Positions 1-64,000 of a stretch of 64,000 bases of DNA are shown here, piece after piece. Made by a program: the position numbers and the translations under genes. Origin of the DNA: Alkalinema sp. FACHB-956 (lineage in GTDB: Bacteria > Cyanobacteriota > Cyanobacteriia > Leptolyngbyales > Leptolyngbyaceae). The number at the start of each line of letters is the position of its first letter. Positions within the stretch are counted from its first letter, which is position 1. The notes under the pieces are model-generated. The model was not told the DNA's origin. It ran no database searches and saw nothing but the letters and a program-made list of their open reading frames with translations. The DNA lies in assembly GCF_014697025.1 (NCBI RefSeq), contig NZ_JACJRC010000003.1:1-64000 (forward strand). The letters are read 5' to 3'.

Positions 1-122
<122 letters not shown>

Positions 123-165
123 TTCCGATTTCGGTTTTAGCTTGAGATTAGTCAATAGATCAGTC

Positions 166-204
166 AAAAGCCCTCATCGAATCTATCGGTGGGGGCTTTT
201 GGTG
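166..204 (+). terminator. Rho-independent-type terminator after psbA
   Basis: Bases 166-180 pair with 186-200 to give a long stem whose outer part is AAAAGCCC / GGG(G)GCTTTT, with a five-base loop. The T run sits inside the 3' arm rather than after it. It lies 43 bases past the psbA stop and before the convergent MAPEG gene, so it could serve both strands. Confidence 0.75.
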
Positions 205-250
205 TTTGCACAATTTTTGAAAAGACGACTTTCAGCCAATGACGATACAA

Positions 251-286
251 GCAAGGTTTAGAAAGCAAGGTTTAGAAAGCAAGGTG
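251..286. repeat. 14-bp tandem repeat across the MAPEG stop codon
   Basis: Unit GCAAGGTTTAGAAA occurs at 251-264 and 265-278 and partly at 279-286. The minus-strand stop codon of the MAPEG gene (272-274) lies in the second copy, so adding or losing a unit would change the last residues. Confidence 0.85.
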
Positions 287-700
287 TTTCAACGCCGCAC
301 GACCTACGATAAACCAGACAGCTATGCTGGAAAAGAGATAGAGATAAAACCTAAGAAGAATGAGATTAAACGTGCAGTGGACAATGCTGTGCAAAATACG
401 AAATCCCACAAAAAACCAGGCAGCCTTCACGTAAAGACTATCAACCTGCTGGGTCACAAACAGATAGAGCACGATCGCATAGAACAGAACGGGCATCTCA
501 AATAAATTTTTCAGGTTGTTTGAGGGGGTGGTCACGGCCATTGGCCAGTTTTGCATAGAGCTGCTAGAGGTTGCGAGATCCTGGGGACGGATTTTTTTGT
601 GGGTAATAAAACGAATTCGGCGAATGTACATATACACCCACACTAAAAAAGTCAGTAGGATCATTGCCAAAAAGGGACTGAAGATAGTTGTTTGATTCAT
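272..700 (-). CDS. MAPEG-family integral membrane protein
   Basis: A 142-residue protein with four hydrophobic segments (roughly residues 5-25, 60-80, 85-105 and 115-135). The spacing and the NLFEMPVLFYAIVLYLF motif are typical of the MAPEG family (membrane-associated proteins in eicosanoid and glutathione metabolism). Bacterial members are small four-helix membrane proteins, usually of unknown substrate. The ATG at 700 is preferred to an in-frame GTG at 730; neither has a clear ribosome binding site. The final codons and the stop lie inside a 14-bp tandem repeat (251-286), so the C-terminus KHLAF is partly repeat-derived. Family assignment is good; the biochemical role is unknown. Confidence 0.75.
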   Translation of the reverse strand: MNQTTIFSPFLAMILLTFLVWVYMYIRRIRFITHKKIRPQDLATSSSSMQNWPMAVTTPSNNLKNLFEMPVLFYAIVLYLFVTQQVDSLYVKAAWFFVGFRILHSIVHCTFNLILLRFYLYLFSSIAVWFIVGRAALKHLAF

Positions 701-813
701 TAATTTGGCTCGCCAGGAAACTGCTTTCACTGAATAAAGATTCCAGCTAATATAGGTTGAATATTGGAATACCGACAGACCCCGATCGGGTACACTTTAG
801 GGTTTTGTTGTCC

Positions 814-1512
814 ATGTCCCTAGATTTGTTATTTACAGCCATTCAGCAAGCCCGCAGCAAAGCTGAGCTACGATCGCAGGTGATTCCATCAATCGGTGAA
901 TATTTTTCCGCAACTCGACGGGCAGTTTTCTTTTTCGATGAATTATTAGCGAATGATCCAACCCTTCAAACCATTCTGAACACAGCTTTGTCGATCGACC
1001 GGAATCCTGTCGCACGATATCTTGCAGAACGTCATGCCCCCGTTCATGAAGCAATGGTCACAACCCCGAAAACATGGCAATTAATCTGTCCTCGTGCGGA
1101 TCATTGGCATGTGATGGCAGGGCCGATCGTCCATCGTGGGAACATTGTGAGGGCCATCGGCTGTACCCGAGCACGATCAATGCCTGCATTTAATCACGAT
1201 AATCTGGTTGATTTAAGTGCGATTTGCTTACATATTTCGGGATGGATGGCGATCGTCGAGGCCACCAAGAATTGCGATACCGATGCACCAGTTCTAGGGA
1301 TAAATACAGGCTCTCAGGCAGTCAGGCAGTGTTTAACGGCACGAGAATTACAAATTGCCGAGTTAGTGGCCTTGGGTAAAACCAACGCAGAAATCGGTAC
1401 CACATTGTGGATTACAGAAAATTCTGTCAAACAGGCTCTCAAAAGGATGTTTCGTAAGTTGGGCGTTTCTTCACGAGCTGCTATGGTCGCAAAGTTAGCG
1501 AATATTAATTGA
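814..1512 (+). CDS. LuxR-family transcriptional regulator with N-terminal sensor region
   Basis: About 232 residues. Residues 1-150 look like a GAF-like sensor region found in cyanobacterial LuxR proteins (MSLDLLFTAIQQARSKAELR start, EYFSATRRAVFFFDEL). The C-terminus is a GerE/LuxR helix-turn-helix: LTARELQIAELVALGKTNAE followed by an IGTTLWITENSVKQALKRMF recognition region. It should bind DNA as a dimer. I chose ATG 814 because homologous N-termini begin at this point; a TTG start at 757 is also open. The gene is convergent with the LysE-type exporter, which it may or may not control. The ligand is unknown. Confidence 0.8.
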   Translation: MSLDLLFTAIQQARSKAELRSQVIPSIGEYFSATRRAVFFFDELLANDPTLQTILNTALSIDRNPVARYLAERHAPVHEAMVTTPKTWQLICPRADHWHVMAGPIVHRGNIVRAIGCTRARSMPAFNHDNLVDLSAICLHISGWMAIVEATKNCDTDAPVLGINTGSQAVRQCLTARELQIAELVALGKTNAEIGTTLWITENSVKQALKRMFRKLGVSSRAAMVAKLANIN

Positions 1513-1537
1513 AACGCTGGAATATCTGTATACTGAA

Positions 1538-2176
1538 CTAAGGTCTTAAAATTAAAAACAAACCAACTACGATCATGACAATCCCTGCGATCGTATTTAG
1601 GAATTGGCTAAATGGATGGTTAATCCACGGATGCTTCATCAAGCGTCTGGTTCGATCTGCCATGTATGCATAGGTAACCTTAACGCCACCCACAGCCAGG
1701 ATGGCGATCGTAATAACAATGGCAGTATCGAGAGGAGAAATTTTGGGGAGATCGAGAAATGCTGGGAAAAAGCCTAAGTAAAATAGAACAGCTTTTTGAT
1801 CGCCAAGGGTAATGAATAGCCCTGCGAGAAAACTAGAGATTAGTGAAGCATCAGCAATCGTTTCTGTCCCAGTTGGTTTAGATTGAGCTTGAGACAATTG
1901 GATGCCCAGCCAAATCAAATAAGCGCCTCCAAGATATTTAATTAAGACAAAAAAGCCACCCATGGTAGCTACAATGAAAGCTAAGCCCCAGATGGCAATG
2001 ATAATAAACACCACATCACCAACGACAATCCCAAGACTGGTCAGTAGGCCATGCAAAAATCCTAAGCTGGCCGATCGAGTTACTACGGTTAAGACACTGA
2101 CACTGGGGATAGCCGCTAAGATGGTCATTGCACTGAACAAGGCAACCGTGCTGCTCAGTGTCATACTACTTTGCAT
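1538..2176 (-). CDS. LysE/RhtB-family exporter
   Basis: A 212-residue membrane protein with about six hydrophobic segments. It has the family's N-terminal features (PSVSVLTVVTRSASLGFLHG, GIVVGD, KYLGGAYLIWLG). Family members export amino acids or related small molecules across the inner membrane by proton exchange. The substrate cannot be read from the sequence. The start at 2176 is an ATG (MQSSM); an internal ATG at 2164 is possible, and no Shine-Dalgarno decides. The gene is convergent with the LuxR gene, 25 bases apart. Confidence 0.85.
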   Translation of the reverse strand: MQSSMTLSSTVALFSAMTILAAIPSVSVLTVVTRSASLGFLHGLLTSLGIVVGDVVFIIIAIWGLAFIVATMGGFFVLIKYLGGAYLIWLGIQLSQAQSKPTGTETIADASLISSFLAGLFITLGDQKAVLFYLGFFPAFLDLPKISPLDTAIVITIAILAVGGVKVTYAYMADRTRRLMKHPWINHPFSQFLNTIAGIVMIVVGLFLILRP

Positions 2177-2243
2177 TGCTTGAACCAGACTTCTTCACGA
2201 TGCAAGGATTATAGCGTTGGGTGAGGACGGGGACGATCGGGAT

Positions 2244-2987
2244 TTATCGTTTCCAAGTTTTTTCCATGAGTTGATAGCCCATGGGATCGTATTGTTTCAG
2301 GTCAGCACGATTAAAGGGATAGAAATCATTTTTGCCAAAGTAGGCTTCGGACGTTTCGGCAAAATACTCTTTGTTATTAGTCAAAGCATAGGCAGGCTTC
2401 TTTCCACCCTGCACGTAGGCCACTGATTTATATAATTGGCGATCGATCGCATTTTGATAGGCAGCTTGAATATCTGCATTCTGATCTCCCAAGACAAGGT
2501 AATGGTAAGCGTGGGCCAATTCGTGCAATACCATCCAGGGTTGATCCCTTTGTGACCATTGAACAAAATTACGGGTATTGGACAGTTCAACATCGCCTGC
2601 TTTGTCGGGATTATAACCATTCTGTCGGAGCCAATCAGCCGAGGGATGAAATTCCGCCGCCCCGTTGGCTCTTTTCTGCCATTCCACCCAAATCCGGACT
2701 TTTTTCAACTTGGCAAGGGGTTTGTTAGGAACCACCCGGGTAATGGCCAATAGTTGGGATTGCAGTTCTTTCCGCAGGGCTTTGGATTCCCTGGGATGCT
2801 TGAGAACTTCGGGATTAAAGAGAACTGTAAAGCCAGCGATCGATTCTGAGCGATAGGCCGTGGTAGGCGTGATCCTAGAGGACGTTTTTACAGTAGGCGC
2901 ATTGGCTGCAACGGTCGAATCTGGGAAAGCTGTTTGGCAAGCAGTAATGGTGCAGCAGAGCACCAGGGAAAGCGATCGAAGTTTCAT
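2244..2987 (-). CDS. Secreted metallopeptidase-like lipoprotein (HExxH)
   Basis: A 247-residue protein starting MKLRSLSLVLCCTITACQT. The hydrophobic stretch ends in an ITAC lipobox, so it is probably a lipid-anchored periplasmic or outer-membrane protein. The second half holds HELAHAYH, a gluzincin-type zinc site, and about 60 residues later NNKEYFAETSEAYFG, whose Glu could be the third zinc ligand. This pairing resembles anthrax-lethal-factor-like metallopeptidase domains. The substrate is unknown. I chose the ATG at 2987 because upstream in-frame starts would lack a signal and overlap the deformylase gene. Confidence 0.7.
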   Translation of the reverse strand: MKLRSLSLVLCCTITACQTAFPDSTVAANAPTVKTSSRITPTTAYRSESIAGFTVLFNPEVLKHPRESKALRKELQSQLLAITRVVPNKPLAKLKKVRIWVEWQKRANGAAEFHPSADWLRQNGYNPDKAGDVELSNTRNFVQWSQRDQPWMVLHELAHAYHYLVLGDQNADIQAAYQNAIDRQLYKSVAYVQGGKKPAYALTNNKEYFAETSEAYFGKNDFYPFNRADLKQYDPMGYQLMEKTWKR

Positions 2988-3045
2988 AGGATTTCTGGGT
3001 ACAACCGTTGGATTCCGGTATTGAATTCTGGCGTTGACGTTTGGA

Positions 3046-3648
3046 TCAGTTCTCGATGGCTTTTGATGCATCATCGCTTGGATTCATCATCGCTTGGTAA
3101 GCGGCTTCATCCAGTAAATCTGCTTCACTTTCCACCCGATCGAGAAACACTAACCCCTGAAAATGGTCATACTCATGCTGGAAAATCCGTGCCACAAACC
3201 CCGTTAATGAGGTCTGTTGAAGCTGGCCAAATCGATCCTGATATTCCACCGTAATCTCGCAATGGCGCGGCACCCATCCCCGCACCCCCGGCACACTCAA
3301 ACAGCCCTCCCAGCCCTTTTCTACCGCCTCCGATCGCGCCAAAATCACTGGATTAATCATCGCCGTCGGTTCCATCTCCGGAGCGAACGGATAACGCGGA
3401 TTTGGACGAGACGCCACAATCATAATTTGATAGGACTCATCGACCTGCGGAGCCGCAATCCCCACCCCATTTGCCTGTTGCACCGTTGCAATTAACTCAT
3501 CAATCAACTGCTGAATTTCTGGCGATCGTACATCCTGTACCTGGCTTGCCCGTTGCCGCAGCGTAGGATGCCCCAACTGGATAATCGATCGTTGAGCAGA
3601 TCGTTGAGCAGATCGTTGGGTAGTTGGTTGAGCAATTGGTTTAGGCAT
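3046..3648 (-). CDS. def: Peptide deformylase
   Basis: A 200-residue enzyme that removes the N-formyl group from nascent proteins. All three signature motifs are present in order: GVGIAAPQ (motif 1), EGCLSVPG (motif 2, Cys metal ligand) and QHEYDH (motif 3, two His ligands and the catalytic Glu). The N-terminus carries an in-frame 12-bp tandem repeat that writes QRSAQRSAQRS, an unusual extension before the conserved core (IIQLGHPTLRQRA). It is transcribed toward the metallopeptidase-like gene, 58 bases away. Confidence 0.96.
   Translation of the reverse strand: MPKPIAQPTTQRSAQRSAQRSIIQLGHPTLRQRASQVQDVRSPEIQQLIDELIATVQQANGVGIAAPQVDESYQIMIVASRPNPRYPFAPEMEPTAMINPVILARSEAVEKGWEGCLSVPGVRGWVPRHCEITVEYQDRFGQLQQTSLTGFVARIFQHEYDHFQGLVFLDRVESEADLLDEAAYQAMMNPSDDASKAIEN
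3594..3628. repeat. 12-bp in-frame tandem repeat in def
   Basis: Unit GATCGTTGAGCA is repeated three times (last copy diverged), encoding the repeated QRSA peptides in the deformylase N-terminus. Confidence 0.8.
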
Positions 3649-3815
3649 GGGTCATCTCATTGGCAATTTCTTTATTCGCCAAGATACACCAAACCCCAAA
3701 ATACCCGCAACTTGAGACTTGTCAACAGCTCGTTGCAGGTCATCCTCACAATATACTCAACATTCCCTTCTAAGCTGAACGGTAAAACCAAATAGCACTT
3801 TAGGAGGGACGGAGG

Positions 3816-5354
3816 ATGGGAACCGATTATTTAATCGTTGGCAGTGGTCTTTCGGCCTTGGTTTTTGGGGCGTTGATGGCCCAGGCGGGGAAACGGGTGG
3901 AAATCCTTGAAGCCCATGAACATCCGGGAGGGTTTGGGCACACGTTTACCATGGCCAAGAAATATCGGTTTAATGCCCAGCTTCACTATGTGTGGGATTG
4001 TGGTGAAGGGAATACGGTCAATCGAGTTTTGCAACGCTTAGGACTCGATCGCACCGTCACCTTTGAACGCTATGACCCGCAGGGCTTCGATCACATGCGA
4101 ATGCCGGGGTACAAGCTAGATGTACCGGGGGAGATGGAACTGTTGATTCAGCGGCTATCGCAGCAATGTCCAGAAGGAACCCAGGAAATTCGGCAGTTTC
4201 TCCACACCGTGCAGCAGGTTCGGCAGGGATTGAAATGCCTATCGCCACCGATTCGGCCTCAATTACTGCTCCAAAATTTTGGCGCTGTCCTGACGGCAAT
4301 TCGCTATCTCAACAGCACGTTACAGGAGGTGTTCGATCGCTTTAATCTGCCCAAACCAGCCCAAACCCTCCTAGCCCTGCAATGGCCGGATTTTCTCCTG
4401 CCTCCGGAACAACTTTCATTCTATGCTTGGGTGATTTTGTTCACAGGCTATCAGGAAGGGGCATTTTATCCAACGCGGCATTTTGAGCATGTAATTAATA
4501 GTTTGGTGCAAGTGATCCAATCCCATGGTGGAACGGTCCATTTGAATCAAGAAGTGCAGGCGTTCATCCTGGATGGCAAAACGGTGAAGGGCGCACGGGT
4601 CGTCGATCGGCTAACTCACCAATCCCAGGAATACTATGGCGACACCGTCATTTGCAACCTTGACCCGAAGAAAGCCGCGCAGATGATTGGCCTCGAAAAG
4701 TTTACACCGCAAGTACAGCGACGTTTGGATTACGACTATTCACCATCCAATTACATGGCCTATTGCGTGGTTAAGGATTTAGATTTACGGGACTATGGGT
4801 TTGGCGCGTGGAATGTTTTCCATACGGAAGATCCAGATTTAAATCAGGCATTTCGGCGGATGTATGAGCAGCATGATTTTTCCCGTCCTAGCTTTGCAAT
4901 TACGACTCCAACCCTATTAACTTCTGCGGAACGGGATTGTCCTGAAGATTGTCAAATTATTGAATTCTTAACTGTTGCCAATTACGACTACTTTCATCAA
5001 CTTCAGCAAACTGATAAGCAAGCTTACCACCGCAAGAAAGAAGCGATTTTAGAGACGATTTTGGACATTATGGAACGGCAATATATCCCCAATCTACGGA
5101 AACATATTGTGTTCAAGATTACAGGAAGTCCTACAACCAATGAGCGATTCTGCTGGTGTCCGCAGGGCAATTCCTACGGTTCGAGCTTAACTCCGCGCAA
5201 TATGGGTTTAGGACGCTTAAATCACCAAACCTCCCTCAACCATTTCTATTTCTGTAATGCTTCCTCTGGCTATCCCGGTTTTGCTGCAACTTTTTGGACC
5301 GGTGCGATTCTCTATCAACGACTATCCGGCGACCCAATTCTGACTACAGCGTAA
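3816..5354 (+). CDS. FAD-dependent oxidoreductase, carotenoid isomerase / phytoene dehydrogenase-like
   Basis: A 512-residue protein with an N-terminal Rossmann dinucleotide site (LIVGSGLSALVFGALMAQAG, then EILEAHEHPGG). A C-terminal FAD-contact block (NASSGYPGFAATFWTGAILY) is typical of the CrtI / CrtISO / retinol-saturase superfamily. These flavoproteins desaturate, saturate or isomerise polyene or hydrophobic substrates at membranes. The exact reaction is not predictable. AGGAGG at 3802-3807 lies 8 bases before the ATG, a strong start. The next FAD enzyme begins 20 bases after the stop, so the two are probably co-transcribed. Confidence 0.85.
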   Translation: MGTDYLIVGSGLSALVFGALMAQAGKRVEILEAHEHPGGFGHTFTMAKKYRFNAQLHYVWDCGEGNTVNRVLQRLGLDRTVTFERYDPQGFDHMRMPGYKLDVPGEMELLIQRLSQQCPEGTQEIRQFLHTVQQVRQGLKCLSPPIRPQLLLQNFGAVLTAIRYLNSTLQEVFDRFNLPKPAQTLLALQWPDFLLPPEQLSFYAWVILFTGYQEGAFYPTRHFEHVINSLVQVIQSHGGTVHLNQEVQAFILDGKTVKGARVVDRLTHQSQEYYGDTVICNLDPKKAAQMIGLEKFTPQVQRRLDYDYSPSNYMAYCVVKDLDLRDYGFGAWNVFHTEDPDLNQAFRRMYEQHDFSRPSFAITTPTLLTSAERDCPEDCQIIEFLTVANYDYFHQLQQTDKQAYHRKKEAILETILDIMERQYIPNLRKHIVFKITGSPTTNERFCWCPQGNSYGSSLTPRNMGLGRLNHQTSLNHFYFCNASSGYPGFAATFWTGAILYQRLSGDPILTTA

Positions 5355-5374
5355 CAACAATCCCGAGGTGACCT

Positions 5375-6592
5375 ATGAAGATTGCAGTCATTGGTGGTGG
5401 TGCAAGTGGTCTGGTGGCGGCCTATTTGCTCGATCGACAGGGCCATCAAGTGACCGTGTTTGAACGGCAAAATATTCTCGGTGGCCACATTCGAACGTTG
5501 AATAAAAACATTCAGCCGAATGTTCAACCCTGTGGTGAATATTTAGAAGCGGGTGTGTTGGAATTTCCGGTGGAGTTTAGTCAATTTCTCCATCTGATGC
5601 AGGATTTAGGTGTGGAATTGGAGCCTGTACCGGTTGGGTCAGGGCTATTTTATCAAGATGGGCGGCATTTTCTGTCGCCTGTCTCGATCGAGAAAAATTT
5701 TTCAGGCTGGCGGAAGTGGAAGGAAGTTTTGCAGATTGATGGACTCTATGCCCGATCGGTGGGGCTCTGGCTGAAGACGCACCTAGCTTCCCTGGCGGAA
5801 CTCCAGAATCAACCCTTATCGAAGTTTTTAGGTGTGGAATGCCCGCGCACTACTTGGGTCAAGCTACTAACTATGTACAGCTACTCCATGGCCTATGGCT
5901 TGATGAATCCATTCCCCGCAGAGTTAGCTATTCCCGCCCTACGACGCTATGTGTTTACCAATTGGGTCAGGATTCAAGGTGGGGTATATTCTTACATTGA
6001 GAAGATTCTCGATCGCTTCCAGGGTGAAATTATCCTCAATGCTCAAGTCAGAAGTGTTTTCAGGCATCCCCAGGCGGTGGAAGTGTTGCTAGCCGAGGGG
6101 ACATCCCACTGGTTTGACAAACTCGTTTTGGCAACGCCTCCCGATCAAGTCCTCAAACTCTTGGCGGATGCCCATAGCGATGAAGTCCGACGATTTGAGC
6201 ATTGGCAAGCCAATGAAGCTGAAACGATCATCCATACGGAAATGACCATGTATGAGAAATATGGAATCAAACAGGGTTCAGAATTTGACTTTTTCCAAAC
6301 AGGTCAGGATGACTGGGGGTATAACGCAGCGTTGAATCAGCTTTGTGGCACGAGCCACGATCGGCAGTATAGCCTTGCGTTTAACCTGAAGCAGCACCTC
6401 AATCCTGAACACATTATCCATCACCAAAAACATCAGACCCCGCTGTACACCGTCGAAGCTTTTCGCAACCGCAACGACATCATTGCCAGGAATGGAGAGT
6501 ACAACACCTACTATGCCGGAGCCTATTTAGGGGACGGCCTCCATGAAGGGGCGATCGCATCTGCGGTTAGGGTCGCCGAGGCGATCGGGTAA
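5375..6592 (+). CDS. FAD/NAD(P)-binding amine-oxidase-like protein
   Basis: A 405-residue flavoprotein beginning KIAVIGGGASGLVAAYLLDR, with a second FAD-contact stretch (VFERQNILGGHIRT). The C-terminus (YYAGAYLGDGLHEGAIASA) matches the flavin-containing amine-oxidase / protoporphyrinogen-oxidase-like fold. Similar proteins are annotated only as NAD(P)-binding or FAD-dependent oxidoreductases. It follows the CrtISO-like gene by 20 bases with a GAGGTG sequence before the ATG. The arrangement suggests two steps on one hydrophobic substrate, which is inference. Confidence 0.8.
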   Translation: MKIAVIGGGASGLVAAYLLDRQGHQVTVFERQNILGGHIRTLNKNIQPNVQPCGEYLEAGVLEFPVEFSQFLHLMQDLGVELEPVPVGSGLFYQDGRHFLSPVSIEKNFSGWRKWKEVLQIDGLYARSVGLWLKTHLASLAELQNQPLSKFLGVECPRTTWVKLLTMYSYSMAYGLMNPFPAELAIPALRRYVFTNWVRIQGGVYSYIEKILDRFQGEIILNAQVRSVFRHPQAVEVLLAEGTSHWFDKLVLATPPDQVLKLLADAHSDEVRRFEHWQANEAETIIHTEMTMYEKYGIKQGSEFDFFQTGQDDWGYNAALNQLCGTSHDRQYSLAFNLKQHLNPEHIIHHQKHQTPLYTVEAFRNRNDIIARNGEYNTYYAGAYLGDGLHEGAIASAVRVAEAIG

Positions 6593-6740
6593 TGTTAATT
6601 TTGGGGAGCTGGAATAACTCACTACGATCTTGAAAATATCGATTAAGGCGCGATCGTTAGGAATTTCCTGATAGACTATGGCCAGATATTAAATCTTCGG
6701 GTTAAACACCAACCCCTTGAGTTAGCTTGGAGTTAAACTA

Positions 6741-7409
6741 ATGTGTTTTTCAGCCACTGCAAGTTTCACTGCCACTGCCTTACTCATTCCCCTAGGACTT
6801 TATGCGAGCACCACTGCATGGCATAGAGATTCTCGATATGTCCCTCTAGCCACCATTCCCTTATTTTTTGGCATCCAGCAAGGCATTGAAGGGATGGAAT
6901 GGCTGAATATCCACAGCCATCAAACCGACCTGATTCGCTTCGGGGCTTTAGGTTTTTTATTTTTTGCCTATGGATTCTGGCTCGTTTGTCCTGCCCTGGG
7001 GATGTTCATCTTAGAACAGCGTACTGAAGCAAAACCGCGATTCCTCACGATCGCCCTGATCGGTCTGTTGTTTAGTGCCTCCATTTACGTTCCACTTTGG
7101 ATTTATCCCGATTGGCTGACCATCGTCGTCCGGCAGGGGTCGATCGACTACCAAACCCAGATGATCTACGACGGTTTCCTATCCCGCGATATTTTGCGTC
7201 TCATTTATTTGCTCATTGTCTTGAGTCCGTTATGTCTCATGAATGTCGATCGCATCAAAATTTTTGCTGGACTTATTGCCCTAGCATTGCTTGCAACTGC
7301 TTACTGGTTTAACTATGCCTTTGTTTCTGTGTGGTGTTTTTGGGCCGCGATTTTGTCCCTCTACGTTATCTATATTGTGCAAAACCTCCCCCGATCGACC
7401 TCGAGCTAA
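6741..7409 (+). CDS. DUF6629-family membrane protein
   Basis: A 222-residue multi-pass membrane protein with about seven hydrophobic segments. The N-terminus MCFSATASFTATALLIPLG and the FFGIQQGIEGMEW motif are the hallmarks of the DUF6629 family, which has no known function. It lies 148 bases after the second FAD oxidoreductase, so it may have its own promoter. Confidence 0.75.
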   Translation: MCFSATASFTATALLIPLGLYASTTAWHRDSRYVPLATIPLFFGIQQGIEGMEWLNIHSHQTDLIRFGALGFLFFAYGFWLVCPALGMFILEQRTEAKPRFLTIALIGLLFSASIYVPLWIYPDWLTIVVRQGSIDYQTQMIYDGFLSRDILRLIYLLIVLSPLCLMNVDRIKIFAGLIALALLATAYWFNYAFVSVWCFWAAILSLYVIYIVQNLPRSTSS

Positions 7410-7608
7410 TCAGCACAACCCACTGAAGCAGCGCAGTACACGTCCTAACCCTAGCCCAGCCCACAGCCATCGTCGTAGCCTCAGTCCCCACAATCCCTCC
7501 ACCCAAAATCACTACAGGCCCCGCGTAACACCCGGCACGCCCCCAGCACCGATTCCAAATATTCCAAGCGATCGATCAACCCAGCCCCCCCCTACTCTCC
7601 TACCCTGT

Positions 7609-8520
7609 CTACCGCTTCAGCCACCACAGCAAAAAAACGATCGCGAGTCCGACGGCAAACCAGAGATAAAACTGTTGGTTCATGGCGCGGCGTTGGGCGC
7701 GGGTGTAGGTTTTGGGTTGGTTGGCTTGGCGTTCGCGTTCGTACCAGTCGATGAGGGATTCTTGGGCGGGTGCTTTGCCGATCGTGGGTGGGGTGCGGCG
7801 TTCGGCAGCGATGATTTGGGTGCAGTTACGAATGGCTTCGTCGCATTCTTCGACTTTGTGATCGAGTTTGAGGTCTTCGTAGATAGCTTTGGCTTGTTGG
7901 AAGTTGAGGAGGGCTTGACCGTGGTTATCTAATTTGGCATGGGCATGTCCTGAATTGTATAAAGAAACTGCTTCGCCGTTGCGATCGCCGATATCGCGTT
8001 GAATTTCCAGGGATTGTTGGAAGAACTCGATCGCGCGTTGGAATTGGCCGAGGGAGCCGTACGTAGACCCCAGATTGCATAAGGAGCTTGCTTTGCCGTT
8101 GCGATAGCCGATATCGCGTTGAATTTCCAGGGATTGTTGGTAGTATTCAATCGCGCGTTGATGTTGGCCGAGGGAGTCGTACGCATTCCCTAGATTGCCC
8201 AAGGAAGCTGCTTCGCCATTGCGGTCGCCAATATCGCGTTGAATTTCCAGAGATTGTTGGTAGTACTCGATCGCGCGTTGGAATTGGCCGAGGGATTTGT
8301 ATGCAGCCCCCAGATTGTTTAAGGAGTTTGCCTCGCCGTTGCGGTCACCGATATCGCGTGTAATTTTCAGAGATTGTTGGTAGTACTCGATCGCCTGTTG
8401 GTATTGGCCGAGGGATTTATATGCAGCCCCCAGATTGTTTAAGGAGTTTGCCTCGCCGTTGCGGTCGCTGATATCGCGTGTAATTTCCAGAGATTGTTGG
8501 AGAAATTCGATCGCCCGTTG
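7609..8520 (-). pseudogene. Frameshifted C-terminal half of the STAND ATPase: TPR array and membrane anchor
   Basis: This is the continuation of the STAND ATPase in another frame, open from about 8520 to the stop at 7609. Translated, it gives about five 40-residue TPR units of the form NLGAAYKSLGQYQQAIEYYQ, then QQSL, EI, RDIGDRNGE. A linker follows (ESLIDWYERERQANQPKTYT), then one C-terminal transmembrane helix (FYLWFAVGLAIVFLLWWLKR). Compared with the neighbouring units, one base is missing at 8520/8521 (CCCGTTG-TATTGG against CCTGTTGGTATTGG). Restoring it would make one 800-residue protein from 10010 to 7609. The unit homogeneity suggests recent repeat turnover. A sequencing error is possible. 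Confidence 0.8.
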
Positions 8521-8571
8521 TATTGGCCGAGAGCGTTGTACGCAGCCCCCAGATTGCCTAAGGAAGCTGCT
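7972..8571. repeat. Five near-identical 120-bp TPR-coding repeats
   Basis: Five consecutive 120-bp units (one is 119 bp because of the missing base near 8520) code for 40-residue TPRs on the minus strand. Conservation at the DNA level is high, including third positions, which indicates recent duplication or gene conversion rather than selection on protein alone. Confidence 0.9.
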
Positions 8572-10010
8572 TCACCCTCAGAAAAATTAAGGGTATTGAA
8601 AAGAACGTGGGCTTTCTGGTGAAATGCGATCGCTTTCTGGTAACGTCCCAAAAATTGATGCAAGCACCCCAGACTTGTCCAAGCCCAGCCGAGCTTTTTA
8701 GTTTCGGCATCATCGGCAGCAACCCATTCGGAGGTCAATCGTTCATACAACGGTAACAACAATTGCCATTGCCCCGCCAGATCTAGCGAGTTAAAGCATC
8801 GATCGATGAACTCATCAGCCCGTCCATACTGCCCCAACTCACAGGCATGGTAAAAATTTTCCAACTCTTCTCGACAACTCTCGATCGTTCCATCCCAGTC
8901 CTGATAATGCGCTGAGTAGTAGGCGATCGCCGCTTCGTGAGCTACTGCTGTGATCTCCTCCGTCAACCGCGATCGGACAAACTGCTCCACCAACGGATGC
9001 AAAACAAACCGCTCATCCTGCCGCAACAGCAACCCCTGAGACTCCAACTCCGCCAACTCCGCCTCTGTCGCCTCCGATCGCATTGCCTGGGCCATTTCCA
9101 CATCGATCGGCAACCGATACACCGACACCTTCAGCAACAACGCCTGCAACTCGATCGGCAACGCTTCAAAAATCACATCAAAGATTGCTGAAACACTCGC
9201 TTCCGGATCGCCTTGATAATTTGCAAACAACTTGCTAAAGAAATCGATCGCCCGTTCATCCACCCGCGCTCCATAGGTTTCCGTTGTCCAAGCCGCCGCC
9301 AACTTCAACAACAACGGATGCCCCTCCGCCAACGCCACCAACCGCAATCGAGCCTCTCCCGTCACCCCCTCCCGATCGAAAAACGCCAGCCCCTCTTCCT
9401 CCGTCAAGCCCCCTAATGCGATCGTCTCACTCGCTGGCAGCGGCGATCGGCTCGTCACCAACACCGCACTCCGCCGACCCTGCGCCGCCCACTTCCGCAA
9501 AAACTGCTCATACCAATCCCAATCCGCCTGCACCAGTCCCGCCTCCGCCTGATCGATCACAATCAACATCCGCGCCCCACCATTCGGGTCATCCAGCAGC
9601 AGCAGCAAATCCCGCAACAACGACGCCTCAGTCGCCTGGGGATCCCATACCGGACGCCTCAACTCCTGCAACACAAACCGCGCAAACCGATCGAACGACA
9701 GCGATTGCCGAAAACTCACCCACACCCGCTTCTCAAACCCAGCCCGCTCATACCCGCGGTAGCCCCACGCCGCCAACGAAGACTTACCAAAGCCGCCCTG
9801 CGCCACAATCTGCGTCACCGGAACCCGCATCAAACAATCCGTCAACTGTGCTTGATAGTCCGCCCGATCGACCCAATAGCGCTCATAATTGGGTGGATTC
9901 TCCCCCACCCCCGACACATCAATAGGATGGAATGAATTCGGAGCAATCGAAATACCACCCTTGGGATCATTGATAATGATTTGGTCTCGTCCAGCGTTAT
10001 GGTACGTCAT
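8439..10010 (-). CDS. STAND/NB-ARC (NLR-like) ATPase with N-terminal GRDQI motif, truncated by frameshift
   Basis: 523 residues as read. Residues 3-20 hold NAGRDQIIINDPKGGISI, which mirrors the C-terminal motif of the upstream small protein. A P-loop follows (QGGFGKSS, residues 71-78), then Walker B (MLIVIDQAEA, around 148-157), a sensor-like VLVTSR and a GHPLLLKLA helix. This is the NB-ARC order of STAND signalling ATPases. Winged-helix-like and helical regions come next, then two TPRs. The frame is lost at about 8520, leaving 30 odd residues before the stop, so most TPR sensor units and the membrane anchor are cut off. STAND proteins act as switches that oligomerise on ligand binding. No Shine-Dalgarno is visible. 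The small gene upstream ends 122 bases earlier. Confidence 0.88.
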   Translation of the reverse strand: MTYHNAGRDQIIINDPKGGISIAPNSFHPIDVSGVGENPPNYERYWVDRADYQAQLTDCLMRVPVTQIVAQGGFGKSSLAAWGYRGYERAGFEKRVWVSFRQSLSFDRFARFVLQELRRPVWDPQATEASLLRDLLLLLDDPNGGARMLIVIDQAEAGLVQADWDWYEQFLRKWAAQGRRSAVLVTSRSPLPASETIALGGLTEEEGLAFFDREGVTGEARLRLVALAEGHPLLLKLAAAWTTETYGARVDERAIDFFSKLFANYQGDPEASVSAIFDVIFEALPIELQALLLKVSVYRLPIDVEMAQAMRSEATEAELAELESQGLLLRQDERFVLHPLVEQFVRSRLTEEITAVAHEAAIAYYSAHYQDWDGTIESCREELENFYHACELGQYGRADEFIDRCFNSLDLAGQWQLLLPLYERLTSEWVAADDAETKKLGWAWTSLGCLHQFLGRYQKAIAFHQKAHVLFNTLNFSEGEAASLGNLGAAYNALGQYNGRSNFSNNLWKLHAISATATARQTP

Positions 10011-10132
10011 GATTGGAATTCAGCATCGATTCCGTTGACACAGGCAAGACCTTGCAGGACTTCCAGCCCAACTATACCTTTAGTCCTGAAAAGCCTACAT
10101 CTGTTAGCACAAAATTTATTCGCGTCTCAGCA

Positions 10133-10522
10133 TCATGAACCACCAATCTTCAAATCTCCAGTCGGCTGATTGATCACAATTTGATCTCGCCCGTAGTTGG
10201 TATAGTTCGATTGACTTTGCGACTGGTTTTGAATTTGGATGATCTGCTGCGCCAGCCCTTGCAACGCTTGCTGGAACTCCTCATCCTCCACAAACTCCGC
10301 CTCCAACACCGTCTCCACCTGTTTCAGTGCCGCCGGAGCCTCGCCCTTTTCCGCCGCGATCGTCGCCAAATTCTCCGCGGTCTTCTTCCGTCCCGCAAAC
10401 CGCGCCGCGATCGACTCCCATAACCGTTCGATCAACTTCTCCGCCGCCTTGCCCGCCGCACCCTCCGCAAACTTCTGCGCCGCCAACCCGAGAATTACTG
10501 CCGCCGTAATGGGTTCCGTCAT
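10133..10522 (-). CDS. Small helical effector-like protein with C-terminal GRDQIVIN motif
   Basis: 129 residues, not confidently assigned to a family. It starts with a small-residue-rich hydrophobic helix (MTEPITAAVILGLAAQKFAE). Amphipathic helices (residues 25-95) and a Gln/Ser linker (95-106) follow, and it ends with NYGRDQIVINQPTGDLKI (109-126). About half the positions of this tail match the N-terminus of the STAND ATPase encoded next. The layout resembles bacterial Bell-type cell-death effectors with a C-terminal amyloid signalling motif; this is inference from architecture. The start at 10522 is supported by AGGAG nine bases upstream; in-frame starts to 10660 exist but lack this site. 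It is probably co-transcribed with the ATPase. Confidence 0.75.
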   Translation of the reverse strand: MTEPITAAVILGLAAQKFAEGAAGKAAEKLIERLWESIAARFAGRKKTAENLATIAAEKGEAPAALKQVETVLEAEFVEDEEFQQALQGLAQQIIQIQNQSQSQSNYTNYGRDQIVINQPTGDLKIGGS

Positions 10523-10672
10523 CGCGATTTCTCCTACCAGAGACTTTACCAACTCCATTATGGCAACTTCACCCAAAAACCGACCCATTCCGCAAACCCA
10601 ATCAGTCCAGAAGCCTCGATCGTCAGCAAGTGAGTTTTTAAGTGAGTTTTTATAGGTCAATCGCGCGGATTC

Positions 10673-10794
10673 GATCCCCCTAAATCCCCCTTAATAAGGG
10701 GGAATTTGAGTTAATTAAGCAAAAAGTAGAAATATAGCAACTTTTCTCCTATTTCCTCCGGTTCCCCCTTTATTAAGGGGGGCTAGGGGGGATC
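10673..10794. mobile_element. Palindromic MITE-like element
   Basis: Two arms of about 32 bases face each other. Bases 10673-10703 read GATCCCCCTAAATCCCCC then TTAATAAGGGGGA. Bases 10763-10794 are nearly its reverse complement, ending GGCTAGGGGGGATC. The roughly 58-base centre is AT-rich and non-coding. Similar CCCCCTTAATAAGGGGG palindromes are scattered through many cyanobacterial genomes. No transposase is encoded here. Confidence 0.7.
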
Positions 10795-10815
10795 TACAAC
10801 CTTTGGGAAAACCGA

Positions 10816-11040
10816 TCAATCTAATTGGCTAGCCCGATCGCGCTGCATGATGCTCACGTATTGCCAATCAGAACCGGGAACGGGAACAGGAACACCCCAG
10901 CGAATACGATCGCTAAACCGAAGCACATGCAGTTGGTTAATCGTAGCGTGAACTTCTTCGCGGGTGCCGACAAGATAAAATTGCAACGGTTTGAATTCCG
11001 GATCGATCGCGCGATCGGAATTACCAAAGTTAATCACCAT
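10816..11040 (-). CDS. Conserved small cyanobacterial protein of unknown function
   Basis: 74 residues with the pattern FYLVGTREEVHATINQLHVL followed by a Trp-Gly-Pro-rich segment and a basic tail (SIMQRDRASQ). It resembles a family of 70-75-residue cyanobacterial proteins of unknown function (recalled, not searched). GGAG nine bases before ATG 11040 supports the start. A hairpin with a T-rich tail stands 50-80 bases upstream on the same strand and may attenuate it. Confidence 0.7.
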   Translation of the reverse strand: MVINFGNSDRAIDPEFKPLQFYLVGTREEVHATINQLHVLRFSDRIRWGVPVPVPGSDWQYVSIMQRDRASQLD

Positions 11041-11088
11041 GGGGATTTCTCCAAATTGTTGAGACGGGAAGAAATCCCAAAAATTAAA

Positions 11089-11120
11089 GCCACCCTTTTG
11101 CGCAGGACAAGTAGGGTGGC
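11089..11120 (-). promoter_or_regulatory. Hairpin with T-rich 3' side upstream of the 74-residue gene
   Basis: GCCACCCT (11089-11096) pairs perfectly with AGGGTGGC (11113-11120). On the minus strand the stem is followed by TTTAATTTTT. It could terminate upstream minus-strand transcripts or act as a leader attenuator. No regulatory ligand is recognised. Confidence 0.45.
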
Positions 11121-11358
11121 CCGATCGAATGTTACAATCCGTGTCAGACCGCCTAGCTGCTATGACCAGCTTGGGGGTTTAGCTGCCCTCCGTTGTTCTC
11201 AGCAACGTTGGGTAGCGCCTTAATTTTCGGGAGCGTATACCAGCTGATCGAATCGGGAAGTTAAACACGGTTGTACTCAGCTGTGAGAAGCAAGCTTACG
11301 AGTAAAGGACTAGCCCTGTCAACCGTACTGAGATAGTTTGTAATTTTGGCTTAATAAA
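11121..11358. other. Gene-less stretch with short complementary segments
   Basis: No plausible coding frame. CGGTTG near 11268 can pair with CAACCG near 11320, and CAGCTG occurs twice. It may hold a structured RNA, but it does not match any RNA family I can recall (6S, tmRNA, RNase P and SRP RNA were considered). Confidence 0.3.
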
Positions 11359-11529
11359 TTAAAACCTGACACAGCCAGAACGATCGGCGCTAGAAGAAGA
11401 GATTCGATCGTTTTGAACAGCGGCAGGAACCGTAATTGTGCTGTAGGGGTTTTGAAGCAAGTCGAGGCGATCGATTTGATGGAGATAAAATAAAGGGGAT
11501 GTATTCGTAATAACTAGGCGATCAGGCAT
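11359..11529 (-). pseudogene. Remnant of a DUF3368 (PIN-like) toxin
   Basis: The 56-codon frame starts MPDRLVITNTSPLFYLHQID and continues RLDLLQNPYSTITVPAAVQ. It matches the first 40 residues of the intact toxin encoded at 12085 (VVINASPL, IIIPTTV). After that the similarity stops, and an unrelated tail runs to TAA. The acidic residues and C-terminal two-thirds needed for a PIN-type nuclease are missing. Its ATG overlaps the end of the antitoxin remnant, exactly as in the intact pair. Confidence 0.8.
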
Positions 11530-11641
11530 TTTGAATATCTTGTGCCAATTCGTCGGGATTGGCAGAAAAAGGCGAAACTTGACAGAGATCGAGGCGGTTC
11601 AGAAAGTCTACCCGTGAGATCCCTGCGAGTTTGGACAGTGC
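11522..11641 (-). pseudogene. Remnant of a UPF0175 antitoxin-like gene
   Basis: The last 39 codons of a UPF0175 protein survive (ALSKLAGISRVDFLNRLDLC, then QVSPFSANPDELAQDIQNA). They align with the C-terminus of the intact protein at 11841 (AEIAGLSRAEFITQLSRFQV). An in-frame stop stands directly upstream, so the N-terminal half is lost. It lies in opposite orientation to the intact module. Confidence 0.8.
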
Positions 11642-11840
11642 TCATTAAAAATGCTGGGACGATCGTGTCTCTTAATTATAAGTTTCCTGGAATGGTCGAT
11701 CGTTCCTCCAATCGCTCATTAGTTCCCCGCTAACTTCATCCGGTGATTGTTTGCTGCAAAAAGTCTTTTTCAAGTCTTAGAATCGCGATAGTCAAACCAT
11801 AATATCGACTCGATCGGGTTTAATCTTGAGGCACCCCACC

Positions 11841-12095
11841 ATGCATACCCTCTCCCTCCAAATTCCGGAAACCGCCTTCGCCGCCACCCGCAAAACCCCC
11901 GACGAATTCGCCCAAGCCCTCCGCCTAACCGCTGCCGTCAAATGGTACGAAATGGGAGAAATTTCCCAAGGCCAAGCAGCCGAAATCGCCGGACTCAGCC
12001 GCGCCGAATTCATCACCCAACTGAGCCGCTTCCAAGTTTCTCCCTTCCAATACACCCCTCAAGATCTCGCCGAGGAACTGGCAGATGCAAATTAG
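11841..12095 (+). CDS. UPF0175-family protein, probable antitoxin
   Basis: 84 residues. LRLTAAVKWYEMGEISQGQA followed by AEIAGLSRAEFITQLSRF is the UPF0175 signature, which includes a helix-turn-helix-like segment. Such proteins are usually paired with a DUF3368 PIN-like protein and are taken to be antitoxins. The stop codon overlaps the toxin ATG by 11 bases, indicating translational coupling. ATG 11841 is preferred; an in-frame TTG at 11826 exists. A degenerate second copy of the module lies just upstream in inverted orientation. Confidence 0.88.
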   Translation: MHTLSLQIPETAFAATRKTPDEFAQALRLTAAVKWYEMGEISQGQAAEIAGLSRAEFITQLSRFQVSPFQYTPQDLAEELADAN

Positions 12096-12576
12096 CCAAG
12101 TCGTTATCAATGCCTCTCCTTTAATCACACTCTTCAAAAGTCATCAAGCCCATCTCCTCCCTGCTCTTTTCCCAGACATTATTATTCCAACCACCGTTTG
12201 GACAGAAGTCATTCGGGCAGGCTCTGCTGACATCGCAGCGCAACAACTCCCCACAATGCCTTGGGCTACACCAACTCCCATTGACCTCGCTCCAGAAGTT
12301 CTAGCATGGGGCATTGATCCAGGTGAATCTGCTGTGCTCAGCTTTGCGTTACGCCATCCTACCTACCGTGCCGTGCTTGATGATGCCGCCGCTCGACGGT
12401 GTGCTCGTACTTTAGGGATTCGAGTGTTGGGCACTTGTGGCGTCTTGGTTCTAGCTAAACAGCGGGGCATCATTACTTCGGTTACCCCTGGAATTTCTGC
12501 ACTGCAAAGTGCAGGACTTTATTTGAGTGAAAGCTTAATCCAGCAAATCAAACTCCAAGCAGGAGAAGATCCCTAG
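12085..12576 (+). CDS. DUF3368-family PIN-like protein, probable toxin
   Basis: 163 residues. The N-terminus (SQVVINASPLITLFKSHQAH), a central GIDPGESAVLSFAL and AVLDDAAARRCART give the conserved acidic positions of DUF3368 proteins, which are PIN-domain-related nucleases. The family is linked to toxin-antitoxin modules, with RNA cleavage as the expected activity. The start overlaps the antitoxin gene. It appears full length. Confidence 0.87.
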   Translation: MQISQVVINASPLITLFKSHQAHLLPALFPDIIIPTTVWTEVIRAGSADIAAQQLPTMPWATPTPIDLAPEVLAWGIDPGESAVLSFALRHPTYRAVLDDAAARRCARTLGIRVLGTCGVLVLAKQRGIITSVTPGISALQSAGLYLSESLIQQIKLQAGEDP

Positions 12577-13011
12577 ACTCCCCAAAGTCACCTGATGCAC
12601 CAAATTTGTTAGGGAATCCAGACAACCTCCTCAGCCATCGGGCGGATTTTAGAAACCCTTTACAGATTCCTGTCAACCTGTCCCCCTTATTCCCTAAAAT
12701 AGTTGCGACACTCATGAAGAAATATGACCATCTCTGTCATACTGAATCATAAGTATGAATACCTACTCGTCTCTCTGGGCGAAGAATATTAGGTATTTGG
12801 CTGGGGCCTGTCAGAAGTGTCACGACATCACCAACCTACGCCAAATCGGTTCCATTTTCGGACAGGATTTCGGTCGTAACTGTTCGGTATGCTACTTTTG
12901 ATCGGAAAAAATCTGGTCACACCCTCTGTTTGACTCAAGTCCGACCCTAAAGTTCGACTCAAGTTCGACTTCGTGGATAGCCGTCGTTAAGCGTTAAGTA
13001 CCCAAAACATC
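12577..13011. other. Leader and promoter region of transketolase
   Basis: No coding frame stands out. Near 12930-12970 a short unit around GTTCGACTCAAGT recurs two to three times. The region must carry the promoter of the downstream gene, but no convincing -35/-10 pair or known riboswitch is seen. Confidence 0.4.
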
Positions 13012-15018
13012 ATGGTCGTTGCAACCCAATCTCTGGAAGAACTGTGTATTAATTCGATCCGCTTTTTGGCGATCGATGCGGTTGAAAAAGCAAAATCTGG
13101 TCACCCTGGATTGCCCATGGGTGCCGCTCCGATGGCTTTTACACTGTGGGATAAGTTCCTGAAGTTCAATCCCAAGAATCCTAGCTGGGTCAACCGCGAT
13201 CGTTTCGTCCTGTCCGCCGGTCACGGTTCCATGCTGCAATATGCGTTGCTGCACCTGTTTGGCTACGACAGCGTCTCGATCGAAGATATCAAACAGTTCC
13301 GTCAGTGGGGATCCAAGACCCCCGGTCACCCCGAAAACTTTGAAACCGCTGGGATTGAAGTCACCACCGGCCCCCTGGGTCAAGGGATTTGTAACGGCGT
13401 CGGCTTGGCCATGGCCGAAGCGCACCTGGCAGCAACCTACAACAAGCCCGACTGCACCCTGATCGACCACTACACCTACGTCATCCTGGGCGACGGTTGC
13501 AACATGGAAGGCGTCTCCGGCGAAGCTTGCTCCTTGGCAGGTCACCTGGGTCTGGGTAAACTGATCGCCCTCTACGACGACAACCACATCTCCATCGACG
13601 GCGACACCTCCGTTTCCTTCACCGAAGACGTAGGCAAGCGCTTTGAAGCTTACGGCTGGCAAGTTCTGGTTGTGCCCGATGGCGACACCAACCTCGACGC
13701 GATCGCCAAGGCCATCGAAGAAGCCAAAGCTTGCACCGACAAGCCGACCATGATCAAAGTCCGCACCACGATCGGCTTCGGCTCCCCCAACAAAGCCAAC
13801 ACCGCTGGCGTCCACGGGGCTGCCCTGGGTGGCGACGAAGTCAAACTGACCCGCGAAAACCTGGGTTGGAACTACGATCCGTTTGTCGTGCCCGAAGACG
13901 CTCGCGCCCACTTCAACAAGTCGATCGAGCGCGGTGCTGCGGCTGAAGCTGAATGGCAGAAAGTCTGGGAAAGCTACAAGAGCAGCTATCCCGAAGAAGC
14001 GGCGCAGTTCGATCGTCAGATCAACTACCGCCTGCCCGACGGTTGGGAAAAATGCCTGCCCACCTACACCCCCGAAGACAAACCCCTGGCCACCCGCCAA
14101 ACTTCGGAAAAAACCCTCAACGCGATCGCCAATGCAGTCCCCGAACTGATCGGCGGTTCCGCTGACCTGACCCACTCCAACCTGACCCAACTGAAGGGCT
14201 TTGCCGACTTCCAGAAGGGTTCCTACCACGGTCGTAACCTGCGCTTTGGCGTCCGGGAACACGGCATGGCAGCCATCTGTAACGGCATCTACCTGCACAA
14301 GACCGGCTTGATTCCCTACGGTGCAACCTTCCTGGTGTTCGTAGACTACATGCGCGGTGCTGTGCGTCTGTCCGCCCTGGCAGAAACCCAAGTTATCTAC
14401 GTCCTGACCCACGATTCGATCGCCCTGGGTGAAGACGGCCCCACCCACCAGCCCGTAGAAACCCTGGCGTCCCTGCGTGCCATCCCGAATCTGCTGACCT
14501 TCCGTCCGGCAGATGGCAACGAAACCTCTGGAGCCTACAAGGTGGCTGTGGAGCGTCGGACGACCTCTTCGGTCATGGCCATGTCCCGTCAAGCCCTGCC
14601 CCAACTGGCTGGCTCCAGCATCGAAGGCGTGGCACGCGGTGGCTACATCCTGTCTGACAGCGGCGACCTACCCGATATCATCCTGATCGCAACGGGTAGC
14701 GAAGTCAGCCTTTGTGTTGAAGCTGCCAACAAACTGCGCGGTGAAGGCCACAAGGTGCGTGTGATTTCCATGCCCTGTGTGGATCTGTTTGAAGAGCAAG
14801 ACGCTGCTTACCGCAATGCGATTCTGCCGAAGGAAACCAAGAAGCGCCTCGTCGTGGAAGCTGCTTCTAGCTTCGGTTGGCACAAGTACGCTGGGGACGA
14901 AGGCGACATCATCAGCATCGATCGCTTCGGGGTTTCGGCTCCCGGTGGCATCGCCATGGAGAAATTCGGCTTCACCGTGGACAACGTTTACAACCGTGCG
15001 AAGGCATTGCTCGCCTAG
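13012..15018 (+). CDS. tkt: Transketolase
   Basis: A 668-residue thiamine-diphosphate enzyme that moves two-carbon units between sugar phosphates in the Calvin cycle and pentose-phosphate pathway. It has the substrate-side motif [10 protein letters not shown], the ThDP motif [13 protein letters not shown] and further on DDNHISIDG, the central [18 protein letters not shown] block and a C-terminal SFGWHKYAG segment. The length is standard. Codon use is strongly C-ending, more so than in neighbouring genes, in keeping with high expression. A strong terminator follows about 90 bases after the stop. Confidence 0.97.
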
Positions 15019-15107
15019 TTAACCAAACGCGAGTTCACCAAACACAAGTGAGCAAAATTTGAAACTGATCTAAAAAGGATATATCAGCCTAAAGATCATT
15101 CATTATA

Positions 15108-15134
15108 GGGGGAGGATTCCAACTCCCCCTTTTT
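15108..15134 (+). terminator. Rho-independent terminator after transketolase
   Basis: GGGGGAG (15108-15114) pairs with CTCCCCC (15123-15129) around an eight-base loop and is followed directly by TTTTT. Confidence 0.88.
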
Positions 15135-15257
15135 ACTATGAAAGCCAGCTTATAGAATGGAAGTGTAATTGTCGCAAAATCTCTGTCTGAGCATAAAGTT
15201 CTGTATCGTTTAAATATTCTATAAAGTTAGATGAATTATTTGCAGGAAGATAAAATC

Positions 15258-15536
15258 ATGAACCCCCTAAGCTCTTTCCTCTATGCCCAACCATCTTTTG
15301 TTGAAGGGATCGCTCGTCTTTTAGATATAGGCGGAACTCTTCAAGAGTACAATTCTTCATTAACTGATCATCAGGCTGATGAGCTTGCTTTAACTGCCGA
15401 TTGGAGAGTTATTGGAGAAGATTTAAACAACGCAATTGATGCCTACAAAACTGCTTACTCTCAAGTTTCAGATCAGCTCATTGAAGAGGCGCAAAAGGCT
15501 CTAATCATGGAGCAGTACTATCTTGATCAAGAATAA
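15258..15536 (+). CDS. Small hypothetical protein paired with a DUF2335 gene
   Basis: 92 residues, acidic, no motif recognised (MNPLSSFLYAQPSFVEGIAR start, LADEL-like helices, IEEAQKALIMEQYYLDQE end). It is predicted to be helical and soluble. I chose ATG 15258 because GGAAGA lies about nine bases before it; ATG 15231 would add nine residues. The DUF2335 gene starts 22 bases after the stop, so the two are likely one operon. Confidence 0.6.
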   Translation: MNPLSSFLYAQPSFVEGIARLLDIGGTLQEYNSSLTDHQADELALTADWRVIGEDLNNAIDAYKTAYSQVSDQLIEEAQKALIMEQYYLDQE

Positions 15537-15558
15537 CTCGGTTAGATAATAAAACCTT

Positions 15559-16083
15559 ATGATTAACGACCCTGCGCAAGTAGATTCAAGTGTTGAAGAT
15601 TCACAAGATAGTACTGCTGCTTCGGCACAAAAGATAGCGCCTTTGGATCCTGTGAAGGTTTCTCCGCAAAATAGGCCATCTAGAGAATCAATGGAAGTAT
15701 ATGGTTTTCAGGGGCCTTTACCTCCTCCTTCAATTCTTAAGGCGTATGACCTAGTAGAACCAGGATTAGCGAATCGAATTGTTTCTCTTGCAGAAAAGCA
15801 AGCCCATCACCGAATGAACCTGGAAAAAACTGTAATTACAGGGGATGATAAACGAGCTTGGGCGGGGCTGGTAGCTGGGTTTGTTCTTGCCTGTTTAGGG
15901 TTTGTAGGAAGTTATGACTTAATTCGCAATGGCAAGGAAGTTAGTGGCAGTATTTTAGGGGGAGGGGTCTTGGTTTCCCTTGTAGGTGTGTTTGTGTATG
16001 GTACAAATAAGCGTTCTGAAGAGAGAATAGAAAAACGCCGAGATTTATTGGGTAAGGATTCTCAAGTTCGGAGTGAAGATTGA
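15559..16083 (+). CDS. DUF2335-family membrane protein
   Basis: 174 residues. A Ser/Asp-rich N-terminus is followed by the family signature (GPLPPPSILKAYDLVEPGLA, then IVSLAEKQAHHR) and two transmembrane helices (about residues 95-115 and 130-148) joined by a short loop, with a charged tail. DUF2335 proteins are common in accessory regions and have no established role. The base composition is more AT-rich than the flanking transketolase, as for its partner gene. Confidence 0.78.
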   Translation: MINDPAQVDSSVEDSQDSTAASAQKIAPLDPVKVSPQNRPSRESMEVYGFQGPLPPPSILKAYDLVEPGLANRIVSLAEKQAHHRMNLEKTVITGDDKRAWAGLVAGFVLACLGFVGSYDLIRNGKEVSGSILGGGVLVSLVGVFVYGTNKRSEERIEKRRDLLGKDSQVRSED

Positions 16084-16383
16084 ACCCAATCTTCACTAAT
16101 TCTCATGGCGCAAGATTTGCAAAGAATAGATTTAGTGGATAGCCTTGCTTTAGCGACCGCATTAGATTGTGTTTAGAGTGGTAGTTCTATGGTATGAAGA
16201 TTTGAACTTTGATTATTTCAATCATGTTCAAAGTTACACAGAATTGGCTCATATATTTCGAAATGTAACGCTTCCTCTAGGGAAACGCTGTGCGATCGCA
16301 ACTCAGCAGATACACTGAAGAAGGTATGACTCCGTCCTTTAGACGGAATACCAAGCACCCAACAGACTGTCTTCGTCGTTTGA
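16084..16383. other. Spacer with a 5'-leader hairpin
   Basis: No supported gene. At 16323-16352 GGTAT and TCCGTC pair with GACGGA and ATACC around a CTTTA loop, 30 bases before the histidine-kinase start. It could mark the leader of that transcript. Confidence 0.35.
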
Positions 16384-18351
16384 ATGATTATTCCAAACTC
16401 AGTACTGGATGATCTATTTGCCGCTCTGCCTCAGGTGCGACCACAGATGTATTTCAAGTCTTCCTTGACGGCTTTGTCCCATGCCATGGAAGACCAAGTT
16501 CTGGCAGGTAGTGATAAGCCCTTAGTCATCGCTAGCTTCCAGCGCGAACGATTTTATAAACAAGAAGCCCATCGCTATGCCCGCATCGCCGAGCGAACCA
16601 ATCAGGTCTACGTCCTAGCAGCGCCAGAAACGGATTTTGCGAATCGATCGATTGATTACGAAATGGTTGCCTTTGATCCGAGCGATCCATTGAGCCAAGA
16701 GTGGCATTTGGTGGTGCTGGGACGGCAATACGCCTGTTGTTTAATCTGTAAAGAAAAGTTTCTCACCGATCCAAAAGTTCGGCAGTTTGAGCTGCATGTG
16801 GATCAATCCCGGCGCTTTGAGGGGATTTGGAGCTTCGATCGGGAAATTGTTTGTAAGTCAGCGGAACTACTCCTGCAACGCATCATTGCCTATCGACCGG
16901 AACTGGCCACAAAAGCAGGTAGGGCGCTGGGTAAGTTGAGCAAGGAAACTGCCAAAGGCTTCAAACCGCCGGTGTCCGATCCCTTTGCAGAACGGTTGGT
17001 CACCTACTTGCAAGTGGGGCAATACAAGCTCTCTAAAGCCTATCGCGCGATCGCAGAAAAGGAACGCAAAGAACGCTTAGTCAACTTGATGACCACCGCG
17101 ATTCGCCGATCGCTGGATCCCGCTGAAGTCTTGCAAGTTGCCACATTGGAACTCGGCCAAGTCCTGAAGCCCGATCGCTGTTTGATTTATCGCTGTAAGG
17201 CTGCGGATACGGTGGTACGCCTGGAACATGAATTTTTGGATCCGGGCTCAACCGAATCGGAAACGGTGGATGACAGTTCCATTCCCTCCCTGCGGGGCAT
17301 GGTCTGGGATTTGGCCATGAATCCCCTATTTCAGCAAGTGGCCCAAGCCCAGGAATCGCTATACGTTGAAGATACCCTGTCCCATCCGCTCTTAGTGACG
17401 ACCGGCAATGCCGCCAGTACTTTGCAATATCTGTTGCAGACAGGCAAGATTCGATCGTGGCTAATGGTGCCAGTGCTGTATCAGGATCGCCTCTTGGGCA
17501 TTGTTGAGTTGCATTATTGCGACTCCCACTTACTGCAAAAACACGAACTGGAATTGGTCGATGCGATCGCGGCCCAAATTGGGATTGCCCTGATTCAAGC
17601 GGAAGCCTTTGCCAACTTGGAAGATCTCAACCAGCAACTGGAAGCGTTGGAACGCACCCGCAGTAACCTGATTGCCATCACCGGCCATGAACTGCGGACC
17701 CCGCTGTCCACCATCCAAGTTTGCCTAGAGAGCTTATCCACCGACCCCACAATGCCTGCGGAGTTGCGACAGGTGATGCTCAGTTCGGCCCTCTCCGATG
17801 CAGAGCGGATGCGCAAGCTCATTCAAGATTTTCTCACCCTCTCCCGGTTAGAAAGTGGGCGGGTGGAATGGCGCATGGAACCCCAACCCCTCCAGGAATG
17901 CGTAGATTTAGCCCTCAGTAGTTTGAAAACCCGCTATGGCAGTAATTTGCCCCAAATTAGTGTTGAACTTCCCGATGAATTACCCATGGTGCGGGTGGAT
18001 GGAGAATGGTTGGTGGAAGTGTTGTCTAAACTGTTGGATAACGCTTGTAAATTTACCGATGCCAATGGAGAAATTCATGTTCAGGCACAAAATGGCACCG
18101 ATCGGCAGATGCTGGAAGTGATCGTGTCGGATACAGGCCGAGGCATTGAACCCAATCGTCTGGAACGGGTTTTTGAACGCTTTTACCAAGAAGAAGGGGC
18201 ACTGCGCCGCAGTACTGGGGGCACGGGTCTCGGTTTGGCCATTTGTCGGCAAATTATTGCAGGCTGGGGTGGCAAAATCTGGGCGGAGTCAGCAGGCAAG
18301 GATCGGGGCAGTCAGTTTCACTTTACAATGCCGATCGCGCGGGTCAGCTAA
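16384..18351 (+). CDS. DICT-GAF hybrid sensor histidine kinase
   Basis: 655 residues. Residues about 30-180 form a DICT domain (KPLVIASFQRERFYKQEAHR), a sensor module linked to light or diguanylate signalling proteins. About 225-410 form a GAF domain (RRSLDPAEVLQVATLELGQV). The transmitter follows: H-box ITGHELRTPLSTIQ with His435, N-box LLDNACKFTD, G1 VSDTGRGIEP and G2 STGGTGLGLAICRQI. It should autophosphorylate on His and pass phosphate to a response regulator, but none is adjacent. No transmembrane segment is seen, so it is probably cytoplasmic. No Shine-Dalgarno precedes ATG 16384. Confidence 0.92.
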   Translation: MIIPNSVLDDLFAALPQVRPQMYFKSSLTALSHAMEDQVLAGSDKPLVIASFQRERFYKQEAHRYARIAERTNQVYVLAAPETDFANRSIDYEMVAFDPSDPLSQEWHLVVLGRQYACCLICKEKFLTDPKVRQFELHVDQSRRFEGIWSFDREIVCKSAELLLQRIIAYRPELATKAGRALGKLSKETAKGFKPPVSDPFAERLVTYLQVGQYKLSKAYRAIAEKERKERLVNLMTTAIRRSLDPAEVLQVATLELGQVLKPDRCLIYRCKAADTVVRLEHEFLDPGSTESETVDDSSIPSLRGMVWDLAMNPLFQQVAQAQESLYVEDTLSHPLLVTTGNAASTLQYLLQTGKIRSWLMVPVLYQDRLLGIVELHYCDSHLLQKHELELVDAIAAQIGIALIQAEAFANLEDLNQQLEALERTRSNLIAITGHELRTPLSTIQVCLESLSTDPTMPAELRQVMLSSALSDAERMRKLIQDFLTLSRLESGRVEWRMEPQPLQECVDLALSSLKTRYGSNLPQISVELPDELPMVRVDGEWLVEVLSKLLDNACKFTDANGEIHVQAQNGTDRQMLEVIVSDTGRGIEPNRLERVFERFYQEEGALRRSTGGTGLGLAICRQIIAGWGGKIWAESAGKDRGSQFHFTMPIARVS

Positions 18352-18395
18352 TCCGGATATCTTCTTCTGCATCGTTTCTCAGGCACTACTACTCA

Positions 18396-18452
18396 GGCAC
18401 TATTTCTCAGACAGTACGTGGAAAGACAGTACGTGGAAAATAGTGCCTTTTT
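18396..18452 (+). terminator. Terminator after the histidine kinase with repeat-containing loop
   Basis: GGCACTATTT (18396-18405) pairs perfectly with AAATAGTGCC (18438-18447), followed by TTTTT. The 32-base loop is unusually long and contains two exact copies of GACAGTACGTGGAAA. Confidence 0.7.
18410..18439. repeat. 15-bp direct repeat in terminator loop
   Basis: GACAGTACGTGGAAA occurs at 18410-18424 and 18425-18439 without change. Confidence 0.9.
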
Positions 18453-18539
18453 GTGATGGCTAAGTCATGATCTTACAGGTTATCGAATGCACTGTTAGAG
18501 TTATTGTTTGATCAATCCTCCAATTAAGTCGATCGCATA

Positions 18540-18640
18540 TTGAACCTGTAATTAACTTGTCAGTTTGCAATTAACTAAGTTTGTAGCCAACTAAATTTGC
18601 AGTTAACTAACTTTGCAATTAACTTGTAAATTCTTGATTG
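18540..18640. repeat. AT-rich degenerate tandem repeats
   Basis: Four to five degenerate copies of a unit near TTTGCAATTAACTAA fill most of the spacer between the histidine kinase and the Ser/Thr kinase. The rest of this gene-less stretch (18453-18708) shows nothing else. Confidence 0.6.
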
Positions 18641-18708
18641 ACTTTAACTTTGACTTTATCCAACTCATTCTTAAGAATATTTTTGCTCAAGCCTGGGTCG
18701 CCAACAGG

Positions 18709-20166
18709 TCACCAAGTCGGACTCATGACGGCCCACTCCTGCAAGCGTGATTGCAATTGTGCATTAATCGGCATTTCCAGAATCAACGCACATTTTTGGG
18801 GCGCTTCCTGGGCAAACAGCAACACATAATACTTCCCTTGGGCTCCTAGCAAATGGAGGGTTTCTCGCCCTTGGCCCGTTCGCAAATCCAGAAAATGGGA
18901 AAACCAACGGGGATCCCGACCCAGGTGACAGGCTCGATTGTAGATCGCCGTCGTCCAAATGGCTAAGGGGTAGGGGGATGGCAAACAGAGTACATTCTTG
19001 TAGATGCGATTGTAGAGCTGGTGCAACTTGAGTTCTTTGATTTCCTCATAGGGCAACATCGCCCAAACCAAAGGCACTTGCTTTTGGTAGATTTCCAAAT
19101 TACGCAGAAACGTAATCGCCCCGATCGGTTTGTCCTGGGGCCAAGTCGCCACGCGATACAACTCATCCAAAACAGAAGTCGTACCCCGACCGCGAGACGT
19201 GCTGCGACGATCGACCCCATCGGCTCCCACCAGCAAAGATTGCCGCATCAATGCCCCATTAATCCGATCGGTCAGAGAGCGATTGGCCTCATAGCGTTCT
19301 TCCAGAGGTTCCAGGACTTTCAGAATCTCGATCGCGGTTTGGGGCCGATCCTTAGGATTTTTGGCCAAGCAACCCATGACCAGGGCTTCCAAATTCTTGG
19401 GAAAGGTGGTTCCCGGTGCAACCTCCGTTAAGGTGCGAGGGGCATGGGACGTATGGGCGCGATACCATCCTGCAAAGGAATGGGTATCCGCATGGATCGG
19501 CAATTTCCCCGTCAACATTTCAAACATCATGACGCCCAAGCTATAGATATCCGATCTGACATCTAATTCCCGGCCTTCCATTTGTTCTGGTGAGGAATAC
19601 ACCATCGTCCCCATGTAGGTACTGGTCTGGTTGCTATCCTCCTGCAACAGTTTAGAAATGCCAAAATCGAGTACCTTGACCAATTCACCTAAACTCTGAT
19701 CCTGCGTCACCAGCATATTGCTGGGTTTAATGTCTCGGTGAATGATTGGACAAATGGTTCCGTCAATATCAATGCCTTGATGGGCGGCCTGCAATCCTAG
19801 GACAATTTGCCGAATTAAAGAGAGGAATCGGGGTAGGGGCAGGGGTTGTCGTCGGATAATGTCGCTGAGGCTTTCTCCCTGCAAATATTCCATGACGTAA
19901 TACGGAACATCCTCATGGTTGACGTCATAGTCCGTCACCCGCACAATGTGAATGCTTTTCTGTCCCAATTGGGCACAGATACTCGCCTCCGTCCAAAAGC
20001 GATCGCGCATTCTACGATTCAGTAAAGTCTGCGCCAAAAATTTAACCGCAACGACGGCTCCTAGGCGCGTATCTTTGGCTTTGTAAACCCGTCCCATGGC
20101 CCCCTTGCCTATCAACTCCAGCAGTTGATAGCGGTTATTCAGAAGATTGCTGTTGGGTTCGGTCAT
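18709..20166 (-). CDS. Serine/threonine protein kinase
   Basis: 485 residues. The kinase domain (about 12-270) is complete: glycine loop IGKGAMGRVYKA, VAVK Lys42, catalytic loop IIHRDIKPSNMLV (HRD at 143-145), DFGIS and the SPEQ equivalent of APE, with a DIYSLG helix. The C-terminal 200 residues form a soluble region without a recognised domain or membrane anchor, unlike many cyanobacterial PknB-like kinases. The ATG at 20166 (MTEPN) places the kinase domain close to the N-terminus; a GTG at 20187 is possible. No phosphatase gene is adjacent. Confidence 0.92.
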   Translation of the reverse strand: MTEPNSNLLNNRYQLLELIGKGAMGRVYKAKDTRLGAVVAVKFLAQTLLNRRMRDRFWTEASICAQLGQKSIHIVRVTDYDVNHEDVPYYVMEYLQGESLSDIIRRQPLPLPRFLSLIRQIVLGLQAAHQGIDIDGTICPIIHRDIKPSNMLVTQDQSLGELVKVLDFGISKLLQEDSNQTSTYMGTMVYSSPEQMEGRELDVRSDIYSLGVMMFEMLTGKLPIHADTHSFAGWYRAHTSHAPRTLTEVAPGTTFPKNLEALVMGCLAKNPKDRPQTAIEILKVLEPLEERYEANRSLTDRINGALMRQSLLVGADGVDRRSTSRGRGTTSVLDELYRVATWPQDKPIGAITFLRNLEIYQKQVPLVWAMLPYEEIKELKLHQLYNRIYKNVLCLPSPYPLAIWTTAIYNRACHLGRDPRWFSHFLDLRTGQGRETLHLLGAQGKYYVLLFAQEAPQKCALILEMPINAQLQSRLQEWAVMSPTW

Positions 20167-20187
20167 GGGGATCAACAAAGTGTGCAC

Positions 20188-20839
20188 GGCGCAATACTAA
20201 TAGTTTAGAGCGTAGCGTTGAGAGCGGGGGGTTTGGAGGCTCAGGACTGCGATCGATTATGAGTTTTCTGCTAACCAGTCTCCAAGGCGGTAACCGTTCA
20301 CTGAAAAATTACTCAGCAAAGTGGCTCAGCAAAGTAATTCAGCTACGGGAGGAATGAATCGGCTCAGCAAGCGTAATCTGTGGCCTCAAATCACTAATAC
20401 GAATAGAGTGTGGAAGGGTCGTGAGAACGATCGAGATTTCCTGAGATCAGTATGGACATCCGTATTGAGAAAACTAACGTATCAGCAGATTTCCTGAGCA
20501 TGGGGTTTTACTGAGACCCTTGACCAAGGCAGAGTTAAGGGTACAAACAAATTCCGCGATCACACGTAATCGCGCAGAGCCCATCTCGCCCAAAAAATCT
20601 CTGATCAAACTTTGCAGAGCAAGCTGCTAAAGTGATCGGGGATCTTCCGGTCGAAGATTGCTGCAATTACAGGACTGATACACCACTGCGGCAGGAAACT
20701 CCGGGAATTCTTCGTAAATGAGAGTGGAGCATAGGAGAGCGGGGGATCACTGTATGTTGGCAATAGAACTGTATGTTGGCAATAGAACTGTATGTTGGCA
20801 ATAGAACTGCGTGTTGACAATAGAACTGCGTGTTGACAA
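20188..20839. other. Gene-less spacer with short repeats
   Basis: No supported gene. CTCAGCAAAG-type units recur at about 20310-20370, and a regular 19-bp array lies at 20750-20840. The promoter of the Ser/Thr kinase should lie just above 20190, but no clear boxes are seen. Confidence 0.4.
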
Positions 20840-20840
20840 C
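20750..20840. repeat. 19-bp tandem repeat, 4.8 copies
   Basis: Unit CTGTATGTTGGCAATAGAA is exact at 20750, 20769 and 20788. Two further copies read CTGCGTGTTGACAA(TAGAA). The array stops at the terminator of the cellulose operon. Confidence 0.92.
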
Positions 20841-20869
20841 AAAAAAGAGAGACCGGTTTACAGCCTCTC
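20840..20869 (-). terminator. Terminator of the cellulose operon
   Basis: On the minus strand GAGAG ... CTCTC closes a hairpin (loop with GCTGTAAACCGGT) followed by TTTTTT, 84 bases after the bcsA stop. Confidence 0.75.
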
Positions 20870-20952
20870 ATCGGTAGCAATTTAGTAGCAATATTGATTA
20901 ATAGGAATGGATTAGTCGGAAGACTGGACTGGCCAGAATGCGTCTTAGGGCG

Positions 20953-23529
20953 TTAGTTCAACGTTTTGACCAACTGTTTAATCTTCGATTCCTGCTTGTC
21001 CATCACTTCCTCCGGGAAAATGAGATCGATCGTCACTGTCCCCCGATCGCTCCCATCACCATAACCCACGCGGTCAACTTGGGCTAACAGCCGTCGGGGT
21101 TGTACGTCACTGGATTCTTGACTGATCAAGAGCCCCACTAAGGGTTGCCCCAGGTTGAGTTCTTCAATATCCGTCAGACTATTGTGCAGACTGTTGGCAG
21201 GCAGTTCCAAGCGCAGACTCCGTCCGCCAATTTCCACCGCCCGCGCACCGTAGAACGCACCTTTCCAATACAACTGGGCAAAGGCATTGATCGATTTGCG
21301 TACCCGCATCCGGCTGGTTTCGGGCAGACGGACTTGGAAAGCTCGCTGGAGACTGGTGGTGATGAATCGAATCGAAGCTAGCGGATCATCGGACTGTTCC
21401 CGCCGTTGCGAATACCACTCCTTCACGTCGGAGTAGATGACGATCGCCAAAGCATCCAGTTGCGCTTGGGTCGGGTTGACAAAATCTAACGTCACCACCA
21501 GTTGGGTGTCGGTCACCGGCAAGGCTCGGACAACTTGCCCCTTCAGAAAAGTCCGGGTCCCGTAGTCCCCCACCAATTCCACTTCCACCACATCCAGCAA
21601 ATCCGCCCAGGAATCCAACACAACTTGGCAGCCGGTTTCACTCACATTCAAGGTATTGCCTTTGAGGGTGTTGTCCTGACTGTAGATCACAGCCGCTAGC
21701 TTGCGATCGAGACGGTGCGATCGGCGTAATTGCGGTTGCTCAAAAGCCACTAGCACCGATGCCACAATCAGAATCAAGTTAAAGAAGCTCCAGAACAAGT
21801 TCACCAAAACCGCTTCTGCGGTGTCGGGCCGCAACCATAGCCAAAAGGGAGCCGCAACGATCGAGGCAACGACCAAAGCTGCGGCAAACACCAAACCCCG
21901 CGACGACTGCCAGTCAAAGCTGCGTTTCGTCACGGTCAACCCCTTATCAGTCACGTTGAACGATCCCAATTTCGGGTTAATCAACGCCAGCAAGGTCACA
22001 ATACCCGCATGGAAGGACATGGCGAATTCATAGATCTCATTCCAGAAGGAAAATCGCACATGTTTATAGGTAATAAAGTTGGCGTAGGTAGAGATGATGA
22101 AGTGGGGCAACGCATAGGCCAAGGTTTCCAGTCCCAACCCGCGAATCGGGTTGATGCCAAACACCAAGAACAGGGCCGGTGCGATCGCATACATCAACCG
22201 GGGAAAGCCAAAGAAAAAGTGGGACGTGGCACTGAAATAGCAAATCCGTTGGGGGATGGACAGTTTCAACTTGGGATTGAACAGGGGATTTTCAATCCGC
22301 AAAATTTGCGCCATTCCCCGCGCCCACCGCACCTGCTGACCGACATAGGCGGAAAACTTCTCCGGAGCCAGTCCCGCCACCATGATTTTGTCGTAGTAGA
22401 CGGATTCATAACCGAGGGCGTGCAGCCGCAGAGAGGTGTGACAGTCCTCCGTCACGGTTTCCACTGCAATGCCCCCCACCTCCAGCAAATGGGACTTGCG
22501 CACGATCGCCGCTGAGCCACAGAAAAAGGCCGCATTCCAAAAGTCGTTACCCTTTTGCAGCACTTTGTAGAACAACTCGTTGCCGACGGGAATCTTACCG
22601 CCGGTTTGTAAGTTCCGCTCAAAGGGGTCGGGGTTATAAAACCAGTGGGGCGTCTGGACGAGGGAAACCTTAGGTCTGCTGAAAAAGCCCACGGTTTCCT
22701 TGAGAATGTTGCGGGTGGGAATGTGGTCACAGTCCAGAATCAACACCAGTTCTCCCGGTGTGCGCCGCAGAGCCGTGTTGATGTTGCCAGCCTTGGCGTG
22801 GTCGTTGTTATCTCGGGTCAGCAGCGTACAGCCTAACTCGGTGCACATTTTCCGCAGCTCTTCCCGGCGGGCTTTGAATTTCTCTGCCCGTCCATCATCC
22901 AGGATATAAATGTTCTTTTTGGGATATTCGATCGCCAAAGCCCCTAGGGTTGTCTTGCGGACAATCTCCACATCTTCGCTGTAGGTGGGAATGTAAATAT
23001 CCACCAAAGGCAACCGATCTTCAGGGATACCCGAAATATCAATGGGCTTACGTTCCTTGAGTTTCAGGGTTTGGAAATAGGATAAGCCTAGGGTGAGAAT
23101 GGCATACAGTTCCGCTACATAGAGCAGAATACTAAACACCGCATCCACCCAGCCGCCTGTGAGGTTGAGGGTGTAGTTTGTGCGGTAGTAGAGATAGCGA
23201 AAGGTGGTAATCAGACTTAGCCAGACGAGGAAAAGATGGAGATATTCACTGGTGCGTCCAGCAGCCTGCTTTTGCTCTACCGCAGTCACGACCCAAGCCA
23301 ACACGACAAGGATGACCGCCACAATGCCCTGCTGCGGAATCGTCAACGGCGTAATCACCAGCGGCAGGGAAAATAGCGCGATAAAGCCCATTAGCCAGAC
23401 CAGTTGACTGCGGCCAAAGCGACCAAACACCCGATCGAAGAAATTGGGAATTAAATCCACCAACCACTCAACCACCTGGGCACTTTTGCTCTGGGGGCGT
23501 TTCGGCGAAGGATTAGACATGGAACTCAT
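20953..23529 (-). CDS. bcsA: Cellulose synthase catalytic subunit
   Basis: 858 residues. An inner-membrane processive GT2 enzyme that polymerises glucose from UDP-glucose. It has N-terminal membrane helices, then the catalytic motifs YILDDGR, LILDCDHIP, TEDCHTS and QQVRWARGMAQI (the Q-x-x-R-W product site). A second membrane block follows, and a PilZ domain (RRSHR as RxxxR, then NVSETG) that should bind c-di-GMP and release autoinhibition. ATG 23529 overlaps the bcsB stop as ATGA and has GGGAGAG upstream, so translation is coupled to bcsB. It is the last gene of the operon. Confidence 0.95.
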   Translation of the reverse strand: MSSMSNPSPKRPQSKSAQVVEWLVDLIPNFFDRVFGRFGRSQLVWLMGFIALFSLPLVITPLTIPQQGIVAVILVVLAWVVTAVEQKQAAGRTSEYLHLFLVWLSLITTFRYLYYRTNYTLNLTGGWVDAVFSILLYVAELYAILTLGLSYFQTLKLKERKPIDISGIPEDRLPLVDIYIPTYSEDVEIVRKTTLGALAIEYPKKNIYILDDGRAEKFKARREELRKMCTELGCTLLTRDNNDHAKAGNINTALRRTPGELVLILDCDHIPTRNILKETVGFFSRPKVSLVQTPHWFYNPDPFERNLQTGGKIPVGNELFYKVLQKGNDFWNAAFFCGSAAIVRKSHLLEVGGIAVETVTEDCHTSLRLHALGYESVYYDKIMVAGLAPEKFSAYVGQQVRWARGMAQILRIENPLFNPKLKLSIPQRICYFSATSHFFFGFPRLMYAIAPALFLVFGINPIRGLGLETLAYALPHFIISTYANFITYKHVRFSFWNEIYEFAMSFHAGIVTLLALINPKLGSFNVTDKGLTVTKRSFDWQSSRGLVFAAALVVASIVAAPFWLWLRPDTAEAVLVNLFWSFFNLILIVASVLVAFEQPQLRRSHRLDRKLAAVIYSQDNTLKGNTLNVSETGCQVVLDSWADLLDVVEVELVGDYGTRTFLKGQVVRALPVTDTQLVVTLDFVNPTQAQLDALAIVIYSDVKEWYSQRREQSDDPLASIRFITTSLQRAFQVRLPETSRMRVRKSINAFAQLYWKGAFYGARAVEIGGRSLRLELPANSLHNSLTDIEELNLGQPLVGLLISQESSDVQPRRLLAQVDRVGYGDGSDRGTVTIDLIFPEEVMDKQESKIKQLVKTLN

Positions 23530-26105
23530 GAAGACTCTCCCGCAACACGCTTGAGGTACAGTTGGGCAACGCCATACAGCAGAATCGATAGTCCAATAAT
23601 GCCCGAGGGCAGCAACCACCAATTATTTTGGAAGACTCGTCGCATCCGGCTAATGGGGTTAAGGTTCTCTAAGCTCCGTTGTTCCGATTGCCGGAAGAAC
23701 TGGAACTGGTAGCCATTGCTGTCGTAGGGGGAGGTATTGGGATTGGCCGCAATCAGGGCGGTGTCGTCTTGCAATTGGTAGAACCAACTGTCATTGCTCA
23801 GGACATCCTGCACCTGTTTGAGGCCGCCTTCGGTTTGGGCCGTCAGCGCCAGCACAACCCGATCGTCATTCCAGGGAGACAGCACACTTTGAACGACGCC
23901 ACCGCTATCTGGCAAGGTTTGGATTTGGGTTTGCTTAAATTGGCGGGTGAAGGCGTCCAGTAACTTGAAGCCGCCTTTTTCCTGAAACACTTCCGGGAGC
24001 GGGAAGCGATCGCGGGTGCCAATCCCGACCAGATGTTTGAATTTTTTGGTGGAGTCCTGAAGTTTGCTAGTGGTATACACTTCCTGCTTCACCGATTTCG
24101 CTTGGCTGATACGCCCCATGCGTTCACTCAGTTTGAGCAGCGTCATCACTTCCGTTTCCGAAGGCTTATCCGGCAGCACGATCGCCATGCGGGATAAATC
24201 CTGGGGCGAGGCAAAGGGATAACCCGTGGTGAATAGCTTCAGATCCGGCAGTTGCACGGAAATCTCGCGGTTGAGATTAAAACTACTATCTTTGTGCAGG
24301 GTACCCCACAGTTGTTGATCGGTAATTTGGCCGCACTGCTCAGGGACTTTCGGCACGAGTTTAAAATCCACCCCAATTCTGGAAGTCGGCGTGATCAACT
24401 CTGCGGGGAGATCGACCACAAAGGTTTCCTGACTCGCCCCATTATCATTCGTCAGTTTTTTACTACCGATGCCAATGCCATCTACAAAAATAGAGACGGT
24501 TGATTTACTGGTATCAACTTGGCCACCATAGCTGTAGCGGACGGTCATTGTACTGCCGCGAATAAAGCGATCGTCGGGCAAGGCGCGAAAATCAAAATCA
24601 ACCCGGGGAGCCGAAGACCCACGCACCGTTACATCTTGAAAGGGTTTACCATCATTGCCCCGCAAATCGCTGAGATTAAACTGGCTCCGACCAGGGAGAT
24701 ATTTCGGCCAATCGCGCACAGCGGGAGCAGGCAATTCGGGAATCTTATCGCTGGTGACGAGGATGAACTGTCCGGTGCCGATCTGACTGTCCTGGGTTTG
24801 CACCAAAAACTGAGCGGCTTTCGTGACGCCAGCAGGACTGTTGCCGGAAATGACCAGCACTGGAACACTGCCATTTTTCAGTGTGCTGAGGGCGAGGATT
24901 CCGACATCATCCGGCAGGGGCGCTTTGTCCGCTTGCAGGAATTGCTTGCCGGAAACCGCTAAGGGCAGCTTTAAGGACTTCAGTAACGGTTGTTCTTCCG
25001 GCGTACCAATGACGACTAAGCGATCGTTCCATTTGAAATTTTTCGCTTCCTTGACCAGGGCGGTTTCCATCGGGCGGAAGTCCGCAAGGCGACCCATATA
25101 GCTGTGAAAGCGGCTGGCTGCTTGCAACCATTCTGGGTTAGTCTGGCTCGGCATCAGGTAGTTAATCCGGGCGGAATCCAGAGCCAGGTTATCAAAAAAG
25201 GGATAGGGATAGCGGCTGAAGTCCAGGGGAAATCCCTTGGTTTGGTAGTCCATGACGACCTTGGAATCGGGCAAAACTTCTGTCCAGAGCTTGTCGTCTT
25301 GCGCACTGGAACAATTGGTATTGTTTTGCTGCTGGGCTACGAGGGTGATTTCGTTGTAATCCTGCAACAGATTGGCGGGAATTTCAACGATCGATTCGCC
25401 AATTTGGGCTGGCTTCAAGTTGAGGGGGATGCTGCCCACGCTGGTGTCATTGACCCGCACAATCAAGTTGGATTTCCCAGCGGCCAAGTCAGGCGAGTGG
25501 CGAAACCGCACGAGAACCTTGGCGGTTCTAACCTGCCAGGTGCGGGGTCGCGTAAACCCCAGGCGAGATTCCGCGTAAACCCCTTGGAGACGAAAGCGGT
25601 TCCCAATCACAGGGCTGCGGTTAAATTCCAAAACATAGCGATTCAGACCGCTTAGACTGGCAACTTCTGTCGTGGCTTTGTCGTCTTCCAGTTTGTCCTT
25701 CGTGTCCTTATTAGCATCGGTCGGTTTGTCCGATTCCGGTTTATCGGTGGCATCGGGCTGGGTTGGAGCGGATTCGATCGGGCGACTTTCCACCGGCGTA
25801 CTGTCCTGGGCCGGAGCCGGAACCGGCTCGGCAGGGGCGGGTTCTGGAGCCGGCTGGTAGACAGGGGCAGGCGGTGGAGCGGAGGGTAGTTTGTAATTCC
25901 GAATTACCTGATCTTCCTGCTGTTGAATGCCTTGGCTGAAGGCAACTCCGCTGGGATCACTGTGGGATAGCAGTACGACCAGTCCTGTGAGCAGGCCCAG
26001 GCCGCCGAGGAGGCACGATCGTAAAACGAGGGGATTCCAAGTACGAAGACGGCGGAACAGCGATCGTCGGTGGGATGGAGAAAGATTGGGATAGCGCTTT
26101 TTCAT
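23526..26105 (-). CDS. bcsB: Cellulose synthase periplasmic subunit BcsB
   Basis: 859 residues. A membrane-proximal N-terminal hydrophobic segment (about 28-48) is followed by a Pro/Ala/Asp-rich linker (70-150). Paired jelly-roll carbohydrate-binding and flavodoxin-like regions form the body (RFRLQGVYAESRLGFTRPRT, VDFDFRALPDDRFIRGSTMT). A C-terminal transmembrane helix (WWLLPSGIIGLSILLYGVAQ) contacts BcsA in known complexes. BcsB guides the nascent glucan through the periplasm. The linker is longer than in proteobacterial BcsB. It overlaps bcsA by 4 bases and follows the GH8 gene by 101 bases. Confidence 0.9.
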   Translation of the reverse strand: MKKRYPNLSPSHRRSLFRRLRTWNPLVLRSCLLGGLGLLTGLVVLLSHSDPSGVAFSQGIQQQEDQVIRNYKLPSAPPPAPVYQPAPEPAPAEPVPAPAQDSTPVESRPIESAPTQPDATDKPESDKPTDANKDTKDKLEDDKATTEVASLSGLNRYVLEFNRSPVIGNRFRLQGVYAESRLGFTRPRTWQVRTAKVLVRFRHSPDLAAGKSNLIVRVNDTSVGSIPLNLKPAQIGESIVEIPANLLQDYNEITLVAQQQNNTNCSSAQDDKLWTEVLPDSKVVMDYQTKGFPLDFSRYPYPFFDNLALDSARINYLMPSQTNPEWLQAASRFHSYMGRLADFRPMETALVKEAKNFKWNDRLVVIGTPEEQPLLKSLKLPLAVSGKQFLQADKAPLPDDVGILALSTLKNGSVPVLVISGNSPAGVTKAAQFLVQTQDSQIGTGQFILVTSDKIPELPAPAVRDWPKYLPGRSQFNLSDLRGNDGKPFQDVTVRGSSAPRVDFDFRALPDDRFIRGSTMTVRYSYGGQVDTSKSTVSIFVDGIGIGSKKLTNDNGASQETFVVDLPAELITPTSRIGVDFKLVPKVPEQCGQITDQQLWGTLHKDSSFNLNREISVQLPDLKLFTTGYPFASPQDLSRMAIVLPDKPSETEVMTLLKLSERMGRISQAKSVKQEVYTTSKLQDSTKKFKHLVGIGTRDRFPLPEVFQEKGGFKLLDAFTRQFKQTQIQTLPDSGGVVQSVLSPWNDDRVVLALTAQTEGGLKQVQDVLSNDSWFYQLQDDTALIAANPNTSPYDSNGYQFQFFRQSEQRSLENLNPISRMRRVFQNNWWLLPSGIIGLSILLYGVAQLYLKRVAGESS

Positions 26106-26206
26106 AACGACTCAGTCTGGTTGCAAGCGGGTTGGACTCTGGAATTGACTCAGGTATGGGTTCTAGCAGGGTCTACGAGTCAGAATTTTCAAGGGCTGGA
26201 TGGCGG

Positions 26207-27451
26207 TCATGGCACACCTGACAATTCAGTAAATTGGCCCTGGAGTGCCTGGGCGATCGCCTGGGGCGGCAATAGCCCAAACCACACTAAATTTTGGGTA
26301 TAGTACGCTTTATCGTTGTCCCAAAAGCCACCTCGGTAACGGGGCAGCAATTTTTGTTGATAAATCTCCTGTGCTATGGTGGGATTGACTAACTGAAACG
26401 CCGCATAGAGCATGCCGTACTGGGAGGTCGCATCGTACTTGACCAAGGGATTTCCCTGAAGATCAAGCTGGGCAGGGATCTTCTTTTGCGATCGCCAGAG
26501 GGATTCGATCGTCGCCAGATGGCTTTGCAAATATTGCGTGGCCCTTGGTTCGTTGTACAGGAACCCATCCAGCGCCACCCGCCACCAAACTCGACTGGCA
26601 TCAAAACCGTATAGGCTCAGCACCGGGCTGGGTTTAACCAAGGCTTGGTATTGCCCGGTTTCCGCATCGAGGGCGATCCAATCACTGGGTAAGCCCGCGC
26701 TAGAAACTGCGGTGGAGGCTTCCAAGATTTCATAACTAGTCTCCACAAGCGCTAACCAATCCCGTGACTTATCCACCTCAGCGAATAGGCGAAAGGCATA
26801 GGGCGCAAGGTAGGAGGGATTCAGTCGCACCAAATTTCCCTGGCGAAAGGCAATCATCGGCCCCGGCAGCAAATAGCGTTTGCCTTTAACCACCGTGGTT
26901 GAGTGCAGCCAAATGTCCTGTAGCTTCGTTTTCGCAAGGGCTAAATATTCCGGTTTTTGCCAGCGTTGGGCCGCCAGAATTAGGGCAAAGCAGGCATCAA
27001 TATCGGCATCCACCGCAAAGTTGGGATCCAACTGTGTCCATTGCCCATCCTTCTGTTGGCCCCATTTCCAAGCCCAGAGGGAATCGAGGGGTTGCTTTTG
27101 CGGGGTTTCGCGCCGGAGATTTTGCTCGGCCCAGCGCAGAGTTTGCTCAAAGGTGGTGGGATCATTGGCGAAGACCGATCGCCAGAGGGCGTAGGCTTGA
27201 CCTTCGGAGGTGGATTTTTCGTCCCCTTCCCAATCGATCACACGGCCATCTCCCTGGATAAAGCGTTTGCGATAGGATTCCCAGCTTTCCTGGAGAAGAT
27301 TACGGCTATTGGGCGCAGGACTCACCGTAATCGCCGTATGGGGCACTGGTTTGAGGGTCGGTTTACTGGGTATCGAGGGCGATCGATCGCAGCCAGCCAG
27401 ACCAAACCAAGGCATCACTAAGAGAATCGTGAACAGGACAACAGGACGCAT
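26207..27451 (-). CDS. bcsZ: Glycosyl hydrolase family 8 endoglucanase (BcsZ-like) lipoprotein
   Basis: 414 residues. The signal sequence ends in a GLAGC lipobox (Cys21), so it is lipid-anchored. The GH8 domain has DEKSTSEGQAYALW with the general acid Glu83 and FAVDADIDACFALILA with the family's conserved Asp. BcsZ hydrolyses beta-1,4-glucan and is needed for proper cellulose export and quality control in other bacteria. It starts 2 bases after the TPR gene stop, a clear operon join. Most BcsZ proteins are soluble periplasmic; a lipoprotein form is a variation. Confidence 0.88.
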   Translation of the reverse strand: MRPVVLFTILLVMPWFGLAGCDRSPSIPSKPTLKPVPHTAITVSPAPNSRNLLQESWESYRKRFIQGDGRVIDWEGDEKSTSEGQAYALWRSVFANDPTTFEQTLRWAEQNLRRETPQKQPLDSLWAWKWGQQKDGQWTQLDPNFAVDADIDACFALILAAQRWQKPEYLALAKTKLQDIWLHSTTVVKGKRYLLPGPMIAFRQGNLVRLNPSYLAPYAFRLFAEVDKSRDWLALVETSYEILEASTAVSSAGLPSDWIALDAETGQYQALVKPSPVLSLYGFDASRVWWRVALDGFLYNEPRATQYLQSHLATIESLWRSQKKIPAQLDLQGNPLVKYDATSQYGMLYAAFQLVNPTIAQEIYQQKLLPRYRGGFWDNDKAYYTQNLVWFGLLPPQAIAQALQGQFTELSGVP

Positions 27452-27453
27452 GG

Positions 27454-29844
27454 TTAGTACCTTTCCCAGGGTGGTTGGAAGCCCCGCTGCTGGAGATAGC
27501 CTTCCTGGATTTCCTGTTGGCGACGCACCAAGCTGGGATCGGTCAGGCTGCCTTGGGTCATTTGCTGTTGCACCTTCAGCGCCTCCAGCCGATCGAGGGC
27601 CTGCAACGGTTTTCCCGAAGCCGCACTCAAATCCGCCAGGGTTCGCTGCACGGTCGTATTTTCCGGTTGCAGCACCTGCACCAGGGTGTACAGGCGTTCG
27701 GCGGAGGCAAACTGGCGCTGCTGGAAGCGCACCCCCCCCAGGGCCGAGATGGCGTCAATATTCTCCGGTTGCAGGTTCAGCACCGCCGCATAGGCTTGAT
27801 CGGCTTGGTCTAAGTTGCCGAGGGCTTCTGCGAGCCGACCGCGCAGAAACAAGTTACTGACCAGGTTGCCGCTTTGCATCTGGGCCAGGAGCCGATTAGC
27901 CATGATCTGCGCCTGGACAGGATTGCGCGCCGCCATGACCTGAATCCAGCGCACCTGCACATCGGCATTACTGGGATTGGCCGCGACCAAGGCCGCATAG
28001 AGCGGCTCGCGGTAGGCGCGGGCGGGTAGTAAACCCACGAGGGTGTATAACTCCTGGGGCGTATTGGCGGGGCGGAATTGCAGGAATTGGTTAATCACGG
28101 CATCGGCGTCAAACTCGCTGATCAGCTTGGCCTGGTAGGCGATCGCGGTGCGTCCCAGACGAATTGACCAGTCATTGGGATTGCGCGCCACTAGTTGGTC
28201 GTAGAAGTACAATGCTTCCTGGGGCCGATTTTGGGCCAGTCGAATGCCCGCCAGTCCCCGCATCGCTCCGTTGATCAAATCAACATCCTGGGTGCCGCTG
28301 GCGAGTAAGGCTTGGTACCGCTGGGCCGCGAATTCCAAGTTGCCCTCCCGGCGATCGATGTCCGCTAGCAGAAGTTCAACGGCGAGATCCTGGGCTCCTT
28401 GGGGGGTGGCGCGGTAGGTTGCTAAGGCGGCGCGGGCATTGGCATAGTCCCCCCGATCGATCAACAGTTGCGCCATGCGGAAGTGGAGAAAGGGCTCGTT
28501 CACACCCGCTTGCAGCAGGGACTGATAGACCGGTAACAACTCTGGATCGGGTTCAATGCGGGTCAGCGCTTGGGCGATCGCCAACAGTTGGGCCGGGTCA
28601 CTGGGCAAGGGATTGAGCAGCCCTCTCAACCGTTGGCTCACTTCCGCTTTGGGCAGGCTACCCAAGCGGCTTTCCAAGGCCAGCAGTTGCAGGTTCAATA
28701 TCCGATCGTTGGGATTTTGCTGCACCAGTTGTCGGAACAGCGCCAGCGCCGTCTGCTCCTGCCCCCGAATGCCGCTCAGCACATCCGCCACTTCCCGAAT
28801 TAACGACGGGGAAGGATTGGGGGTCGCTTGCAACACCTGCTGGTAAAGAGTTGCAGCCTCCGCTTGCAAGTCAGGACGGGCCTGCTGCCGACCAATTTCG
28901 TTTAAGGCTCGGGCTAGGGGAAGACGGGCTTCGTCGCGGCCTCGCAGGGGATCTAAGGTCGCTAATGCCTGCGCCGCTTGCTGGTTGGCGAGATAGGCTT
29001 GGGCCAGTTCCGATCGCACTTGGATGGCGTAGTCATTCAACTGTTTCGGTAACTGAGCCTCCAGGACTTGCACGGCTTTGCTGGGATTGCCCGTTTCCCG
29101 CAGGGCTCGCCCATAGGCGATCGTGGCGTTCCCCGTAATGGCCTTACCGGACACCTGGCGATATTGCTCAAACAGTTCCAGCCCCCGTTGGGAATTACCG
29201 CTGTAGGTGTAAATTTGCGCCGCCCCCAGCAACACATCCGCCGTCGGTTTACCCGCCCGCAACACCTGCTCATAGTCCGCCAGGGATTCACTAAATTTTC
29301 CCTGGTAACCGTAGAGCAACGCCCGCTGGGCCCGAGCTTCCAGATCGTTGGGTTGCAGGGCCAGCAGTTGGGTCAGGGCTTCGATCCCCTTGGCTTGCCA
29401 CTCCGGCTTGAATCCTCCCAAAATCCCGATACTGCGCAGCGCCAAAACGTTTTTCGGATCTTGATCCAAGACCTTTTGGTAGGCCGCAAAGGCTTGGACA
29501 TCCTTGCCCGCCCGCCGGTAGGCGATCGCCAGTCCTAACTTAGCCTCGGTGGAATTGGGATAGCGCTGAATGGCCTGTTGAAAGGTGGCGATCGCCTGAT
29601 CGACCAAGCCTTGACTCAGTTGGGTATAGCCCTGCCGCACTTCAGTGGGAACGGCTTCTGATTGGGCGACAACGGTTTCCGCAGCCGGTGCTTTGGATGA
29701 AGCATTGGTGGTTTGCGCGATCGCGGAGCTAATGGTCAGGCATGGCAGGAGCGGCAATCCAACCAGAATTGCCAAACATGAGGTTGTCCAGGAAACCCGG
29801 TGGCTCTGCCCCGGGGGCTGCCCTGTGGAATGGGAAAGTGTCAT
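27454..29844 (-). CDS. TPR-repeat periplasmic scaffold, BcsC-like without barrel
   Basis: 796 residues. An N-terminal signal segment (SCLAILVGLPLLPCLTISSA, then IAQT) precedes about 15 or more TPR units (for example QGLVDQAIATFQQAIQRYPN and NLDQADQAYAAVLNLQPENI). It corresponds to the periplasmic TPR half of BcsC, which links the BcsA/B complex to the outer membrane, but it stops without the C-terminal 16-strand barrel. The preceding gene encodes a separate barrel. It is co-transcribed with bcsZ (2-base gap). Confidence 0.85.
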   Translation of the reverse strand: MTLSHSTGQPPGQSHRVSWTTSCLAILVGLPLLPCLTISSAIAQTTNASSKAPAAETVVAQSEAVPTEVRQGYTQLSQGLVDQAIATFQQAIQRYPNSTEAKLGLAIAYRRAGKDVQAFAAYQKVLDQDPKNVLALRSIGILGGFKPEWQAKGIEALTQLLALQPNDLEARAQRALLYGYQGKFSESLADYEQVLRAGKPTADVLLGAAQIYTYSGNSQRGLELFEQYRQVSGKAITGNATIAYGRALRETGNPSKAVQVLEAQLPKQLNDYAIQVRSELAQAYLANQQAAQALATLDPLRGRDEARLPLARALNEIGRQQARPDLQAEAATLYQQVLQATPNPSPSLIREVADVLSGIRGQEQTALALFRQLVQQNPNDRILNLQLLALESRLGSLPKAEVSQRLRGLLNPLPSDPAQLLAIAQALTRIEPDPELLPVYQSLLQAGVNEPFLHFRMAQLLIDRGDYANARAALATYRATPQGAQDLAVELLLADIDRREGNLEFAAQRYQALLASGTQDVDLINGAMRGLAGIRLAQNRPQEALYFYDQLVARNPNDWSIRLGRTAIAYQAKLISEFDADAVINQFLQFRPANTPQELYTLVGLLPARAYREPLYAALVAANPSNADVQVRWIQVMAARNPVQAQIMANRLLAQMQSGNLVSNLFLRGRLAEALGNLDQADQAYAAVLNLQPENIDAISALGGVRFQQRQFASAERLYTLVQVLQPENTTVQRTLADLSAASGKPLQALDRLEALKVQQQMTQGSLTDPSLVRRQQEIQEGYLQQRGFQPPWERY

Positions 29845-30077
29845 CGAATCCCTAGCCTAAATCTCTTAAGGTCAGTTATTGAAGGAAAGCCAGCCCATGT
29901 GCCCACCCAGAGTCTTCACTGCTTGAGAGTATTGACTGCCCTCGTCTTGACTAGCGCTTAAGTCAAAAAAATTATCTCAGTTAACCAGAATGGGCATCAG
30001 GGGTTGGGTGACAGTTGGCGTATTGCTTTGGCGTATTGCTATAGAGGCGGTAATCGGCGGATGGCGTCGTACTACAA

Positions 30078-30115
30078 CTAGAGCATTCCAGCTAGAGCAT
30101 TCCAGCTAGAGCATT
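30078..30115. repeat. 14-bp tandem repeat reaching the barrel-gene stop codon
   Basis: Unit CTAGAGCATTCCAG at 30078-30091 and 30092-30105, then a partial copy to 30115. The stop codon of the next minus-strand gene is at 30114-30116. Confidence 0.85.
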
Positions 30116-32879
30116 ACGGTTGATTGACTAAACCTTTTGGGGTGATATCAAATTCCGTTTTCAGCCGGAACCCAGCCACGATGTCGGAAAAATCATTGCG
30201 CCCTTGCAACGAGAAGCCTAGGCGTAGGTTGGGCAAGAAACGGAAGTCGTAAAACACCTCTAGGGCATCCGGTTTACGTTCACCAGCTTTGGCTCGAAGT
30301 TTTTCGTTCGAGAGCCCACGACCGTAGGCCACCCCTAGCCGATCGTCCTGGGAAAAGACATCCAGGAAGCTAATTCCACCGCTAAAGGTGTCGCCCCCTT
30401 CGCCCAGATCGATGTTGTTGTAACGTCCGTAGCGGGCAAAGGCTCCCATCTTGCTGCCGGGGAAGAAAATTTCTGCGTTCACGCCGTAGGCTTCCTCGCG
30501 ATCGCCGCGAATCACGCCGCTTTGGCCATTATCTCTCGGCAGTTCAAAAATACCCGCTGGCCCATCCTTGGATCCCGCTTCCCGGCCCGTGGCATAGGTT
30601 CCGCGAATAATCGTATTGCCATAGCGCAGCCCCAATTCCCCGGCGAAACCGTCAAAGGTAAAGTCACCTAAGCCCCTAGCTGACGAAAAGGCCGCCGCCT
30701 TCGCTTCGATATTGTCGGTCAAGTTCCAGTTCACCAATAGACCTGGGCGGGAAGACAACCCCACCGCAGACAGGGCGGGATTGGTTTGGAAAATTGAGTT
30801 AAAGAAATGGGATGCGCCATCTTTCGCAAAGCTGTTGCGATCGAAATAGGAAGTTAAATCCAGTTGACCCACGGAAAACCGTAGATTAGGAATTTCCGGC
30901 AGGGAAGTTGCTAGAAACAGTTCATTCACGTTAAACCCATCATTGGGGGTATCCGTGAAGGCATTGCCGGTGCTGAGGTCAAGGCTGGCCCCAAACAACA
31001 CCCGCGAACTCAGGGGATAGATCCCTTGTAAACGGGCGCGCGCAGAACTTTCATCCGCTTGAAAGAGATACGTTCCTTGCAGTGTCAGTTTGGGTTGCGT
31101 CAACGCCGTACTGCGGAATAGGGGGCGATTGGCCGTTTGCAATTTCTGGGCCGCCCCCGGTTCCAGCAGCACCCCTTCCCGATCGACGGGTGCGCGCAGC
31201 GGTTGGTTCGTGATTGTTCCCTGCTGGGCCAAGGCGGGAGCCCCGTAAATGCCTGGATTGACCTGCTGCACATTCACGGGCGCAGAAAGGGGCGAAATGA
31301 TCCCGATCGACGGCATGGGTTGGACATAGCCCATTTGTGGAATGACCGGATAGGCGGTAGTCACCGGTGCTCCTGGTGCCATCGGTGCTCCTGGTGCCAT
31401 CGGTATTGCCGGAGCCATTGGCATGACAGGTGGCGATTGCATGAGGTAGGGATTTGCCATCGCTGGATAGCCATAACCTGGGGCGGGATAGGCACCAGGC
31501 ACACCGGGATACAGGGGATAACCACTGGGAGGCATCCCCATGGGGTAAGCATTCTGAGCAAGCCCTAATGGAGCCGTCGGATACGGGGGGGTGCCCACGG
31601 GATAGGCTCCTACCGGATAGCCGTAGGGATTGGGAGGGGCAGCGGGGGCAGCGGCATAGGCTGGTGGCGCATAGGCTGGTGGTGCATAGGCTGATGGCGC
31701 ATAGTTCCCTGGCATGGCTCCATAGGGATAACCCATGGGGACTTGGGCAAGATTCGGCGCGATCGGATTCGGTGCAATTGCCGTTGCTGGGCCACCCATG
31801 GGGGCTGGATAGGCATAGCCGCTGGGCAAAGATGAGGCAACCCCAGAAGGAATAGGCGTCGCGGGCACAGGCAAGCGATTTACATTGAGGGCTCCAGCAG
31901 TTTGGACGTAGGGGTTGGGTTGGGAATAGGGGGTCTGGGGATAGGGCTGGGCAGCGGGATAGGGCGAGAAAGAGCGATCGCCCATTGGCTGACCGTAACC
32001 CGTCGGTTGGCCGTAACCCATTGGCTGACCGTAACCCGTCGGTTGGCCGTAACCCATTGGCTGACCGTAACCCATTGGCTGACCGTAACCCATCGGCTGA
32101 CCGTAACCCATCGGTTGGCCATAACCCATCGGTTGGCCATAGGGATAGGCAGGGACACCGGTTGGATAGGAATAGCCGCCCATGGGCAAGCCAGGATTGA
32201 CGCTGGGCAGAATGGGATTCGGCAGAGCGTAACGCCCGTTAGCAGGAGGCATGGGTGTTGGAGACGGTTGACCGATCGCCTGAGCCACGAGCAAAGGTTG
32301 AGGTGTCGTGGTTAGGTTAACGGCCTGCACATTAGCGGGTCGGTTAACAACTAAAAAGGCCGGTTCTACGGGAGCAAGGGCGCGTTCTCTAGTCCCCAAA
32401 TCCTGGGCAAGGGTCAATTGACCTGCCAAGCTAGAAACGAAACTGGCTTCACTCAGGGCTGCTTGGGACATTGGCACTGAGGGCTGTGGCTGCGATCCCA
32501 ACCCACTAGGCCGGAACACTTTCGCAATCTGGGAGCCAGGATGGGGGGCAGGAGCAGCAGAGTCGATAACCAGTTGCTGAGAATCCACTGGCTGAAGAGA
32601 TTGTGTGGATCGAGCTTGAGTCTCGAGCTGAGGTGATGTTGGAGTGGTTGCTTGGGATAGAGTTACAGAGGTTGATGGAGATTGGGGGAGCAGGGCCACC
32701 TGAGTGGATTGCGATCGATCGGGGTGCGAGACGTGCAGTGGACTAGCTTGGGTGGGCAGGATATCCGTATAGGTGAAGAGCATCAGTCCAGCCAAGAGGG
32801 CACGGCCTCGCAAACGTCTTCGATCGGGGTGTACCCCTCGAGCAATTTTGAAAAGGAATAATTTGGATACATCTGCCAT
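30114..32879 (-). CDS. Outer-membrane beta-barrel protein with Gly-Tyr-Pro repeat region, cellulose operon
   Basis: 921 residues. A signal-like segment ([20 protein letters not shown]) and a long low-complexity region (about 40-570) rich in Pro, Gly, Tyr and Ala come first. The latter includes about ten copies of MGYGQP. The C-terminal 330 residues have the alternating pattern of an outer-membrane barrel ([50 protein letters not shown]). The barrel resembles porin-type domains of cyanobacteria. Its place at the head of the cellulose operon, with a barrel-less TPR gene next, suggests it is the export pore. ATG 32879 has AGG five bases upstream; a GTG at 32894 is less likely. Confidence 0.75.
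31984..32140. repeat. 18-bp coding tandem repeats (MGYGQP / TGYGQP)
   Basis: About ten 18-bp units on the minus strand code for M/T-GYGQP hexapeptides. Third-position variation is low, so copy number is probably unstable. Confidence 0.9.
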
Positions 32880-33504
32880 GATTGCCTGCCTCACACCGTA
32901 TCTAGATCTACATCAATGGATTTGTTCTGCACTCTAACCCGCGCGGCTTTAATCTGCGCTCGCCAAGGTTTGACTCAATTTTGCCTGGGATCTTCGCGAT
33001 CGCACCACCTTTTGGTGATTGAATGGCTAATTTCTGCAAGCAAGTCGATTTATCCCTTAGAACTGCGAATGTACACTCTGGATCCTCCTATAAAACTTGC
33101 TCCAAGACTTTACCGCGCCACACAAGACCCGCTGCACAAGACCCTTAGAAAGCGATTTTTCAATAATCGGAGGATTTTTAGGGATGACTTATCCGTAAAT
33201 CAACGGATACTGCTGTTAAATCCCTACTACGTTTTAACCTAAAAGCCCGGATAAATCCTCTTGACATTGATTAAATTCTCTATGTGTTTACAGACTTGTC
33301 AAAATCTGACGATGTTAGTGTAGAACGATGTTGGTGTAGAACGATGTTGGTATAGAACGGTATTGGTGCACTTGGTTATGGGTGCACTCGGTTACTGATG
33401 CACTCGGTGCAAACGAGTCAGGAAGCCGACCCACCGCTAAGAAGAGAACAGTATTGGTTTGCAATCTCACGGCCCCTTTCCCACTCACCCTAGATGACGG
33501 AAAC
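32880..33504. other. Divergent spacer with 16-bp repeats
   Basis: This spacer holds the start regions of the cellulose operon (minus) and the lipoprotein gene (plus). A 108-codon plus-strand frame at 32916 lacks a start signal and family likeness and is not called. A 16-bp unit ACGATGTTGGTGTAGA is repeated at 33309-33360. No clear promoter is recognised. Confidence 0.45.
33309..33368. repeat. 16-bp tandem repeat, about 3.5 copies
   Basis: ACGATGTTAGTGTAGA (33309), ACGATGTTGGTGTAGA (33325), ACGATGTTGGTATAGA (33341) and a diverged fourth copy. Upstream of the lipoprotein gene. Confidence 0.88.
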
Positions 33505-34272
33505 ATGTCCTACGGAAACTCAGATTCATTCCCACGCACTTTGATGGACTCCGCTGCCATCGCCAATCTTCACAGCAGCCCCCTCAAGCCATTCAAGCAC
33601 CTAGCCATTTTGAGCCTTGTGCTGATGACGATCGGCTGCACCAAGAATCCACCCCTCAAGCCAGAGCTATCTTTACAAGTCTCAGGGGGCGGTGATGGAA
33701 CCTATAAAGTTGAAGGTCAAACTAATTTGCCTACCCCCCAAGTGGAAGGTCGGGAAAAACCATTGGTGGTAACCGTCCAAGCCATTCGACGGTTTCAGCC
33801 TCGTAGCAATGCCCGCCGTCTAACCAATACCGATCCCATCTATGCCGTGATTGCCAAGCAGCAGGCAGAGGTGAGTAATGGCAGTTGGAAAACTCAGCTC
33901 AATTTGACGCCAACGAATGCTAAGGGTCTGCCGCAAGAGGTTTGGCAGCTCAATTCAACCCAAGCCCCCTCGGAGTTTGAGCCAGAACAAACCGTCTTAT
34001 TTCTAGCCACCACAGCCCCCCTCGATCGCAGTTTGGAATTAGATACCAAGCTAGGATCCAGCGAAAATGGCAATTCTTTGCTCCAGGTGGGCGCAGATGG
34101 GAATGTCTATCTACAAGCTGAAAAAACGATAACGATCGCGCCTCCTCCCCTGCAGAAAGGAACGATCGCAGCCAGCCCTAAGGTCGTGAAGGTGACAGCA
34201 CAATCCCTCCGGGAAGCGGCTAAAGAAAAGCAAGACTCCTCACCTCTGCCCGATCGCGCCTTATTAAGATAA
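33505..34272 (+). CDS. Hypothetical lipoprotein
   Basis: 255 residues. Residues 25-45 form a hydrophobic segment ending in TIGC, a slightly atypical lipobox. The rest is a soluble beta-rich domain (VSGGGDGTYKVEGQTNLP, LVVTVQAIRRFQP) and a charged tail. No family recognised. ATG 33505 keeps the signal near the N-terminus; a later ATG (33544) is equally possible, and the frame is open upstream to 33382. It is convergent with petA. Confidence 0.6.
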   Translation: MSYGNSDSFPRTLMDSAAIANLHSSPLKPFKHLAILSLVLMTIGCTKNPPLKPELSLQVSGGGDGTYKVEGQTNLPTPQVEGREKPLVVTVQAIRRFQPRSNARRLTNTDPIYAVIAKQQAEVSNGSWKTQLNLTPTNAKGLPQEVWQLNSTQAPSEFEPEQTVLFLATTAPLDRSLELDTKLGSSENGNSLLQVGADGNVYLQAEKTITIAPPPLQKGTIAASPKVVKVTAQSLREAAKEKQDSSPLPDRALLR

Positions 34273-34321
34273 AGCCTGTAGCAATCAAAGCCTTCGCCAA
34301 CCCATCAGAGCCTTCGCAAAT

Positions 34322-34347
34322 AAAAAGGGCCTGGACAAACCAGACCC
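34322..34347 (-). terminator. Terminator of the petC-petA operon
   Basis: On the minus strand GGGTCTGG pairs with CCAGGCCC (one mismatch) across TTTGT and is followed by TTTTTA, 73 bases after the petA stop. Confidence 0.78.
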
Positions 34348-34419
34348 TCACTATCGCAACATTTAGGATATTTTCAACCAGGGCTAGAAAGTTACATCAA
34401 CTTCCTAGCCTTGCGAATG

Positions 34420-35394
34420 TTAGAAGTTCATTTCAGCAGCCTGAACACGCTCAACCTGCTTCTTCTTCAGGACTAGCAGAATTTGCGCCAACGTCGCGAT
34501 CGCGAAGAATGCCAACAGACCCAGAATCCGGTTGGGGTCTTGCAGAACGATTTCCACATCCGCTTGACCAAATCCACCCACGTTGGGGTTATTCGTCAAC
34601 GCAGCACCGGCTGCCACTTCATCCCCTTCTGCCACAATCAAGGAAGGACCAGGCGGAATCACATCTTCAGCGGTGCCCTTTTCCCCTTGGATCGTTACGC
34701 TATAACCGCCATCTTCGGTTTGCGCGATCGCAGCGATCGTGCCAGCTTGGGACGCAGTGTAAACGGTGTTATTGCTCTTTTCCCCGGTGGGATACACCTG
34801 ACCCCGACCCCGGTTACCACCCACATGGATTTGGTACTTCCCAAATTCAATGGCGTCATCTTCGTTCGGATCGGGAGCCAGGATGGGGAACTTCAGTTCC
34901 TCGTACTGGTCTCCAGGCAGAGGCCCCACAACCAGAATGTTGGGCTTGTCTTCGCTGTAGGGTTGAATGAACATGGAGTTCACTTCTTCCCGTTGTTCAT
35001 CGGTCAAGCGATCTTCGGGAGCCAGAGTAAAACCTTCCGGCAACACCACAACCGCACCCACATTCAGCCCCGTCTTGCTACCGTCCCCAGCAACCTGTTG
35101 GATGCTCTTATCGTAGGGAACCTTCACCACGGCTTCAAACACCGTATCCGGTAGAACGGACTGAGGGACTTCGACCTCGGTGGGCTTCTTCGCCAAGTGG
35201 CAGTTAGCACAGGCCAGACGCCCCGTTGCTTCCCGGGGATTTTCGTACTGCTGCTGCGCAAAGATCGGATAGGCAGAGGCAGGCTTAGACAGGGACAGAC
35301 TTGCGGTCAAAAAGACGCAAGCGATCGTAACTGCCAGGACTGCTCTGCGGAGAATGGCCTTCAGCCAGTTTGCAGAAACATTAACCGTTTTCAT
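34420..35394 (-). CDS. petA: Cytochrome f
   Basis: 324 residues. The large c-type cytochrome of the cytochrome b6f complex, which passes electrons from the Rieske protein to plastocyanin or cytochrome c6 in the thylakoid lumen. A signal peptide ends at ASA, leaving the mature N-terminal Tyr ([20 protein letters not shown]) that ligates haem. CANCH is the haem site. A C-terminal membrane helix ([20 protein letters not shown]) anchors it. It lies 63 bases downstream of petC in the usual cyanobacterial petCA order. Confidence 0.98.
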
Positions 35395-35457
35395 GAATAC
35401 CCAGTCAACGCAATAACAAAACGCAATAAAAAAAGACGATGGGAAAACGCTTAAACC

Positions 35458-35997
35458 CTAAGCCCACCAAGGATCTTCACCGGTACGGAAATCTTCTTCC
35501 GTCCATTGGGTGAAGTTGATGCGATCGTTCTCAATGGTGGCATGGGCCAGCGCCAAAGATTGGGGTGCAGGCCCCCGGACAACTTTGCCCGTTGCGTCGT
35601 ACTGAGAGCCGTGGCAGGGGCACATGAATTTGTTTTCGCTCGCATTCCAGGGCACAACACAGCCTAAGTGTGTGCAGACAGCATTAATCCCATAGCTTGC
35701 GATCGTGCCATCATCTTGCACCACCACGTAGGTCGGATCACCCTTCAAGCCCTGAGCCAGAGAGCGATCACCCGGCAAGTGGGTTGTGAGATACTCACTG
35801 ACAACGATATCGTTACCCAATGCATCCTTAGCGGTAGCACCACCACCACTACCCCCGGTCGAGGGTGGGATGAAATAGTTCACCACAGGATACAGCGCAC
35901 CCAGCGCAACTCCGGTCACAGTACCGAAGGTGAGTAGGTTCATGAATTGGCGACGACCCATGCTGGGAACGTCTGCGGAACTGGAGACTTGAGCCAT
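35458..35997 (-). CDS. petC: Cytochrome b6f Rieske iron-sulfur protein
   Basis: 179 residues. The 2Fe-2S subunit that accepts electrons from plastoquinol. The cluster motifs [10 protein letters not shown] and CPCHGSQYD are complete. An N-terminal helix ([20 protein letters not shown]) carries twin arginines and serves as signal anchor (Tat export). A Gly-rich hinge ([11 protein letters not shown]) follows. ATG 35997 gives the normal family length; an upstream start at 36054 would add 19 unlikely residues. Confidence 0.97.
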
Positions 35998-36408
35998 GAC
36001 TACACTAGATGGTTCGGGAGTGACTTCGGACGACAGAAGGCAATTAAAGAGCAAAACGAATTCTTAACGCTTTGTCTTAATATCTCTTTACAAAAGAAGA
36101 GTATTGATGCTGCGATCGTTGATCCATGCACAACGTTTATCCAACGTTTTACAGTTGATAACACCTCATCAAGCCATTGATAGGCGCAGCATACAGCCTT
36201 TCCAACATTGTATTATTACAGACTTTAACGCCGAATTAACATGGAGCCTGAGATTACTCATCTAGGAGATCCCGTTCATGAAATTGTTCTAAGCGTGAAG
36301 GGGTTCAGATTTCTCAGGCTACCGATTGAATCCAGGGGAGGTTGTCTAGGGATACAGGGTAGGAGGGTGGGAGAGTGGTAGGGTAGTGGAAGACGATCGA
36401 CCTTCGCT
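35998..36408. other. Divergent promoter region between petC and the DUF3067 gene
   Basis: An AT-rich spacer without a supported gene, expected to hold the petCA promoter. No specific boxes can be assigned with confidence. Confidence 0.4.
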
Positions 36409-36726
36409 ATGACAGGACAAGACCTTCAAGAAATTCTGATTAATAAGTGGGGTTTTTCCTACGATATTCAACTGCGCCAAGTCAAAGGCAAAATTTTTGT
36501 TCAAGTGATGTGGAAGTACTTGGAACAGGCATCCTTTGGGGCGACGGAGGAGGAGTATGTTGCTCACCTCAACTGGGTACTGAGTCATTTAGAAGCTTGG
36601 GGTGTGGTGGAGCAGGTATCAAGTTATGTCGAGAAAACCCGCGAAAAACCCCGCATTGGCAAAGCCGTCAGTATTCCTGTTGATTTGGGCGATCGGGCCT
36701 CGGAATGGCTCCTAGAAGATTTATAA
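36409..36726 (+). CDS. DUF3067-family protein
   Basis: 105 residues. The pattern TGQDLQEILINKWGFSYDIQ with KIFVQVMWKYLEQASF and HLNWVLSHLEAWGVVEQV is the DUF3067 family of oxygenic phototrophs. It is a small soluble protein without catalytic motifs. Its divergent position next to petC-petA suggests a link to cytochrome b6f or thylakoid biogenesis, but this is inference only. Confidence 0.85.
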   Translation: MTGQDLQEILINKWGFSYDIQLRQVKGKIFVQVMWKYLEQASFGATEEEYVAHLNWVLSHLEAWGVVEQVSSYVEKTREKPRIGKAVSIPVDLGDRASEWLLEDL

Positions 36727-36771
36727 CCCATTCCCTACTCCCTACTTTCCTACTCCCTACCCTCCTACCCT

Positions 36772-37659
36772 CTACCGCCCCTTCTTCTCCGTCAACGCAT
36801 TCAACCCCTCTCCCAGAAACGACAATCCAACCACCATCAACGTCATCGCCAATCCCGGAAACAGGGCTGTCCACCAAATACCGCCCGTGGCCAGGGCATC
36901 CAAAGCTTGCCGCAAATCCTGCCCCCATTCCGGTGTTTCCTCCGGCAGTCCCAATCCCAAAAAGCCCAAACCGCCCAGGGTCAGAATGGCATCGGCGGCA
37001 TTCAGGGTGAGAATCACGGGAACGCTTTGAATTACATTCAGTCCCAGATATTTCGTCAGCACACGCCAGGTGGAAGCGCCCATCGCCTGGGCCGCTTCGA
37101 TGTAAACTTCGGTTTTGACACTGACGGTTTGGTTGCGTACCACTCGGTAGTACTGGGGAATGTAGGCGATCGCGAGGGCAATGGCCGCATTCAGCACCCC
37201 CCGTCCCACGACAAACGCCAGCGTCACAGATAGCAGCAACCCTGGTAGGGTGTAGACCGTATCCATGCAAAAGAGCAGCACCCGATCGAACCAGCCGCCC
37301 AGGTAACCGCTGACCATGCCCAGGGGCACGCCTAGAAGCAGGCTAAAGAAAATCGCTAAAACGACCACCTGTAAAGCTGCTTGGGAACCAAACACCGTGC
37401 GGGAAAACACGTCATAGCCGAGGCGAGTTGTGCCGAACCAATGGTTCCAGGAGGGGGCAGCCTGGGGGGGATTATCTAAAAATTCCGTGGGATCTTGTAG
37501 CAACCCGATCGCTTGCAATAACGGAGCCAGTAGCGCGATCGTGATAAAAAACAGCGTCATCACAGCCCCAATCTGCATCAGACGCACCGATAAACTATCT
37601 GTGCCCGAAGGCTTGAACCACCGAACCACTCTACTTGCGACGGAATTGCTAACCACCAT
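36772..37659 (-). CDS. ABC transporter permease, DppC/OppC type
   Basis: 295 residues, about six membrane helices, with the N-terminal OppC-like helix and a periplasmic loop (PSWNHWFGTTRLGYDVFSRT). The inner-membrane-component EAA loop (YIEAAQAMGASTWRVLTKYL) that docks the ATPase is present. The family imports oligopeptides, nickel or related solutes. The partner permease, ATPases and binding protein are not in this window, so the substrate is open; stand-alone permease genes are common in cyanobacteria. Confidence 0.92.
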   Translation of the reverse strand: MVVSNSVASRVVRWFKPSGTDSLSVRLMQIGAVMTLFFITIALLAPLLQAIGLLQDPTEFLDNPPQAAPSWNHWFGTTRLGYDVFSRTVFGSQAALQVVVLAIFFSLLLGVPLGMVSGYLGGWFDRVLLFCMDTVYTLPGLLLSVTLAFVVGRGVLNAAIALAIAYIPQYYRVVRNQTVSVKTEVYIEAAQAMGASTWRVLTKYLGLNVIQSVPVILTLNAADAILTLGGLGFLGLGLPEETPEWGQDLRQALDALATGGIWWTALFPGLAMTLMVVGLSFLGEGLNALTEKKGR

Positions 37660-37743
37660 AGGTCTACCCTGGGTCTATCCCGCAGAACTACAACACTCTG
37701 CAATCAAATTAATTTGCAAGAAATCTGCAAGAAATCTGCAATG

Positions 37744-37770
37744 AAAAAGAGCCACTGAACCAATGACTCT
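37744..37770 (-). terminator. Terminator after ntrC-type thioredoxin reductase
   Basis: On the minus strand AGAGTCA pairs with TGGCTCT (one G-T wobble) and is followed by TTTTT, about 100 bases after the NTRC stop and before the ABC permease. Confidence 0.65.
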
Positions 37771-37869
37771 TCACACAATACTCTATGGATTGGTCTATGA
37801 ATTGATCACGATCGTCTAACTCACGTCTTTCCTGAAGAACGATCGGTGTGAGAACTGGAGCCGTGAAAA

Positions 37870-39327
37870 CTAGAGGTTCGCTTGAATCACCTCGCGATAC
37901 TGGCTCTTTTGTTTCACCCCCAACATTTCTTCCACCTTGTCTTTGTGTTTGAAGAATTGAATCGTTGGGGTTCCCACTACTCCCGCCGCTTCTGCCACCT
38001 CCGGATCTTCCGTAATGTCAATTTCCACATAGTGAATTTGGCCAGCAAATTCCGCCACGATCTTGCCTAGGATCGGTTTCAGGGTATGGCAGGGGCCACA
38101 GGTGGGGGAGGCGTATTTCACCATGATTAGCCGATCGCTTTCGTGGTAAAGCTTCCGCAGGGCATAACCGCCAATATGGTGGGTGATGTCGAGGCTGAAG
38201 TTAGCGGAAGTGGTGACCGTCGGTGTCGGGGCCGTCTTAGAACCGGTATCCTCTGAGGCGGGGGTTCCAGCAGGTTCTGCTTCAGAATCGGCAGCAGGGG
38301 CTTCTGCACGGGTTACATCCAATTTAACTTCCTGGGCTAAGCCATGGTGGGACAACCAGCGTTCTGCCAAGAGTGCCGCCATGCAACCCGTCCCAGCGGC
38401 GGTAATGGCTTGACGATATTCATGATCCTGCACATCCCCGGCGGCAAAGACCCCTTCAACACTCGTGGCGACGGAGCCGGGTTGAGTCACGATGTAGCCC
38501 ACCTCATCCAGATCCAGCTGACCTTTAAACAGGCTGGTGTTGGGGTTATGCCCGATCGCGTAGAACAGACCCTTGGCGGCAATTTCGCTTTCTTCGCCCG
38601 TTTGGTTATTTTTGACCCGCACGCCGGTCATAAAGCCGTTTTCCCCAAACACATCGATCGCCGATGTATTCCAATGCACCGTAATTTTGCTATGGCTCAG
38701 CACTCGGTCTTGCATCGCTTTACTGGCCCGCAGTTTGTCACCCCGGATCAGCATGTGCACCTGACTGCCGTACTTAGTTAAGAACAGCGCTTCCTCCGCT
38801 GCTGTATCCCCACCACCGATAATCACCAGAGGCACATTCTGGAACATGGGCACTGCTCCATCACAAATGGCACAGGCAGAAATACCGTGGTTCCAGTACT
38901 GGCCTTCGCTGGGCAGTCCAAGCCGCTTGGCCGTTGCGCCCGTCGCGATGATAATACTGTGAGCCTTGACGGTTCGATCGTCGGATTTGATGACAAACGG
39001 ACGCTGACTCAGATCGACCTCCGTCACATCCTCAGTGATCAGTTCTGCTCCCCAGCGATCGGCCTGGGCTTTCATCCCTGCCATCAACTGAGGCCCCGTA
39101 ATGCCATTGGGAAAACCGGGAAAGTTTTCAACTTCGGTCGTGGTCATGAGTTGGCCACCGGGCAATCCTCCCGCTTGAAACCCTTCAAACACCAGTGGTT
39201 TCAAATTGGCCCGCGCTGCATAAATGGCTGCTGTATAGCCTGCTGGCCCCGACCCAATAATGACGAGATTCTCAACTTGATTCTCAATTGGATTGTCAAT
39301 TTGGCTTTCAACCGTGGGAGTTGCCAT
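37870..39327 (-). CDS. ntrC: NADPH-thioredoxin reductase with fused thioredoxin domain (NTRC)
   Basis: 485 residues from ATG 39327 (MATPTVESQ); upstream in-frame starts (39348 and beyond) would add a segment not seen in the family. The reductase half has FAD site [16 protein letters not shown], redox CAICDGA, NADPH site [10 protein letters not shown] and [18 protein letters not shown]. An Ala/Pro/Glu-rich linker (about 315-350) leads to a thioredoxin domain with [14 protein letters not shown] reduces 2-Cys peroxiredoxin and tunes photosynthetic enzymes using NADPH (established in plants and cyanobacteria). The symbol ntrC here denotes this enzyme, not the nitrogen regulator. Confidence 0.95.
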
Positions 39328-39642
39328 AGGGATCAAATACAAACTCATAACGACTACGGATAATATACCGCAGGATTTCTGGTTTTGGGAAGGGTGCATT
39401 GAGAATGTGCTCGTAACCCTCAACGGCACGGGCATGGGAATCCAGCATTTGGAATACATGCAATGTCAATCCCCCCTTCAAACCCACCCCTTCCGCAAGC
39501 TGTAGCGCTTAGTCAGATCCCCCATTTCTGACCTCATATCTCATAGCAATGGCTGATAATCCTGCGACTTTTCTCGTAGGAACGGGCATATTGGAGACAG
39601 TTTTAATTGTTCGTCCTTTTCTAGAACTGCAGGAACAATCCA
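39328..39642. other. Spacer between NTRC and the methyltransferase gene
   Basis: No supported gene. The NTRC frame stays open here without family likeness. Promoters for both divergent genes are expected. Confidence 0.35.
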
Positions 39643-41001
39643 ATGACAGCGGCCCAACCCAGCAACCCAGCAACCCTCTCTAATCAAACCCTCTCTAATG
39701 AAGCGTTAGAAAAGCTCAGGCAGCATTTTAACAAAGCCCCCTATCCTCGGGTGCCATTGGATGAGTATCCCAATGACCGCAATGCCCTCTATGTTCATAG
39801 CCTAACCACCGCTTACTATCGCCGTAACCATCGCGTGATCAATCCTCAGGGGAAGGTGATCTTAGACGCAGGGTGTGGAACGGGTTACAAGTGTCTGATG
39901 CTGGCTGAGGCCAACCCAGGGGCCAAAATCATTGGGTTAGATCTCTCTGAAGATTCTGTGGCACTGGCGCGGGAGCGGCTAGCCTACCACAAAGTCGAAA
40001 ATGCTGAATTTTATGCAATGCCCATTGAGGATTTACCCAGCTTGGGCTTACAGTTTGACTACATCAACGCTGATGATGTGTTGTATCTGATCCCTGATCC
40101 CGTCGTTGGGCTTCAGGCCATGGCCCAAGTGTTGCAGCCCGATGGAATTTTGCGAGCTAATTTCCACAGTTCTTTACAAAGAGCAGCCTATTTTCGGGGG
40201 CAACAATTTTTTTCTGCTTTGGGGCTGATGGATAGCGCACCGGATGACCAGCACATAGCACTTGTGCGGCAAACCATGAATGCGCTCAAAGATGGCACAA
40301 AACTGAAGCTATATGCCTGGAACCCCAACTTTGAGACTGAAGATGAACATATTCTTGCAAATCACCTCCTGAAAGGTGATAAAGGATGGGTACTACCCGA
40401 ATTTTTTGCTGCTCTTAAAGCCGCTGGTTTAGAGTTCATTAGCATGGTGAACTGGTGGCAGTGGGATTTAGTGCAACTGTTCAAAGATGTGAACGAGTTA
40501 CCCTTGGAAATTGGCTTGGGACTGGCTGAAAAAAGCCTGGAAGAACAATTACATCTGTTTGAATTACTACATCCAACGCATCGCCTTTTAGATCTCTATA
40601 GTGGATTGCCAGGATCTTCGCAAGAGCAGAGTCTTCCTGACGATTGGGACTGCGAACAGTGGCAGACTGTAACCGTTCACTTACATCCCCTGCTCTGTAA
40701 TACGGTGTTTCAAGAAGGTTTAGAAAACAGTATTTTGGCGGTTCAACCGTTGCAGCTACATCACTACCTGTGTTTTAGCAATGACCCTGTTGCGATCGAT
40801 AGTGGAATGGCAACCTGTCTGCTCCCCTTGCTAGAGGCTCCTCAGTCCTTGGCCGATCTGGTGCAATCTTGGTGTCGAGTGCGTCCATTTAACCCAGTCA
40901 CCTTAGAACCAACAGATGAGCAAACCGCGATCGACCTAGTGAAAGCTCTCTTAATTCGACTAGAGAGCCTAGGGTATATCTTGCTCGATCGACCTATCTA
41001 A
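39643..41001 (+). CDS. SAM-dependent methyltransferase with extended C-terminus, next to pilA
   Basis: 452 residues. The class I Rossmann core is clear: motif I VILDAGCGTGYKCLMLAEA, acidic loop IGLDLSEDS and motif IV/post-I LQFDYINADDVLYL. About 200 further residues contain no recognised domain. It sits 124 bases before a major-pilin gene; a methyltransferase gene is also recalled next to pilA1 in Synechocystis. A role in pilus or surface-glycan modification is plausible inference. Confidence 0.85.
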   Translation: MTAAQPSNPATLSNQTLSNEALEKLRQHFNKAPYPRVPLDEYPNDRNALYVHSLTTAYYRRNHRVINPQGKVILDAGCGTGYKCLMLAEANPGAKIIGLDLSEDSVALARERLAYHKVENAEFYAMPIEDLPSLGLQFDYINADDVLYLIPDPVVGLQAMAQVLQPDGILRANFHSSLQRAAYFRGQQFFSALGLMDSAPDDQHIALVRQTMNALKDGTKLKLYAWNPNFETEDEHILANHLLKGDKGWVLPEFFAALKAAGLEFISMVNWWQWDLVQLFKDVNELPLEIGLGLAEKSLEEQLHLFELLHPTHRLLDLYSGLPGSSQEQSLPDDWDCEQWQTVTVHLHPLLCNTVFQEGLENSILAVQPLQLHHYLCFSNDPVAIDSGMATCLLPLLEAPQSLADLVQSWCRVRPFNPVTLEPTDEQTAIDLVKALLIRLESLGYILLDRPI

Positions 41002-41125
41002 GCCTGTTTGCACCATTCTGGAAATTTTTTTCGGCTTAGGTGATCGGAATTGTGATTCGGCTGGGTAAGTTAGATTCAAGAGATTTGAAGTCCAACAAAT
41101 CCTGCACCTTAAGGAGAAACTTTCG

Positions 41126-41692
41126 ATGAAGACCGAACTGAAGGCTAAACTGCTGCAACACTTGGCTGGTAAAAAGCGTGAAGGTGGTTTCACCCTGATC
41201 GAACTGCTGGTTGTGATCATCATCATCGGTATTTTGGCTGCTATTGCACTGCCTTCCTTCCTGAACCAAGCAAACAAAGCGAAGCAGTCTGAAGCTAAGC
41301 AATACATCGGTTCCATGAACCGCGCTCAACAGTCCTACTACTTGGAAAAAGACCTGTTCGCTAGCAACGCTGACTTCGGCCAATTGGGTCTGGGTATCAA
41401 GACTGAAACCGGTACCTACAAGTACACCATTGCTGGTGGTGGCGCTAACAGCACCAACGCTGCTAACTTGGCTAACCCCATTCAAGACGCTACCGCACCC
41501 CTGAAGACCTACGCAGGCGGTGTACAGATCGGTCAAGTCGCTGCAACCAGCGAAGCAACCACTTTGGCAGTTCTGTGCGAATCTGAAAAGGCCCGTGTGA
41601 ATGGTGGTGGAGTTGCTGTCATCGGTTCTGTTAACTTTGTTCCAAACGGTGCCCCAACTTGCGGTGGTGGCTTTACTGAACTGAAGAAATAA
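41126..41692 (+). CDS. pilA: Type IV major pilin-like protein
   Basis: 188 residues. The class III signal ends EGG and is cut by PilD before Phe22 (GGFTLIELLVVIIIIGILAA), with the conserved Glu at mature position 5. A pilin head follows (QANKAKQSEAKQYIGSMNRA) with a Cys pair near the C-terminus (VLCESEK, TCGGGF) that can form the D-loop disulfide. The head is rich in Ser, Thr and Asn, possible glycosylation sites. AAGGAG nine bases before ATG and strong codon bias point to high expression, and a terminator follows directly. Cyanobacterial PilA filaments drive twitching motility and DNA uptake. Confidence 0.95.
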   Translation: MKTELKAKLLQHLAGKKREGGFTLIELLVVIIIIGILAAIALPSFLNQANKAKQSEAKQYIGSMNRAQQSYYLEKDLFASNADFGQLGLGIKTETGTYKYTIAGGGANSTNAANLANPIQDATAPLKTYAGGVQIGQVAATSEATTLAVLCESEKARVNGGGVAVIGSVNFVPNGAPTCGGGFTELKK

Positions 41693-41721
41693 TTCTTAGT
41701 CAGATTTCTGTTTTTTGTTAG

Positions 41722-41755
41722 AGAGTGGATGCTTGATTGCTATCCACTCTTTTTG
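41722..41755 (+). terminator. Rho-independent terminator after pilA
   Basis: AGAGTGGAT (41722-41730) pairs exactly with ATCCACTCT (41742-41750) and is followed by TTTTG. Confidence 0.88.
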
Positions 41756-41880
41756 TTTGAGTAATCGTGTTTGATGTATTTAGTGTAGTGAATTGCAGTC
41801 TACTCTAAATCGTAATCTACTCTACTCTGCATTTCCGAGATCCCCCATCTTGTAAACATCTGCAATTATTTTTACTGGCT

Positions 41881-44106
41881 ATGCTACTTTCTCCAGATCA
41901 ATTCTCCTTAATTCAAGCAAATCTTCAAACCAAACAGTATTCTGGACTGATCGATCGCTTAGAAGGTTGGATTCAAGAAAAGCCAACTTGTCAGGTTTAC
42001 TATTGGTACTTGGGATTAGCCTTTCTACTCAGCCATCAAGAAGAAGAAGCCCAATTCACTTGGTTATCGACATTGGCGGAGGCAGGAGATGCGGAGGAAG
42101 AATGGCTGAATGAATTGGTCGCCGTTATTGAGGCAGAGGCCCAACGAAAAGCTTCATTCAGTAGCTTGGAGAATACACAGGATGATGTTTGGCTATTGCG
42201 TCAACATCTGCGCTCCATTTGTCCGACCAATCTATCAAACTTATTGGGCATCATTCAATTAGCCGCCCAGCAGGATCACTGGGTTCCAGAAACCGACTGT
42301 GTTGCAGAAGCGATCGACCTTTTAGCAACCTGTCCCAGAAATCACTTGAATGCATCCTTAGCGCTGGAAACGATGGGCCAGCTATTGCAACACGCTCCCA
42401 TGCATCCAGAGTCGGCTAATTTTGTCCGGGCTTGTATTCCCCATGTACCAGACTTGAATGCGTTAATCCATTGTTTGTTTCCCGCTGCGATGCGGATTGC
42501 CCATTCCGCCCGCAATCCCAAGCTTGCAGCACAATTGGCAGAAGCCTACCTGGAAGTTGATCCCGACAACCAAGAATTTTTGGGACAATTGGTGACGTTT
42601 TATCAGGATGCAACGGACTACGATACAGGCATCGCAACGGCAAAGCGTTACTATGCGGCTGTAGAAGGCTTGGTCAAGCAAATTTTTGCCAGCCATTTGA
42701 TTTTGCGAGGGCTATTGAATGCGGGTGGTTATTGGGAGGAAGCGATCGCGGCTCTCCAGCGGCACCAGCAACTTCTCCAATGCTTATCGATCGATTCCCT
42801 GCAAGACCTTGCCTCCGTTCATGTATTGCGATTGCTGACATCAACCTATTTTTTGCCCTATTTTCAAGATACGCTGGATAACTGCCAGTTACGGCACCAC
42901 GTCGTGGAAATGGCGCAAAATCAACTGCGGGCGTTGCATGCTGATACCGTTACTCGATATCACCAGGGACATCAGCAACGACGGGCAAGGGCCGATCGCA
43001 ATCGCCCAAAACTCAAGATTGGTTACCTCTCCCACTGCATGGGGCGTCATTCCGTAGGCTGGCTGGGTCGTTGGCTGATTCAGCACCACGATCGCGATCG
43101 TATTGGACTCTACGGCTATTTCATCAACGAACGATTGGGTGACTCTTTACAATCTTGGTATGTAGAACAGTTTGATCAGGCTTACTTCCTCGATCGAGAT
43201 TTTGGAGATAGTAGCCAACGCATGGCCGACCAAATTCATCAAGATGAAATTGATATTTTGGTGGATCTTGATAGCATCACCCTGGATGTCACCTGCGAAA
43301 TCTTAGCCATGAAACCAGCCCCCATTCAAGTGACTTGGCTTGGCTGGGATGCGATCGGGATGTCTGCAATCGACTACTTCATTGCCGATCCCTATGTTCT
43401 CCCGGAGAATGCCCAAGCCTATTACACAGAGAAGTTATGGCGTTTACCTGAAACCTATATTGCGGTGGATGGATTTGAAGTAGGCGTACCAACGCTACGA
43501 CGATCGGAATTAGAAATTCCAGAAGATGCAATGGTTTATCTGACGACGCAACGAGGATACAAGCGCCACCGAGACACCGCACGATTGCAACTGAAAATTA
43601 TCCATGGTGTTCCTAACAGCTATCTTCTGATTAAAGGATTTGCTGATGATCAGGCGATTCAGAAATTTTTCTACGAATTGGCTGACGAAGTTGGGGTCGA
43701 TCGCGATCGGCTACGGTTCCTGCCCAATGCAGCCTCGGAGGCAGTTCACCGAGCTAACTTGCGGATTGCAGATGTTGTGCTAGATACCTATCCCTATAAT
43801 GGTGCGACGACAACCCTAGAGACGCTATGGATGGAAGTGCCGATCGTGACTTGGGTGGGACAACAATTTGCTGCCCGCAATAGCTACACCATGATGATGA
43901 ACGCAGGCATTACCGAGGGCATTGCTTGGAGTGCTGAGGAATATGTGGAATGGGGAATTAAATTAGGAACTGATTTAGATCTCAGAAAGCAGGTTGTCTG
44001 GAAACTGCATCAGTCTAAACAGTCCTCACCACTCTGGAATGGCCAACTCTTTGCCCAGGAAATGGAAAAAGCCTTTGCTGCCATGTGGGAGCAGTTTGTT
44101 GGGTAA
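41881..44106 (+). CDS. SPINDLY-type O-GlcNAc transferase-like glycosyltransferase (GT41)
   Basis: 741 residues. Residues 1-360 are helical with degenerate TPR-like repeats. Residues about 380-740 form the GT41 catalytic region: LKIGYLSHCMGRHSVGWLGR, IDILVDLDSITLD, APIQVTWLGWDAIGMSAIDY and DVVLDTYPYNGATTTLETLW followed by VPIVTWVG. GT41 enzymes glycosylate Ser/Thr of proteins, mostly in the cytoplasm. Lying just after pilA and before surface-glycan genes, it may modify the pilin or another surface protein; this is inference. A 20-bp direct repeat starts directly after the stop codon. Confidence 0.88.
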   Translation: MLLSPDQFSLIQANLQTKQYSGLIDRLEGWIQEKPTCQVYYWYLGLAFLLSHQEEEAQFTWLSTLAEAGDAEEEWLNELVAVIEAEAQRKASFSSLENTQDDVWLLRQHLRSICPTNLSNLLGIIQLAAQQDHWVPETDCVAEAIDLLATCPRNHLNASLALETMGQLLQHAPMHPESANFVRACIPHVPDLNALIHCLFPAAMRIAHSARNPKLAAQLAEAYLEVDPDNQEFLGQLVTFYQDATDYDTGIATAKRYYAAVEGLVKQIFASHLILRGLLNAGGYWEEAIAALQRHQQLLQCLSIDSLQDLASVHVLRLLTSTYFLPYFQDTLDNCQLRHHVVEMAQNQLRALHADTVTRYHQGHQQRRARADRNRPKLKIGYLSHCMGRHSVGWLGRWLIQHHDRDRIGLYGYFINERLGDSLQSWYVEQFDQAYFLDRDFGDSSQRMADQIHQDEIDILVDLDSITLDVTCEILAMKPAPIQVTWLGWDAIGMSAIDYFIADPYVLPENAQAYYTEKLWRLPETYIAVDGFEVGVPTLRRSELEIPEDAMVYLTTQRGYKRHRDTARLQLKIIHGVPNSYLLIKGFADDQAIQKFFYELADEVGVDRDRLRFLPNAASEAVHRANLRIADVVLDTYPYNGATTTLETLWMEVPIVTWVGQQFAARNSYTMMMNAGITEGIAWSAEEYVEWGIKLGTDLDLRKQVVWKLHQSKQSSPLWNGQLFAQEMEKAFAAMWEQFVG

Positions 44107-44146
44107 GACTGAAGCCTATGGCACCAGTCTGAAGCCTATGGCAGAG
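44107..44146. repeat. 20-bp direct repeat directly after the GT41 stop codon
   Basis: GACTGAAGCCTATGGCACCA (44107-44126) is followed by GTCTGAAGCCTATGGCAGAG (44127-44146); the first copy starts at the base after TAA. Confidence 0.85.
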
Positions 44147-44178
44147 GATGGGTTCGTGTTCCAGATACCCATCCTCTG
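44142..44178. terminator. Hairpin between convergent genes
   Basis: CAGAGGATGGG pairs perfectly with CCCATCCTCTG over a 15-base loop. There is no T tract. It lies between GT41 (plus) and FkbM (minus) and could be a bidirectional terminator or RNA-stabilising end. Confidence 0.6.
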
Positions 44179-44215
44179 AGAATCTTGAGTCATTCCTAGT
44201 TTTCCTGACCTGTAC

Positions 44216-45916
44216 CTAACGAGTTTGCTGCATAGGAATATTTTCGACTAGTCGTGGATTGTCCAGGGGATTACGAGATGCAATGAAAACAGCACGGGTA
44301 AATCGTTGATGAGAATAGTCTAGCGTCCAATCGATCGGAAATTCCTCATGACTGGGTTGAGTGGTGGGTAAGTAAACAAAAGGAAAATGCTGCTTCAGTT
44401 GTTGATACACCCACGATCGGCTAGGTCGGCAGCCCAAGCCATGGATACTTTGAGTTTTGCTAGCTGCCGGTTCTTCACAGGGATTCAATAGCTCATCCGT
44501 ATCCGTTGAAACTGCGGTTTCCAGTAGCAATAAATCACCGCAATGTTTAGCCATAAATTGCAGCGCCGTAACGGGATCCTGTAAGTGATACAATAACCCA
44601 TAGCAATACACCACATCAAAGGTGCGATCGAACGTCATATCTGGATGATCGCAATCTAAAAGATAGGATTGTAACTGGGGGAAGCGTTGTTGCAGGATTT
44701 CAAAGTTATCAGCCCGACCTTCAGTTGTCACTACATCACAACCCCGATCGAGAAAGAAAGAGGTATGATCGCCAATTCCAGCACCCACTTCCAGCACCGA
44801 TCGACCTTGCAAAGGGAGTCCCAAGCTTGCCAAGTGTTCTAACCGTCGTTGGTTATGACGTAAATAATGCTCACTTTGAAAAGCTTGAACAGGCGGGGCA
44901 TAGACAACTTCCTCCAGAATCGGCTCCGGTGATAGTACTGGTATGGGCTGCTGGAGGTAAGGCTGCACCTTTTGCACAACCGGCACATTGTCTAACCCTT
45001 GTTTCAAGAGATCCGGGACTTGAGCCAAACTTTGAACGATCGCGTCGGCTAGGTTATAGGCTGGATTTTGCTGACCAAACGTTAAGGTGAGGTGTTCAAG
45101 CAGTTCTAAGGCATAGTCAGTAAACTCTAGTGCATCCGCGATGCAGGCGAGTTTGAAGATGGCTTCTGGGGTTTTGAAGGCTTCCGGTGTGCTGGCCTGC
45201 AACGGATCGCGTAAGTAAATAGCATCGGACCACAATAATTGGCCTGGACGCTTGATAGAATGCAACGGAGAACGCTGTTCGCGACAGAGGGGAGAGAGAT
45301 CAAACAATGTAAATCCCTGTTGTCGCAGGAAGGTATCCGTTTCAGCAAACAACGGTTCGTCCCGATAAATGGGTGAGAATTCTACTTCCGTTTGGATGGC
45401 AAACACCGATCGCTGAAGTAAGGCTCGTGCCCCCTGGAGGACTTGGAGATTGGCCCCTTGGACATCCACTTGCAGGAAATCCACTTCTTCGATCGCCTCA
45501 TCCTGACAAAATTGATCGAGCGTTGTGGTTTCAATTTCCACCGTAGACGCAAGGCCAACTAAGTCAGGAAAACGTGGAAACCGCTGAATCAATTCCTCAT
45601 TCGGCGGATAGAGCGAACTACACATGGGATTTTTAGTGATGTGTAGAGTGGCTTTACCAACTTCCTTCGCGATCGCGATCGGGATATGAAATTCATTCCA
45701 ATCCTGACCCTGGGCTTCAAAGGCAGCATTTGCCGCTTCACAGGCTTCCGGATCAGCATCGAAGCCAATAATGGTTAAATTGGGCGCAAACGCTCCCCAG
45801 TTTTGGCTACCATAATCATCGGCAGTAGTGATTTTGCGAGACCCGACGTTCACCAACATCATGGAGATCTCATCTAAATAACCAAGTTGCTTGAGGATAG
45901 GTAAGAAAAATGCCAT
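44216..45916 (-). CDS. FkbM-family methyltransferase fused to a second methyltransferase
   Basis: 566 residues with two catalytic regions. Residues about 15-220 are FkbM-like (NLTIIGFDADPEACEAANAA, EEVDFLQVDVQGANLQVLQG). Residues about 355-540 are an independent class I core (SVLEVGAGIGDHTSFFLDRG, TFDVVYCYGLLYHLQ). FkbM proteins commonly O-methylate sugars or polyketides. It is last in a four-gene minus-strand set after another FkbM gene (88-base gap) and is convergent with GT41, in a region devoted to surface glycans. Confidence 0.85.
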   Translation of the reverse strand: MAFFLPILKQLGYLDEISMMLVNVGSRKITTADDYGSQNWGAFAPNLTIIGFDADPEACEAANAAFEAQGQDWNEFHIPIAIAKEVGKATLHITKNPMCSSLYPPNEELIQRFPRFPDLVGLASTVEIETTTLDQFCQDEAIEEVDFLQVDVQGANLQVLQGARALLQRSVFAIQTEVEFSPIYRDEPLFAETDTFLRQQGFTLFDLSPLCREQRSPLHSIKRPGQLLWSDAIYLRDPLQASTPEAFKTPEAIFKLACIADALEFTDYALELLEHLTLTFGQQNPAYNLADAIVQSLAQVPDLLKQGLDNVPVVQKVQPYLQQPIPVLSPEPILEEVVYAPPVQAFQSEHYLRHNQRRLEHLASLGLPLQGRSVLEVGAGIGDHTSFFLDRGCDVVTTEGRADNFEILQQRFPQLQSYLLDCDHPDMTFDRTFDVVYCYGLLYHLQDPVTALQFMAKHCGDLLLLETAVSTDTDELLNPCEEPAASKTQSIHGLGCRPSRSWVYQQLKQHFPFVYLPTTQPSHEEFPIDWTLDYSHQRFTRAVFIASRNPLDNPRLVENIPMQQTR

Positions 45917-46004
45917 AGGAATTACAGTAGGAATTACAAAAGAGATGGTTTAACTATCGCGATCGCACAGGCGCTATCAAAACAAATCGACTAGTTATGG
46001 AAAA

Positions 46005-47537
46005 TTAGCTAGGCACTGCGATGACATTTAAACAGTCATCTAACGCTTCCGTTGTATCTAAAGGAATCAATTGTTTCAGAAAGGGTTGATAGCGGAAAAG
46101 TTGGTAACCGTTGTCTTGAAGAAACTGAGCCACGGTGAGATTGCTGCCCTTACTGCCTGCAATATTTTCGTACAGAATGGTAGGTTTGAATTCCTTCAGC
46201 AAGCGATCGCTGCCCATCAACACCTGTAACTCATGGCCTTCAGCATCGATTTTCAGGAAATCTACCCGCGTCAAACGATGGTGATCAATCAGACTATCTA
46301 AGGTAAAACACGGCACCGCTTCATAACTGCCCTCTGGAAGATCAACATCCTCTGCACAAACTTCGTTGAGTTCACTGCTACTTTGCAGAGCTAATTTCAG
46401 AGACCCTTCGTGGTCGCTGGCAGCCCCTCGGCAAATAATCACTTGCGGCAGCTGATTAATTTCGCAGGTTTGCACCATCGCAGCCACGCATTTTGAAAAG
46501 GGTTCGATCGCCAAGACCTGGCCTTGGGTACCGACCTGCTGCGCTGCACTGAAGGTATAAATTCCCACATTGGCACCGACATCAAGAACGGTCATTCCCG
46601 GTTGAATCCGATCGCGCCAGAATTCCATCTCCGCCTCAAACCAATCCCCCGCACCCAGCAAAACGCCCGTGACTAAGCTTTGAAAACTGGCATCAATCAC
46701 AAAGTGCAATCGATCGAAGGGACAATGGGTAATGGCACTATCGAGGGGTAAATTGGCCCAGGGTGCCCGAACTGCCTGTCCACGGTGCTGATAAAATTCT
46801 GCTAACCCTAAGTCACCGAGGCTACGATAGGCTAGACACAAGCTTTGCAGAATTTCAGGTTGTTGTGGCTGTAAATCGATCGCTCGTTGCAGATTCAATA
46901 GTCCTTCCCATTGTCCACTCATCAACCGAGCCAATCCTTGCTTGAGTTGCAAAGCAACGGACTGGGGAAAGAGGGTGTCCGCGATCGTGAGAAACCGTTG
47001 GCCAAGGGGATTGTAAAAAATTGGATTGCAGTGTACGAGCGCTGCCGCACTCAGTCGTTGAGCCTGTCCGTCGCCGTTGGCCGAGGTTAAAATTACCTGT
47101 AAAAAGCGATGGCGCAGTTCAAATTCACTGGGTAAGTAAACCAACCCCAAGGGCGCAGAACGACCAATTTCAGCATTGCCAATCACCCCCGAAAACGCAA
47201 TTTGGCGAGCGTCAGCGCTATTGCCGATTAATCCCTGGGCGATCGCGAAATGGATGGCGCAGAGTGGATGCTGTCCCTGGGCGGCTTGGAGTGCCTCGAT
47301 CGCCGTTTCAAAGTAGACCGATCGTAGTTCTGAATTATCCGCCTGTTCCGCTTCGATCAACGCAATGACAGCGATGTTATTTAAATCTAACGCCGTTTGC
47401 GGATTGTCCCAATCTGTCTGGGCTAAGCCTGTGTAGAGTTGCGATTGGAGATCGGAGTCTAAGGGAATTTCTAGACGCTCTAGGTATTGGAGATAGGTGC
47501 GAGCGGTCGCAGGGAGTTCGGAAAGTTGGGGATGCAT
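46005..47537 (-). CDS. FkbM-family methyltransferase with helical-repeat N-terminus
   Basis: 510 residues. The N-terminal 290 residues look like degenerate TPR repeats (QLKQGLARLMSGQWEGLLNL, LCLAYRSLGDLGLAEFYQHR). The C-terminal domain is FkbM: MTVLDVGANVGIYTFSAAQQ, LAIEPFSK and VDFLKIDAEGHELQVLMG. The TPR part may bind a protein or glycan acceptor. ATG 47537 is used; an in-frame GTG at 47552 exists. Same direction as and close to the ligase-like gene. Confidence 0.85.
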   Translation of the reverse strand: MHPQLSELPATARTYLQYLERLEIPLDSDLQSQLYTGLAQTDWDNPQTALDLNNIAVIALIEAEQADNSELRSVYFETAIEALQAAQGQHPLCAIHFAIAQGLIGNSADARQIAFSGVIGNAEIGRSAPLGLVYLPSEFELRHRFLQVILTSANGDGQAQRLSAAALVHCNPIFYNPLGQRFLTIADTLFPQSVALQLKQGLARLMSGQWEGLLNLQRAIDLQPQQPEILQSLCLAYRSLGDLGLAEFYQHRGQAVRAPWANLPLDSAITHCPFDRLHFVIDASFQSLVTGVLLGAGDWFEAEMEFWRDRIQPGMTVLDVGANVGIYTFSAAQQVGTQGQVLAIEPFSKCVAAMVQTCEINQLPQVIICRGAASDHEGSLKLALQSSSELNEVCAEDVDLPEGSYEAVPCFTLDSLIDHHRLTRVDFLKIDAEGHELQVLMGSDRLLKEFKPTILYENIAGSKGSNLTVAQFLQDNGYQLFRYQPFLKQLIPLDTTEALDDCLNVIAVPS

Positions 47538-47666
47538 GACAGAAAGGGGCACTCTGAAAATGGAACTTCAAACCAGATATTCAACCATTCACGGGACAGC
47601 ATAACCGCCTAGTCAAAGTATGCCTTTTGTGGATGGGAAAATGAACATTCTCAGTCAAATCGTCAT

Positions 47667-50396
47667 CTAGCGATCGCGGGACTTGGGAGAGACGGCTTCG
47701 ACCAGCTTTGTTTGCAAGGGCTCTAGCAGGGTATCCAGTTGTGGATCGTAAAATATACGCGGAAAGACATCGGGCATTAATACCGTAGTACCGACGTTAT
47801 CTGATACGGTGAGAAAATCGCTGGGCAGGGGGCCGTCAATATGACGACTGAGCACACCAAACCCGACCCGCGATCGACGGGCTGGATTGGCTGGAGCATT
47901 GAGCTTAATCCATTGGTCAAAGGAGGCCGATCGTTCCATAGAGGCTTGCAATTGCTCCATCATGCCTGGTGGTGGCGCATCTGAGATGCTATTGACCCAG
48001 GCGGCAGTGAGTTGCTCAGGGCGTTGGTTCGGTTGTGTCCAAGCTGCGATCGTCGCGGATAAGGTGGGTGACAGTTCTGCTTTCAAGGTATCACTGAGGG
48101 CCTGATTGTTAGCAAGGTCGATCGCCGCTTGTAATGGTTTGTAGTTGCTGGCTTGAGCGTCTTCCTTCGCTCCGGTTAAATTACCCATCCACCAGCGCAC
48201 TCGACTGCGATAGAACCGTAGTGATTGAATCAGTATTTCATTTTGTGCTTGACTCAAGAAATCAGTCAGAATGCCCTCCGATCGTTTCAGCACTTGGTCA
48301 AATAAGGGTTTTTGTTTAGCATCGCGCCAGAGGGGACTGGCCATAAAGTTGGGGTCACGGATGACTTCCAGGGCGATCGCTTCGATCGCACGATCCAGTT
48401 GATTGTCGTAGAGCAAACTCAAGCCTAAGCCATAGAGCACACCGCGCTTCGCAGGCAGCAGCTTCGCCGCTTGGGCAAATTCCTGGGCAGCTGCTTTGGG
48501 TTCGCGATTGAGTAACAGCCAGCCCAGATTCGTATGGCCAAATTCCTGGGAGGCCGTCATTTGATTGGCGTTGCGGAACGTGCCGATCGCCTGTTCCAAT
48601 AACTGCGGATTGGAGGTTTTTAGGCCCACATCCCCCAGATTCCAAGCCAATTGGTAGGCATAGTAAGGTTCCCACGGCGCAACTTTGGTGGCATCGGTAA
48701 GGGACTGCACAAAACGATCGAAAAATGCCTGTTTCTCTTCCGGGATTTTGCTAGTTTCCACCTGCTGTAGGGCATTGAATCCCTGGCTGGACAATAACCA
48801 ACCCTGGTAAATCGGCCAGAGGGATACAATCACAAGTAGTAATGCGCTAATAGCTCCGATCGGAATGATTGTAGAAATTCTAGAACGACCCTGCGATCGA
48901 ACGTCTGAAAATTCATTCTCTTGATCCTCTGCAAATAATTCACTGGAACCATTGCGGCAACTACTAATAATGACTGAGAGAATCACCACAATCATGCCGC
49001 TGATACAGAGGTTATCCAATTGGTAATCACTCAGACTTTGTAATGCATAGGCAAACAGACTTGCGAATAGGCAATAGATCAAGGGAGAATGCCGATCGCG
49101 ATCGCGCCACCATTGGAAGCCCAATAGTCCGATCGTGGCAACCCCCAACCCCAGTCCCGGCAAACCCAATTCTGCCCAAAGCTGCGCTGGGGTACTATGC
49201 AGCTGAAAAGCCCATTCTGCTTCCTGTCCAGCCCAATCCGGTCGGTATTGTTGGTAGAGCAATGGCACCGATCCCAACCCTTGTCCGGTGATGGGACGGC
49301 TTAGCCCCATCTTCCAGCCCGTCACCAGGGTAATCAGCCGATAGCCAAATTCTCCGGGGACATAGCCCCCCTGAAGGGCGCGAAAAATTCCCTGGAGACG
49401 ACCGGTGCTGACCACTAGTGCCAGCATTAAGCCAACAATGCCCAGCCCAGCGAGTACATATTGCTTGGGTAATGCGGTTTTGGGCAGACGATCGAGGGCG
49501 TGATCCCTTCCGAGATCGTATACGCGATCGGAGAGTTGAGGGTCTGGCCCTTGCTCCGGCGCTTGAACCTTTTGGCGAATTTGTATTTGACTAGTTAGGT
49601 GCACAGCCCCCAAGGCAACAAGAACGACAACCACCGTGAGTAACGCACTCCGGGATGCCGTTGTATAGAGATCCAGGAAACCTAATCCTGCACCACCCCA
49701 CCAGAGCCATTTGCGCATGCCCTTATTTTCTAGCCCCAGCCCAATCAGTAACGGAATCGCTAGGAGTAAATAACCCGCAACATAATTCTGATGGCCGATC
49801 GGAGCCCAATTCCGATTTTCCAACACCGATAAATTGAACGGCAGTGAAACGCCTGTCGTTTGCTGGAGCGCTTGCAGCCGTTGTAACGTAGGCAACCAGG
49901 TTTGGCTAGCCCATAACCCCAAACTCGTGGCAATAAACCCCAAACTCAAATAGCCTTGCCATTGCAGTAGCTGTATCCTTCGGTGTGTGGTTGTCAGCCA
50001 GTGATTCAGGGCGTAGAGCGTCGCAATTAAACACAGGGCTGCGGCTCCATACCAGCGCGCTTGGGTAGGAAACACTGCGGTGATGGATGACAGGACGATC
50101 GTGACGATCGCGGCGATCGCGATCCCATCCCACCCCTGCCCTAGGGGAAGCCAGCGTCGAGTTTGCAACCCTTGCCCCAGCAGCCACAGCACCGGACAGA
50201 GCAACGCCACCTGCCAAATAAACACCCACGGCCAAGACACCACCACCGTACTGCTATCCGGGAGCAGCGTGAACAGTGCGTAGAGTGCTGCGGTCAAGAG
50301 TGCCAAGAGCGGACGGGAAGCAGACGTTTGGGCCGCAGCAGAATCGGGGGCAGATGAATCGGGCATAGAGGAATCGGGCATGGGGGATTCGGGCAT
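47667..50396 (-). CDS. O-antigen ligase / Wzy_C-family membrane protein with TPR-like C-terminus
   Basis: 909 residues. About 12 membrane helices lie in the first 500 residues. A large periplasmic segment contains the family region GRPITGQGLGSVPLLYQQYR and ETEWAFQLHSTPAQLWAELG-like sequence with the conserved His. The C-terminal 370 residues are helical repeats (EFGHTNLGWLLLNREPKAAA). The Wzy_C superfamily includes O-antigen ligases, polymerases and pilin-specific O-oligosaccharyltransferases. Position near pilA makes the last role possible but unproven. The start lies in a 15-bp repeat that offers several in-frame ATGs (50396, 50381, 50366); the first is chosen. Confidence 0.85.
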   Translation of the reverse strand: MPESPMPDSSMPDSSAPDSAAAQTSASRPLLALLTAALYALFTLLPDSSTVVVSWPWVFIWQVALLCPVLWLLGQGLQTRRWLPLGQGWDGIAIAAIVTIVLSSITAVFPTQARWYGAAALCLIATLYALNHWLTTTHRRIQLLQWQGYLSLGFIATSLGLWASQTWLPTLQRLQALQQTTGVSLPFNLSVLENRNWAPIGHQNYVAGYLLLAIPLLIGLGLENKGMRKWLWWGGAGLGFLDLYTTASRSALLTVVVVLVALGAVHLTSQIQIRQKVQAPEQGPDPQLSDRVYDLGRDHALDRLPKTALPKQYVLAGLGIVGLMLALVVSTGRLQGIFRALQGGYVPGEFGYRLITLVTGWKMGLSRPITGQGLGSVPLLYQQYRPDWAGQEAEWAFQLHSTPAQLWAELGLPGLGLGVATIGLLGFQWWRDRDRHSPLIYCLFASLFAYALQSLSDYQLDNLCISGMIVVILSVIISSCRNGSSELFAEDQENEFSDVRSQGRSRISTIIPIGAISALLLVIVSLWPIYQGWLLSSQGFNALQQVETSKIPEEKQAFFDRFVQSLTDATKVAPWEPYYAYQLAWNLGDVGLKTSNPQLLEQAIGTFRNANQMTASQEFGHTNLGWLLLNREPKAAAQEFAQAAKLLPAKRGVLYGLGLSLLYDNQLDRAIEAIALEVIRDPNFMASPLWRDAKQKPLFDQVLKRSEGILTDFLSQAQNEILIQSLRFYRSRVRWWMGNLTGAKEDAQASNYKPLQAAIDLANNQALSDTLKAELSPTLSATIAAWTQPNQRPEQLTAAWVNSISDAPPPGMMEQLQASMERSASFDQWIKLNAPANPARRSRVGFGVLSRHIDGPLPSDFLTVSDNVGTTVLMPDVFPRIFYDPQLDTLLEPLQTKLVEAVSPKSRDR

Positions 50397-50400
50397 GGAG
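50356..50400. repeat. 15-bp repeats across the ligase start codon
   Basis: GAATCGGGCATAGAG (50356), GAATCGGGCATGGGG (50371) and GATTCGGGCATGGAG (50386). Each unit contains a minus-strand ATG followed by Pro-Asp/Glu-Ser, so each copy is a potential start. Confidence 0.88.
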
Positions 50401-50427
50401 ATTACCTGACAGGGCAGTAGCAGCAGA

Positions 50428-51879
50428 CTAGTATGCGCCTTTTCCAAAAAGCACAATTTTGATGGTTTGGAGCAAAATTTCTAGATCTAAATTGAGTGAC
50501 CAGTGATCGATGTAATACAAATCGAGGCGAGCCGCGTCACTAAACTCATCAATGTCCGATCGGCCAGAAATCTGCCACAGGCCCGTCATTCCCGGCAGCA
50601 CTTGGTGGCGGATATGGTGCCATTCATCAAACCGTTCCACATCTCGCAAGGGAAGCGGACGGGGGCCAACCAAGCTCATCTGACCCAGCAACACGTTAAA
50701 TAACTGCGGCAATTCATCCAAACTGGTGCGACGCAAAAATCGACCGATCGGCGTGACGCGGGGATCCTCCTTCAGTTTGAACATGATGCCATCTTGGCTC
50801 TGATTCTGGGCTTCCAACGCCGCTTGCAGTTGGGCGGCATTGCGATACATCGTGCGGAATTTCCAAATCCGGAAGGGGTGGCCATGGAGACCAATGCGTT
50901 CCTGGCGAAAGAAGATACTGCCGGGGGAGTCGAGTTTCAGCGCGATCGCAACTCCAACAAATAACGGCAACAGCAAGATGAGACCGAGGGATGCGCCCAC
51001 CATATCCACCCCGCGCTTGACCCGATAGTCCCAGCCCGTTAGCAAAGGCGGTTCTAGACGCAGGGTGGGCACTCCAGCAAAAATTTCGGGAACGCCACGA
51101 CGGTGCAACGTTTCCACACTGGAGGGCAACAGCCGCAGCACAATCCCCGATCGCCGCAACTGCCAGTAAAGCTGCGAGGCCAATTCCGTTTGTGGCAAAC
51201 TTTCCGCTAGCACTTCCTGGGTGCCGGAGGCCAAGATCGATCGGGTAATGGCCTGACTGGTGGCCATGGAGGATAAGGCCGCCCCCACAATGCGATAGCG
51301 CGGTTGTCGTTGTAGGACGCGGGCTAATTTGGGCAACCGCGCCGCTGGGGCAATTAAAAAGACCTTCGTCGGTGCTTGTAACCGTTCCAGAGCCTGCAAA
51401 ATCAAGCTGGATAGCAGCCGAAAACTCACCACCAGCACAATGCTACTCATCCAGGCAGTCATCACCAACGATCGGGGCGGCGCGAGTTTGGGATCATAGA
51501 AATACTGGCTGACTAGGGAGAGGAGATAAACCAGGCTGACCAATTGGCCCGATCGCACATAGTCCTTTGCCCGTGCTGTCGCTTGGTACAGTCCGCCCCA
51601 GGCAAAAACGCCCAAGGTAATGCCCGCGAACGCCCAGAACAGCCCCGGCAAGCCCAGCCACAGCCCCCAATCCAATTGCGGCGGCAAGGGAGAATAAAAC
51701 TGGTTGAGAAAAACGGCAATCCCCCAGGAAATCGCCAGCGACACCACATCTCCGAGTAACCACGTCAAGACCTTAACCCAGCGCCAGTAACGGAGGGGTT
51801 GGGGCAGTTGCTTCGTGGGCGCACGCAGGTCTTGCGGGCCTTTGAGGTCGATCGATGTGCGATCGGGTAGATTCGCCAT
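50428..51879 (-). CDS. Polyprenyl-phosphate sugar-1-phosphate transferase (WcaJ/WbaP type)
   Basis: 483 residues. Five N-terminal membrane helices, a CoA-binding-like middle domain and the C-terminal bacterial sugar transferase domain: RVKRGVDMVGASLGLILLLP, KLDSPGSIFFRQERIGLHG, FRTMYRNA, RRTSLDELPQLFNVLLGQMS and LPGMTGLWQISGR. It loads the first sugar phosphate onto undecaprenyl phosphate to start exopolysaccharide or O-glycan synthesis. The ligase-like gene begins 31 bases downstream, so they are one transcript. Starts at 51894 and 51930 (TTG) are also open. Confidence 0.93.
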   Translation of the reverse strand: MANLPDRTSIDLKGPQDLRAPTKQLPQPLRYWRWVKVLTWLLGDVVSLAISWGIAVFLNQFYSPLPPQLDWGLWLGLPGLFWAFAGITLGVFAWGGLYQATARAKDYVRSGQLVSLVYLLSLVSQYFYDPKLAPPRSLVMTAWMSSIVLVVSFRLLSSLILQALERLQAPTKVFLIAPAARLPKLARVLQRQPRYRIVGAALSSMATSQAITRSILASGTQEVLAESLPQTELASQLYWQLRRSGIVLRLLPSSVETLHRRGVPEIFAGVPTLRLEPPLLTGWDYRVKRGVDMVGASLGLILLLPLFVGVAIALKLDSPGSIFFRQERIGLHGHPFRIWKFRTMYRNAAQLQAALEAQNQSQDGIMFKLKEDPRVTPIGRFLRRTSLDELPQLFNVLLGQMSLVGPRPLPLRDVERFDEWHHIRHQVLPGMTGLWQISGRSDIDEFSDAARLDLYYIDHWSLNLDLEILLQTIKIVLFGKGAY

Positions 51880-52201
51880 GCCGCGATACAGCATCCTGAA
51901 ACATCCGGGAAAAGTGCGAAAGGAGCTCAATGGGCAATCTTGGCCAACGGCTCTGCTCCTCTGCGGTATGAACCGATCGGGTCAGCCAACTGGCTCAAAA
52001 TCATCCTAGGAAACCCGTAGGAAACACTTAAGAGTATTCCGCAGTTAGCTGGAAAAACGATCAGCCCAATCGCTGTCCGGATCCTTAAAATTCTAAGAGG
52101 ACAACGGGACAACCCTAGCGTTCTTAGCTATCCTGTCGAATAGCTGTCAAATCGCGCTGTCAAAAGCGCTGTCAAATCGCGATTGTGGGAAGGGCGAATC
52201 A
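51880..52201. other. Divergent spacer before 6-phosphogluconolactonase
   Basis: Near the right end a 12-13-bp unit GCTGTCAAATCGC is repeated three times (52143-52180), 20 bases before the pgl start. Nothing else is recognised. Confidence 0.5.
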
Positions 52202-52954
52202 ATGGGCACAGCAGGAAGAATTGAAATTTTGCCAGATGTGGCAGGTGTGGTTACCCGATCGCGGGCATTGATCGTAGAGCGCTTACAAACGGCGATCGCA
52301 GAGCGGGGGATCGCAACCATCGCCCTCTCCGGGGGCAGTACCCCGCAGCCGTTGTACGAACAACTGGCCACAGAAAATTTGCCATGGGAGAAGATTCATC
52401 TCTTTTGGGGAGACGAGCGCTATGTCCCCTACGACCATCCGGATAGTAACTACCGCATGGTGAAACGAGCCTGGATCGATCGGGTCGGCTTACCCTCCGA
52501 AAATATTCACCCCATGCCCACCCAGTTTGCGGATCCTGCCAGCGCCGCCATTCAGCACGAAGCTGATTTACGCATTTTCTTCACCACCTACTTTGCCGAT
52601 TCACCCCCTACGGAATGGCCTGCGTTGGATGTGATTCTATTAGGCATGGGGGACGATGCCCATACGGCCTCGTTATTTCCTGGTACCGCTGCACTGCAAG
52701 TGCGCGATCGCTGGATCACCGTGGGGGAAAAATCCGGCCAACCTCGATTAACCTTCACGATTCCCTTGATTAATGCCGCCCGCAGCGTCATTTTTATGTT
52801 GGCAGGTGCAAATAAACAAGCAGCCTTGCAGCACGTCTTTGCCTTGGAAGCGGATGACTTTCTATATCCATCTCGGTTCATTCAACCCCAGGGTGAACTT
52901 TGGTGGATTATGGATCAAGCAGCGGCACAGGGGCTACCAGAGACAATGGCCTAG
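52202..52954 (+). CDS. pgl: 6-phosphogluconolactonase
   Basis: 250 residues. Hydrolyses 6-phosphogluconolactone in the oxidative pentose-phosphate pathway. Family motifs are clear: IALSGGSTPQPLYEQLA, HLFWGDERYVPYDHPDSNYR and DVILLGMGDDAHTASLFPG. Length is standard. AGG lies about nine bases before the ATG. An 18-bp tandem repeat starts within the stop region. Confidence 0.96.
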   Translation: MGTAGRIEILPDVAGVVTRSRALIVERLQTAIAERGIATIALSGGSTPQPLYEQLATENLPWEKIHLFWGDERYVPYDHPDSNYRMVKRAWIDRVGLPSENIHPMPTQFADPASAAIQHEADLRIFFTTYFADSPPTEWPALDVILLGMGDDAHTASLFPGTAALQVRDRWITVGEKSGQPRLTFTIPLINAARSVIFMLAGANKQAALQHVFALEADDFLYPSRFIQPQGELWWIMDQAAAQGLPETMA

Positions 52955-53010
52955 TGAACCTAGATTGCCTAGTCAACCTAGATTACCTAGTGAACCTAGA
53001 TTGCCTAATT
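52950..53010. repeat. 18-bp tandem repeat covering the pgl stop codon
   Basis: CCTAGTGAACCTAGATTG (52950), CCTAGTCAACCTAGATTA (52968), CCTAGTGAACCTAGATTG (52986) and a partial copy. The pgl TAG (52952-52954) is part of the first unit. Confidence 0.9.
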
Positions 53011-53100
53011 CAATACATCGCCTGTTCAAGACTTTGATTTCCGGTTCAAGACTCTGATTTTTTGAGGTAATTCTTCGCTTGGCTGCTCGGTAATGTTAAG

Positions 53101-53208
53101 TTCTCTGTACTTAAATTTCTCTGTACTTAAATTTCTCTGTACTTAAATTACCCTGCACGTAGTTTCTCTACACGTAATTTCTCTGCACATAATTTCTCTG
53201 TACTTAAG
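53101..53208. repeat. 15-16-bp tandem repeats upstream of the FHA gene
   Basis: About seven copies of a unit near TTCTCTGTACTTAAAT, the first three almost exact (53101, 53117, 53133), later ones diverged. They lie in the promoter/leader of the zinc-ribbon FHA gene. A 20-bp pair (GTTCAAGACT(T/C)TGATTT) is also present at 53026-53060. Confidence 0.88.
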
Positions 53209-53231
53209 CATCCTTCTGTCCTAGTTTGATC

Positions 53232-54035
53232 ATGATTAGCTGTCCCAACTGTAACCACCAAAATCCTGCCGGTGCTGTGCAATGTGAGTCGTGCTTTACC
53301 CCATTGCCGACCCTATCCTCCTGCCCCAACTGTGGTGCGTCGATTCAATCAGATGCCAGTTTCTGCGGTCAGTGTGGGTTTAATCTGCAAACGATCGCAG
53401 CCCCAGCTTCTACACCAGTTTCCGCCCCAAGTTCCACCCCAGCTTCTACACCAGTGGCCGCTGCCGCTTCTGCGCCACCCCCACCGCCCCTAGACCCGGA
53501 TGCGATCGCCGCTGCATTTCCCGATCTCATCCCTCCGGATCCCATCATCATTCCCGAGCCGATCGTGGCGGTTCCGCCCCCACCCGTTCCCGTAGCCAAT
53601 GCCCCAAGCGAGGCTTCTCCCGCAGCGCCCCTGCCGCCCGTCGAAGTGCGCCCCACCCTGAACCTGTCTCAAGGGAGAGTGCCTGAGGGCCATACTCAGC
53701 TACAAATGCAAACCGCTAAGTTGCTGCACCTACAAACCAATGTGGTGATTGAGTTACCCCAGGGGGTTCCCGTGGTTCACATTGGCAAGCCCAACGATCG
53801 CATCCCCCCCGATATTGATGTATCCGGCTTTCCCAATTCCGAAATCGTCTCTCGGATCCATGCAGATATTCGCGTGGAGGGGGATGTGTACTTTGTAGAA
53901 GACGTGGGCAGTTCCAACGGCACCTATGTCAACAACTCGCCCTTACCGGTGGGCAGCCGCTACCGCCTGCGTCCAGGTGATCGAGTCTCCCTGGGCAAGG
54001 GGGATAAAGTCACCTTTCTATTTCAGCTCACGTAA
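53232..54035 (+). CDS. Double zinc-ribbon and FHA-domain protein
   Basis: 267 residues from ATG 53232. The N-terminus has two zinc ribbons (CPNCNHQNPAGAVQCESC and CPNCGASIQSDASFCGQCG). A Pro/Ala-rich linker (55-145) follows, then a C-terminal FHA domain (VVHIGKPNDRIPPDIDVSGF, VSRIHADIRV, EDVGSSNGTYVNN) that binds phospho-Thr peptides. It is likely a soluble adaptor in Ser/Thr kinase signalling; a kinase-like FHA protein is encoded next. Confidence 0.92.
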   Translation: MISCPNCNHQNPAGAVQCESCFTPLPTLSSCPNCGASIQSDASFCGQCGFNLQTIAAPASTPVSAPSSTPASTPVAAAASAPPPPPLDPDAIAAAFPDLIPPDPIIIPEPIVAVPPPPVPVANAPSEASPAAPLPPVEVRPTLNLSQGRVPEGHTQLQMQTAKLLHLQTNVVIELPQGVPVVHIGKPNDRIPPDIDVSGFPNSEIVSRIHADIRVEGDVYFVEDVGSSNGTYVNNSPLPVGSRYRLRPGDRVSLGKGDKVTFLFQLT

Positions 54036-54433
54036 TTCCTTTAACGATTTCCCGTTCGTCCCGTCCCTCAGCTCTTTCGATCTTCCCTGAACAACGGCCC
54101 TCGGAGTTTTTACCTTTTTAAGAGAGCCTGGGGGGAGATCGAGCGTTTGAGCATCCAGTGCGTCAGTTCTGGAAAATTGACGGACTCTGCGGTTCGGAAA
54201 CCAACTGCTAGGTTAGGATGAGTTGGGCAAGCGTGCTGTTCATGCAAACTATACCGATCGTTCACTGAATTTATTCAAAATACCGATTTAATTTGAGTTA
54301 TTGTTTTGAATTATTTGAGTTCCAACTTTGAGTTCCAACCAGTAGATTATCGGGAATAATGCCTTCAGAAAGCAAAATTCGTGATATTTGATTCAATATT
54401 CGTTCTCCAGTTGTGTTTCGCTGAGATAATCGT
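54036..54433. other. AT-rich spacer between the two FHA genes
   Basis: No supported gene. TTTGAGTTCCAAC occurs twice at about 54317-54345. A promoter for the downstream gene is expected but not assignable. Confidence 0.4.
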
Positions 54434-55798
54434 GTGATTACTCTGACTCTGCTGCATCCAGTGCAATCAACGCCAGTTCAAAGCTGGTCGTTCGAGCACG
54501 AGTCCATTATCCGGGTCGGTCGATCGACGGATAACCAAGTGATTCTTTATAGCGCGGTGGTTTCGCGCCACCATGTGGAACTGCGCTGTACCAATGGACA
54601 GTGGGAAATTGTCAGTTTGGGAGCCAATGGCACCTACGTTGACGGAAAGCGGATTGTCCGGGTACCGATTCAGCATGGCATGGTGTTTCGCTTGGCTCGA
54701 TCGGGCCCTAATCTCCAGGTACAAATCGTTCCCACAGCTAAACCGGTTGTGACCCATGGCGCAGGAGCAGAAGTGCGGTCTGTCCCGCCACCCCCGCCAC
54801 CCCCTCTGCGCCCCATACCCCTCCCCCGATCGGAGTATCGCCCTGCCCAGGAGAGCGAACAGAGTGTGGATCAATTTACTCGACTTGTGGATGACGAAGG
54901 AGAAACGACGGAATCCCTCGCAGACGAGACGGATGCAAAATTGGGGGAACAGGCTAGCAGTCAGGCGGTGAGTGATGATCAACTCTTTGACCTCACCACT
55001 GGCAAACCTGTCAAAGTCTTACAAACCGTCGGCCTGTATCAAGTACTCAAGGAACTAGGCCGAGGGGATACGGGGATTACCTACCTAGCTTGGCGCGATG
55101 GCCAAACGGTGATTCTGAAAACCCTCAATGGAGAATGGCTAGCTCAGCCAGAAGCCCTCAAACGGTTTGAGGAACAGTCCCAAGTCCTACGATCGCTGAA
55201 TCATCCTGGCATCCCGCGAGAATTTGACTTTTTAACCTGCGATCGCCACCCCTATCGTGTGATGGAGATGGTCTATGGCCAATCCCTGGCGGATTATGTG
55301 ACCCAGCGGGGGCCATTGCCTCCGGTCGAGGCCATCTCCTGCATTTTGGAGGTCTGCGATATATTAGACTACTTGCACCATCAACCGGAACCCGTGGTGC
55401 ATGGTGATATTCAGCCGAAGCATTTAATCCGCCGATCGGTGTTGAGATCGGGGCAATCCATCACGTTGATTGACTGGGGAACGGTGCGGCATTTGGGCTG
55501 GAAGACTGATCGTTATTTTAGTGGCATCGGCTACATGGCTCCCGATTTTCAAGCGCATCAGATTTTGCCGTTGAGTGATGTGTATGCGTTGGGAACGACC
55601 TTAGCCTTTCTGTTATCTGGAACCGATCCCAGTCAGTTCTATAGCCATGCAGAACAAGGTTATCGCTTCTATCCTGAACGTGTGTCAGGACTCAGTGCGG
55701 AGATGGTCAATTTGCTGCGTCAGTTAACTGAGCCGAATCCTCAAGATCGCTATCAGTCCGTTCGTGAAGTCGCTCAAGTGCTGCGGCAAATTCTCTAG
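54434..55798 (+). CDS. FHA-domain protein with divergent Ser/Thr kinase domain
   Basis: 454 residues, GTG start. FHA at about 15-100 (IIRVGRSTDNQVILYSAVVS, SRHHVEL, GANGTYVDGKRI), a Pro-rich then acidic linker (115-190), and a kinase fold at 195-454. The glycine loop (LGRGDTGITYLA) and a Lys (VILKTL) are present. The catalytic loop reads VHGDIQPKHLI: the Asp is kept, but the usual Lys is Gln and the metal-binding Asn is His. DFG is DWG. It may be a pseudokinase or a weak kinase. A signalling role with the zinc-ribbon FHA neighbour is inferred. Confidence 0.87.
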   Translation: MITLTLLHPVQSTPVQSWSFEHESIIRVGRSTDNQVILYSAVVSRHHVELRCTNGQWEIVSLGANGTYVDGKRIVRVPIQHGMVFRLARSGPNLQVQIVPTAKPVVTHGAGAEVRSVPPPPPPPLRPIPLPRSEYRPAQESEQSVDQFTRLVDDEGETTESLADETDAKLGEQASSQAVSDDQLFDLTTGKPVKVLQTVGLYQVLKELGRGDTGITYLAWRDGQTVILKTLNGEWLAQPEALKRFEEQSQVLRSLNHPGIPREFDFLTCDRHPYRVMEMVYGQSLADYVTQRGPLPPVEAISCILEVCDILDYLHHQPEPVVHGDIQPKHLIRRSVLRSGQSITLIDWGTVRHLGWKTDRYFSGIGYMAPDFQAHQILPLSDVYALGTTLAFLLSGTDPSQFYSHAEQGYRFYPERVSGLSAEMVNLLRQLTEPNPQDRYQSVREVAQVLRQIL

Positions 55799-55937
55799 GC
55801 TTCGCACCGTTGTGCAGATCTTTAGCGGATAGCCTTGCAAGGGGTTGACCCGGTGGGGCGATCGCTTGCCCTGAGGCCCACTCCTCGGTAGGGTATTGAG
55901 GTTGTATTTGCGATCGATGCGATCGAATGGGTTGCCG

Positions 55938-56723
55938 ATGAAAATTGCCACTTGGAATGTGAATTCAATTCGCACTCGCCTTGCCCATGCAACGCAGTGG
56001 TTAGAAACCAGCGGAGTCGATCTCCTCTGTGTGCAGGAAACCAAAGTGGTGGATGAATCCTTTCCCCATGCACCGTTCCAGGAGATGGGTTATCAGACTT
56101 ACATCTACGGTCAGAAAAGTTATAACGGCGTTGCGCTGATTGCCAAATCTCCGATCGAAGATGTGCGTTTGGGATTCTCTGGCGTGTTATCGGCGGATCT
56201 GGTGGGCGATTTAGATGATCAAAAACGGGTGATTAGTGCAGTCATCAACGGTGTGCGTGTGGTGAATCTCTATGTGCCCAATGGATCGGCGATCGGTAGT
56301 GAGAAATATGAGTACAAGTTACGTTGGCTAAAACTGCTGAAACAGTATTTAGAAACCTTGTTACAAACTGATTCCGATCTGTTAGTCTGCGGTGATTTCA
56401 ATATTGCGTTAGAAGATATTGATATTCACGATCCTAAAAAGCGTGAGACTCATATTATGTCCTCAGATGTGGAACGGGAAGCCTTGCAATCAGTGTTATC
56501 GATCGGCCTTCAGGATGTGTTCCGCAAATTCACCTCGGAAGGCGGGCATTTCAGTTGGTGGGACTACCGGGCTGCTTCGTTCCGGCGGAATGCAGGTTGG
56601 CGGATCGATCACCACTACGCTACGGCGGCTTTATACGATCGGGCAATTCGTTGCACGATCGACAAAGCCCCCCGTCAGTTAGAACAACCGAGCGATCACA
56701 CTCCGGTGATTGTAGAGTTTTAG
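55938..56723 (+). CDS. xth: Exodeoxyribonuclease III
   Basis: 261 residues. AP endonuclease / 3'-5' exonuclease of base excision repair. Motifs: MKIATWNVNSIRTRL (Asn), LLCVQETKV (catalytic Glu), VVNLYVPNG, LVCGDFNIALEDIDI and SDHTPVIVEF (catalytic His). ATG 55938 starts at the conserved MKIATWN; an upstream frame to 55896 has no family support. An 18-bp triple repeat spans its stop codon. Confidence 0.96.
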   Translation: MKIATWNVNSIRTRLAHATQWLETSGVDLLCVQETKVVDESFPHAPFQEMGYQTYIYGQKSYNGVALIAKSPIEDVRLGFSGVLSADLVGDLDDQKRVISAVINGVRVVNLYVPNGSAIGSEKYEYKLRWLKLLKQYLETLLQTDSDLLVCGDFNIALEDIDIHDPKKRETHIMSSDVEREALQSVLSIGLQDVFRKFTSEGGHFSWWDYRAASFRRNAGWRIDHHYATAALYDRAIRCTIDKAPRQLEQPSDHTPVIVEF

Positions 56724-56758
56724 GTGATTGCGGAGTGTTAGGTGATTGTGGAGTTTTA
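56705..56758. repeat. 18-bp triple repeat across the xth stop codon
   Basis: GGTGATTGTAGAGTTTTA (56705), GGTGATTGCGGAGTGTTA (56723) and GGTGATTGTGGAGTTTTA (56741). The TAG stop is formed at the junction of copies one and two, and the last codons of the enzyme lie in copy one. Confidence 0.92.
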
Positions 56759-56786
56759 AAGGTGAGCCATGGGAGGGTTAGGCGGC

Positions 56787-57593
56787 TTAATGAAAAAGCA
56801 GCACACCTAGCCCGATCGCAACTAACGCACCAATTAAAGTATTAATCACATTCACCAACTCATTCGTTAACCAAGAAAACTGCGTTTGCAAGGTTGCCCC
56901 AATCACGCTTTCCAGATTCGTCGCCACAAATGCCGCTAGGACACAAATGGCAATCCCGATCGGGTACTGATGGGGCACTAAGCCTAAGCCCCAACCCACC
57001 AGGGCAATGACCAAAGATGCCATAATTCCCGCGATCGTGCCTTCCAGACTGACGGCTCCTTCGGTTCCCCGAGGGACAGGTTTTAAGGTGGTGATCAGAA
57101 ACGTGCGTTTGCCGTAGGCTTTGCCAATTTCACTAGCGCAGGTATCGGACAGCTTGGTGGCCATGCTTGCGGTGTAGGCGAGCAGCAGGAGGGGGGGCAG
57201 CAAGGTCGCCCAAGCGGGTAACTGGCCGAATTGCATCAGTTCGCGATAGTTCCAAACCTTCAGCATCCAAAAGGCGATCGCGCAGATCGTTGCGACTAAC
57301 GCTGACCCCCAAACATTTTCTGGCCCTCTAGCCCCCGATCGTTTTTCCGCAATGCCCGCTGCTTCTTTTTCTGCCATGCCAATGCGGGTAACGGCGGATC
57401 CTAACAGAAAATACACCATCATCAGCGTATAGCCCTGCCACCCCAAACAACCGTAGAGCAGCACGCCCAGAACCCAAGCATGGATGATGCCTTCTGGGGT
57501 GAGCAACTTTTTGGGGGAGAGGTAGGCGGGGATTAGCAGCGCAAAATTAATTGCGATGCCCGTCAGCCAAGGGTTGAGTAAAAAGTTCGGCAT
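56787..57593 (-). CDS. DUF92/TIGR00297 membrane protein, VTE6 (phytyl-phosphate kinase)-like
   Basis: 268 residues, about seven membrane helices. The family signatures are TPEGIIHAWVLGVLLYGCLG, ENVWGSALVAT, KLSDTCASEIGKAYGKRTFL and VPRGTEGAVSLEGTIAG. Plant VTE6 converts phytyl phosphate to phytyl diphosphate for tocopherol synthesis and phytol salvage from chlorophyll; cyanobacterial homologues are thought to act likewise. ATG 57593 (MPNFLLN) is chosen over 57611. It is convergent with xth. Confidence 0.88.
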   Translation of the reverse strand: MPNFLLNPWLTGIAINFALLIPAYLSPKKLLTPEGIIHAWVLGVLLYGCLGWQGYTLMMVYFLLGSAVTRIGMAEKEAAGIAEKRSGARGPENVWGSALVATICAIAFWMLKVWNYRELMQFGQLPAWATLLPPLLLLAYTASMATKLSDTCASEIGKAYGKRTFLITTLKPVPRGTEGAVSLEGTIAGIMASLVIALVGWGLGLVPHQYPIGIAICVLAAFVATNLESVIGATLQTQFSWLTNELVNVINTLIGALVAIGLGVLLFH

Positions 57594-57684
57594 GGAATGG
57601 CAGAATCCCAATAACTCACAATTTTCACAGTTGAATTGAAAATCTCAGCACATACGCCATCAGAGACAAAAAACACTTAAATCC

Positions 57685-57969
57685 CTATTTACCGTACCAG
57701 AGATGAACAGCATCAGGATTGATTTCTGAACGCAACTGCATCCATTCATCAATCAGATAATCCTCTGGAATCCCATCATGCTGCTCATCCTTCAGTACAG
57801 CTAGGACATGAACCCCAGTTTTATAGCTAACATGACGGATTTCCGGCGTATAGCCTAATCGTTGTAAGGTTGTCATGACAGCGTCACTATCACCGGAAGT
57901 CGTCAAGTCCACTAGCAAAATTGTTTGTCCCTTCTTCGCGCCCGGTTTAACACAGTTCAAAACAGCCAT
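57685..57969 (-). CDS. Small conserved-looking protein of unknown function
   Basis: 94 residues, soluble, alpha/beta pattern (QTILLVDLTTSGDSDAVMTT, IRHVSYKTGVHVLAVL, acidic tail ending LWYGK). No family recognised. AAGGAGAA seven to eight bases before the ATG is a strong start. The ATG overlaps the stop of a short upstream frame (TAATG), suggesting coupling. Confidence 0.7.
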   Translation of the reverse strand: MAVLNCVKPGAKKGQTILLVDLTTSGDSDAVMTTLQRLGYTPEIRHVSYKTGVHVLAVLKDEQHDGIPEDYLIDEWMQLRSEINPDAVHLWYGK

Positions 57970-58112
57970 TACTCTTTCTCCTTGTAGTTACAGTCGTATC
58001 GCTGGGGACGATCCTCAATCTTGCGAGGTTCAGTAACCGATTCAAGCTCCAAATTGTATCGCTCCGCACGTTTTTGGCATTCTGTTTGAGCTTCGGCTGG
58101 ACTATTAGCCAC
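57969..58112 (-). CDS. Candidate 47-residue protein coupled to the 94-residue gene
   Basis: The frame reads VANSPAEAQTECQKRAERYN (GTG start), then a charged segment ending RYDCNYKEKE. Composition is protein-like and the stop overlaps the next ATG. The N-terminal side falls in a small repeat (TGGCTAATAGTCC), so the original start may have been disrupted; an ATG-initiated 11-codon frame (MVRDPEKEPER, 58186-58151) upstream could be its old beginning. Function unknown. Confidence 0.45.
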   Translation of the reverse strand: MANSPAEAQTECQKRAERYNLELESVTEPRKIEDRPQRYDCNYKEKE

Positions 58113-58410
58113 TTGGACTATTAGCCATAATTAGCCATAATAGGTTCACTCTAACGTTCTGGCTCTTTTTCCGGATCTCGCACCATAATGAAGTTGCTCC
58201 TTAAGTTGTGATCTCAACTTTTTGGGGAAGTCGTCTCAGTGGAGTGTTGAGAGCACTTAACTGAGGCGCATTTGGTATATCAGCACTATACTTTATATAT
58301 TTGCTAGATACACGATATCTTATGGAAGCTTTAGCAAGTTCAGTGGTAATAAAAGCCTGCTATACCAAACGTCATCCATACCAGATTGCAATCCCCCTCA
58401 ACCACGAACT
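58113..58410. other. AT-rich divergent spacer
   Basis: Contains ATTAGCCATA-type repeats (58100-58145) and a widely spaced inverted pair TTTGGTATA (about 58270) / TATACCAAA (about 58362). No gene recognised apart from the 11-codon frame mentioned for the neighbour. Confidence 0.4.
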
Positions 58411-58875
58411 ATGGATTCTACGGTACTGCATTCTATGATGTTTCACGTTGCTTTCCCGGTTAGCAATATTCCCGATACTAAAGCCTTTTATGTCGATGGG
58501 TTGGGCTGTGGGTTAGGGCGGGAAAATCGCCATTGTGTGATTTTGAATCTAGGGGGAAATCAACTGGTAGCCCATATGACCCAGGAGCCTCTGTTACCCC
58601 AAAAGGCGATCTACCCCCGCCACTTTGGGTTAATTTTCTCCAGTGAAGCGGATTGGCAAGCGTTACTCGATCGCGCGATCGCCCAGGGCTTAAGGTTCCG
58701 CGAGACAGCCAAGCGGCGCTTTCCGGGACTACCGTTGGAACATATGACGTTTTTTCTAGAAGATCCGTTTTATAACGTGCTGGAATTTAAATACTACGTT
58801 CACCCAGAGGCAATTTTTGGCAGTCAGGACTACGAGCAAATTGGCGATCGGGATGTGGTATCGGGTTCAGTTTGA
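58411..58875 (+). CDS. VOC-family (glyoxalase/dioxygenase-like) protein
   Basis: 154 residues. The vicinal-oxygen-chelate fold is shown by FHVAFPVSNIPDTKAFYVDG, CVILNLGGNQLVAH, a central RHFGLIF and HMTFFLEDPFYNVLEFKYY, which keep the His/Glu metal positions. The substrate is unknown. Its last 46 bases overlap the convergent hydrolase gene. Confidence 0.88.
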   Translation: MDSTVLHSMMFHVAFPVSNIPDTKAFYVDGLGCGLGRENRHCVILNLGGNQLVAHMTQEPLLPQKAIYPRHFGLIFSSEADWQALLDRAIAQGLRFRETAKRRFPGLPLEHMTFFLEDPFYNVLEFKYYVHPEAIFGSQDYEQIGDRDVVSGSV

Positions 58876-59531
58876 GGATGAGCTTGTGGTGATCGAAGGT
58901 CTTCCTGCAACGCTTGGCAAACAGCAGAGATCACCCGATCGTCACTTACCATCCAAGCATGAACCAGCACCGGGATCGAAACATTCTGGGCGATCGATAG
59001 GACGGAACTGTGAGCTGGCACAATCATGGCATCGAAGGGTGTCCAGATGGAGGTGAAATTCAAATGCGCCAATCGCTGAAGAGTTTCATTTAAGCTCTTG
59101 AGAAAGACACTGTTAGGTCGCATTTGGATCGCTCCCGGTCGCAGGCTGCCATAGGCGATTAAGGTACCTTGATGGGGGGAGGCGATCGTCACAAACCGTT
59201 GGACCCGTGCCAATCCGCCTAGCCGTTGCAGATAGTAGCGACTCACAATGCCACCCATGCTGAAACCGACGAGATCGAAGGGGCGATCGGCAGGAAGGTT
59301 TGCGGCTACAAAGGTCTGCAACTGTTGCGCCAGCTCTTCCAGGGAAGCATCGCCATTACAAGGAATTAAATCCAAACTGTAAACCGTCCAGCCCTGTTTT
59401 TGAAGGTTGGTGGTCATTTTGCCAAAGACGCTACAGGTATCCCACATGCCATGGACTAAGACAACAGGGTTACGGCCTGTGGAGAGGGTCTTGGGATCGG
59501 TTGAGGGTTGATCAGAAGCAGAGGATACCAT
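58830..59531 (-). CDS. Alpha/beta hydrolase (lipase/acyltransferase-like)
   Basis: 233 residues. VVLVHGMWDTCSVFGKMTTN (oxyanion region), the nucleophile elbow LVGFSMGGIVSRYYLQ, TIASPHQGT and a late PVLVHAWMVSDDRVI with candidate Asp and His residues. It resembles triacylglycerol lipases and PGAP1-like hydrolases. ATG 59531 (MVSSASD) is chosen; the frame is open to 59666, where a 15-bp repeat (AAAGGAAGTCTTGC) occurs and the zinc-ribbon gene would overlap. Substrate unknown. Confidence 0.85.
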   Translation of the reverse strand: MVSSASDQPSTDPKTLSTGRNPVVLVHGMWDTCSVFGKMTTNLQKQGWTVYSLDLIPCNGDASLEELAQQLQTFVAANLPADRPFDLVGFSMGGIVSRYYLQRLGGLARVQRFVTIASPHQGTLIAYGSLRPGAIQMRPNSVFLKSLNETLQRLAHLNFTSIWTPFDAMIVPAHSSVLSIAQNVSIPVLVHAWMVSDDRVISAVCQALQEDLRSPQAHPQTEPDTTSRSPICS

Positions 59532-59604
59532 GGGCGATCGGGTCTCCAGCGGAAAGGAAGTCTTGCGCAAAGGAAGTCTTGCTTTGTAACTTTTAATACT
59601 TCCT

Positions 59605-60141
59605 TCAATTTTCCCGTTGTTGCCAGCGATCGCGCAGCCGTTGCAGACCAGTTTTGCAAGCGACATAGGCAGGCAGTTGATAATGCTCGACTAGGAGCCA
59701 AGCGGCAATCAGACAATGCAGCCCAAAGGTCACGTCTCCCCACAGCATGGGAAACGATCGCCAGGTTAAGCCTTCCAACGGGGGGAAAATGTAGGCACAG
59801 AGCCAAATGAGTTCAGCAGGAATGAGCAGGAAGACAAAACTGGCCAGCCAAACGAGAACGGTGATATCCGAGTTCCGTTGGTGCAAGGGTTGCCAGCGGT
59901 GGCCCAGCCAGCGCCAGCCCATGGGTTGCAAGCCCCCTTCTAGGCGGATGATCTGTTGTTCTAGGTTGGCGGTGAAGAGTTGCCGACAGAACTCGCAGGA
60001 AAAGGCATCCATCATCACCATCGATCGCAGTTGGCCATGGCGGCAAACGGGGCAGGTGTAATGGTCTTCTAGAACTAGGCGGCGGCGTGGGGGAGAACCC
60101 CCGATCGATCGAAGGGGCCAGAAGGAAGTAGGAAATCGCAT
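59605..60141 (-). CDS. Zinc-ribbon membrane protein of unknown function
   Basis: 178 residues. A zinc ribbon (CPVCRHGQLRSM, then CEFC about 20 residues on) precedes two membrane helices (ITVLVWLASFVFLLIPAELI and FGLHCLIAAWLLVEHYQL) and a basic tail. No characterised family is recognised. It lies 73 bases upstream of the hydrolase start and may be co-transcribed with it. Confidence 0.65.
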   Translation of the reverse strand: MRFPTSFWPLRSIGGSPPRRRLVLEDHYTCPVCRHGQLRSMVMMDAFSCEFCRQLFTANLEQQIIRLEGGLQPMGWRWLGHRWQPLHQRNSDITVLVWLASFVFLLIPAELIWLCAYIFPPLEGLTWRSFPMLWGDVTFGLHCLIAAWLLVEHYQLPAYVACKTGLQRLRDRWQQREN

Positions 60142-60647
60142 CGACAGTCAGTCATCCTGTTAATGAGTCATCCCAGGGTGGGTTGAGTGATTCAATCTCT
60201 ATTGTGTCATTCTTTTTGGGCATTACAGACTTCTCAGAGGGCGGGTGGTTCAACAGGATCTATTCAAATTCTTTATTTTGTCAACAATAAAATTGATCAC
60301 CTCGTATTTTGGCCTGCCGAGGGTACCCATCCTGGGTACCCTACTTTTCTCAGGTTGACCTTGAAGGCTTGAACCAAGGCTTGAACCCATGGCCAGAACT
60401 TTGCAAGCATCTCAGGGATATCGCACGAAAGTTGCATTCTCACTGGGATCTGTAGGGCTCCCCCCCTCCTACCTAGCCCACTCTGAGAAGGGGTGATTTC
60501 TGCAAATCTGTAGTAGCAGATAACCTTGCCGAAATCATCAATTGCAACCAGCAAATCAGCTCAAACTGCATCATCACTCGTAACCACGATCGTATTTTAG
60601 AAAACGTTCTTCCTGTCTTACAGCAATTTACAGAGTCATGTGCTCAT
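60142..60647. other. Spacer with a double KpnI-like palindrome
   Basis: GGGTACCC occurs at 60321-60328 and 60334-60341, giving a compact cruciform-prone site. AAGGCTTGAACC is repeated near 60365-60385. A minus-strand 85-codon frame here has no coding character and is not called. Confidence 0.45.
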
Positions 60648-61262
60648 CTAGATTAAGAACTTTTTTTGTTTAGCACGAATACTTTTAATGTGCTTCTTAA
60701 CAGTATGCAGCGTAATGCCTAGCTCATTGGCGATATCCTTATAGGAATGGTTGGCACGGTAAAGACCCCAAATTTCCCGTTCTCTAGCAGTGAGACCATA
60801 CTTTTGTGTCTCTTCAAGAATGACATTTCGCATCAAGTATTGATGGTCTTTCAATACGAGCAATAAGCAGGGACGATCGATTTCCTGCAAGTTAATCCAT
60901 TGAACACGAATATGAAGAACAATATCCGCATCAACTAAGACCTCCGACTCCATTAGCCAACGCTGATTGGGAAATAAAGTACGACTTTGAATTAACGATT
61001 GACAAACATGCCAAATCTCCTTGGGGAGAACTATCTCGACGGATTCAGCAGGATTGAGTTTTCGAATAATTTGTTGGGCATAGTGGTTGAGATAAATCAA
61101 ATGACCTTGTTCTGTTAATAGCAAGATTCCATTCAGCAAATCCTCAATTACATCTAACAATAAAGAGGGTTGTTTAAGCGATGACAAAAAAGAAGATGGC
61201 TCATTGCAAGAAGACTGTGCAACAACAGGAGGCAAGTCAGACGCAGACACAGAATTTTTCAT
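60648..61262 (-). CDS. LuxR-family regulator with PAS-like N-terminus
   Basis: 204 residues. The N-terminus (LLNGILLLTEQGHLIYLNHY, AQQIIRKL) looks like a PAS fold. The C-terminus is a LuxR/GerE helix-turn-helix (YGLTAREREIWGLYRANHSY, KDIANELGITLHTVKKHIKS). It should bind DNA; the signal is unknown. It is divergent from the unrecognised gene pair at 61.8-64 kb and could control it (inference). Confidence 0.87.
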   Translation of the reverse strand: MKNSVSASDLPPVVAQSSCNEPSSFLSSLKQPSLLLDVIEDLLNGILLLTEQGHLIYLNHYAQQIIRKLNPAESVEIVLPKEIWHVCQSLIQSRTLFPNQRWLMESEVLVDADIVLHIRVQWINLQEIDRPCLLLVLKDHQYLMRNVILEETQKYGLTAREREIWGLYRANHSYKDIANELGITLHTVKKHIKSIRAKQKKFLI

Positions 61263-61813
61263 AGCAAAAGCTCACTTTTATATCATAATTTAGCCCTCTC
61301 TAAACTATGAGATGACCAAGATACAACCAACGCAACAAGTCGATTCAACAAGCCAATCTCAACCAGTTGATAGAGAGAGTAGACAAATGGCCTATCCAGT
61401 ATTTTCTCTCAGTACTTTGAGCAACTGTTGAGGTCGATCCATGGAATCAGGCATTCATGAGAAATACATATCACTCGAAAAATCAAGCTAGAAATTCTGA
61501 ATGAGCCTAAATTCATAAAAGAATAATTCAAAAAGCTTAATTCAACCCTATTTAGCCGGAAATTATACTTTTTTGCTGTTAATCAGCTAGAGACAAGGCT
61601 TTTTTGTAAACGCAATATAAAAATGGAGTCCTCAGTCCAAAAGACATTTACACATTTTTCAGAGATAAATTAATGCTTGAATTAACACTATATCTACCAA
61701 TCAACCAATTTTTTAATGATGGATAGCTCTATATCTAGTTAACTCGATCGGGGAACGCTGAGTAGTAAAGAGTATCCTATGGGGGTAATTTCCAGGCTAG
61801 AAGCTCTCTGCCA
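61263..61813. other. Long AT-rich divergent regulatory spacer
   Basis: 550 bases, clearly more AT-rich than the surroundings, without a coding frame. It separates the LuxR gene from the genes starting near 61.8 kb and probably holds their promoters. No palindromic operator is obvious. Confidence 0.4.
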
Positions 61814-61918
61814 TGATCAAATTAGTTCGCAAGCAACACACCGTAGAATTCCAATTCAGTCAAGATAAAACGCTAATTCTACGAACCTTTGCAAGCGTTC
61901 ACAATCACTCAAAATGAT
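61814..61918 (+). CDS. Candidate 34-residue leader ORF
   Basis: ATG at 61814 reads MIKLVRKQHTVEFQFSQDKT and ends in TGA at 61918, 15 bases before the next start. It could be a small protein or a leader peptide. No Shine-Dalgarno is seen. Confidence 0.3.
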
Positions 61919-61933
61919 CTTGAGGATATTACT

Positions 61934-62533
61934 ATGCCAGATGGATTAACTGTTGATGTTGTACCAGTAGAGAGCATTCCTGCCCCCCCAGCGGCATTGC
62001 TGCCCCAAGGGCCCCAATACTCAGCTACTGAAACCTATTCCAAGCATATTCTGGGTTCTAGCTCCTTCCACATGTATTACCTCTATGCCAAGGGTTGGGG
62101 AGGGACGGTTCCCTATCCTTGGGAAGTCAGACCTGATTTGCCTGGAACCACTGGATCCCCCTACATTGTGAATCTCAATGAACCGATGGAGGTGGGTGTT
62201 TGTGTCGAATTCGATCGGAGTCCCTTAACGGAACTTCTAATGTGCCTCGGAACCGATATTAATATCGACTTTGCCTTTGAGGGATTTGGCAAGCTAGCCA
62301 TTGAAACCGATAAAGATGTCACCATCACCACGGTTAAAGATCGCTTCCGGTATCTGATTCGGTACGTGGGAACGCCCCAGCAATTGGGTCTGACACCGGG
62401 ATACTACGAGCTGGCAGCAACGGCTACGATCGGGCCCAGCGCCCATGCTTGCGGTCGCTTTATCTATGGTTATGGCTACATTGGGGAAATTCGTTTCCAA
62501 GTGTACCAAGGGCCATTACCCTTGCAACCCTAG
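61934..62533 (+). CDS. Unrecognised 199-residue protein
   Basis: It starts MPDGLTVDVVPVESIPAPPA after a GAGGA site eight bases upstream. The body is beta-rich with several aromatic and Gly/Pro turns (HMYYLYAKGWGGTVPYPWEV, PYIVNLNEPMEVGVCVEFDR, RFIYGYGYIGEIRFQVY), suggesting a beta-sandwich. No signal peptide. I do not recognise the family. It precedes the HhH-like gene by 183 bases on the same strand. Confidence 0.6.
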   Translation: MPDGLTVDVVPVESIPAPPAALLPQGPQYSATETYSKHILGSSSFHMYYLYAKGWGGTVPYPWEVRPDLPGTTGSPYIVNLNEPMEVGVCVEFDRSPLTELLMCLGTDINIDFAFEGFGKLAIETDKDVTITTVKDRFRYLIRYVGTPQQLGLTPGYYELAATATIGPSAHACGRFIYGYGYIGEIRFQVYQGPLPLQP

Positions 62534-62716
62534 GTCTGGAGCGATCAACCTGCGTTGAGATTCCAGCCGATTCAACCGTCTTGAGAGCGGTGATTTAAGC
62601 CCTTCTCAGCTTCATTAGCCAGATGCTCCTCCATACCCTAGGAGCAACCACAATGTTTGCAGGTTACTAGTGCCTGCAAATTTTCTTATCCACCCCGCAG
62701 TCATGGGGAAGCAGCA

Positions 62717-64000
62717 ATGACTAAACCTACCGAAAATCATTCCAATCCTGGGGACACCCTCGGTCGGAACAGACTGAAGCACATCAAAGGCATTGGCAAT
62801 GTTAAGCAAGGATGGCTCCGTCGAATCCTGAACATTCGAACGATCGAAGAATTAGCCGCAGCTTCTGCCCAGGAAATCGAGGAGGAACTGCGACAAGCAG
62901 GGCATCCCATCCATCAAACTGAAATTCGCGACTGGATTGACCAAGCCAAAGTTCTATTACAGCAGGAGGAAGGCGAGTCGATCGTAGATGCTGAATTAGC
63001 TGCTGAATTATCTAGGGATGTCCAATCCCCTCAAGATCCGGATCCCCCAAGCCTGACTCCACCCTCTCCAGCACCAGCATCCCTACCAACGGCCTCTCTA
63101 CCAACGACCTCTCTACCAACGACCTCTCTACCAACAGAATGGTCGCGCACGGAGGTGACTGAACTGAGTGCGGAGAATGTCAATATAGGGGCTGTAGGGG
63201 CTGTAGGGGCTATACCTTCAGGAAACCCTTGGCAACCGATCGTTGCATTGACTGTTCAAGTTGATCACCGAATCTCTGGGAGAGGAATAGAATACCGAAG
63301 TATCATCAAGCACCAACACTCTGTTCAAACCCATACCTGGACAGGAATGGATTTACAACAGGGACAGGAATGGATGCTCCAACATTTGCATGATTTGATG
63401 CAAGATGTAATTCATAACTTGATGCAATTGCCTCCAGTCATAGAACAGCAATCATCTCCACCACCTCCAGCCTCCACTATTAAACAATCTCTAGAACCTA
63501 GGCCAGCGGAACATTTGACCTCGATCGAAGCACCGGAATCAGCAATTACAGAGTCAGCAATTACAGAGTCAGCAATTACAGAGTCAGCAATTACAGAATC
63601 AGCAGTACCGGTGGCACCCTCACCACAAGAACCATCGGTGGAAGTCCCACCCTTGCCCATCCCATCCGCTCCACAGGAGATTTCCCAATCGAGGCCAAAC
63701 TCCGTCTCAGAAGCGACGAGAGCCGTTCCGATCGCAGACTCTTCAATAGAATCTTCTGCGGAATCTTCTGCGGAATCCACCGTTCCTCCTCCCAGAGTTC
63801 CGGTTTCCAGGGTTGGAGGCATTGCGTTGGTCATTTCCCAACTGAAGGTTTTTCAGCCACCCTTCTTACCGGAAGGTGTAATCATCACGCGCCAATCACG
63901 AATTTTGCCCCAAGCATTGAGCAGTCAGCAGCCCTTTGCTGTGGAAGTACACCTACAATTGGCGGGGCAAGATGCCACAGCCATGACCCAGCAACCATTG
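62717..64000 (+). CDS. Protein with helix-hairpin-helix-like N-terminus and repeat-rich linkers (partial, runs off the window)
   Basis: The frame from ATG 62717 is open for 428 codons to the window edge. Residues about 20-85 (LKHIKGIGNVKQGWLRRILN, TIEELAAASAQEIEEELRQA, EIRDWIDQAKVLL) resemble a DUF4332/HhH-type module. A Pro/Ser/Thr linker with TSLPT repeats, a compact domain around residues 172-240 (WQPIVALTVQVDHRISGRGI), and a second linker with SAITE repeats follow. A similar globular segment appears to begin again near the end (ALVISQLKVFQPPFLPEG). Function unknown; the design suggests a multi-domain scaffold. Confidence 0.65.
   Translation, partial: MTKPTENHSNPGDTLGRNRLKHIKGIGNVKQGWLRRILNIRTIEELAAASAQEIEEELRQAGHPIHQTEIRDWIDQAKVLLQQEEGESIVDAELAAELSRDVQSPQDPDPPSLTPPSPAPASLPTASLPTTSLPTTSLPTEWSRTEVTELSAENVNIGAVGAVGAIPSGNPWQPIVALTVQVDHRISGRGIEYRSIIKHQHSVQTHTWTGMDLQQGQEWMLQHLHDLMQDVIHNLMQLPPVIEQQSSPPPPASTIKQSLEPRPAEHLTSIEAPESAITESAITESAITESAITESAVPVAPSPQEPSVEVPPLPIPSAPQEISQSRPNSVSEATRAVPIADSSIESSAESSAESTVPPPRVPVSRVGGIALVISQLKVFQPPFLPEGVIITRQSRILPQALSSQQPFAVEVHLQLAGQDATAMTQQPL
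63090..63138. repeat. 15-bp coding repeat (TSLPT)
   Basis: Unit CCTCTCTACCAACGA occurs three to four times in frame. A 9-bp GGGGCTGTA triplet repeat (GAV) follows at about 63188-63214. Confidence 0.85.
63538..63603. repeat. 15-bp coding repeat (SAITE)
   Basis: Unit TCAGCAATTACAGAG is present four times almost without change in frame with the open gene; a fifth diverged copy (GCAGTACCG) follows. Confidence 0.9.

Follow-up and report, generated by a model that had tools for sequence, protein, structure and literature searches.

A candidate two-piece Bcs exporter in cyanobacteria, with a porin-related barrel and a separate TPR protein in the place of BcsC

Through which outer-membrane exit does cellulose leave a cyanobacterium whose bcs operon encodes the synthase, BcsB and an endoglucanase, and no recognizable BcsC? 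The question is raised by a five-gene operon of Alkalinema sp. FACHB-956, located in the window analyzed here, by which we mean the whole stretch of 64,000 nucleotides (contig NZ_JACJRC010000003.1). According to the accessible text of PMC11379886, 19 TPRs are predicted in E. coli BcsC ahead of a 16-stranded barrel; TPR 1 binds BcsB, and the link between the periplasmic part and the barrel is flexible. A 2025 review describes cellulose secretion in cyanobacteria as poorly defined and, in the portion consulted, gives only a TolC model (PMC12430437). A phylum-wide survey, in its available part, reports that the BcsC_C barrel domain is missing from all cyanobacteria studied and omitted BcsC for that reason (PMC4594306), and the excerpt consulted of another study deals with BcsC loss in some alphaproteobacteria, not with a barrel-TPR arrangement (PMC7112194). 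In the literature searched, listings and partial texts of openly accessible papers, we found no description of a barrel-TPR pair. With a probability of roughly three in four, we propose that the locus is a Bcs operon in which BcsC has been replaced by a porin-derived barrel and a separate BcsC-like TPR scaffold, organized like the AlgK-AlgE pair. The operon thus offers candidates for the channel, for its scaffold and for a short docking peptide in cyanobacterial cellulose export.

In the ORF list of the window, the five genes follow each other on the minus strand in the order barrel, TPR, GH8, BcsB and BcsA, and the coordinates that an earlier note on this DNA had assigned to the TPR and barrel genes (27454-32879) are correct:

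30114..32879, minus strand: barrel gene, the first of the operon; 921 aa from the ATG, with a signal-like N-terminus (by eye), a linker and a C-terminal barrel
27454..29844, minus strand: TPR gene; 796 aa, modeled with about 41 helices and without a barrel
26207..27451, minus strand: GH8 endoglucanase, BcsZ-like (Pfam PF01270, E 2.6e-46)
23526..26105, minus strand: BcsB (PF03170, E 2.4e-101, 340 bits against a cut-off of 21), which the BcsA gene adjoins
20953..23622, minus strand: BcsA cellulose synthase with a PilZ domain (TIGR03030, 704.8 bits against a cut-off of 699.1)

The barrel ORF spans 30114..32894 on the minus strand with an in-frame ATG at 32879, and the TTG start given to BcsA is a mechanical choice. 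BcsA carries the motifs DDG, DxDxxP, TED, QxxRW, RxxxR and NxSxxG, which we take to be those of BcsA synthases. The GH8 protein scored 179 bits against the NCBIfam BcsZ model, under its cut-off of 299.

The TPR protein had many TPR family matches along its length (Pfam and NCBIfam), and no barrel family appeared among the matches listed (25 of 31 for Pfam, 25 of 26 for NCBIfam). Its AlphaFold2 model, built from 30 sequences with a mean pLDDT of 85, was helical over residues 67-786, with about 41 helices and no strand anywhere. The earlier note had stated that the TPR gene ends without a barrel, and both the model and the matches listed agree with this; a barrel hidden at the end of the protein was ruled out by the all-helical prediction. 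Kinship of the TPR protein to BcsC by sequence or fold was also considered, but the generic TPR matches were uninformative.

The barrel is encoded at the end of the first gene and contains one highly conserved stretch:

30117..31127, minus strand: barrel domain of 337 aa with 16 modeled strands, a relative of OprB and SLH-OprB porins
30750..30860, minus strand: conserved barrel stretch, domain residues 90-126, between modeled strands 5 and 6

The AlphaFold2 model of this domain (46 sequences) had 16 predicted strands, a mean pLDDT of 79.9 and a pTM of 0.78, in line with the barrel that the earlier note had read in the first gene of the operon. Its nearest solved fold was OprB (4gey; Z 21.9, rmsd 3.5, 295 aligned residues), chitoporin VhChiP was also near (Z 19.5), and the nearest solved folds were porins. 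BcsC was absent among the 50 fold-search matches listed, which is still compatible with a fold shared with BcsC. At the sequence level, Pfam OprB matched 37 of 46 barrel domains at E ≤0.01 (best 2.4e-12), the copy from the window being without a match. The whole barrel protein of the window had no Pfam or NCBIfam match, including BCSC_C (PF05420) in the Pfam scan, and its PDB sequence matches did not go below E 1.9; when the barrel profile was searched against PDB sequences, only ferritin chains came back (E 0.8), which we took as chance. Profile comparison (hhalign) with 22 cyanobacterial porins gave a probability of 99.0 with 24% identity over 217 columns, and the two groups have the loop motif FxDxNxFAxD...NP in common. 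The porin that seeded this 22-sequence set comes from the genome of the window and has SLH and OprB domains. By its OprB fold, the Pfam OprB matches and the profile match, the barrel is either derived from the SLH-OprB porins or sister to them, and in sequence it is not a BcsC barrel. The operon barrel differs from its SLH-OprB homologs in having no SLH match, in its place within a bcs operon and in its single genome copy, versus 12 matches in the same genome to one SLH-OprB porin (query included). Domain residues 90-126 had a mean conservation of 0.91, versus 0.74 for the remainder of the barrel, and low pLDDT at residues 93-110. The region between strands 5 and 6 is presumably the position of the constriction loop L3 of 16-stranded porins.

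No BCSC_C match (PF05420) was found in the genome of the window, which is 99.98% complete, while the E. coli control matched. Among 388 genomes of the class, BCSC_C was detected in seven; all these matches were partial and none exceeded 25.6 bits, four lay above the 23.5-bit cut-off, and none came from the genome of the window. The earlier note had named beforehand what would count against its proposal, namely a barrel that groups with ordinary solute porins together with a loss that leaves cellulose export unaffected, or another BcsC elsewhere in the genome: the grouping, with sugar porins, is what the OprB fold and family indicate, whereas the BCSC_C search turned up no other BcsC. An AlgE-type barrel was rejected as well, since neither the barrel protein nor the rest of the genome matched the AlgE family (PF13372, Alginate_exp). 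Within the operon, the Pfam scan detected no other outer-membrane channel and no HlyD-type adaptor in the five proteins; two TolC-type proteins are encoded in the genome, on other contigs than the operon.

Among the known systems closest to this one are BcsC and AlgK-AlgE. Like BcsC of E. coli and Komagataeibacter, as far as the texts consulted describe them, the pair accompanies BcsA, BcsB and GH8 and has about 20 TPRs and a predicted 16-stranded barrel. Unlike BcsC, it consists of two separate ORFs with the barrel first; this barrel is of the OprB/SLH-porin group, lacks BCSC_C and has a long low-complexity linker, and the TPR protein has a conserved C-terminal tail. In the alginate system, a separate TPR protein and barrel, AlgK and AlgE, serve one synthase-dependent polysaccharide (PMC9734138), and BcsC is said to unite the functions of both (PMC4594306); the accessible parts of these two papers describe AlgK as a lipoprotein and list it with Sel1 repeats. 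The operon resembles AlgK-AlgE in keeping TPR scaffold and barrel in separate proteins, and it differs in that the barrel lacks PF13372 and that no Sel1 was found for the TPR protein among the matches listed (25 of 31 for Pfam).

The pair is not particular to this genome. A strong barrel match was found in 109 of the 388 genomes of the class and a strong BcsB match in 105, with both in 103 (p 7e-84, ignoring phylogeny). Six genomes had the barrel without a strong BcsB and two had BcsB without the barrel, all eight being drafts of at least 520 contigs. Weak matches were set aside for these counts, which concerned 18 of 127 genomes for the barrel (E 8.7e-8 to 8.2e-4) and 19 of 124 for BcsB (E 9.6e-18 or weaker). 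About 150 places were listed for each of the two proteins, the totals being larger; among the 150 BcsB places listed, 113 lay within 10 kb of a listed barrel, six had their nearest same-contig barrel more than 10 kb away, and 31 were on contigs without a listed barrel. The survey of gene order in cyanobacterial bcs operons, proposed in the earlier note, covered 99 barrel loci (19 of 20 fetched stretches, L057 being without a barrel, plus the best 80 of 203 relatives), among which at least two contigs, judged by their length, were counted twice (L041 = L118 and L045 = L099). The TPR gene directly followed the barrel gene in 97 of them, and the other two stopped at a contig edge. No barrel-TPR fusion was seen in the 99 loci. 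Where 9 kb of downstream sequence was available (86 loci), TPR was present in 86, BcsB in 85, BcsA in 84 and GH8 in 77. The loci ranged from Leptolyngbya-like forms to Nostoc, Calothrix, Scytonema and Symploca; the same gene pair in dozens of genera indicates that the arrangement is not due to chance. Hence the two-protein exit channel put forward in the earlier note appears well supported by the genomics, with BcsB in 103 of 109 barrel genomes, TPR next to the barrel in 97 of 99 loci and no BcsC barrel found in the genome of the window.

The barrel-TPR gap was zero or negative in 66 of 97 loci and exactly -4, a 4-nt overlap, in 53, which suggests translational coupling. The gap of 269 nt in the window is untypical of these relatives, so the coupling found in them is missing in the window copy. 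This gap contains 13-nt and 14-nt tandem repeats at 30015-30040 and 30075-30116, the last of which reaches the stop codon of the barrel gene. In the three genomes that carry a pair of operons, the two copies had diverged in all four genes together. Mirror-distance correlations over 79 loci ranged from 0.89 to 0.94 for every pair of the four genes and were lowest for barrel and TPR; being high for all pairs, they do not single out these two.

The likeness of the barrel to uptake porins, which normally let solutes diffuse, counts against an export role. It could instead be an accessory sugar porin that passes cello-oligosaccharides released by GH8 across the outer membrane while cellulose exits elsewhere, as its OprB family matches, the OprB and chitoporin structures among its nearest folds and the GH8 gene in 77 of 86 loci would fit. 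We regard this as unlikely, because it is the TPR gene, not GH8, to which the barrel gene is coupled, the operon has no other outer-membrane channel and the genome has no BcsC match. Moreover, the nine of 86 loci without a GH8 match at threshold, where a divergent GH8 could have been missed, still have barrel and TPR, and eight also have BcsB. Export through TolC, with the barrel and TPR proteins only organizing the envelope or stabilizing BcsB, is more doubtful still. The XcsAB-TolC model of Thermosynechococcus, as far as the review text consulted describes it, likewise concerns cyanobacterial cellulose export (PMC12430437), and the two TolC-type proteins of the genome would be at hand; yet that model needs an HlyD-type adaptor, whereas this operon has neither HlyD nor TolC and has BcsB instead, the TolC-type genes are on other contigs, and the barrel tracks BcsB through the class. 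Least probable is a pair that exports some other or modified glucan in place of plain cellulose: BcsA scores barely above the cellulose-synthase cut-off (704.8 versus 699.1), yet it does exceed this TIGR03030 threshold, has the BcsA motifs and PilZ, and is accompanied by BcsB and GH8. The operon logic favors a two-piece Bcs exporter over the accessory porin and the TolC exit.

Such an exporter would need its two pieces to find each other, and the end of the TPR protein is a candidate for this role:

27457..27486, minus strand: C-terminal tail RGFQPPWERY; family motif RG(F/I)QPxW, proposed docking peptide

In a set of 92 TPR proteins, which includes the window, omits TPR proteins of 600 residues or fewer and has start codons set by a script rule, RGFQPxWE occurred in 86, RGFQPxW in 89 and RG(F/I)QPxW in 91. 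The last 16 residues had a mean conservation of 0.82, against 0.44 for the preceding 20. A DNA pattern for RGFQPxW(E/D) was found at 129 places in 100 of the 388 genomes, and the reversed-pattern control at none. For 119 of these places, a barrel lay 1-5 kb upstream on the same strand, at a median distance of 2.3 kb; the barrel was present in 99 of the 100 genomes (p 2e-79, ignoring phylogeny). The motif was first read off the TPR proteins and the pattern then searched genome-wide, so that this search tests specificity and not discovery. Ten of the 109 barrel genomes were without the exact pattern, at least partly via allowed variants; in one of them (G374, locus L044) the Trp is followed by Q. 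A conserved C-terminal peptide on an arm that meets a channel would be a natural docking signal, with the barrel as its putative partner. In a Nostoc indistinguendum MAG (L105), the TPR frame seems to enter the end of BcsB and the tail motif is lost, which appears to be an internal deletion or an assembly error.

The region that precedes the barrel domain is of another nature:

31128..32879, minus strand: N-terminus and linker, 584 residues before the barrel domain

In the earlier note, this was a Pro/Gly/Tyr region of roughly 500 residues that may line the pore or span the peptidoglycan. By composition it is shorter, about 340 residues: only 60-residue segments starting at residues 201 to 481 reached 35% P+G+Y, which delimits approximately residues 201-540, and residues 211-545 contain 24% P, 14% G and 12% Y. 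Its DNA includes 18-nt tandem units at 31981-32132. Among 93 relatives with a closed start, the region before the barrel measured 144-731 residues (median 295), and P+G+Y was at least 30% in 16 and below 15% in 12. Lining of the pore as a general role was therefore rejected, since length and composition vary while the barrel is conserved. This variability suits a disordered tether, and spanning the peptidoglycan is a possible role. No SLH match was found in the barrel protein of the window nor in 10 full-length relatives. By eye, a motif like E-D-x-L-I-Q-Q-x-S-G-x-A recurs in otherwise dissimilar linkers (L060, L062, L064, L067, L073, L081 and L130).

BcsA is known to make its glucan under c-di-GMP control, and BcsB to receive it. 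In the two-piece exporter, BcsA would make the glucan and BcsB would take the chain on. The TPR protein, with about 20 helical hairpins, would correspond to the periplasmic arm of BcsC; by analogy with E. coli BcsC, its conserved N-terminal TPRs may meet BcsB and its superhelix may guide the chain. The RG(F/I)QPxW tail would dock on the partner barrel from the periplasmic side, and a recruited 16-stranded OprB-type porin would form the outer-membrane exit, with the conserved loop at the L3 position as a putative gate or constriction. The long N-terminal region may act as a disordered tether of free length, as its variability suggests, and GH8 would trim the glucan as BcsZ does. The proposal builds on the gene content, the near-obligate pairing, the absence of the BcsC barrel, the predicted barrel fold and its ancestry, and the conserved tail. 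For the class as a whole, we think it fairly probable that an OprB/SLH-type porin was captured as the exit for a beta-1,4-glucan, that a conserved peptide tail ties it to a free TPR arm, and that it replaces BcsC in nearly all cyanobacteria with a clear BcsB, an uptake porin thus having become a polymer exporter. If so, a solute porin was turned into an exporter of polymers, and the barrel gene could be used as a marker of BcsB-type cellulose producers among cyanobacteria.

Several loci depart from the common organization. In Allocoleopsis franciscana PCC 7113, the locus on plasmid pMIC7113.02 (L174) is rearranged, yet barrel and TPR genes overlap by 4 nt; BcsB and a family 2 glycosyltransferase are divergent from the pair, with a WecB/TagA glycosyltransferase between. 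In this one annotated record, the barrel is annotated as a hypothetical protein. Calothrix parasitica NIES-267 has a barrel-TPR pair without bcs genes within 10 kb downstream (L114) and a complete operon at another locus (L124). In one genus (L057; genomes G162, G169 and G355), BcsB lies about 28 kb from the nearest same-contig barrel, and the stretch from G162 has BcsB and BcsA. Furthermore, 19 genomes of families f5, f6, f14, f16 and f26 have a weak, divergent BcsB and no barrel match; their BcsB-type system may be a divergent one that uses another exit, or they may make a different polymer.

The surroundings of the operon in the window were also inspected. Neighboring genes were read by eye from their translations as petA and petC, which suggests a cyanobacterial origin. 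Downstream of bcsA and on the same strand is a protein kinase gene (18709-20187), and beyond it, on the opposite strand, a DICT-CHASE6-GAF histidine kinase (16384-18351); both are possible regulators. Genes with FkbM-type methyltransferase, Wzy_C and bacterial sugar transferase domains occupy 44216-51930 on the minus strand, beside a GT41 gene at 41881-44106, and together they perhaps form a second, Wzy-dependent polysaccharide locus near the cellulose operon.
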